Virus record (IMG/VR): IMGVR_UViG_3300031227_000274
Location: 1-29,822 of that record
Reading direction: 5' to 3' (one strand)
DNA: 29,822 bases
DNA from: a virus
In this document: positions 1 through 29,822 of the stretch, in pieces
Numbering within the stretch: position 1 is the first letter of the stretch
How the letters are laid out: each line of letters begins with the position of its first letter
The notes under the pieces: generated by a model
Told to the model about the DNA's origin: nothing
Databases searched by the model: none
What the model saw: only the letters and a program-made list of their open reading frames with translations
Translations under genes and position numbers: made by a program

Positions 1-35
1 CGAGCACTATCGGTGCGTGGTGGCAAGTCTGGGAC

Positions 36-184
36 AGGTTGATAACCCGAACAAAGCCGAACAAGGCCGATAAAGGGTGCAAACAGAAGGGTTTACGGCG
101 TCGACTTGGTGTCGAGAGTGATTGATAACCGCCAGGCGATTAGAGTTGAATAAACGGGCAATGTCTCGATGGTTTGATAACTCG
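36..184. repeat. Three TTGATAAC repeats, candidate transposase-binding sites at the phage end
   Basis: The octamer TTGATAAC occurs in the same orientation at 39-46, 122-129 and 174-181. In the second and third copies it is preceded by GTC, eight bases upstream, with extra matches between; the first copy has the same GTC nine bases upstream. This makes a repeat of about 19-20 bp, close to the size of a MuA end-binding site. The copies lie past the last early gene, where a Mu-like phage end would be, and are unevenly spaced (83 and 52 bp), as Mu end sites are. A pair of CCGAACAA direct repeats lies between copies one and two (about 48-65). The exact end and the flanking target duplication cannot be seen here. 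Confidence 0.5.
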
Positions 185-586
185 CTAGTGTGCGGCGTGG
201 TGACAACGGCGCTGGTCTTCTGGCGTGACTCCGAAGTCGGCGAGTAGTTGCCCGGTCTCTTTTTCGAGCGTGGCGCCACGACGTTGTATCGTCTGGCGAT
301 TGCGGGCACGTTGCAAGACGCTTACCCGCCGTAACTCGGCGATAGCGTGGCGGCGCAAACGATGTTTGAAAACACGCCATTCGAGGCGCGAGGAGTGCTC
401 AATGTGTCGATATCCTTTATCGCTTGATATAGCGAAAGCGCTCGCCAGACCGGGCCGCGTGCCGACCGTGCGGAGAGCCCTTGGCGTAACGTTGAACCGC
501 GCGCATATCTCGTCGGTTGTAACCCATTTGCGCGAGTCGAACAAATGACGCTCTATCAATGGCGATAAGTGATCGTTATTTGGCAC
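185..586 (-). CDS. Small basic protein with predicted winged-helix/HTH N-terminus
   Basis: This 133-residue protein is the last gene of the leftward early operon. Residues 20-60 (WVTTDEICARFNVTPRALR and following) read as a helix-turn-helix, with a following basic wing-like stretch. The rest is Arg-rich and helical (residues 65-110). It overlaps the upstream GemA-like gene by 11 bases, so the two are probably translated together. A DNA-binding regulatory role is inferred from the HTH and the position beside the phage end. I do not recognise a named family. Confidence 0.6.
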   Translation of the reverse strand: MPNNDHLSPLIERHLFDSRKWVTTDEICARFNVTPRALRTVGTRPGLASAFAISSDKGYRHIEHSSRLEWRVFKHRLRRHAIAELRRVSVLQRARNRQTIQRRGATLEKETGQLLADFGVTPEDQRRCHHAAH

Positions 587-1064
587 GTTTAGCCGATCTA
601 TGCTCGGCGTACGTGAGCGCTATTCTCAGTTTGCGGATCATTGCCGCCGGTAAATCCTTGATTGGCTTGTCTGGTATTTTCATTTGACGAGCAATACCGA
701 CAACGTAATCGTGCGTTAGGCCCGCCCGCAACATAGCAGTCTCAAGGCCGCGCAATGCTCTGCGCGAGTCTTCTGTTACGAGTCGGTTTATCCAGTATTG
801 ATCGTCTGCAATGTTCGCAAAATGCAACATAATCACACGAAACTGGTCGGGTGTTTTGATCTCTTTTGTTGTGTAGATTCCGAGATCAGACGTTACGAGC
901 TCGCGCCGGTACCAGGCGTCTTTTGCTCGTGCGTCTTTCTCGTCGAGACCGGCGGCGCCAGATACACGCGACCAGGCCGCTTTGACTAGCGGTCTAAACC
1001 GGCCTTGTTGTGCTCTTGATAGACTCACGGTTGTACCATATCGCGGCCGCTTGTTATTTGCCAT
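576..1064 (-). CDS. GemA/Mu gp16-like regulatory protein (DUF1018-like)
   Basis: A 162-residue basic, helical protein. The N-terminal stretch SLSRAQQGRFRPLVKAAW, followed by LDEKDARAKDAWYRREL, resembles the opening of the GemA/gp16 family of Mu-like phages, which is encoded among the early genes and affects host gene expression and DNA topology. The C-terminus is Lys/Arg rich. The ATG at 1064 overlaps the upstream gene by 40 bases and has a poor ribosome site. A GTG at 1028 would instead give a four-base GTGA overlap like other junctions in this operon, so the true start may be there (150 residues). The family call rests on remembered sequence pattern and gene position only. Confidence 0.5.
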   Translation of the reverse strand: MANNKRPRYGTTVSLSRAQQGRFRPLVKAAWSRVSGAAGLDEKDARAKDAWYRRELVTSDLGIYTTKEIKTPDQFRVIMLHFANIADDQYWINRLVTEDSRRALRGLETAMLRAGLTHDYVVGIARQMKIPDKPIKDLPAAMIRKLRIALTYAEHRSAKRAK

Positions 1065-1432
1065 ATTCCAGGGTCAATACCCTCGTCAATCGACGCGTGA
1101 TTATGTAGAGGAGCGGCGTTGATCGCGGTTATTACTTCCGTTAGTGTTCTGCTGTTCGTTTTATTAGCAAGTAACGCCGTTGTTAGCGACGATACGATCT
1201 GTGTTTCGCGCCGTTCGCTGGCGGCAAACTGTCGATCGTGTCGGGCGCATATTGTAAAGAGCTCGTCAATCAACATGTGGTCGGTTTCGTTGCAGACGAC
1301 GACGCGTTGTCTCTCTATTTTTTGTTGTTCGAGTATATCGTTGATTCTTCCGCTCGCGTCTATGGTTATTAGAAACGCCGAGAACGATAGAATAAACGCC
1401 ATTATCACCAATGAGTAAGCAACGTGTTTCAT
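1025..1432 (-). CDS. Membrane-anchored small phage protein
   Basis: This 135-residue protein has one N-terminal hydrophobic segment (residues 5-25, LVIMAFILSFSAFLITI), which is a signal anchor or signal peptide. A soluble, partly helical part with two Cys residues follows (VVVCNET, FTICARHD). Its start lies one base after the stop of the preceding gene. The upstream purine run AGAAAGAGAGA recurs before other starts in this operon. No family is recognised. The protein probably sits in the inner membrane with most of its mass in the periplasm. Superinfection exclusion or lysis control are possible roles, but nothing here shows either. Confidence 0.6.
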   Translation of the reverse strand: MKHVAYSLVIMAFILSFSAFLITIDASGRINDILEQQKIERQRVVVCNETDHMLIDELFTICARHDRQFAASERRETQIVSSLTTALLANKTNSRTLTEVITAINAAPLHNHASIDEGIDPGIWQITSGRDMVQP

Positions 1433-1433
1433 A

Positions 1434-1769
1434 TTATTGAGTCTCTCTTTCTGCTATTTGGCGGCGTTCTTTCATTGCTAGTGCCGCTATTCTGTATGCT
1501 TCTGACACTCTCTCGCTTATAATGTAGTTGCTCCGGTTTTCGCTAATAAGAGCGGGCAAGATTACCAGCGTGAATTCGTCTAACAAGCTTTTCGGCGGGT
1601 CGGGCAATACATGTACGCCCTCGAAATCTTCTCGCCATGTGGTGAAGTCGTGTCGCTTTCCAGAGTTAGGAGTAACTTTCGTGTAGATGTTGTCTTCTAT
1701 ACGAAACGTTTCGCCGATCTCGACCGCGTCAAAACGCACTTGTTTGTTGTATCTCGTTGATATCGCCAT
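1434..1769 (-). CDS. Hypothetical early phage protein
   Basis: This is a 111-residue soluble protein beginning MAISTRYNKQVRFDAVEIGE. I placed the start at 1769 because its ATG overlaps the stop of the upstream gene as TAATG, the commonest junction in this operon; the reading frame stays open upstream to 1892 but that would overlap the neighbour heavily. The N-terminal half has alternating hydrophobic residues and looks like a small beta-rich fold (residues 10-45); the C-terminal half is helical. No known family is recognised. Confidence 0.6.
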   Translation of the reverse strand: MAISTRYNKQVRFDAVEIGETFRIEDNIYTKVTPNSGKRHDFTTWREDFEGVHVLPDPPKSLLDEFTLVILPALISENRSNYIISERVSEAYRIAALAMKERRQIAERETQ

Positions 1770-2236
1770 TATCGAGTCTCGCTTTCTGGCTTTGTTTCGT
1801 AGCTTACTCTTGGCGACGAGGTTGATTCGCAGAGCTTTATAAGCTTGTTGCCAAGGCGTGCGCCGAGGCTCGAACGGATATACGCGCGCCATCCGAAATC
1901 AGAAGAGACAACGCTCGGAACAAGCGCTGTTGTGGTCTTAAACATGAACCGACACTTTTCGCCGCATATAGCACGTATTTGATTTTTGACGGCGATCGTC
2001 GATATAGAGCTTTTGAGAGTTGGCGCGGGCCAATTGATATGCGCGATTGAGCCGTTGTCGCATACGATCTCGCACGATATGCCGCCGCTGTCGAGTGTCG
2101 AGTGTAAGCTCTTTTTCTCTTTAGCCGCTTTCAATAGCTGGCGCCGGTCTGCTTTCTGTCTTATCTGTAGATCGGCGATCTTGCGGTCGCGGTATGCGAG
2201 TATTTCGGCAAGGGTTTTCATTTCTGTAATGTTCAT
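1769..2236 (-). CDS. Hypothetical early phage protein with N-terminal coiled coil
   Basis: This 155-residue protein begins MNITEMKTLAEILAYRDRKI. The first 50 residues form a charged helix, likely a short coiled coil (KIADLQIRQKADRRQLLKAA). A beta-rich middle part contains two Cys (around EIVCDNG and ICGEKCRF). The start at 2236 lies two bases after the preceding stop, so translation is probably coupled. No family or function is recognised. Confidence 0.55.
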   Translation of the reverse strand: MNITEMKTLAEILAYRDRKIADLQIRQKADRRQLLKAAKEKKSLHSTLDSGGISCEIVCDNGSIAHINWPAPTLKSSISTIAVKNQIRAICGEKCRFMFKTTTALVPSVVSSDFGWRAYIRSSLGARLGNKLIKLCESTSSPRVSYETKPESETR

Positions 2237-2238
2237 TA

Positions 2239-2433
2239 TCAATATCTTTCCGCTTGTTGCTTGATTGCCTTTTTGCGCCAAACCTCTATGACGTCTTTGT
2301 CACCGTCTGACGCGATCTCGATCATTAAGACCATTTCTTCGATCGCCTCGTGAATATCCGCCAAGTTGTCTAGTAAGCTGATACCCCGAAACGTGCCGTC
2401 GTTGTCCACAACGTGACTGTATGATCCTGCCAT
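2239..2433 (-). CDS. Small acidic hypothetical protein
   Basis: A 64-residue protein (MAGSYSHVVDNDGTFRGISL...), acidic in the middle (HEAIEEMVLMIEIASDGDKD), with a basic tail. Upstream of the ATG is an A/G-rich ribosome site (AGAAAGAGAGA) preceded by an AACAACACAG leader that also precedes other starts of this operon. The gene fits tightly between neighbours in the same direction. Its function is unknown. Confidence 0.5.
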   Translation of the reverse strand: MAGSYSHVVDNDGTFRGISLLDNLADIHEAIEEMVLMIEIASDGDKDVIEVWRKKAIKQQAERY

Positions 2434-2460
2434 TATTCTCTCTCTTTCTGTGTTGTTGTT

Positions 2461-2583
2461 TCAGTTGTTGAAATGTACGCATCCGAAATCAGGGCCGACG
2501 TGTAACCGGCCATCGCGACCGTCTTTACCACACCAAGTACACCAAGTGTCGACGGCAACATACAGTTTCTCTGTTGTGTGCAT
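2461..2583 (-). CDS. 40-residue CxxC mini-protein, possible zinc-binding
   Basis: This short frame starts with ATG at 2583, three bases after the stop of the MuB-like gene, and ends with TGA at 2461. It encodes 40 residues, beginning MHTTEKLYVAVDTW, then CTWCGKDGRDG and ending CVHFNN. The CxxC pair plus His and Cys near the C-terminus (LHVGPDFGCVHF) could bind one zinc ion. Its exact fit between two operon genes and its Cys/His/Trp-rich content argue that it is real. Function unknown. Confidence 0.5.
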   Translation of the reverse strand: MHTTEKLYVAVDTWCTWCGKDGRDGRLHVGPDFGCVHFNN

Positions 2584-2586
2584 AAT

Positions 2587-3564
2587 CTACCCTTTCCGGT
2601 TTTGGTCTCTGATTGCCATTGCTGTTAGAAAGTCGGTTTCTGTTAGCTGGCGCGCTTTCTTGGCGGCGAGTCGACTTGCTACTCGTAGGTCGAGCGCCAG
2701 GTGCCCGAGACGGCCGGGCGCGTTGGCAATGGTTAGCGCGTGGTCGAGGATCTCTGTAGATGGCTTGTCATAATACTGCTTTATGATTGGCAGTATATCC
2801 GAGCGCTTGATTTTCGGTTTTAGCTGTACGGGCACAGCAACACGGCCGAGCAATTGCTCGTACTGGTACCGAGAAGCCGCGAGAGAGTCGTAAAAGCGCT
2901 CTGTCGCTATAAGCGCCACGCCAACGCCGGTCGTGTCGTGTAAGTGTCGCACGGCCTCAAGAGAACGCGGGCACGCTCTCGACGTTGCCGCGAGAAGGAA
3001 ATGCGCCTCGTCTATAACGAGTAACATGTCGGGCGTAAGCGCGTCGCGTAATATCTCGTATAAGAGAGCTGTTGATCCATTAGTCGGCAACCCGAGCTTG
3101 CCCGCTATTATCTGTAATAGCATCCTATGTGTACACGCTGGCGGCAATGAGACGTAAACAGTCGTTCCGACATACTTTTCGTAACAATACCATTTTGCGG
3201 CCGTCGTCTTGCCCATACGCGACTCGCCAACGATGATCGTTATCGTGTTGTTAGCGTGCGCGTACTTAAGGACAAGCTCGACTTTCTGCGCGATTGAGTT
3301 TTCGACGAACGTTGTACCTTGCGACAACGCTCGTTCGTCGCGTACTTTTCGCAGTACTGCAATACGCTTGCAAACGTTGTGCATACTACCCGTGTATACT
3401 CCTGCGAGCACTTTTGATATTGTCCCTGCGTCATATCGTAACGCTTTTCCGATTGCGCCCAGACTCGCGCCCGTCTCGTCAATGTGTTGAGATAACCAGG
3501 TCAATTGGTCGCGCATGTCGTCGGGTAAACTGTTGACGTACTCTCTATTTGTTGTTGTTGGCAT
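2587..3564 (-). CDS. MuB-like AAA+ ATPase, transposition target-selection protein
   Basis: A 325-residue protein with the MuB/TniB layout. Residues 30-75 form a lambda-repressor-type HTH (TGASLGAIGKALRYDAGTIS). Walker A is GESRMGKT at 113-120. Walker B is LLVIDEAH at about 181-188. An Arg-rich region around RYQYEQLLGRVAVPV follows, then a C-terminal helical domain. MuB proteins bind target DNA with ATP and activate and direct the transposase in strand transfer. About 2 kb separates this gene from the transposase, with five genes between, whereas in Mu, B directly follows A. The start codon sits in a 42-bp cassette that is repeated at the start of the PP-loop gene at 4326. Confidence 0.9.
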   Translation of the reverse strand: MPTTTNREYVNSLPDDMRDQLTWLSQHIDETGASLGAIGKALRYDAGTISKVLAGVYTGSMHNVCKRIAVLRKVRDERALSQGTTFVENSIAQKVELVLKYAHANNTITIIVGESRMGKTTAAKWYCYEKYVGTTVYVSLPPACTHRMLLQIIAGKLGLPTNGSTALLYEILRDALTPDMLLVIDEAHFLLAATSRACPRSLEAVRHLHDTTGVGVALIATERFYDSLAASRYQYEQLLGRVAVPVQLKPKIKRSDILPIIKQYYDKPSTEILDHALTIANAPGRLGHLALDLRVASRLAAKKARQLTETDFLTAMAIRDQNRKG

Positions 3565-3582
3565 AGTCTCTGTGTTCCTTTC
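3541..3582 (-). repeat. Translation-start cassette, copy 1
   Basis: These 42 bases cover the ribosome site, ATG and first codons of the MuB-like gene. They match 4303-4344 at 37 of 42 positions by my count. The encoded N-termini match too (MPTTTNRE here, MSTTTDRE there). The leader carries AAGGAACACAGAGA before the ATG. A local duplication of the initiation region is the simplest explanation. Confidence 0.75.
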
Positions 3583-3594
3583 GTGGTGCTGTTG

Positions 3595-4326
3595 TTATAG
3601 CGTGCAAATGCGGCAACCGTCGCCGCGCTTATATTCCTTTGGAATCCGGCCCGCGCGGAATTCTTCACGTAAATCGTACAGCGCGCTCGGCCACGTATCT
3701 CTTTGTGGCGAGCGGTACGTATGCCCCGTGCGGAGCTCGTCGTCGATGGCGCTCTCGTAAGTTTCCGGGTATTGAATAGATAGCGTGTACCATTCAAAAA
3801 GAGTTTGATAATAACAGCGCGCACAATCAGTACGTGGCGGAATAACAACGCCCTTCGATTCTAAATAGCAAGTGACGTCTCCGTATGTCCAACCCCACTC
3901 CGCAAGCGGCGAGCGCTGGTCGAGAAACAAGTCGAGCTCATAGTCGACGCCCTCTCTCGACTCCTCGTCGGCCCGTAACCCGACATATACCGTTGCGGGA
4001 AGTCTGTTTATTATCCACGCTTGAAACGGTACTATTTTAAGCATACGGGTGCAGAATCGAGCGCGCCAATTCGGCAACATGTTTTGTTCTTTTGTGAGCT
4101 CAACAAGGCTATACCCCGCAGAGACGTACGTTAGCGGCGACCCGATTATACTTTCCATGTTTCGCCAGTGTTTGACAACTGGCGGCAACTCGTCGCCCGT
4201 CGGCGAGCACACAAAGGAATAATTGCGCGGTTCGACTTCCGCGAGGCGAAGAGCCATTGCGGTGGAATCGCGCCCGCCGGACAATGCGACGACGTGAGTA
4301 CGCTCTCTATCCGTTGTTGTTGACAT
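3595..4326 (-). CDS. PP-loop protein, PAPS-reductase/DndC-like family
   Basis: A 243-residue protein in the adenine nucleotide alpha-hydrolase superfamily. The ATP pyrophosphatase loop SGGRDS is at residues 16-21, a FCTRMLK motif is near 92, and GLRADEESREG, typical of phage PAPS-reductase-like proteins, starts at 116. Two CxxC pairs (CARC at 168-171, CRIC at 238-241) could hold a metal or Fe-S cluster, as in DndC/TtcA-type enzymes. Such proteins reduce PAPS or activate substrates for sulphur insertion; phage members have unproven substrates. I chose the ATG at 4326 because the GAGAGGAA ribosome site lies before it, although the frame is open upstream. It overlaps the previous gene by 20 bases. 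Nucleic-acid modification is an inference. Confidence 0.8.
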   Translation of the reverse strand: MSTTTDRERTHVVALSGGRDSTAMALRLAEVEPRNYSFVCSPTGDELPPVVKHWRNMESIIGSPLTYVSAGYSLVELTKEQNMLPNWRARFCTRMLKIVPFQAWIINRLPATVYVGLRADEESREGVDYELDLFLDQRSPLAEWGWTYGDVTCYLESKGVVIPPRTDCARCYYQTLFEWYTLSIQYPETYESAIDDELRTGHTYRSPQRDTWPSALYDLREEFRAGRIPKEYKRGDGCRICTL

Positions 4327-4344
4327 AATCTCTGTGTTCCTCTC
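4303..4344 (-). repeat. Translation-start cassette, copy 2
   Basis: Second copy of the 42-bp initiation cassette also present at 3541-3582, with five differences. It spans the ribosome site (GAGAGGAACACAGAGA) and first eight codons of the PP-loop gene and also the last codons of the overlapping upstream gene. Confidence 0.75.
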
Positions 4345-4654
4345 TATGTTCAAGGGTTGCCCTATAAATCGCGAGTCGCTGTACATTATTCCGTTTCAGC
4401 GCCGACAGATCCGACGGCCCGGTTTCTTGTGATATTGCGATCGACTTTTCAATGCGCGTATATACTCCGCGCCGCCGCGTTCGCTGTAACGTGTATCCGT
4501 GATACGCCATGAAACGCAGAAACCGCAACACAGTCGCGTTATCCGACGTGCGCGACAGGTCTCGAAACGTGCGCCAGAAACCTCTTGTGCGGCAACGGTC
4601 GGGCAAGTGCCTGTCGCTTTGTATCCATTCCTTTATGGTCTGTCTCTTTTTCAT
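4307..4654 (-). CDS. Small very basic hypothetical protein
   Basis: A 115-residue Arg-rich protein (MKKRQTIKEWIQSDRHLPDR...). Residues 30-65 (FRDLSRTSDNATVLRFLRFM) could be a helical DNA- or RNA-binding segment. It is the first gene after the hexamer array and the long hairpin, with its ATG only 17 bases from the hairpin base. The ribosome site is weak (GGAAT directly before the start), so the hairpin may control its translation. The 3' end overlaps the PP-loop gene. Function unknown. Confidence 0.5.
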   Translation of the reverse strand: MKKRQTIKEWIQSDRHLPDRCRTRGFWRTFRDLSRTSDNATVLRFLRFMAYHGYTLQRTRRRGVYTRIEKSIAISQETGPSDLSALKRNNVQRLAIYRATLEHREEHRDYVNNNG

Positions 4655-4671
4655 TATTCCAAAATGTGTTG

Positions 4672-4714
4672 TGCCGGAATTATCTCAGCGGGAACCGCTG
4701 TGATAATTCCGGCA
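4672..4714. promoter_or_regulatory. Near-perfect 20-bp-arm hairpin before the basic-protein gene
   Basis: Arms at 4672-4691 and 4695-4714 pair with one mismatch around a three-base loop (GAA). The arms start TGCCGGAATTATC and end GATAATTCCGGCA. On neither strand is the stem followed by a clean T-run, so it does not look like a standard intrinsic terminator. Seen from the minus-strand transcript it sits just before the 4654 start codon. It may be a translational or RNA-processing element, or a protein-binding palindrome. Confidence 0.7.
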
Positions 4715-4721
4715 AAGTTTC

Positions 4722-4835
4722 AACCGGAACCGGAACCGTCACCGTCACCGGCACCGGAACCGGAACCGGAACCGGAACCGTCACCGTAACCGGAACCGTC
4801 ACCGTAACCGGAACCGGAACCGTCACCGTCACCGT
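4722..4835. repeat. Array of 19 hexanucleotide units, consensus (A/C)ACCG(G/T)
   Basis: Exactly 19 six-base units run without interruption from 4722 to 4835. Only the first and last base of each unit vary, giving AACCGG, AACCGT, CACCGT and CACCGG. The array lies between the stop of the DUF6948-like gene and the hairpin at 4672-4714, in the only sizeable non-coding gap of the early operon. A length change in whole units would preserve every reading frame. It could be a slippage-prone repeat or a multivalent binding array. Confidence 0.95.
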
Positions 4836-4841
4836 AGTTTA

Positions 4842-5213
4842 TTATGCAGTCCATACTGGTACCCCGTTTATGCTCGTTTTTGCTTTTTCCGTTACCGGCA
4901 ATAGCTCTATTACTTCTGTGACAACGAGGTTATCGACCGTGCAAGGGAATTGACATTTTTCCGGATTTTTGACGCCGTGCATTGCTAGTTCGGATAGCGA
5001 CGCAGCGCCACTCCATTTCCATAAACGCCGAGCCTGCATAAGAGTCGCCTCTAGTCCGTTCCTCTCTTTAACGTAAGCAGCAAAAACGCCCGCCGACCGC
5101 GTACGCACTAATCGGTACGGCATATTATCTAACTCTTCCGTTATGGTTTCCGGTACAGCGTCCGCCCGTACGTAGTCAACCCCGTTGATGTTGATAGTTG
5201 ATGGTTTGCTCAT
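4842..5213 (-). CDS. DUF6948-like phage protein
   Basis: A 123-residue protein beginning MSKPSTININGVDYVRADAV. The core (YRLVRTRSAGVFAAYVKER, then ARRLWKWSGAASLSELAMHG, CQFPCTVDNLVV and TEKAKTSINGVPVW) matches the pattern I know for DUF6948, a small family common in tailed phages and without a known function. The start at 5213 overlaps the upstream stop as TAATG. Two stop codons (TAA TAA) close the gene directly before the hexamer array, making it the last gene before that element. The reading frame extends upstream to 5339 but would then overlap the ASCH-like gene. Confidence 0.75.
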   Translation of the reverse strand: MSKPSTININGVDYVRADAVPETITEELDNMPYRLVRTRSAGVFAAYVKERNGLEATLMQARRLWKWSGAASLSELAMHGVKNPEKCQFPCTVDNLVVTEVIELLPVTEKAKTSINGVPVWTA

Positions 5214-5599
5214 TATCTCATTTCCTCTCTGTGTTGTTGTTCGATTGCGCTTTCGATTATGTCGCCGCAATCGTGGCAGTACATACCGCCTATATCGTAT
5301 ATTTGCCCGGTCGTTGGTCGCACGTCGACGTGCGCGCAACGGTTGTCGGGGTTCAAGTGGATAATATAATATAGCTTTGTGAAACCCTCGTACGGACAGA
5401 TACCGCGCGTGATGTTCTCAACGGGTATCGTCCGAGTCGTTGCTGTATATCCTCTATGAAACGTAACGGTTTCGATCTCGTCGCGCTTGTCCCATATCAG
5501 GCGGCGCCAACGGGCGGTTGCTTCTCTGTATTCTTTGTGTTTAAAACCGCACGCGACTTGCTCGTACCAGTAATGCGTCAGTATTAAGTGTAGATTCAT
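5213..5599 (-). CDS. ASCH/PUA-like domain protein with C-terminal CxxC
   Basis: A 128-residue protein. The N-terminus (LHLILTHYWYEQVACGFKHK, then EYREATARWRRLI) and the FHRGYT motif fit small phage ASCH-domain proteins, whose PUA-like fold is linked to RNA or modified-base binding. The C-terminal MYCHDCGDIIE has a CxxC pair that may, with CAHVD, bind zinc. It overlaps its neighbours on both sides as TAATG and follows the transposase directly. The RNA-binding role is a family-level suggestion only. Confidence 0.7.
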   Translation of the reverse strand: MNLHLILTHYWYEQVACGFKHKEYREATARWRRLIWDKRDEIETVTFHRGYTATTRTIPVENITRGICPYEGFTKLYYIIHLNPDNRCAHVDVRPTTGQIYDIGGMYCHDCGDIIESAIEQQHREEMR

Positions 5600-7659
5600 T
5601 ATAGTAAGTCCATTAGATCGGCGCCGTCGTCGAGTCCGTCGTTGTTTGATTCGTTCGGGTGTAGCTCTGTTGCGGCGTTTAGATCGGCGTCGCTAATCGT
5701 TGTCTCGGACACTTCGCGCGCGAGCTCGCCCTCGTGCTGTTCAGCAGATGTCGCTCTGGCAATCCCGCGCGAGACTTTCGCTGTTGCGCGAGTCTTGCCA
5801 GACACAGGCGGCGCCAGGGCGAGAAAGTTGTCGACGATCTTCTCATTATGCGTCATGTCGTCGAGCCGCTTTTGCAGAGCCGGAACATTGCGGCGCCGTA
5901 CGGCCGACAGCGTACGATTGAGCGAGCCTTGCTTTTGCGCGATCTGTTCGCCGAGCGCGGCCGCGTCGCCACGGTGTACTCCATGTACGCGCGGGATAGA
6001 GCAGACGTACCGACCAGCGCCGGTCGTTAGGTGTAACGTGTCCGCGTTCTCTTTGTCGTAATACGCGAGAAACTCGGCGCCCTCAACGAGCGCGAGCTCG
6101 GCAGTGTCACGCCAGGTAAACTTACGCCCGCCAAGCTCGAACGTTATCTCGCCGCCCGTAACAACGCTCACTCGTCGATGTTCGCCGAGCAATGTTGGCA
6201 TAACAGACAGAGACAGCTTTCCAAAGTCGCAACCGTGCGACAGGCGCCGCATACGTTCGAGCGGCGACTCTTTACGAGTCTGCGTCAATATCATGTCGAG
6301 TTGCGTATCAGATATGCCGACCATTTCGTGCGCGGGCCGCCACTCGTCAAGATACTCGTACCGCCATTCCAGAACGTCGTCAAACGACTCAAGAACATGG
6401 TCCGTACGGTTATTGAGTGTACGAAAGATATGCTCTAAACTAAGCCGCGCCTCTGGCAAGTGCATAAACGGTAAGCGTGCCTCGCGGCGTAGCTCTGGCG
6501 GCAAGTATTGGCCCGCCTTTACCAGCGCCCGCGCCTCTGCGATCTTGGCCGGTACGTTCGCCGGTTGCTTTCGATAGTTCGATCCTATTTGACCAGGCAA
6601 CGTCGCCGCCTCGTTATGTAGCCGATTGAAATACGATTCAATCCAAGCTTTACCGAGACAATTACCGACTGCGCGATCAGCAAACCCGAACACGTTACCC
6701 GTAACCATGCTCGTATATACAACCCGCACTTGCCCGCCCGTTGCCTCTTTGATTGCCGCCGCGTCAGGCTCCGCAATAGTCGCCGTACCACGCTCGCAAA
6801 TGATCGTCATTTTATAGTCGCACGGATACCCATACTTACATAACAGATCCGCGACCAGCGCCCGAGCGTCGCGAGCTTTGAGACCATGATTCGATTGACC
6901 GTCGTCTTTCGGCGACTCCGGTCGTAACCCAAAACCAAGGGCAACGCCTGTCGACACGTCGAGCCCGAGAATACCGTTCAACTGTACGACCGCGCCTTTC
7001 TGGTCAATGATTCGGAAGTCAGAACGCCAATCATCGAGCACTATGTACTCAAGAAACCGCAACCCGTCGCGAGTACCGATAACCTTTGGCAACACTTCGC
7101 GAGCCGCCGCCACGCCGTACCGAGTCAACGCCGTTTCTGCTTTATCAGGTTTGTAATTGATCAATGTTTTGTAATTCCATCCGCGCGGCAAGTCAGGCGG
7201 GCACGCGATCGGCAACGGCTTCTCGGGCGCCTCTCGCATAAACCAATCGCGCCAAGTACCGTAACCCGGTATCTCGTCGCCATTACGCCAGGCGCGCAAC
7301 AACGCGCGGTGTGCCGGTTTACACTTACGTTGATTCTGATCACACAGCGACCGCCAGTACCCGAGAAACTCGGGCGACAACCGACGCGATACCGGCCGCG
7401 ACTTGCTCTCATTTACCAGAGCACGCCAATCGTGCTCGCTATGCCGCCAGAGATCCAGCTTGCGCCGCAACGTTACCGCAGACCAACCACGCAACCCGGC
7501 AAACTCTCGCGCTACCGTTTCGAGTGCGATCTTTAGTACTGGCGCCGACTCAATGCGAGTAAGCGCGCCGAGCATCATACGTACGCTGTCGCGCTCGGTC
7601 TCTGGCAACGTCATAAACTCGGCAAGATCAGCGGGCGGTATGAGTTGAGATAGCTTCAA
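5599..7659 (-). CDS. Mu-type DDE transposase (MuA homologue)
   Basis: A 686-residue transposase close in length to MuA (663). The N-terminal 200 residues hold the helical DNA-binding region. The RNase H-like core has VLDDW (Asp209/210), then LGLDVSTGVALGFGLRPE. Where the second Asp is expected there is IICERGTATI (Glu289). ESYFNRLHNEAATLPGQIG follows, with the likely catalytic Glu341. A beta-barrel region (about 500-560) and an acidic C-terminal tail complete it; in MuA this end contacts MuB and ClpX. The start is TTG, overlapping the upstream stop as TTGA, with GTGAGGA eight to nine bases upstream. It would catalyse replicative transposition of the phage. Confidence 0.92.
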   Translation of the reverse strand: MKLSQLIPPADLAEFMTLPETERDSVRMMLGALTRIESAPVLKIALETVAREFAGLRGWSAVTLRRKLDLWRHSEHDWRALVNESKSRPVSRRLSPEFLGYWRSLCDQNQRKCKPAHRALLRAWRNGDEIPGYGTWRDWFMREAPEKPLPIACPPDLPRGWNYKTLINYKPDKAETALTRYGVAAAREVLPKVIGTRDGLRFLEYIVLDDWRSDFRIIDQKGAVVQLNGILGLDVSTGVALGFGLRPESPKDDGQSNHGLKARDARALVADLLCKYGYPCDYKMTIICERGTATIAEPDAAAIKEATGGQVRVVYTSMVTGNVFGFADRAVGNCLGKAWIESYFNRLHNEAATLPGQIGSNYRKQPANVPAKIAEARALVKAGQYLPPELRREARLPFMHLPEARLSLEHIFRTLNNRTDHVLESFDDVLEWRYEYLDEWRPAHEMVGISDTQLDMILTQTRKESPLERMRRLSHGCDFGKLSLSVMPTLLGEHRRVSVVTGGEITFELGGRKFTWRDTAELALVEGAEFLAYYDKENADTLHLTTGAGRYVCSIPRVHGVHRGDAAALGEQIAQKQGSLNRTLSAVRRRNVPALQKRLDDMTHNEKIVDNFLALAPPVSGKTRATAKVSRGIARATSAEQHEGELAREVSETTISDADLNAATELHPNESNNDGLDDGADLMDLL

Positions 7660-7823
7660 GAGATAATATCCTCACCGTAAATGCCGCCCCCTTGAAAAAC
7701 TATTATCTTGATCTTACGACGACGACAACGCGCCATTATAGCACGCGAGATTATGATTACCAGACCGGCAATCGACAGCACAGTCACGACGACAGCAAAC
7801 CAAAAACGTACGTTATTTAGCAT
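7656..7823 (-). CDS. 55-residue single-pass membrane protein upstream of the transposase
   Basis: This short frame starts with ATG at 7823 (overlapping the end of the zinc-ribbon gene) and ends in TGA at 7656-7658, which overlaps the transposase TTG start. Residues 8-27 (WFAVVVTVLSIAGLVIIIS) are one transmembrane helix, followed by the basic cluster MARCRRRKIK, so the C-terminus is probably cytoplasmic. It fills what would otherwise be a 150-bp gap with exact junctions at both ends. Its translation probably feeds that of the transposase. Function unknown. Confidence 0.6.
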   Translation of the reverse strand: MLNNVRFWFAVVVTVLSIAGLVIIISRAIMARCRRRKIKIIVFQGGGIYGEDIIS

Positions 7824-8142
7824 TGTTTCGTTTCCCTGTTACTAGCGCAAAGCCGATAGTCAAGAGCGTTTCGCCTACCGTGTTAGATCCGACGCGCATA
7901 CCCTTTTGCATTATCCAGTGGCCGAGCTTGCGGCGCGCGCGAATAACGGCCGGTTGCTGTGCTTCTGTAAGCTCGTGATAGAGCAACCCTATTGTCGCGG
8001 CGTTGTCATAACAGACGCGGCAAAGCGTCTTTATTTCGGACTTTTGGCAGTCGACACAGATCGCGACGCTATAATTAGACTCTGCCACTGCAAAGCGATA
8101 GTCCGCGTCTATCTGCAAATTCGCCTTTTTCATTCCAGACAT
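7813..8142 (-). CDS. Small zinc-ribbon-like protein
   Basis: A 109-residue protein starting MSGMKKANLQID at 8142, in a TAATG overlap with the preceding gene. Two CxxC pairs ten residues apart (CVDCQKSEIKTLCRVC) make a classic four-Cys zinc ribbon around residues 29-45. A helical region and a C-terminal hydrophobic patch (TLLTIGFALVTG) follow. It could bind nucleic acid or proteins. No family is recognised. Confidence 0.6.
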   Translation of the reverse strand: MSGMKKANLQIDADYRFAVAESNYSVAICVDCQKSEIKTLCRVCYDNAATIGLLYHELTEAQQPAVIRARRKLGHWIMQKGMRVGSNTVGETLLTIGFALVTGKRNNAK

Positions 8143-8594
8143 TATAGCGCCTCGCTTTCGTTGCGTGCCTGTATGTCGCGAGCGCAGGCGTCGCAGTATG
8201 GCGCGAGGATATCTTTCGTGCGGCATTTTGGACACGGACGGAAGCACTCCACTGTCAACGCATATTCATCGTGATAGACAAGCTCTTTCGCGGTTGACAC
8301 TATTTCGCAGTTCGGTGTCTCCGGCGGACGGACAACGAAGTGCGGCAACACTCTCCTATGCGCGGCCGCGATCACGTCGCCGATTTGGTCTTGATACAAA
8401 AACTCGCCTTTTGCGATAGGGCCGCCCGCTTTCATCTTGCGGTATTCGCGAGATATCTTGTTGAGCCGGTCGCGTGCGTGGCAACGGCTCTCGTATATCT
8501 CTTGAATAAAGCGCTCGCGGTCGCGTTGCTTTACGCGCTGGCACAGGTTTACAAAGAGCGATACTACGAGCGCGGCAATTAGTAGGTCGTTCAT
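8142..8594 (-). CDS. Membrane-anchored protein with C-terminal zinc ribbon
   Basis: A 150-residue protein with an N-terminal hydrophobic anchor (LLIAALVVSLFVNLC, residues 4-18). A long charged helix follows, then a beta-rich part and a C-terminal ribbon CPKCRTKDILAPYCDAC. Basic residues directly after the anchor suggest that the main domain is cytoplasmic. Its stop overlaps the next start as TAATG and its own start overlaps the DUF3102-like gene at 8594. It resembles the next protein in carrying a four-Cys ribbon. Function unknown. Confidence 0.6.
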   Translation of the reverse strand: MNDLLIAALVVSLFVNLCQRVKQRDRERFIQEIYESRCHARDRLNKISREYRKMKAGGPIAKGEFLYQDQIGDVIAAAHRRVLPHFVVRPPETPNCEIVSTAKELVYHDEYALTVECFRPCPKCRTKDILAPYCDACARDIQARNESEAL

Positions 8595-9241
8595 TATTCC
8601 GAGTCTCCGAAAGGTAGGTCGATTATTGTGCCGCCCATATCCTTTGACACTTCCGCGAGCAATGTTGCCACGCCTTGCCGTTCGTCGTCGTCTAGGTACT
8701 GCCAGCTTTTGAGCTCTTTTCCGTGCAATGTAATTCGCGCTGTCAGGTCAGTCCATGACGCGCGCGATTCGTCTTTTTCGTTTGCCTGTTTGCCGGTAAT
8801 TGTCGACGTCCGGCCCGCGCTCGATCCGCCCGTCGGCGCCGGTTGCTTTATGCCGTAATGGATCAGTAAGTCATTAAGACTTCTTTCGCCGATAAACTTT
8901 ATTACATCGCGTATGCAAGCCGGTTTCTTTTCCGTCTTATCGTTCGCGGCCGCCAGTTTATAAACGCGAGCGTCGGCGAGTTGGCTCTCTTGCTGGTACG
9001 CTATTGCGAGTTTCATATACATACGGCAAGAGCGCTCGGACAGGTCCGAGTTTGCCGTTGCCCATTTGAGCGCGCCGTGCGGTAACACTTTCTTTACGTA
9101 CAACAACGCCGCTCCGATCCGTACAGCGCGGAAAGCCTTTTCTTGTCCGAGTAGTTTTATCGTATTGAGGTCGGCCCGTATCACTTGCGCCATAAGGTCG
9201 AGCTCGGTCGTTTGTTTCTTGGTCAATGCTGTGTTGGTCAT
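8594..9241 (-). CDS. DUF3102-like early phage protein
   Basis: A 215-residue protein beginning MTNTALTKKQTTELDLMAQ. The region IGAALLYVKKVLPHGALKWA, followed by LSERSCRMYMKLA, matches the DUF3102 pattern of phage and plasmid proteins, where this helical part is thought to bind DNA. A flexible Gly/Ser/Thr linker (TGGSSAGRTSTITGKQ) follows and then an acidic C-terminal helical domain. I chose the start at 9241 because it overlaps the upstream stop by four bases (ATGA). A replication or regulation role is likely but not shown. Confidence 0.65.
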   Translation of the reverse strand: MTNTALTKKQTTELDLMAQVIRADLNTIKLLGQEKAFRAVRIGAALLYVKKVLPHGALKWATANSDLSERSCRMYMKLAIAYQQESQLADARVYKLAAANDKTEKKPACIRDVIKFIGERSLNDLLIHYGIKQPAPTGGSSAGRTSTITGKQANEKDESRASWTDLTARITLHGKELKSWQYLDDDERQGVATLLAEVSKDMGGTIIDLPFGDSE

Positions 9242-9531
9242 AATCCTTTTTCGCTTTCTGTTACGTCGCCCGTTTTGAATATCTTTGCCCAATGGTCGCT
9301 TAACTCTTTTGCCGGGCCGCTCTGTTCGTACTCGATCGCGTTAATCATTGTCTCTGCGCAGTTGACCGCGATATCGAGGCAATTACGCATACACTCCCGA
9401 TACTGTAGCAGTTCCGAGCGTAAGCTTTTCGGCATACCGTCAATAACGATTAGCAAGTCGTCGGCAATGCGCCGCTCTCGTTTGACGCCGCCGAGCATTT
9501 CTACGAATTCTTGTTTTGTATCAATGTCCAT
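9238..9531 (-). CDS. Small helical hypothetical protein
   Basis: A 97-residue protein beginning MDIDTKQEFVEML. It is almost entirely helical and acidic in its C-terminal half, with two Cys in the middle (RECMRNCLDIAVNCAE has three). The ATG at 9531 is preceded by GGAG seven bases upstream, inside a repeat shared with the next gene's start (9929-9955). The frame is open upstream but the ribosome site and the neighbour's stop at 9533 decide this start. Confidence 0.55.
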   Translation of the reverse strand: MDIDTKQEFVEMLGGVKRERRIADDLLIVIDGMPKSLRSELLQYRECMRNCLDIAVNCAETMINAIEYEQSGPAKELSDHWAKIFKTGDVTESEKGL

Positions 9532-9556
9532 TCTATAACTCCGGTTGTGGCATTGG
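9530..9556 (-). repeat. Short direct repeat at gene junction, copy 1
   Basis: This stretch matches 9929-9955 almost exactly (ATTCTATAAC, one change, then CCGGTTGTGGC, another change, then TTG). It contains the C-terminal codons of one gene (ending PMPQPEL) plus the ribosome site and ATG of the next. Confidence 0.7.
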
Positions 9557-9931
9557 CGGGTATTTTTCGAGCGGTAGGCGCTTGTTGATGAATGGCGACG
9601 GCGAGCAGTCCGACAGGGCATACGCGACAGCGTCGCCGAGGTCGTCGAATCGTACCGACGCATCCTTTATGACGGCGGTCAGTCCGTCAAATACGAGCGT
9701 TGCGCCGGTCATAGATTGGGCGAGGCGTCGCAGTTGCCGACGGTTCAACGACCGAATGTAGTCCATACGGTGAAACATAACCGCCACGAGAAACTTACTA
9801 AACTTCTTTCGCAGTCGTCGCTTGCGTCTGATAGCGCCGCCAGGTAATCGGCCGACGCCGTTGAACGGATACGGCAACATTTTCGTATGACGCTCGGCAA
9901 GCGTGCGTATGAGTCTCTCTCTTTTATTCAT
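9533..9931 (-). CDS. Small basic hypothetical protein
   Basis: A 132-residue protein with a strongly basic N-terminal half (IRRKRRLRKKFSKFL and RRQLRRLAQ), suggesting nucleic-acid contact. A mixed C-terminal domain ends in the Pro-rich tail PMPQPEL. The ATG at 9931 follows GGGGTTATAGA, part of the junction repeat. The C-terminal coding sequence resembles that of the next gene upstream (TTPQPGL), pointing to duplicated junction DNA rather than to shared function. No family is recognised. Confidence 0.55.
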   Translation of the reverse strand: MNKRERLIRTLAERHTKMLPYPFNGVGRLPGGAIRRKRRLRKKFSKFLVAVMFHRMDYIRSLNRRQLRRLAQSMTGATLVFDGLTAVIKDASVRFDDLGDAVAYALSDCSPSPFINKRLPLEKYPPMPQPEL

Positions 9932-9955
9932 TCTATAACCCCGGTTGTGGCGTTG
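9929..9955 (-). repeat. Short direct repeat at gene junction, copy 2
   Basis: Second copy of the junction repeat at 9530-9556, here spanning the end of the 101-residue gene (TTPQPGL) and the start of the basic-protein gene. Confidence 0.7.
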
Positions 9956-10238
9956 TGTTGCTTTTGTGTAAGTCGACTTGCTTTTCTAATAGCGGCAAGA
10001 TTTGTTCGCCGAGAGAGATCAATAGAGTGTTTACAGCGTCTTGTTGCTGTACGATCGTTGCGGCTCTCGCCTGTAGTATTAGGTTTTCTTTTAGCGTCGG
10101 TATGTTCGGGTATTTTTGTAGAAACAACACAAGTAGCGGCACAGATTTAGAGATCATTTTTGCGCCGTGCGTGGCAGTGCTTATAGTTCGCGAGCCTATC
10201 AGCGCAAGATATTGATTCGGCGTTAAGTCGTTATTCAT
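9933..10238 (-). CDS. Small helical hypothetical protein
   Basis: A 101-residue protein (MNNDLTPNQYLALIGSRTIS...). A central hydrophobic helix (VPLLVLFLQKYPNIP) is followed by amphipathic helices (AATIVQQQDAVNTLLISLGE). The hydrophobic stretch is short and amphipathic, so I do not call a membrane segment. The ribosome site AGGAGAGAG directly precedes the ATG. Family unknown. Confidence 0.5.
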   Translation of the reverse strand: MNNDLTPNQYLALIGSRTISTATHGAKMISKSVPLLVLFLQKYPNIPTLKENLILQARAATIVQQQDAVNTLLISLGEQILPLLEKQVDLHKSNTTPQPGL

Positions 10239-10255
10239 TCTCTCTCCTGCTGTTG

Positions 10256-10540
10256 TTATGCGTTGTGTCGTCTGTTGTTGATAAAGATGTTTAGTGAGCG
10301 GCGAGTTACTCTTACGCGCTTGCGTTCGGGGTCGTCAGATTCGCCGATAAGGACCGACTCAAGCTTGCCGCACTCTAACAGGTGGCGAACGTGCTCGTTA
10401 CTCACAGAGAGCATATGCGCGACGTCTTGCGGTTTGAAGAATTGGCGCTTATCGTCGAGGGTAATGTCTTTGTCGAACGGGATCTCTCGCGGCGGTAAGT
10501 CCATTGCGAGACGCGGTTGCTTGTCGTCGTTATGCTTCAT
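10256..10540 (-). CDS. Excisionase/MerR-type HTH DNA-binding protein
   Basis: A 94-residue protein. Residues 35-65 (FFKPQDVAHMLSVSNEHVRH) form the winged HTH typical of excisionase-like proteins, followed by a wing strand (VLIGESDDPERKRVRVTRRS). The start at 10540 lies inside the last codons of the RHH gene (11-base overlap). It is the third gene of the early operon, where Mu-like phages encode regulators such as Ner, so a role in early transcription control or in transposition is plausible. Confidence 0.65.
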   Translation of the reverse strand: MKHNDDKQPRLAMDLPPREIPFDKDITLDDKRQFFKPQDVAHMLSVSNEHVRHLLECGKLESVLIGESDDPERKRVRVTRRSLNIFINNRRHNA

Positions 10541-10688
10541 TAGCGCGCCGCTTTTTGATCTCGTTGACAATCGCCACGCGTACAAAATCCGATTGACTCT
10601 CGATAGGTTCGAGGCAACACGCTTTCAACATAGCCTTGCGAAGCGTGGCGCTTATACGGGCGATAACGGTTTCGTCTTTCTTTTTCAT
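10530..10688 (-). CDS. 52-residue ribbon-helix-helix protein
   Basis: This short frame runs from ATG at 10688 to TAA at 10530. It begins with the basic leader MKKKDE, then a strand-like TVIARIS, then helix one (ATLRKAMLKACCLE) and helix two (SQSDFVRVAIVNEIKKR). This is the layout of CopG/Arc-type ribbon-helix-helix repressors. Its ATG overlaps the upstream stop as ATGA, and its end overlaps the HTH gene. It is a candidate autoregulator of the early operon and could bind the repeats at 10952-10972 or the palindrome at 11043-11064. Confidence 0.6.
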   Translation of the reverse strand: MKKKDETVIARISATLRKAMLKACCLEPIESQSDFVRVAIVNEIKKRRANEA

Positions 10689-10918
10689 CGTTTGGTTATC
10701 CTGTTCAAGTACGCGCTGTCGCGCTCGTCTGCTTTGTCGTCAAGGCGCCCAGGCGCGGTGAATAATTCGCAGTTCTTGCAACACTCGCCGCCGACACAAG
10801 CGTCGATCGCCCGCGACCGTTCACAATCGCGGCGTCGCATATCGCGAGCGGCGAGCGGTTGCATTTTCGGAAAAGTAAACGGCGGCGCCGCGTTATTGAG
10901 CTTATGAAAGTTTGTCAT
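10685..10918 (-). CDS. First early gene: small Cys-rich protein
   Basis: A 77-residue protein beginning MTNFHKLNNAAPPFTFP. The centre has a Cys-rich run (DCERSRAIDACVGGECCKNC) with five cysteines, likely a metal-binding knot. I chose the ATG at 10918 because it follows the good ribosome site GAGAGGACGAGA. It is the promoter-proximal gene of the leftward operon. Function unknown. Confidence 0.6.
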   Translation of the reverse strand: MTNFHKLNNAAPPFTFPKMQPLAARDMRRRDCERSRAIDACVGGECCKNCELFTAPGRLDDKADERDSAYLNRITKR

Positions 10919-11237
10919 TCTCGTCCTCTCGTGTTGCGTTGTTCGTTGCGTGTAATACAAAACGTAATACAATTCGCGTATGCCGTCAACCCCCTAAGTT
11001 GCACGAAATGCAGGCGGCAAAACCGGCACTATTTTGCAGGGCAAAACGGCACTGGTGCCGTTTTATTGCTCGTTATACCGCAAATACTTACGACTTTACC
11101 AATATAGCTTTTTGGTGTTTTGGGAGTGCGTGGTAATCTGGTTGCTGTAACAGGGTTTATCTCTCTCTCTGTTGTGTTGATGTTGTTTGGCGGCGGGTCG
11201 ACGAGGCCCGTTCGCCATCTTAAGAAAGGGCGGGCAA
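10919..11237. promoter_or_regulatory. Divergent control region between early and late operons
   Basis: These 319 bases hold no convincing gene and separate the two operons. On the early side GTAATACAA is repeated at 10952-10960 and 10964-10972. TTGACG on the minus strand (10984-10989) lies 14 bases from TATTAC (10964-10969), a possible but short-spaced promoter. The middle has the palindrome at 11043-11064 and a related half-site near 11019-11029. The late side is T-rich, without a promoter I would call; Mu late promoters need an activator and lack a good -35. Operators for the repressor probably lie here. Confidence 0.55.
11043..11064. promoter_or_regulatory. Palindrome with 10-bp arms, candidate operator or terminator
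   Basis: AAAACGGCAC and GTGCCGTTTT flank a TG spacer, a perfect pairing. A near copy of the left arm with one extra C (GCAAAACCGGCAC) lies 17 bases before it, and TTTTGC-AGG-GCAAAA forms a second overlapping palindrome at 11032-11046. Clustered related half-sites between divergent operons look more like an operator than a terminator, although the A- and T-rich flanks could also allow bidirectional termination. Confidence 0.6.
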
Positions 11238-11645
11238 GTGCTGCAAACAGCGCAAGTCGGGGGCGACTACTTACAAGGATGGTTGACGGCGGCGGCGTTC
11301 GTGTTAGTTATTGCAACGCAGATTACGAGCATCATTCGCACGTTCCGGCGGCGCCCGCCGATCGAGGCCGAGTACGCAACTAAGGCAGAGATAAAAGACC
11401 AAGTCAAAACGTGTGAGCATAAGCGCGAGGGGTTAGCAGGTGGACAGTCTAAAACACGCGAAGATATTACAGCATTGCGAGAGCATACCGACGAGAGGCT
11501 CGCCGAGCTTGCGAGCGGTATCAGCAATAGGCTTGACGCGTTTGACCAAAAGAGCGAGGAACGCGCGAGCGCACTGCATTCCCGCGTTAATCATTTCGTC
11601 GAACAAGTGAGCATCTTAAAAGGTACCGTCGACATGGTGAAATAG
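11238..11645 (+). CDS. Mu gp25-like (DUF2730-like) membrane coiled-coil protein
   Basis: A 135-residue protein with one transmembrane helix (WLTAAAFVLVIATQITSII) near the N-terminus, then RTFRRRPP, then a long charged coiled coil to the end. The basic cluster after the helix puts the coiled coil in the cytoplasm. Layout and position match Mu gp25 (DUF2730), first of the gp25-gp26-gp27-gp28 series. I chose the GTG at 11238 because AAGAAAGGG lies just upstream; a TTG at 11187 would add 17 residues but has no ribosome site. It is not a good Rz-type spanin, since the topology is reversed. Confidence 0.65.
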   Translation: MLQTAQVGGDYLQGWLTAAAFVLVIATQITSIIRTFRRRPPIEAEYATKAEIKDQVKTCEHKREGLAGGQSKTREDITALREHTDERLAELASGISNRLDAFDQKSEERASALHSRVNHFVEQVSILKGTVDMVK

Positions 11646-11648
11646 AAC

Positions 11649-11957
11649 ATGAATAAATCAATCAAGCGCAAGAGTCAGCCCGAGCGCCCGCTAATGAGTG
11701 ATAACCAGGCAGAGAAAGTGCGAGTCGAGATTCTCAATGCGCTGTCAGAGTGTCAACCGTTTGGCCTGAAAGAGACAATACTTTGCAATCAGCTAAACGT
11801 TATGCTCGACGGCATTGTTGATACGGACGGTTTGAAAGCGCAACTTAAAGCATTGCGCGAGCTCGGCCTCGTATCTTTCAAGTTGCCCGTTGGGTCGGAA
11901 GTTCGTCGTTGGCACATAACCGCCGACGGCAACACAGAGCGCAACGCGCTACAGTAA
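11649..11957 (+). CDS. Mu gp26-like winged-helix protein
   Basis: A 102-residue protein with a winged-helix pattern: ILNALSECQPFGLKETILC, then DTDGLKAQLKALRELGLVSF, then the wing RRWHITADGNTE. It follows the gp25-like gene by three bases. The same small winged-helix protein precedes gp27 in Mu-like genomes, where its role is unclear. An internal ATG at residue 16 (MSDNQAEKV) could be an alternative start. Confidence 0.65.
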   Translation: MNKSIKRKSQPERPLMSDNQAEKVRVEILNALSECQPFGLKETILCNQLNVMLDGIVDTDGLKAQLKALRELGLVSFKLPVGSEVRRWHITADGNTERNALQ

Positions 11958-11971
11958 GGAGTAATGATAAC

Positions 11972-12469
11972 ATGACAAAAAAACTACAACGTATGAGCCT
12001 TGTGAATCCGTGGCCCGCGCTTGCGATTGGTGTCCTGTTTGTGATCGCCCTTACGATGATGTTTTGCGGCTCGCCCGCTCGCGCGGAGCTTACGCCAGCG
12101 ATATTAGTTGTTACGAATAGCCGTACGGTCGCTGGCATTGTCTCAATTACTGACGTTGCCTATTACGAACAAAACTCTATTAGGATAAACGCTACGGCGT
12201 TAGACGCTGACGGTGCGGTACAGGTGCTTACAAACATGATTATTACTGGCACGCTTGCGGACGCTAGTCAGGCGAGCTCTGTTGTTGACATGATCGGCTT
12301 TACCGGGACGGTACTCGTTGCGACCGCTGGTACATGGACCGTAACGACCACCGTGCCGAGTAACACGGTCGGGACTATGTACTTTACTCCGACGCTGACG
12401 TTTACTAGCGCGGCGGCCGACGTGGTCTTTTCGTATGAACGTTCAAAGTTCCCAACACAGGATTTATAA
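11972..12469 (+). CDS. Exported protein inserted between gp26 and gp27 homologues
   Basis: A 165-residue protein with a strong Sec signal: basic start MTKKLQR, hydrophobic core (ALAIGVLFVIALTMMFCG) and a likely cleavage after SPARA at about residue 38. The mature part is Thr/Ala/Val rich and all-beta in pattern (TAGTWTVTTTVPSNTVG, FTPTLTFTSAAADVVF). AAGGAG lies ten bases before the ATG. A stem-loop (12480-12517) follows directly. The gene interrupts the usual gp26-gp27 order and its product should go to the periplasm or surface, so it looks like a moron. No family is recognised. Confidence 0.7.
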   Translation: MTKKLQRMSLVNPWPALAIGVLFVIALTMMFCGSPARAELTPAILVVTNSRTVAGIVSITDVAYYEQNSIRINATALDADGAVQVLTNMIITGTLADASQASSVVDMIGFTGTVLVATAGTWTVTTTVPSNTVGTMYFTPTLTFTSAAADVVFSYERSKFPTQDL

Positions 12470-12479
12470 TCTATCCATA

Positions 12480-12517
12480 GCGCGGGCTAGGTCTTTTCCT
12501 TTCGGCCTAGTTCGCGC
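12480..12517 (+). terminator. Stem-loop between the exported-protein gene and small terminase
   Basis: Arms at 12480-12493 and 12504-12517 pair along 14 positions as RNA, including three G-U pairs, around a ten-base pyrimidine loop (TTTTCCTTTC). There is no T-run after the stem (GTCCTTGAATT), so termination would be inefficient. The gp27 ATG begins 12 bases after the stem without a clear ribosome site. It may be a weak terminator, an RNA-processing site or a translational control element. Confidence 0.55.
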
Positions 12518-12528
12518 GTCCTTGAATT

Positions 12529-13068
12529 ATGACAAAGCGTAAAGCCAGATCAGACAGTAAGTTGCACGGGTTGCCGCCTGAGCAATCGGAGCAATTGCAA
12601 GATTGGTTGCTCGCGGGTATGTCGTATCGCGTCGTACTAAAGTTGCTTGCGAAAGAGTACGGCGTCAAAACGTCGCTCTCGTCGCTGTCGACTTATTATC
12701 ACGACGTTGTACCGTTCGCCGTAATCGAGAAGCGGCGCCGCGCTGTTGCAATGGCGAATAGTATTGCGGTTGACGCCAAAGCGGCGCCAGGACAGATCGA
12801 GGATGCAACAATAGAGTTGCTCGCGCAAAAGGCGTTCGAGCTCGCTATCGCGCCGAACGTTGACCCAAAGGCCGTAAAGCAATTGTTCTCGTTAGTACTC
12901 AAGGCGCGCGACCAGGCGAACGACGAGAAAGCGCTTGACCTGAAACTGCGACAGTACGAGGACAAGCTAAACGCGATCGCCGAGCTCGCCAGTACTGGCA
13001 AGAAGCGCAAAGGCGGCATTTCGCAAGCGACTATTGAAGAGATCGAACGTAAAGCGAACCTATTATAA
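12529..13068 (+). CDS. Small terminase subunit, Mu gp27-like (DUF3486)
   Basis: A 179-residue protein in the gp27 position, overlapping the large terminase by one base (TAATG). The N-terminal part (KLHGLPPEQSEQLQDWLLAG, then YRVVLKLLAKEYGVKTSLSS) is the HTH expected of a small terminase, and a long helical region follows, as in DUF3486. It would recognise phage DNA for headful packaging. No good ribosome site is visible; the start is preceded by the stem-loop. Confidence 0.8.
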   Translation: MTKRKARSDSKLHGLPPEQSEQLQDWLLAGMSYRVVLKLLAKEYGVKTSLSSLSTYYHDVVPFAVIEKRRRAVAMANSIAVDAKAAPGQIEDATIELLAQKAFELAIAPNVDPKAVKQLFSLVLKARDQANDEKALDLKLRQYEDKLNAIAELASTGKKRKGGISQATIEEIERKANLL

Positions 13069-14501
13069 TGAAGACTGTACGCGCACAGAATAAGCCAGCG
13101 GATCTCGAAACGCTTATGCTCGGGTACCAATCTCGCTGGATACTCGACCGCACTCGTTTGAAGATCGCCGAAAAGGCGCGTCAAATCGGTTGGACATGGG
13201 CAACTGCTTATGCCCTTGTTCGTCGCAAATCCCGCAACGACGCCACACTCGACGCATGGGTCAGTAGTCGCGACGAGCTACAGGCGCGGCTATTCCTCAA
13301 AGATTGCAAGAGCTTTGCAGACATGTTGCATATAGGCGCCAAGGATCTCGGCGAGTGTGTCTTTACAGAGGGCGACAAAGTCTATAGCGCCTACGTATTG
13401 CGATTCGATAACGGGTTGCGTATCCATTCCATGAGTAGTAATCCCGACGCGCAAGCGGGCAAGCGTGGCGACAGAGTTCTCGACGAGTTTGCTTTGCATC
13501 CCGACCCGCGCACGCTGTATTCGATCGCGTACCCCGGCATTACGTGGGGCGGCCAACTGGAAATGTTCAGCACGCACAGGGGATCTGATAACTACTTTAA
13601 TACGCTTATACAAGAGATCAAGGGCGACAACCCCAAAGGGTTTAGCTTGCACACTGTCACGCTACAGGACGCGCTCGACGACGGTTTTCTTTTCAAGTTG
13701 CAACAGAAGTTGCCCAAAGACGACGAGCGGCAAGACATGGTCGAGGCGGACTACTTTGACTTTACCCGTTCGCAATGCGCCGACGAGGATACGTTTAATC
13801 AAGAGTATATGTGCAAGCCGTCCGACGACGCGACGGCGTTTCTTGGATACGATGAAATAGGCAAGTGTTATTTCGACGTCGACGAGGCGAAAGTCGAGTG
13901 CGACTGGTCGTTGCAAAAGTTGTCGCGCGTCAACAACCCTCTCTATTTCGGGCTTGATATGGGACGGAAAAACGATCTATCCGACCTGTACGTTTTCGAG
14001 CACGTCGGCGGCGTGCTAGTAGAGCGAGCACACGAGTCGTTGCAGAATAGGACTTTTCGCGAACAGAAATCGACCTTTTGGCCCTACTTTGAATTGCCGC
14101 AAATGCGCCGAGGACAGATTGACAATACCGGGCTCGGTATGCAGTTCGCAGAAGAGGCGCAAGAGCGGTTCGGCTCGTTCAAGGTCGAGGCGGTTACGTT
14201 TACCAATCAGGCAAAGAGCGACCTTGCATACGGGTTACGAACACGAATCGAGGATGTACGGATAAGGTTCAAGCGTACGCCTAAAGTCGAGTCGGCGTTA
14301 CGGGCTATCAAAAAAGAGACAACGTCGACCGGCGCGATACGGTTTGCCGCCGATCGCGGGCCGGGCGGTCATGCTGACGAGTTTTGGTCAATGGCGATGA
14401 CTGTTGGCGCGGCGGCTGGTAAAGACGGCGGCACAGACTTTGAACCAATTACACAACGCGGCCGAGTCGCTAACCGGCGTACTAGCGGGGGTATAATGTG
14501 A
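13068..14501 (+). CDS. Large terminase subunit, Mu gp28-like
   Basis: A 477-residue packaging motor. The Walker A-like motif is the Mu form AEKARQIGWTWATA (about residues 34-47), Walker B is DRVLDEF near 140, and coupling residues follow (MFSTHRGSDN). The C-terminal nuclease has GLDMGRKNDLSDLYVFE, IDNTGLGMQFAEEAQ and HADEFWSM, giving the acidic metal-binding residues. It cuts and pumps DNA into the prohead from the phage end into the host flank. The gene overlaps the portal gene by four bases. Confidence 0.9.
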   Translation: MKTVRAQNKPADLETLMLGYQSRWILDRTRLKIAEKARQIGWTWATAYALVRRKSRNDATLDAWVSSRDELQARLFLKDCKSFADMLHIGAKDLGECVFTEGDKVYSAYVLRFDNGLRIHSMSSNPDAQAGKRGDRVLDEFALHPDPRTLYSIAYPGITWGGQLEMFSTHRGSDNYFNTLIQEIKGDNPKGFSLHTVTLQDALDDGFLFKLQQKLPKDDERQDMVEADYFDFTRSQCADEDTFNQEYMCKPSDDATAFLGYDEIGKCYFDVDEAKVECDWSLQKLSRVNNPLYFGLDMGRKNDLSDLYVFEHVGGVLVERAHESLQNRTFREQKSTFWPYFELPQMRRGQIDNTGLGMQFAEEAQERFGSFKVEAVTFTNQAKSDLAYGLRTRIEDVRIRFKRTPKVESALRAIKKETTSTGAIRFAADRGPGGHADEFWSMAMTVGAAAGKDGGTDFEPITQRGRVANRRTSGGIM

Positions 14502-16072
14502 GTGCTTATAATGGAGTCGTTGACACAGAGCGAGTAAGACGATCGACGTTGACCCGCTTTAATCCGATCTCAACGCTAACGCCGTTGACCTTGACGCAAC
14601 AGATCAACAGTTTCTACGCGGGCAACATCGGCCCGGCCGCGCGGACATGGGAAGCAATCAGGCGCCGCGACGACATACACGCGAGCGTTGTTACAAAGCG
14701 GTATAAGAGCATTTCTCGGTACGGTTGGGAAATCGTCGCCGTTGACGACAGTCCCGAGGCCGAGGCCGACAAGAAAGCGCTCGAATACTTCTATAACAAC
14801 TTGCAAGCGACGAGCGCTATCAACCGTAACGAGCTCGGCGGCGTGCGATTGCTTATACAACAGATGATGGACGCAACCGGCAAAGGGCTCGCCAGTCACG
14901 AAATGATTATGCGCCCGAGCGTTGCCGGGTTGACCGCGCTCTTTTCTTTTGTGCCGTTATGGTTTTTTGAAAACACAACTGGCAAGCTCCGATACTTACC
15001 GACCGACAACGCGACAGCTGGCGTGCCGCTTGTAGCAGGCGAATGGCTCGTAACAGCTGGCGCCCGTCTTATGGAAGCGTCGAGCATTGCGTATATGTAC
15101 AAAGTGTTGAGCCTTAAAGACTGGGTCATATTCAACGAGCGCAACGGTATGCCCGGCTTTATAGGTCGCACTAGCGCCGCCAAAGGCACGACCGAATGGA
15201 ATAACCTTGTTGACGCCGTCAATGCTCTCTCTAACGACTTTGCCGCCGTGCTCAATATCGGCGACGGTATCGAGGTCTTGGATCTCAAGGGCGGAAACGC
15301 TACGCCATACGCGCCGCTTGTCGAGCGTATGGATCGCGCAACAACGGCGATATGGCGCGGCGCGGATCTCTCGACCATGAGTGCAACTGGCGGCGGCGAC
15401 AGTACAGGCGCGAGCATACAGGCCGACGAGAGCTCGTTACTAGAGGATGACGACGCAGAGATGATCTCGGAAACTCTAAACGAGCAAGTCGATCGCTTTG
15501 TAATTCAGTGGTACCGAGGCTCGAACGTGCCGCGCGCGTATTTCAAACTAAACAGGCCCGATCGCCGCAACATTACGCAAGATATCGCAACCGACACATT
15601 CTTGATCGAGAGCGGAGTGCCTGTCTCTGTCAACGATCTAAACGAGCGCTACGCTCGACCAACGCCCGAGGAGGGCGAGATACTTGCTAAACGAATCGTC
15701 ACCACGCCAGGGCTCGGAGTCGGCCTGCCTGCCAAATCTGCCACTCCGAGCCCGTTTTCGAATGTCAACGATACGCTACGCGACGCCGACCGAATCGTTA
15801 CCGAACGGCTCGAAAAGAACGGCGCCGCCGAGCTCGCACAGGGACAGGCCGACAAGCTCGCCGCCGTACGTGCAAGGATCAACGACGTGTTGGCGATCAC
15901 TAACGAGCGCCAGATGGTCGCCGAGGCGATCAAACTACGCGCAGAACTACCCGACCTATTGCAAGACATGTTCAAAGACGACACAACACAGAAAACCATA
16001 CAAGGCATATTGACCGCCTCGCTATTCAACGGCGCCGGTCTCGGCCTGCAGGAGAGAGAGCCAAATGTCTAA
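14498..16072 (+). CDS. Portal protein, Mu gp29-like (DUF935)
   Basis: A 524-residue protein immediately after the terminase, starting with GTG in a four-base overlap (ATGTGA). Typical DUF935 features are the N-terminal LTLTQQINSFYAGN region, RRDDIHASVVTKRYKSISRY, the middle FVPLWFFENTTGKLRYL and the WVIFNERNGMPGFIGR segment. The C-terminal region is helical. It forms the ring through which DNA enters the head. It overlaps the patatin-like gene by eight bases. Confidence 0.9.
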   Translation: MSAYNGVVDTERVRRSTLTRFNPISTLTPLTLTQQINSFYAGNIGPAARTWEAIRRRDDIHASVVTKRYKSISRYGWEIVAVDDSPEAEADKKALEYFYNNLQATSAINRNELGGVRLLIQQMMDATGKGLASHEMIMRPSVAGLTALFSFVPLWFFENTTGKLRYLPTDNATAGVPLVAGEWLVTAGARLMEASSIAYMYKVLSLKDWVIFNERNGMPGFIGRTSAAKGTTEWNNLVDAVNALSNDFAAVLNIGDGIEVLDLKGGNATPYAPLVERMDRATTAIWRGADLSTMSATGGGDSTGASIQADESSLLEDDDAEMISETLNEQVDRFVIQWYRGSNVPRAYFKLNRPDRRNITQDIATDTFLIESGVPVSVNDLNERYARPTPEEGEILAKRIVTTPGLGVGLPAKSATPSPFSNVNDTLRDADRIVTERLEKNGAAELAQGQADKLAAVRARINDVLAITNERQMVAEAIKLRAELPDLLQDMFKDDTTQKTIQGILTASLFNGAGLGLQEREPNV

Positions 16073-16880
16073 AGAGAAAAGTATTCTATTCGTACGCAGT
16101 GGCGGCGGTATGCCAGGCGTTGATATACACGTCGGGATCTGGCGCGCGTTACAGTCGCGCGGTATCGTCTCGACAGCTTGCGCCGGTACTAGCGCTGGCG
16201 CTCTCGTATCGTCGCTCGACGCGTACGGGCTCGACGCAAACCAAGCTTGGCACATTGTAAGCGGTTTGAACGATCGCGACGTATACCGCAAACGGTTCGC
16301 GTACAAGCTACGTAAGCGTGCGTCGATTATGGACGCCCGACCGGCGATCACTACCATTGCCCGCTCGTTATCTGGTCGTGAACAGCAAAAACCATTGCAA
16401 GTGAGCGTACTCAACGAGGCGACCGGCGAGTCGATCGACGTTACTCGCCCAAAGATTGCCGACATATACGCGTCGATGGCGATACAAGGCGTGTTCTTGC
16501 CGTGCAAAGGCCGGTCCGACGGCGGGCCGGTCGACTACTTGCCGTTGCCGTGCGAGGAGATATGCGCTGCATACAATGAGACTTGGTTATTACTTGCCGC
16601 GCCGAGCTGGCATTACAAGGCCGAGCGAGAGTCGGTTGTATCCCGTTTCTTAATGGCGATGAGTGCTATGATACAAGATCAAGTCGGCCGCACGCTCGAA
16701 CGTGCCGTTGCGCTACAGGCTAAAGGGTACGTCATACGGATCATACGGCCCGAGGTCGGCGCCGGGTCGAGTTGCCTGCATTTCGATCACGATCTAATCG
16801 ACCAGGCGTACGAATCAACACAGCGCCAGATAAACGAACAATTGAACGGACCCAAAAACGACAAGAAAGCCGAGGATTAG
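16065..16880 (+). CDS. Patatin-like phospholipase in the head module
   Basis: A 271-residue protein with all patatin signatures: oxyanion loop SGGGMPG (12-18), nucleophile elbow GTSAG (41-45, Ser43), the block ASMAIQGVFLP and the catalytic Asp in DGG (Asp152). No signal peptide or membrane segment is visible, so it acts in the cytoplasm or virion. Patatins hydrolyse acyl esters of phospholipids. Its start overlaps the portal gene by eight bases and the protease follows four bases after its stop, so it is co-expressed with capsid genes. It may be packaged in the virion for entry, or may damage membranes late in infection. Both are inference. The family call is strong. Confidence 0.9.
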   Translation: MSKEKSILFVRSGGGMPGVDIHVGIWRALQSRGIVSTACAGTSAGALVSSLDAYGLDANQAWHIVSGLNDRDVYRKRFAYKLRKRASIMDARPAITTIARSLSGREQQKPLQVSVLNEATGESIDVTRPKIADIYASMAIQGVFLPCKGRSDGGPVDYLPLPCEEICAAYNETWLLLAAPSWHYKAERESVVSRFLMAMSAMIQDQVGRTLERAVALQAKGYVIRIIRPEVGAGSSCLHFDHDLIDQAYESTQRQINEQLNGPKNDKKAED

Positions 16881-16884
16881 CAAA

Positions 16885-18105
16885 ATGTTAAAACACGCGA
16901 GAATGGCCTGTACGGCGTTTTTATCTCTTCTATGGGTGATGTGGGGCGAAAACATGCGGTCGCAAAAATGCAATAGTACCTCGTCAAAATGCAACGGGGT
17001 TGCAGCGCTATTGTATCCCTCGCGGCGCAAGATTTTCGCAAACGAGGGCGATTCGTCGCCTTTTGTCGCATTTTGCAATCAACTCGACGACAACAACCCG
17101 GCTCGCCTGACGATACCGTACGGCGACCATCCAGTATCGGGCGGTCGTGGCAAAGAAGTACAGCGGCTAGATATCGACTCGGCGCGAGCTCTGTGCAACG
17201 AGTTCGCCACTGTCGCTCGTAAACACTCTGGCACGTTCGGCGGGTTTCCGTTCTATAAAGGCCATCCAGACGACCCGCGTTTTCGCGATCGCGACAAGGA
17301 TCAAGGCGCATACGGTTGGATTACGAGCATTGCCGCTCTATCAAACGAGCTCGAATTGACCGTTGCGTGGTCAAATGAAGCTCTTGAGTTGATCGCTGAA
17401 AAGCGGTTTCGATTTTTCTCGCCACGTTGGGACGCTGTCCCGGCTGGTCGCGAGAATGGCGTAAAGGTCTGGTCGCCGATCAGTCTAATAAGCGCCGGAC
17501 TAACAAACAGGCCAAATATTGCAGTTCGGCCAATCAGTAACGAGGAGTTAAATGCTATGACAAGAGAAGAACTAATCGCAATGTTTGGCTTAGATGAGGC
17601 CGCGACCGACGAGGAAATACAGGCCGCGCTTAGTGCCGCCGTTGCCGCACAAGCGCGCGTTACCGAACTAGAGGCACAACTCGCCGAGTTGCAGGGTGTC
17701 TCTGAAACGGCCGCCGCTGAAATGGCAAACGAGCGCGCCGCGCGTACCGCCGCCGAGACAGCGCTTGCAACGTCAAGCTCGAATCTTGTAACCGTTACCG
17801 GCGAACGTAACGAGGCAATCGCAAACGAGGCGGTCGCCAGTGGGCGGATTACACTCGCCGAGCATGTCGCGACCGTTGTTGCGCTCTGTAATGATTATGA
17901 CAAAGGTGTCGCGGCGCTTAAGGATAAGAAGTCAGTCAAGACCGGGCCCGCAGTAAAGCCAGGCGGCGACAGGCAACTCGACGGCTCGATAGGTCACGAG
18001 ATACGAACGCTCGTCAACGAGGTTATGGCAAGCAATCCGAAAATGTCGCGTGACGCCGCATGGGCAATCGCTAAGCAGCGCAATCCGACTTTGTTTGAGG
18101 GGTAA
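16885..18105 (+). CDS. Prohead protease-scaffold, Mu gpI-like
   Basis: A 406-residue protein. The protease part occupies about residues 40-215, with motifs of the Mu I family: FPFYKGHPDDPRF, the RFFSPRWDA strand and WSPISLISAGLTNRPNI. The rest (225-380) is an Ala/Glu-rich coiled coil (AALSAAVAAQARVTELEAQL, then LAELQG), typical of a scaffold, ending in a basic tail. In Mu the protease cleaves the scaffold and itself during head maturation. The N-terminal 40 residues are Cys-containing and hydrophobic in part (ACTAFLSLLWVMW), and unusual for the family. GAGGAT lies before the ATG. Confidence 0.82.
   Translation: MLKHARMACTAFLSLLWVMWGENMRSQKCNSTSSKCNGVAALLYPSRRKIFANEGDSSPFVAFCNQLDDNNPARLTIPYGDHPVSGGRGKEVQRLDIDSARALCNEFATVARKHSGTFGGFPFYKGHPDDPRFRDRDKDQGAYGWITSIAALSNELELTVAWSNEALELIAEKRFRFFSPRWDAVPAGRENGVKVWSPISLISAGLTNRPNIAVRPISNEELNAMTREELIAMFGLDEAATDEEIQAALSAAVAAQARVTELEAQLAELQGVSETAAAEMANERAARTAAETALATSSSNLVTVTGERNEAIANEAVASGRITLAEHVATVVALCNDYDKGVAALKDKKSVKTGPAVKPGGDRQLDGSIGHEIRTLVNEVMASNPKMSRDAAWAIAKQRNPTLFEG
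17557..18105 (+). CDS. Nested scaffold from an internal start (Mu gpZ-like)
   Basis: An in-frame ATG at 17557 (residue 225 of the protease) is preceded nine bases upstream by a strong ribosome site, GAGGAG. It would give a 182-residue protein starting MTREELIAMFGLDEAATDEE, exactly the scaffold coiled-coil part. In Mu, gpZ is made from an internal start in gene I in the same way. The site is seen in the sequence; its use is inferred. Confidence 0.7.
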   Translation: MTREELIAMFGLDEAATDEEIQAALSAAVAAQARVTELEAQLAELQGVSETAAAEMANERAARTAAETALATSSSNLVTVTGERNEAIANEAVASGRITLAEHVATVVALCNDYDKGVAALKDKKSVKTGPAVKPGGDRQLDGSIGHEIRTLVNEVMASNPKMSRDAAWAIAKQRNPTLFEG

Positions 18106-18183
18106 TCGACAGCACGCGGCGAGAGAGAGAAAACGCTAAAGGTCATAAAACGTAATTAGCAAACAGATAACGGAGGTTCAACA

Positions 18184-18645
18184 GTGAACAGAATAAAGCG
18201 AATCATTCGCGCTTTGCGCGGTATACGGTCATTTAGCAATATCGGCGAAGGCACGTTCGAGGGCGGTCTTATCTCAAAATTGAGCGACGCCGCGATAACA
18301 GCGAGATACACTCTCGGCAAGTTTGGGTCGGACGTTGATCATTTTGCGCTATGTGGCGCAAACGACTTGCCGCTCGGCGTCATTACCGACGAGCCCGCCG
18401 CCGCCGAGATCGAAACAAACTTGACCTTACTCGGGAGTTCTGGCGATCGCACATTGCTCGTCGTCGCGAGCGAGGCGATTACATACGGACAACTCGTCTA
18501 TACCGCCGCTGACGGCAAAGTACAAAACGAGCCCGCTGTTGCTGGCACTTATTATCTTGTTGGTCGCGCGCTTATGAGTGCGTCTGGCGATGGTATAGAG
18601 TTCGAGATCGAGCCCGCATTCCCTATTGGCTTTGTAGTGCCGTAA
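18184..18645 (+). CDS. Capsid decoration protein (DUF2190-like)
   Basis: A 153-residue protein between scaffold and capsid, the usual place of a head-stabilising protein. GTG start at 18184 after ACGGAGG. After a basic leader (MNRIKRIIRALRG), the body is beta-rich with Gly turns: PLGVITDEPAAAEIE, then ASEAITYGQLVYTAADGKV and GTYYLVGRALMSASGDGI. This is the pattern of DUF2190/decoration proteins that bind the outside of HK97-type capsids. Confidence 0.65.
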   Translation: MNRIKRIIRALRGIRSFSNIGEGTFEGGLISKLSDAAITARYTLGKFGSDVDHFALCGANDLPLGVITDEPAAAEIETNLTLLGSSGDRTLLVVASEAITYGQLVYTAADGKVQNEPAVAGTYYLVGRALMSASGDGIEFEIEPAFPIGFVVP

Positions 18646-18717
18646 TAGAGACAACGCGACATAGCAGAGAGCTAGAGAGACACTCAAACGAATAAGCTAA
18701 TAATAATGGAGAATACC

Positions 18718-19698
18718 ATGTCACAGAAAAGACAGATTATGACTAACGACGCGGATATGCCGAGCGCTTTTGCTGACGACGTCGGAGTGCCCGGTGTTGT
18801 GTCGCTCTCGAATGAGGAACGGTTTACCGCTGTAAACTTTTCGCAAGCGTTGACCGAGTACGCTATCGGCTGGACCGACCCAAACAACTTGCAAGCTGAG
18901 CTCGATATGTTGGCGCCGCCCGTGCCCACGGCTCGCCGGTTTGAGTACAAGAGCGCGACCAATAGAGAGTCGTTTTTTGTCGATACAAAGCGCGATATTC
19001 GTGCAATCGGCGGTGCGTTCCAGCGCGTCGAGTTCAAAGGCACAAGTGTTGACGCTCGCACGATCAATAAAGGGCTCACGATTACGCTCGACCGTGACGA
19101 GATGGTCGACGGCTCGCAAGAGTCCGCTGTCCGCCAGTTGCAAAACAGGCTATTGCGATCAGAGCTGTTACGTACAGTAACCTTGATCGCTGGCGCCGCC
19201 TCGAATACAGGCAAGACATGGGATTCGAGCGCAGATCCCGACACAGATATCTTGACCGATATGGTTACAGGCGCCGACGCTCGCGGTTTCCAGAGCAATC
19301 TGGTCGCTTACGGTGAAACCGCATGGAATCTGCGACTAACATCGTTCAGAGCACAGGACAAGGCCGGACAGGGCGCGAGCTCGTCTCTGACTCCACAAGA
19401 GGCCGCTGTGTTTGCTGGCGCCGATCGTGGTTTCGTGTCACGCACACGGTATCAGTCTGGCTCTGCGAACAAGACAAAGATGCTCGGTAATTACGTCTTT
19501 ATGTACTACGCCGACGCGGACATAAGCAAAGACGACCCGAGCAACGTCAAGCGTTTCATTACTCCGCCCGAGGGCGGCGGCACGTTCCGCGTGTTTGTCG
19601 ACGATAGCAAGATGAAAACCGTCGACGTCAGTGTCGAGCATTACTCGCTTATCGCGGTAACAAGCTCGCTCGGTATGAGAATGTTTACTGTTAGCTGA
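18718..19698 (+). CDS. Major capsid protein
   Basis: A 326-residue protein, the expected size and position for the capsid subunit of a Mu-like phage. The region FSQALTEYAIGWTDPNNLQA, then LDMLAPPVPTARRFEYK, and GLTITLDRDEM fit the capsid proteins of related phages. It has few Cys and no signal peptide. I chose the ATG at 18718 because GGAGA lies six to seven bases before it; an ATG at 18706 would add four residues and has no ribosome site. A stem-loop follows the gene. Confidence 0.78.
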   Translation: MSQKRQIMTNDADMPSAFADDVGVPGVVSLSNEERFTAVNFSQALTEYAIGWTDPNNLQAELDMLAPPVPTARRFEYKSATNRESFFVDTKRDIRAIGGAFQRVEFKGTSVDARTINKGLTITLDRDEMVDGSQESAVRQLQNRLLRSELLRTVTLIAGAASNTGKTWDSSADPDTDILTDMVTGADARGFQSNLVAYGETAWNLRLTSFRAQDKAGQGASSSLTPQEAAVFAGADRGFVSRTRYQSGSANKTKMLGNYVFMYYADADISKDDPSNVKRFITPPEGGGTFRVFVDDSKMKTVDVSVEHYSLIAVTSSLGMRMFTVS

Positions 19699-19710
19699 CA
19701 GTAGCAGAGC

Positions 19711-19737
19711 GCGACGCGCCGCTTGTCGGCGCGTCGC
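19711..19737 (+). terminator. Stem-loop after the capsid gene
   Basis: Perfect ten-base arms (GCGACGCGCC and GGCGCGTCGC) surround a seven-base loop. The stem is very GC-rich, but only a mixed tail (AATGTTTAGTT) follows. It is probably a terminator or partial terminator that reduces transcription beyond the capsid gene. Confidence 0.65.
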
Positions 19738-19765
19738 AATGTTTAGTTACTTGTAAGAGGTTGTT

Positions 19766-20404
19766 ATGTTGAAGAAAGTTTCGTTTTCGAGCTTGTTGGT
19801 TGTGCTGGCGGTTGCCGGTCTTATTGCCGTATTGACGGGCGTTTTTGGCGCGGAGGAGGCTAGGGCCGATTTCCTAATACGTCAGACGTCGAGCAACGAT
19901 ACCACGTCCGTTGGGTCGCAGATCGTTACAAACACGTTGGATGTTGAGGGCGCCGCAACGTTCGATTCGACCGTTAACGCGGCCGGTGCTCTGACTGCAA
20001 GCGGTACTGTCCACGCTGTCGGCGCGGTTACTGCTGATTCCACGCTCAATGTTGCGGGCGGTGTTACCTGTAGCGGCGCGGTCTCCGCAGTCTCGCTCAC
20101 GCTCACAGGTGATTTTATTATGCCTGTTACGGTACAGACAGTCACAAACGAACAGGTCGTTACACTCTCGCCAGGCGGCAACGTCTTGCGGGCGTCTGGA
20201 CTGCCTAGCGGCAATACAAATAATTGTACATTGTCGGCCGTATCCGCTGGCGCGCCGTTCTATATTGTCAACGGGTCGGAGGAGACTAACTTGCTCGCCT
20301 TTGCACAGTCGGGTTACTGGAAAGGCGCCGCCGTCGAGCTCGCGGTTGACGAAATGGCGGTTGCGTTTAGCTCCGGTACCGGGTCCGTTCACCACGTAGA
20401 ATAA
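19766..20404 (+). CDS. Exported repetitive beta-rich protein flanked by terminators
   Basis: A 212-residue protein with a clear signal peptide: MLKK, a hydrophobic core (LLVVLAVAGLIAVLTGVFG) and likely cleavage after EEARA near residue 33. The next hundred residues are imperfect repeats of the form xxAxGALTASGTVHAVGAVT, which suggests a beta-helix or a stalk like phage fibres. The C-terminal domain (GNVLRASGLPSGNTNNC, then SGYWKGAAVELAVDEM) resembles a compact beta fold. It is isolated between hairpins at 19711-19737 and 20415-20451. A surface or periplasmic role is inferred; whether it is a virion component is unknown. Confidence 0.7.
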   Translation: MLKKVSFSSLLVVLAVAGLIAVLTGVFGAEEARADFLIRQTSSNDTTSVGSQIVTNTLDVEGAATFDSTVNAAGALTASGTVHAVGAVTADSTLNVAGGVTCSGAVSAVSLTLTGDFIMPVTVQTVTNEQVVTLSPGGNVLRASGLPSGNTNNCTLSAVSAGAPFYIVNGSEETNLLAFAQSGYWKGAAVELAVDEMAVAFSSGTGSVHHVE

Positions 20405-20414
20405 ACGGTTACAC

Positions 20415-20451
20415 AAGGCCGCGCGGCCGTGAGGGGCGCGCGGCCTTTTTT
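20415..20451 (+). terminator. Strong intrinsic terminator
   Basis: AAGGCCGCGCG (20415-20425) pairs with CGCGCGGCCTT (20437-20447) around an 11-base loop and is followed by a run of six T (20446-20451). It is the best intrinsic terminator in the window. It separates the head genes and the exported protein from the connector and tail genes. The ribosome site of the next gene (GGAGGG) starts right after it. Confidence 0.85.
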
Positions 20452-20464
20452 GGAGGGTTACGTT

Positions 20465-20905
20465 ATGGCATGGCGCGCGCTAGTTGAGGATGATATTTTG
20501 TTACTGATATCAGGGTCCGAGCTCGCCTCGTTACGTGCGGCCGCGCTACAGGCGGAACAGGTCGACCCTGTACAGCCTACGATTGACGCGACAATGGATC
20601 TCGCACGCGGTTACATAGGATCTTGCTCCGAGAACACGCTCGGCGACGCTGGCACTATTCCCGACCGCCTTATCACAACGGTCGCAATGATCGTTGTATG
20701 CGACATAGTTGTTCGCGTGCCGGGTTATTTCTTAGACGAGGATCGCCAGGACAAGCGCGACGCGGCGATCAAGGTGCTCGAACAAGTCGCGGGCTGTAAT
20801 TTTGCCATAGAAGATCCAACGACCGGAACGGACGCGGGAAACGATGTTGAAGTAGTAAGAAGTACAACGCGCAAAGCTACGCGCGAAAGCATGGGAGGTC
20901 TGTAA
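20465..20905 (+). CDS. Head-tail connector, Mu gp36-like (DUF1320-like)
   Basis: A 146-residue protein. The pattern of a helical adaptor is visible: VEDDILLLISGSELASLRAAA, then PTIDATMDLARGYIGS, then IPDRLITTVAMIVVCDIV and a C-terminal tail. It fits the DUF1320/gp36 connector family by position and pattern. The ATG at 20465 follows GGAGGG by eight bases; a longer frame from 20429 would start inside the terminator and is rejected. It would join the portal ring to the tail. Confidence 0.7.
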   Translation: MAWRALVEDDILLLISGSELASLRAAALQAEQVDPVQPTIDATMDLARGYIGSCSENTLGDAGTIPDRLITTVAMIVVCDIVVRVPGYFLDEDRQDKRDAAIKVLEQVAGCNFAIEDPTTGTDAGNDVEVVRSTTRKATRESMGGL

Positions 20906-20906
20906 A

Positions 20907-21272
20907 ATGTCAGGCAAGAAAGACAGAGATATTATTGTTAAGCGGCTCGAAACCGCCGGTTATAAAGTGAACGTGCGCGAGCTCGGTAAAAAGTGTCTGA
21001 CAAAAGGGCACGAGCCGGTCGACTGTTTTGACCTAACGCTAGTGCCTGCTTATATCATGGTACCAGGCGAGGAAAAACAGACCGTACGCACAACGCCAGC
21101 GGTCGGGATTATGGCGAGCGATAAATCGCTCAAGTTTAGAACCGATAACATCTTTGGCGACTCGCACATTTTCCGCTGTTGCCGGTTTGTTGCAGACGAG
21201 AAAAAGGCCGTTACGAAAGAGGCCGCGCCAAAGAACGCGCCAAAGCTTGAAACGGCAAAGGCCGAGGGGTAA
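20907..21272 (+). CDS. Hypothetical protein between connector genes
   Basis: A 121-residue protein starting one base after the previous stop, with GGGAGG as ribosome site. It is mixed in structure, with two Cys in FRCCRF and a Lys/Ala-rich C-terminal tail (KKAVTKEAAPKNAPKLETAK) that is probably disordered. Its place suggests a head completion or connector role. No family is recognised. Confidence 0.55.
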   Translation: MSGKKDRDIIVKRLETAGYKVNVRELGKKCLTKGHEPVDCFDLTLVPAYIMVPGEEKQTVRTTPAVGIMASDKSLKFRTDNIFGDSHIFRCCRFVADEKKAVTKEAAPKNAPKLETAKAEG

Positions 21273-21277
21273 CGAGT

Positions 21278-21745
21278 ATGTCGTCGGTAATTGCAACGAT
21301 CTATAATCAGGCGGCCGCGCATTTGGCGACGCTCGATTTCTTTATCACTTACGCGGATAAAGTTAAGATTCTCGTGCAGGATACCGGCGAGATTCAAAAC
21401 GAGATTGACCAGGCGCTAGATAGACTCGGCGTCTCGGTCTTGTTTCTTATGCGCGGCGGCACAGTAAACAAGCCGAATTTGCCCGGCCCATATCTGGAGG
21501 ATATTCGATTGACCGTCGAAGTTAGCGAAAACGCGACGGTCAATCGACAAGGGACGTACGTTGACGGATTGGAAGTCGTCGAACACGTTATGAACGGCCT
21601 ACATCATTTACAAGTAACAGACGTGCCAAAGGTCAACGAGATCATAAACGCGGCCGGTTTCTTTCTGCAACCGCCCGCGCCAGGCGCGACGCTAACTTAT
21701 CATTGTGATTTCAATACAAACGGGGGTTTGTCCCTAGTACCATAG
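21278..21745 (+). CDS. Tail terminator/completion-like protein (gp37-like)
   Basis: A 155-residue protein. The arrangement of helix, strands (VSVLFLMRGGTVNKPNLPG, LTVEVSENATVNRQG) and helix (VEHVMNGLHHL) resembles the minor tail completion proteins of Mu-like phages (DUF1834/gp37), in which a strand ending in 'EN..NR' precedes a helix with LH. It lies next to the tail tube gene. The role, closing the tail tube at the head end, is inferred from position. Confidence 0.6.
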   Translation: MSSVIATIYNQAAAHLATLDFFITYADKVKILVQDTGEIQNEIDQALDRLGVSVLFLMRGGTVNKPNLPGPYLEDIRLTVEVSENATVNRQGTYVDGLEVVEHVMNGLHHLQVTDVPKVNEIINAAGFFLQPPAPGATLTYHCDFNTNGGLSLVP

Positions 21746-21756
21746 GAGTAATAAGC

Positions 21757-22686
21757 ATGTCATTAGATCGTTCAACTATTATACGCGGACCCGCCATCGT
21801 TACTTATAACAGCGTCACCTTTTATAGTGCTGGCGACATAACGGCGAACATTCTCGCCGAGACTTTCGACGTCAATGTCGACATGTACGGCAAGGTTGAC
21901 GAGCGCTGGTCTAACGCGCCGGTCGAGATATCGTTTACGCCGACGCAGTGGGACAGTTTGTCTGTATTGTTCCCGCACACAACCCCGGCAATCGGTTCGT
22001 CGCTGTACGGCGCCACTGACAAAGATCTGGTCATACAGACTCTAGCGGGCAAGAAGCTTACGTTTAGAGCGGCCGCAATAACGCAAATGCCGACGATTAC
22101 GCTTTCGACCGTGGCGCCATTGCTCGGCGCGGTAACGTTCGTCGCGATCGGTACTAATGACGAGGCGTGGACAGGTACGAGCCATCGCCTACTCGTTGAA
22201 ACTGAGGCGTTTGCTGATACCAGTTTCGACGAAACAAAGCTTTACACGCAAGCGTATACGGTCGCGTGGGGCGCGGTCGATCCGTGGGACGATATTCAAA
22301 GCAGCGACGGCGTTGTAATAAATCTCAACATGAACATTACCGACCATAACGTCGATAGTGAAGGGCTTGTCGATAAGACTCTAGGCGGTGTCGACGCGAG
22401 CGCGGCGCTAACGCCCGTTGGGGTTGACGAGAGCGACGTCGTTGATCTGTTACAGGTTCAAGGTGCGAGCGCTGGTCGTGGAGTGAGTCTCAATGGCAAT
22501 AGTAACGATCTTAATATCAGCGCAACCGGCGTATATGTCCGCATATACAACGCGGCGCCCAAAGAGGGACCGTTACAATTTGGCAGTGTAACTTTGCGTG
22601 CAGGTCAACTCGGGTTTATAGCGACTCGGTCATGGACTGGCGGCACTATTGATCCGCTGTTCTATGTCGGTACCACAGCGCCGTAA
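21757..22686 (+). CDS. Major tail tube protein
   Basis: A 309-residue beta-rich protein directly after the tail completion gene, with AGGAG before the ATG. The N-terminus (DRSTIIRGPAIVTYNSVTFYS, slightly shortened here) and the VEISFTPTQWD and RAAAITQMPTI segments have the alternation of tail tube subunits of siphophages. No sheath gene accompanies it here, so the tail is probably non-contractile. The identification rests on size, fold pattern and position. Confidence 0.65.
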   Translation: MSLDRSTIIRGPAIVTYNSVTFYSAGDITANILAETFDVNVDMYGKVDERWSNAPVEISFTPTQWDSLSVLFPHTTPAIGSSLYGATDKDLVIQTLAGKKLTFRAAAITQMPTITLSTVAPLLGAVTFVAIGTNDEAWTGTSHRLLVETEAFADTSFDETKLYTQAYTVAWGAVDPWDDIQSSDGVVINLNMNITDHNVDSEGLVDKTLGGVDASAALTPVGVDESDVVDLLQVQGASAGRGVSLNGNSNDLNISATGVYVRIYNAAPKEGPLQFGSVTLRAGQLGFIATRSWTGGTIDPLFYVGTTAP

Positions 22687-22709
22687 TTTGTGACGTATGA
22701 GGGTAGACA

Positions 22710-23105
22710 GTGAGAGTAAGATTCGGAAATGTAGAGCTTGCGGGCGATCATCGCGAAAGCGTGTCGGGTTTGGGTTATACCCATACTCGGCAAGTGCAGG
22801 TTGCGCAGTTTTTGCGGGCTGATTACGTAAAGCCGATCGGTCGCGGCAATCGACAGAACCGATATAATTTCTCTGTTACCCGAAAACACGACAGCAATCA
22901 CGCGGCGCAAAACTTTCTGTTTGAACATCCTTTAGCGTTGCCCGACGAGGGCACGTTACAAATTGTCGCGCTTAACGCTGGCGGCGCCGAGACAGTTTGG
23001 CGGGGGACGAACGGGCAATTGTTGAGCGTGTCTCCGCGCCTGATAGGGTTGACAACGATTTTCGCGTATTCGCTCATTGCGGGCATAATGTCAAAGAGCA
23101 CGTAA
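22710..23105 (+). CDS. Small tail-region hypothetical protein
   Basis: A 131-residue beta-rich protein beginning MRVRFGNVELAGDHRESVSG; the start is GTG after ATGAGGG. It contains strands such as RYNFSVTRKHDS and GTLQIVALNAGGAE, typical of a small phage tail or assembly component. The C-terminus is hydrophobic (LTTIFAYSLIAGIM). Family unknown. Confidence 0.55.
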   Translation: MRVRFGNVELAGDHRESVSGLGYTHTRQVQVAQFLRADYVKPIGRGNRQNRYNFSVTRKHDSNHAAQNFLFEHPLALPDEGTLQIVALNAGGAETVWRGTNGQLLSVSPRLIGLTTIFAYSLIAGIMSKST

Positions 23106-23115
23106 GGACTAGGAA

Positions 23116-23790
23116 ATGCCAATAAATAGAAAACGTATACGGTTGAAAGTCGATCTATCCCAAGAACAAACGCTCGTTGACGTACGCAACAACACGAGCG
23201 CGAATCTATGGCGCGGAAACGACTGTCAATACGAGCTCGGCATCTTTGCCGACGCGGACAATATCGAGGACGTATCGAACCTCGCCGCGATAACAGTCGA
23301 GGCAAAGCTAAACACGGTCGCCGGGTTACAGGGCGCGCCTGCTATGACAAAGACTATTACGTCGGCCGACATAAAGACGGATTTGAACAAGGCCGGTTGG
23401 GACGATGGCGCAGAGGCCGACGCGCACGCGTTGCTCGCGTTTACGAATACTGAGACCAATATTGCGATTAGTGAGAAGTCGGAAGAGTACGCATTGATTA
23501 TATCGTGCGTAACAAAAGACGTGCCGACACGAGAGATAACGCTCGCAAAAGGTATTCTCGAATTTCGAGAAGACGGACACACGACCAGCGGCACGCCGCC
23601 TGTAAACGATCCAAACTTTTTGACGATTGGCGAGAGTAATGCCGTATACGTGTTGCGGTCGGAAAACGAGGGCGAGTACCTTTTCGACGGCACACAGCTA
23701 AAGCTCTGGAATCCCGACCGGCAAGTATATGTCGCGATCGGTATTGTTGGCGCGGCGGGCGCGCAATCTATTGTAGTTCTGGAGGATTAG
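23116..23790 (+). CDS. Putative baseplate/receptor-binding adaptor protein
   Basis: A 224-residue beta-rich protein directly before the fibre gene. The N-terminal domain (VDVRNNTSANLWRGNDCQYEL, shortened) resembles the upper domain of phage baseplate proteins that hold receptor-binding fibres. The C-terminal part (VLRSENEGEYLFDGTQLKLWN, shortened) reads like a small attachment domain. The gene ends in the ribosome site of the fibre gene (GGAGGATTAGG). The assignment is by position and pattern. Confidence 0.45.
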   Translation: MPINRKRIRLKVDLSQEQTLVDVRNNTSANLWRGNDCQYELGIFADADNIEDVSNLAAITVEAKLNTVAGLQGAPAMTKTITSADIKTDLNKAGWDDGAEADAHALLAFTNTETNIAISEKSEEYALIISCVTKDVPTREITLAKGILEFREDGHTTSGTPPVNDPNFLTIGESNAVYVLRSENEGEYLFDGTQLKLWNPDRQVYVAIGIVGAAGAQSIVVLED

Positions 23791-23793
23791 GAA

Positions 23794-26700
23794 ATGCGAA
23801 AAAGAATCTTGATTGCAACGGTGTTGCTTATAGCCTGCAACAGCGTTGCACAACTCTCGCTGACTAACGCGCCAGGCCCAACGAGTATTACGTCGACGAG
23901 CGCTGTAATGCGAGCGACGATCGTTACGAACGCGCACACTAATGCACAGGTCGCTTTCTATTGGGGCACGTTCGACGCGACAACTAACGTCGCGACATGG
24001 TCGAGCACGTCGGCGGTTATCAACTCGACCGGCGGTGTCGTGAGTTTTACTAATACAGCGCTTTCTCCGAACGTGCGTTATTACTATCGTATGCACGGGA
24101 CGAACACTAATACGTCGACGTGGGCCGCGCCAACGACAAACTTTTACACAATTGCCAGCGCGCCAACGAGTACGCCAGTTGCAGAGACTTTCGCCGTTAT
24201 GGTCGACATAAACGACCTTGTTGTATACCCGGCCGACTTTTTCGCAGATAACGGCGTTACAACGACCGGCGCCGTCGACGGGCTCGACGGGCGGATCACG
24301 ACCAACTCGGGATTGATCGCCACGAACACGGCCGCGATCGCTAATATTGAAACCGACTATTTAGCGCGTGACGGGAGCGTTACGCCGTCGGCCGGGTTTG
24401 ATTGGGCCGAACAGGGTATCTCTAACGGCGGCATTTTCGAGGCAAGCCAATTCGCGGGCACTGGCGTCGCCGACACTAACGTCGTGATTTTTGGCCGCAA
24501 TAGCGCGACACGTTGGGCGGGCGGTGGCGTGAATGACGGCTGCTTGGCGTTTGTGGGTACCGAAACGAACCTTGTGCCGCCGGGCTCGGTATGGTTGCAG
24601 ACGCGGACATACTCAACAAACGCGGTCTATATCTCAGACGGTATCGGCGCGTACTACATTTTCCATTTAGGCGATAGCGCCTTTCGTAATTATTTCGAGT
24701 GTTGGGGTCACAATATACCGGGTACCAGCCAACGCTTTGATTTAGGCGATCCTAACAGGCCGTGGCGGCGTGGGTATATCGACCACGTAATAGGTCTAAC
24801 GGGTACGTTCAATCGTGTTGTGTCGCCTGAGTACGTCGCGGGTACGTCGATAGGCGCGACAGGTACCGACGGCAACGGCAACGTTATACAAGGCGGCATT
24901 GTGACGACGATTGGCAGTGTCAGTACAACAAACGTACTAAACTCGCTAGTCGTTGCCAGCGGCACGCCAGGCGCCGAGCTTACAACTAACGGTACCTTTA
25001 CAGGCAGTACTGACGGTTGGGCGCTCTCTGGCGCCTCGTACGTGCAGAGCGGTACTTATTCAAATACTATTCTAATTTTAGCGGGCGCCAGTGGCACGTT
25101 AACGCCAAGCAATAATATTTCACAAGGTACGGGCAGTACGTACCAGGCGCAATTTGATCTTGTTATCAATAACGAGGCTGTAACTAATAGCGTAATATTT
25201 GGCGGGTTGACCAGTAGCTTTGTAACTGCTGAGTCAGCAACAATGGTTGTTAAGGTCGGCACTATCAACGAGAGCAATTTTGTGTTGACCGTTATCGCGG
25301 GTACCGGCTTCCCGGTATACGTCGACAACGTAAGCGTAAAACAGTTGACCGGCGGCACTATCCACGCTGGCGGCACTATTTATGCCGCTGAAATATTGGT
25401 CAATGGTCAGTCGATAACCGTGCCAGATGGCGTTACGCCGTGGACAAATAACGGTCTATGGTACGTGGCAATCGACGGGTCAGACGACAACGACGGTCGC
25501 AGTATTCGTACACCTAAAGCTACTGTGACCAACGCTATTGCTGGCGCGTTATCCGCTGGCGCCGCAACAAACGTGCAAGTTGTCCTCGTTGGTCCGGGCG
25601 AATATTGTATGGATGCTGGTATCGTTTTTACCAATGCGTTTGTGCATTTACAGGGATATTCCAGCGTTGATACTCCGCGTCTGATATTCAATTCCGGCGT
25701 AGCGATCACGTTTGCTGGCGGCGGCGGTTGGCTTTCTGATATCCATGTTCAGGGTGAAATAGCGGCGGGAGGAATGTTGATTCCAGATACGGCCGCCGCT
25801 GATGATACCTACTATTTTCGTAATGTAAGAATCGAGATTGCCGACTATACTAATGGTACGGAAAAAGGCATCAATGTGCGCGGCGGCAAAGTCGAAATGC
25901 AGAATGTCGAAATTGAAGTCGAGATTGCATTCGAGGGTATTCCGCGTGCTTCTGGTTCGGTTATATGGCTCACAAACAACGCGTCGTTACACATGTACAG
26001 TGTTGAAGCGTATTCAGAATCCAGCACAACAAACACGGATCTATCTGTAATCGCTGATTGGTCAACTGGTCAGGTTGTCATTATCAATTCTCATTTTGCG
26101 TTGGACGTGCCGAATGCTGATTACATTGGCCAGCATTTTGCGTATAGAAATATAGGTGTTGGCACAGATAAAACAATAATGGGTTCAAGATTTGAGATTA
26201 CAGGCGCGTCGACGAGCTCACTCACGGAGGCCGCTGTCTTTAGTGTTGAGGGCGGCGGTGCCATACGCTCGGCAAACAATGTCGTTATCGTTAGTGGGTA
26301 TAACGGCCACAATCATTTTGCTTATATCACAAATGGTTCAACACTCTATTCGCATTTTGACGACATTCAAGCGGAAGCCGGGGTTGCATTGTTAGATAGT
26401 TCATGCACATATGATCAAGCTAATAGTCCAGCCGACGGATTGTTCGACGTTGATTTTATAACGCTTGGTGGCGAGACTCGCGGTGCATGGCCTGCATTTG
26501 AGCGAAACGTTGCCGGTACTTCAATCTCTTATCTCGATATTGGCTCGCCCTCTTTTCTGACCGCTGCAATCGGATACAACAACATAGCGGCTATTGACGG
26601 GTCGGTAACAGACATGACCGATCTCGACGGCTTTAATACTAAAGTCGACGCGGTCTTAACCGAATGGGTATCTGTCGACGAGAACGGCATGATTGACAGT

Positions 26701-27510
26701 GCCGTTGGATGGGAATCAAACACGTTCGTTGATTCGCACTTAACACCCGCTAACGCAGAATGTTCGCTCTTATACACCAATCTCGAAATTGGTACCGAAT
26801 ACGTATACAAGTTCTACTCGTCGCGAGATTCCAGCGCCGGGCATAGTCCGCCGCGTTCGCTACAGGTTGGCATGTACGACGTAACAAACGCGATCCAGTA
26901 CGTAACCAACCTCACGGCAACAACAGCATTTACCAATACCCCGGCCAATGGCACAAATTGGCTACTCTTCACATGTTCAAGTGATAACGCCAACAAAGGC
27001 GCGCCGCTCAATGGCGTCGAAATGACGTTTAGCGCCCAGGCAAGCGCGATACAACCCGACGGATCAGTAGCGTACACCGGCTATCAATCATACGATGGTT
27101 ATGGTTTTACTAATGTTGGTGCTGGCTATGCAACTAATATTCAAATCATGGGCTCTATACTCGATGAGAACGGTAACTACGGTTCCGCTGGTCAGGCATG
27201 GCTCACGTCCGGTGATGGTGAAAGCAATTACTGGGGAACGGTGGCGGCCGGCGGCGGCGCTGGTAGTCAGACGCCATACACCAACACTCACGACGCAGCA
27301 GGATTTGACATTACCAACCTCAATGCCATAGTTCACACGTCTGTCAACGGCGTAACGACGTGGGAATGGGGCTATAGGGCAACACACCCAACGCAACTGA
27401 CTAACCAGATTCACTACTACCAAATGACAGTCGGCGACACAGATTGGGGCTTCGATACGTGGTGGGTATCATCTCCTGCAATCGTCACTAATAAATCGCG
27501 GGGTAACTAA
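23794..27510 (+). CDS. Giant fibre/adhesin with lipobox, FN3-like and beta-helix domains
   Basis: A 1238-residue protein. It starts MRKRILIATVLLIAC, with LIAC a possible lipobox, or cleavage after SVAQ. Residues 20-125 are FN3-like (FYWGTFDATTN, YYYRMHGTNTN). A short helical region follows (DGLDGRITTNSGL). Residues 390-520 look like a carbohydrate-binding module (TDGWALSGASYVQSG, VYVDNVSVKQL). Residues 551-890 are a beta-helix opened by YVAIDGSDDNDG, as in pectate-lyase-like folds. A jelly-roll-like domain covers about 950-1090. Position after tail genes suggests a tail fibre, yet phage fibres lack export signals. The beta-helix part is visibly AT-richer than the rest, a sign of transfer. The export signal raises the option of a surface adhesin. 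Confidence 0.72.
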   Translation: MRKRILIATVLLIACNSVAQLSLTNAPGPTSITSTSAVMRATIVTNAHTNAQVAFYWGTFDATTNVATWSSTSAVINSTGGVVSFTNTALSPNVRYYYRMHGTNTNTSTWAAPTTNFYTIASAPTSTPVAETFAVMVDINDLVVYPADFFADNGVTTTGAVDGLDGRITTNSGLIATNTAAIANIETDYLARDGSVTPSAGFDWAEQGISNGGIFEASQFAGTGVADTNVVIFGRNSATRWAGGGVNDGCLAFVGTETNLVPPGSVWLQTRTYSTNAVYISDGIGAYYIFHLGDSAFRNYFECWGHNIPGTSQRFDLGDPNRPWRRGYIDHVIGLTGTFNRVVSPEYVAGTSIGATGTDGNGNVIQGGIVTTIGSVSTTNVLNSLVVASGTPGAELTTNGTFTGSTDGWALSGASYVQSGTYSNTILILAGASGTLTPSNNISQGTGSTYQAQFDLVINNEAVTNSVIFGGLTSSFVTAESATMVVKVGTINESNFVLTVIAGTGFPVYVDNVSVKQLTGGTIHAGGTIYAAEILVNGQSITVPDGVTPWTNNGLWYVAIDGSDDNDGRSIRTPKATVTNAIAGALSAGAATNVQVVLVGPGEYCMDAGIVFTNAFVHLQGYSSVDTPRLIFNSGVAITFAGGGGWLSDIHVQGEIAAGGMLIPDTAAADDTYYFRNVRIEIADYTNGTEKGINVRGGKVEMQNVEIEVEIAFEGIPRASGSVIWLTNNASLHMYSVEAYSESSTTNTDLSVIADWSTGQVVIINSHFALDVPNADYIGQHFAYRNIGVGTDKTIMGSRFEITGASTSSLTEAAVFSVEGGGAIRSANNVVIVSGYNGHNHFAYITNGSTLYSHFDDIQAEAGVALLDSSCTYDQANSPADGLFDVDFITLGGETRGAWPAFERNVAGTSISYLDIGSPSFLTAAIGYNNIAAIDGSVTDMTDLDGFNTKVDAVLTEWVSVDENGMIDSAVGWESNTFVDSHLTPANAECSLLYTNLEIGTEYVYKFYSSRDSSAGHSPPRSLQVGMYDVTNAIQYVTNLTATTAFTNTPANGTNWLLFTCSSDNANKGAPLNGVEMTFSAQASAIQPDGSVAYTGYQSYDGYGFTNVGAGYATNIQIMGSILDENGNYGSAGQAWLTSGDGESNYWGTVAAGGGAGSQTPYTNTHDAAGFDITNLNAIVHTSVNGVTTWEWGYRATHPTQLTNQIHYYQMTVGDTDWGFDTWWVSSPAIVTNKSRGN

Positions 27511-28313
27511 TGAAGCGGGTCATACTCACAATGCTGTGTATGTGCTGGCTAGTAGCCACGGCACACGCTGTTAGCTACACGCGGGGCAGGTCAGAGACTA
27601 TGCGGCGGCGGTCGCGTGAGAAGATTGAAAGTTCGCTGGAAGAATACTGCGTCGCTTGGTACACGTTTGAGTTACCGCCTGACGACAGCAGTAATTACGT
27701 GGACTATACGCAGTCACCAATCAACGTAATTCAAGGCACGGCAGCGGCGCGTTCAACCCACAGCAACGCATACTACGGTTGTGAACATTTCGATGGCGTC
27801 AATGATGTTTTGGTATCAACGAATCAGCTTGGAATCTATGGGACCATGCCGCGTTCTATTGTTTCGTGGGTCAGGTATGATGGATCTGATACATCGGCAG
27901 CTATTTGCGGATACGGTGCTGATGTCAATTACCGAGCAATGGATTTGTTTGTTGATATTGCTGATCAAATGGATGTTTACTGGGAAAGTAAATCACAGGC
28001 AATGAGATCAGGAGCAGGGGCTATAACTGCTAATACTTGGACCCATATTGTAGTGACGCACGATACATCCGTCACGTTGTCTATGCAAACCAATTCATGC
28101 CTTCTGTCTATTAATGGTGTCCCTACTTCATGGGCAAGAGCAGGTGGGTCCGTCGGTATCAACACAAGCAACACTGTGTTAAGGATAGGCGTAAATCATA
28201 CAGGCGCATTTTATGGCAAAATACTACAAGGCGAGCTACGCATCTATCGTACCAACATGTCCCCTGCTGAGGCGCTGGCTGATTACAATGCAACCAAGTG
28301 GAGATACGAGTGA
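27510..28313 (+). CDS. Exported LamG/concanavalin A-like lectin protein
   Basis: A 267-residue protein with a signal peptide (MKRVILTMLCMCWLVATAHA, about 20 residues) and a basic linker (RGRSETMRRRSREK). The LamG-type beta-sandwich follows: CVAWYTFELPPDD, GCEHFDGVNDVL, RSIVSWVRYDG, NTWTHIVVTHD and GKILQGELRIYRTNMSP, with the usual strand order. Such domains bind sugars. It overlaps the fibre gene as TAATG, so the two are co-translated. Base composition is AT-richer than in the capsid genes, which suggests recent acquisition from a host genome. Confidence 0.8.
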   Translation: MKRVILTMLCMCWLVATAHAVSYTRGRSETMRRRSREKIESSLEEYCVAWYTFELPPDDSSNYVDYTQSPINVIQGTAAARSTHSNAYYGCEHFDGVNDVLVSTNQLGIYGTMPRSIVSWVRYDGSDTSAAICGYGADVNYRAMDLFVDIADQMDVYWESKSQAMRSGAGAITANTWTHIVVTHDTSVTLSMQTNSCLLSINGVPTSWARAGGSVGINTSNTVLRIGVNHTGAFYGKILQGELRIYRTNMSPAEALADYNATKWRYE

Positions 28314-28714
28314 TGAAAAAACTACTGCTAACAATATGCCTGATAACAATCGCAACAATGACCTTTGCGGATATGAACGTCACTGTCTGGATGAGGGCTG
28401 ACAAGTTCACACAACAACGCAAACAGGTTGAACGATTATTTGTTCAGTACTGCGACGGCGAAGGCGATCAGATGGGCTGGGTGCAGTGGCGTGAGATAGA
28501 CGACCCTACAGAGATCTGGTATGTCAGTAACTTCGCAATCAGTCAGCTACAGGGCAGGGCTGGCAAGGAAGATATCACGCAGCACAAAATCGACAACGAA
28601 ATGACCGCGCTTGGCAACCGTCCATACGTAGAGATCGTAGAAACTGACGATCCACTAGCGGCACTAGCAGCGGCGGGACTTGAGGAAAACTCCACAAATT
28701 ATCACACGCCATGA
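28313..28714 (+). CDS. Small exported protein in the fibre cassette
   Basis: A 133-residue protein with a short signal peptide (MKKLLLTICLITIATMTFA). The mature part is acidic and mixed (YCDGEGDQMGWVQWREIDD), with helices near the C-terminus. It starts by TGATG overlap with the lectin gene and ends by ATGA overlap with the next short frame. It is the third export-signal protein in a row. No family is recognised; the C-terminal part PYVEIVETDDPLAALAAA might be an assembly or chaperone-like segment. Confidence 0.65.
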   Translation: MKKLLLTICLITIATMTFADMNVTVWMRADKFTQQRKQVERLFVQYCDGEGDQMGWVQWREIDDPTEIWYVSNFAISQLQGRAGKEDITQHKIDNEMTALGNRPYVEIVETDDPLAALAAAGLEENSTNYHTP

Positions 28715-28818
28715 ACAAACAAACAACCGATAGACCCGCGCGAAGGAGATCCCATTTGCCGGGAATAGCACAGGCGCTACAGGTAGGAACAAAGAAAGAG
28801 TCTAATTGTGATATTTGA
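28711..28818 (+). CDS. 35-residue short frame linking cassette and MuF gene
   Basis: This frame starts with ATG overlapping the previous stop (ATGA) and ends 11 bases inside the MuF-like gene. It encodes MNKQTTDRPARRRSHLPG and a short tail. An internal GAAGGAG ribosome site lies seven bases before an in-frame TTG (codon 16), so translation may start there. It may only serve to couple translation. Confidence is low. Confidence 0.3.
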   Translation: MNKQTTDRPARRRSHLPGIAQALQVGTKKESNCDI

Positions 28819-29650
28819 TACGCCAATAACATTTGAGGAGGCGTTGCGAAGTCAGCTTGTTAAAGACTTGTTCCCAACGTCTTTGTCAAGTGTTGAGCTT
28901 GCGAAGCTTGGCCCGGATATATTGGAGCGCGCGCGGTTTTCTGCGCGCGTTACCGATTACCGGATACTCGACGAAATGGATCGTTTGCTTAACAGGTTGA
29001 TCGAGCCGACTGTCATTGTCGATAAGGCGACAGGATTACGACGAGCGGCGCAAGCTGGCGAGTCTGTTGACCCGTCTTTGTTCCGTACAGAAATGAAAGG
29101 CTTTCTTGATTCGATAGGGTACGAGCCGGACGCGGGCAAGCGCGGAACAATACAGGATCTTTCCAGCGACCGTCGTCTAAATCTTATCGCTGATACCAAT
29201 ACGAAAATGGCGCACGGTTACGGAAATTGGACGCAAGGTCAGACGAGCGCAATACTCGATGAGTTCCCGGCGCAAGAACTTATACGGTCGGGCTCGCGTA
29301 TGGTACCGCGCGATTGGCCGCGACGTTGGGCGGAAGCTGGCGGCGAGTTTTTCAATGGTCGAATGATCGCGCGTAAAGACTCGCCGATCTGGTCGGCGAT
29401 ATCTCGGTTCGGAACGCCGTACCCGCCGTTTGATTATAATTCGGGTATGGATCTCGCGGACATTGATCGTGACGAGGCGGTCGAGTTTGGTATCGTTTCG
29501 GCCAGTGAACAGGTGCCGACGCAGTCTCGGCCGTTCAATGAGACTTTGGGAATCACACAGCCAAAAGAACAGAGCTCTTTACTCGACGGGTTGCTTGATC
29601 AGCTCGGCGATAGTGTCGAGCTTGTCGACGGGCGTTTACAGGTGGCATAA
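28808..29650 (+). CDS. MuF-like minor head protein (Mu gp30-like)
   Basis: A 280-residue protein with GTG start at 28808. The motif LSSDRRLNLIADTNTKMAHG (about residues 119-138) is the hallmark of MuF-type head morphogenesis proteins. RDWPRRWAEAGG, SPIWSAISRFGTPYPPFDYN and the final GMDLADIDRDEAVEFGI are also seen in related phage proteins. It would bind the portal inside the head. In Mu it follows the portal gene, but here it lies 12.7 kb away, after the fibre cassette, and overlaps the next gene as TAATG. Confidence 0.75.
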   Translation: MIFDTPITFEEALRSQLVKDLFPTSLSSVELAKLGPDILERARFSARVTDYRILDEMDRLLNRLIEPTVIVDKATGLRRAAQAGESVDPSLFRTEMKGFLDSIGYEPDAGKRGTIQDLSSDRRLNLIADTNTKMAHGYGNWTQGQTSAILDEFPAQELIRSGSRMVPRDWPRRWAEAGGEFFNGRMIARKDSPIWSAISRFGTPYPPFDYNSGMDLADIDRDEAVEFGIVSASEQVPTQSRPFNETLGITQPKEQSSLLDGLLDQLGDSVELVDGRLQVA

Positions 29651-29822
29651 TGGTGGGCATAACAATTGATATTAGCGGCGACATTGCGAGCCGGGTCGAC
29701 GCATTGTTTCAAGCTATCTTCGCGACTAAAGACGTTGTCGAGGTAATGGGCCGCGAGGGTCGTAACGTTGTACGTGAAAACTTCTTTGCGCTCGACGGTG
29801 CCAGGGCAAACAGTATGGAGGG
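29650..29822 (+). CDS. Virion morphogenesis protein, Mu gpG-like, partial
   Basis: The first 57 residues of a gene cut by the window edge. The sequence begins MVGITIDISGDIASRVDALF, and continues with EVMGREGRNVVRENFFALDG, which matches the opening of the phage virion morphogenesis/tail completion family (gpG, P2 gpS-like): an N-terminal helix, then 'N.VR.NF..LD'. It directly follows the MuF-like gene, as G follows F in Mu. The 3' end is not in the window. Confidence 0.65.
   Translation, partial: MVGITIDISGDIASRVDALFQAIFATKDVVEVMGREGRNVVRENFFALDGARANSME

Follow-up and report, generated by a model that had tools for sequence, protein, structure and literature searches.

What does a patatin-like phospholipase do in the head-gene operon of a transposable phage? 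The question is raised by a linear IMG/VR record, complete at 29,822 bases and hereafter called the window, in which an open reading frame (ORF) for such an enzyme lies between the portal and protease genes. The record is probably partial, since the longer related records measure about 36-43 kb. MuA/MuB-type transposition genes and a Mu-type portal and protease are all present, which marks the window as a Mu-like transposable phage. The genes on which the argument draws are the following.

2587-3564, minus strand: MuB-type AAA transposition protein
5599-7659, minus strand: MuA-type transposase
11187-11645, plus strand: protein with one membrane segment and a coiled coil; conserved ahead of the terminase in many Mu-like relatives, both those with and those without a patatin
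11649-11957, plus strand: small winged-helix-like protein of the pre-terminase block
12529-13068, plus strand: terminase small-subunit-like protein (by position; homologue in L172)
13068-14501, plus strand: terminase large subunit, TerL (profile matches)
14498-16072, plus strand: Mu-type portal protein (Portal_Mu, PF06074, E 8e-53)
16065-16880, plus strand: patatin-like phospholipase, 271 aa from an ATG start (Pfam, alignment, AlphaFold model, PlpD fold match)
16885-18105, plus strand: Mu-like protease/scaffold, gpI (Mu-like_Pro, PF10123, E 2e-14), true start possibly further in
18184-18645, plus strand: capsid cement/decoration-type protein
18706-19698, plus strand: major capsid protein
28808-29650, plus strand: MuF homologue, displaced from its usual post-portal place

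As described in the initial annotation, the patatin gene overlaps the portal gene and precedes that of the protease; the overlap amounts to 8 bases, and 4 bases separate the end of the patatin ORF from the earliest start codon in that of the protease. Elsewhere in the window, the early region contains a PAPS-reductase-like gene (3595-4386), with related genes elsewhere in the set (L167). On reading the translations, apparent Sec or lipoprotein signals were found at the start of the products of 11909-12469, 19766-20404, 23794-27510, 27510-28313 and 28298-28714. Such signals are unusual on structural proteins of tailed phages; the late or virion-type proteins that appear to carry them include a 1238-aa fibre-like protein, and relatives L007, L014 and L171 are alike in this respect.

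That the window protein has the patatin fold and belongs to the patatin family is practically certain. The Pfam Patatin profile (PF01734) was matched with E 3e-7 and 31.3 bits, above the cut-off of 27.7, and the patatin relatives score 73-85 bits. By sequence, PlpD of Pseudomonas is the nearest solved protein (E 5e-6). AlphaFold2 run on the alignment of ten family members gave a model with pLDDT 77.9 and pTM 0.81, the single sequence having yielded an unusable one (pLDDT 35). Compared with solved folds, this model matched PlpD best (Z 25.9, rmsd 2.8 over 233 residues), followed by CapE, CapV, plant patatin (Z 22.5) and iPLA2, all at Z 22-24. Altogether, the Pfam match, the sequence match to PlpD and the fold support identification as a patatin-like lipid hydrolase.

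The catalytic residues proposed from the sequence alone, Ser43 and Asp152, proved correct. Serine in the nucleophile elbow (GTSAG) and aspartate in the DGG motif are invariant in all ten aligned members, window included; model confidence is lower around DGG, and the stretch ahead of Asp152 is shorter in the window than in its relatives. The dyad, like the fold, is shared with PlpD and other bacterial patatins. Two further features had been called intact. What was named a VFLP block is the form that a GVFPP-type block takes in the window copy; the oxyanion loop is conserved in part. Across the ten members this loop reads GGG-[ML]-P-G-[VL]-D-I-H (GGGMPGVDIH in the window): its glycines are kept in every copy, but the usual patatin Arg/Lys (GGGx[RK]G) is replaced by Pro in 10/10, and compared with PlpD there is one extra loop residue. 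The subfamily differs from PlpD also in being a stand-alone domain and in a conserved C-terminal FxHxLI..AY motif. PlpD itself is a type Vd secreted protein that carries its own secretion parts. Identity to the window patatin ranges from 32 to 40% among the relatives, and dN/dS is about 0.06-0.12 between the two closest patatin relatives compared, which indicates purifying selection.

The exchange of Arg/Lys for Pro makes patatin activity less certain, and, with an Asp-Ile-His that is invariant after the loop, it would fit a protein that has kept the fold without being a lipase, either acting on another acyl-hydrolase substrate or inactivated by its altered loop. Given that the elbow, the aspartate and the loop glycines are all invariant and under purifying selection, such a loss is judged highly unlikely, and the protein is quite probably lipolytic. 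The fold matches to CapV and CapE (Z 22.5-23.8) suggest instead a phage-carried defence or abortive-infection effector of the CBASS type. These patatin-fold phospholipases likewise work inside the cell, but they are nucleotide-activated and partnered by a cyclase, and no such partner was seen here: on reading, neither a CD-NTase nor another partner occurs among the neighbouring translated ORFs of the window and its relatives. In addition, a PADLOC search with the window patatin gave no match, and PlpD is nearer by both sequence and fold. A defence effector is therefore extremely improbable.

The initial annotation had allowed that the gene might fall into a known common phage family. This is not so, as the window patatin matched no PHROG and gave no tblastn match in the 50,697 phage records of INPHARED. 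With relative L007 as query, INPHARED yielded nothing beyond two contigs named Acinetobacter phage (254 kb) and MT835771, none of which was used; by reading, MT835771 resembles misfiled bacterial DNA. The phage patatins described here constitute a new patatin subfamily of mobile placement, found in Mu-like phages of Lentisphaerae/Kiritimatiellota.

About 160 related loci were collected by portal and terminase searches (portal queries gave no match in a first scan of genome contigs). A search with the patatin itself brought the number of distinct phages or prophages that carry one to ten, window counted, two of them in metagenome-assembled genomes (MAGs), one of Lentisphaerae and one of Kiritimatiellota; the same phage may appear under two labels (L014/L172; L173 = L011). 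With a patatin in 3 of 50 related records, the distribution is patchy. The gene lies between portal and protease in four of the ten phages (window, L007, L014/L172 and L175), between TerL and portal in one (L174), and upstream of TerL in the other five (L167, L169, L170, L171 and L173). Its description as embedded in the capsid operon thus holds for the window, but not as a conserved position. In every case, the gene runs in the direction of the late operon that surrounds it and abuts or overlaps its neighbours closely; by reading, it has no evident promoter of its own. Near the patatin of L014, L174 and L175, a protein of 306-324 aa is encoded whose family is unassigned (L014:7831-8805, L174:10097-11062, L175:10117-11037); the L174 and L175 proteins are mutual homologues with a proline-rich start, and that of L014 is of similar size.

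In Mu, the slot between portal and protease holds MuF; the initial annotation was right about this, and the same applies to the more distant Mu-like loci. Of the loci with both portal and protease identified, 48 have nothing in the slot and 41 have MuF there (these are mostly Mu-like phages at greater distance), and a patatin fills it in four distinct phages; within the window's own clade, the slot is as a rule empty. Mu MuF (gp30) and the window patatin share this slot and are unrelated as proteins. Moreover, the window retains a MuF homologue as its last gene, 31% identical to an L174 protein that matches Phage_Mu_F (E 2.5e-11) and stands directly behind the L174 portal. Because this homologue persists at 28808-29650, the patatin did not replace MuF, and its seat is best read as that of a mobile accessory gene inserted at a junction opened by MuF's downstream move, rather than as the mark of a capsid function. 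In L043 and L085, the MuF homologue has a PBECR2 nuclease-like domain at its C terminus, an arrangement also seen in MuF-linked polymorphic toxins.

Another type of gene, weakly C92-like (permuted papain, YiiX-like), uses both places as the patatin does. It was found in the portal-protease slot of L002 (L002:2400-3095) and L138 (L138:2721-3221), right behind the portal in that slot in L095 (L095:9020-9727) and L110 (L110:8963-9649), and in the lysis locus, beside an M15 endolysin, in L103 (L103:3971-4495). The C92 assignment is weak, with E 0.09 for the slot gene of L002/L095 and 8e-4 for the L103 relative, and the inclusion of these proteins in the combined profile is in part a product of how it was built.

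These positions bear on two further explanations. In the first, the patatin would travel with the virion, inside or on its head or portal, to act on the host membrane at DNA entry. The four phages with the gene between portal and protease are in its favour, as are the portal overlaps of 8 bases in the window and 4 bases in L007, and the equivalent slot of Mu is that of MuF, a virion protein; the authors of the work on phage WO likewise allowed an entry role for its patatin (PMC3173496). However, in half of the family the gene precedes the terminase and has lysis-type genes around it, most of the window's clade has nothing in the slot and MuF itself lies elsewhere, and the patatin domain takes up the whole protein, with no fused packaging or delivery domain, which renders a virion enzyme distinctly unlikely. 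Alternatively, the gene could be a moron-type accessory that remodels the lipids of the lysogen or infected cell, for superinfection exclusion, membrane adaptation or lipid scavenging, with no tie to lysis or the virion. Its patchy occurrence and shifting position are as expected of such cargo, and in L174 and L175 the neighbouring cargo is the protein with the proline-rich start. Set against this, its constant orientation and tight junctions in the late operon and its repeated co-location with lysis-type genes leave a moron an unlikely explanation.

Those lysis-type genes provide the context for the reading that we prefer, in which the patatin is a lysis enzyme. In patatin-free relatives, lysis genes occupy an interval upstream of the conserved pre-terminase block (n = 40 relatives, 137 ORFs). 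The commonest Pfam families there are M15, phage lysozyme, Lipase_3, GTA_holin_3TM, Amidase_3 and GH108, with SLT, CHAP, Phage_holin_10 and a PLD-like family as single members; examples are CHAP in L009, GH108 in L031 and M15 in L084. Lipase_3 was found in six relatives, all without a patatin (L008, L038, L040, L093, L100 and L148), as at L008:2054-2992 (E 1.7e-28). In L148, the lipase occurs together with a muramidase-like gene, a pairing that suggests complement rather than substitution. Since patatin relatives take a lysis-gene position and unrelated lipases are found in the same interval, the late lytic role, one of the two originally proposed, is better supported than the virion role, which the varying position disfavours. 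With an unrelated lipase family sharing the interval, lipid attack at lysis is the simplest common theme.

The lytic proposal had also been based on the absence of a visible endolysin. From the window alone this argument is weak, as the fragment is linear and probably incomplete, but in near-complete relatives none was seen either: among the matches listed (the best 25 of 27 families, E 1e-4) for 128 other ORFs of eight patatin phages, the window included, there is no Pfam endolysin. On the other hand, three patatin phages (L014, L175 and L011) have next to the transposase a small ORF that reads as transglycosylase-like, although Pfam gives no match; the three lie at L194:299-700, L197:9381-9857 and L173:2734-3090, and L095 too carries such an ORF. 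It may also be that Pfam misses endolysins because they have diverged too far, and the records do not cover whole genomes.

A dedicated holin was also sought. The gene for the membrane/coiled-coil protein was rejected as a patatin-specific holin, as it was found in 34 ORFs, mostly at patatin-free loci. In the window, it lies 4.4 kb from the patatin, beside which there is no holin-like gene, and it adjoins the patatin in L170 and L171 only. Neither the 110-aa protein encoded just behind the L171 patatin nor a 92-aa L174 lipoprotein yielded relatives in searches for holin homology.

To our knowledge, the case for phage lysis by lipid attack has been made mainly for special envelopes, as in mycobacteria, or for peptidoglycan-free hosts, as in Wolbachia. 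Mycobacteriophage LysB is a lipolytic lysis enzyme, an alpha/beta hydrolase that cuts mycolyl-arabinogalactan esters; it resembles the present case in attacking lipids at phage lysis, but it is not a patatin. For phage WO, a patatin-based lytic cassette has been proposed (PMC9203015; PMC3173496), the rationale being that peptidoglycan is not detected in Wolbachia and that the phage lacks canonical lysis genes (PMC9203015). The likeness to WO drawn here is one of context: a phage-encoded patatin, for which exit or entry was proposed in WO; no recognised Pfam endolysin, here among the matches listed; and related phages that bear GH108 instead, as some relatives do here. In contrast, the WO patatin neighbours the tail module, accompanied by genes for a holin-like and an ankyrin protein; the present genes belong to Mu-like phages, where they occur in the head operon or at the lysis locus. 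The hosts differ as well. Both host MAGs retain peptidoglycan synthesis genes (FtsW/RodA and transpeptidases), so the WO premise of a host without peptidoglycan fails here and was discarded, for these two MAGs, as an explanation of the lipase. Conservation of cell-division and wall-cluster genes has been reported for both Lentisphaerae and Kiritimatiellota (PMC12283558). With wall genes kept, the patatin alone should not suffice for lysis.

Taken as a late, cytoplasmic lipid hydrolase that aids envelope destruction at lysis, the patatin could act as follows; we give this reading a probability of about one half, and phospholipid activity, timing, target membrane and share in lysis are what we infer. 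Transcription would be late, with the head genes, the one step that operon position supports, indirectly, and the enzyme would accumulate while virions assemble. As reading of the sequence revealed no obvious signal peptide or transmembrane segment, it should reach the inner membrane from the cytoplasmic side. On a trigger, inner-membrane phospholipids would be deacylated and membrane integrity lost, any murein hydrolase would then be freed or given access, and the outer membrane might be attacked once the inner one had opened. The patatin would thereby assist, or partly replace, the usual set of holin, endolysin and spanin. Several points speak against this reading: the window patatin lies outside the lysis locus with no holin alongside, a free cytoplasmic phospholipase would need control to avert early lysis, three patatin phages have transglycosylase-like ORFs, and the hosts have wall-synthesis genes. 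A broader version can be offered only tentatively. In it, swappable envelope-lipid enzymes (patatin, class-3 lipases and perhaps permuted-papain and phospholipase-D-like proteins) would serve as lysis effectors, patatin and papain-like genes would shuttle between the lysis locus and the junction vacated by MuF, and the patatin would replace holin or spanin from the cytoplasm in hosts with peptidoglycan.

For phage biology more generally, a lysis role of this patatin would warn that a seat between head genes does not by itself make a gene product a virion protein. A patatin subfamily that lies outside PHROGs and, by tblastn with the window protein, outside INPHARED recurs in phages of diderm bacteria with cell-wall genes. 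It shares a locus with class-3 lipases and, if lytic, would represent a testable alternative to holins or spanins.
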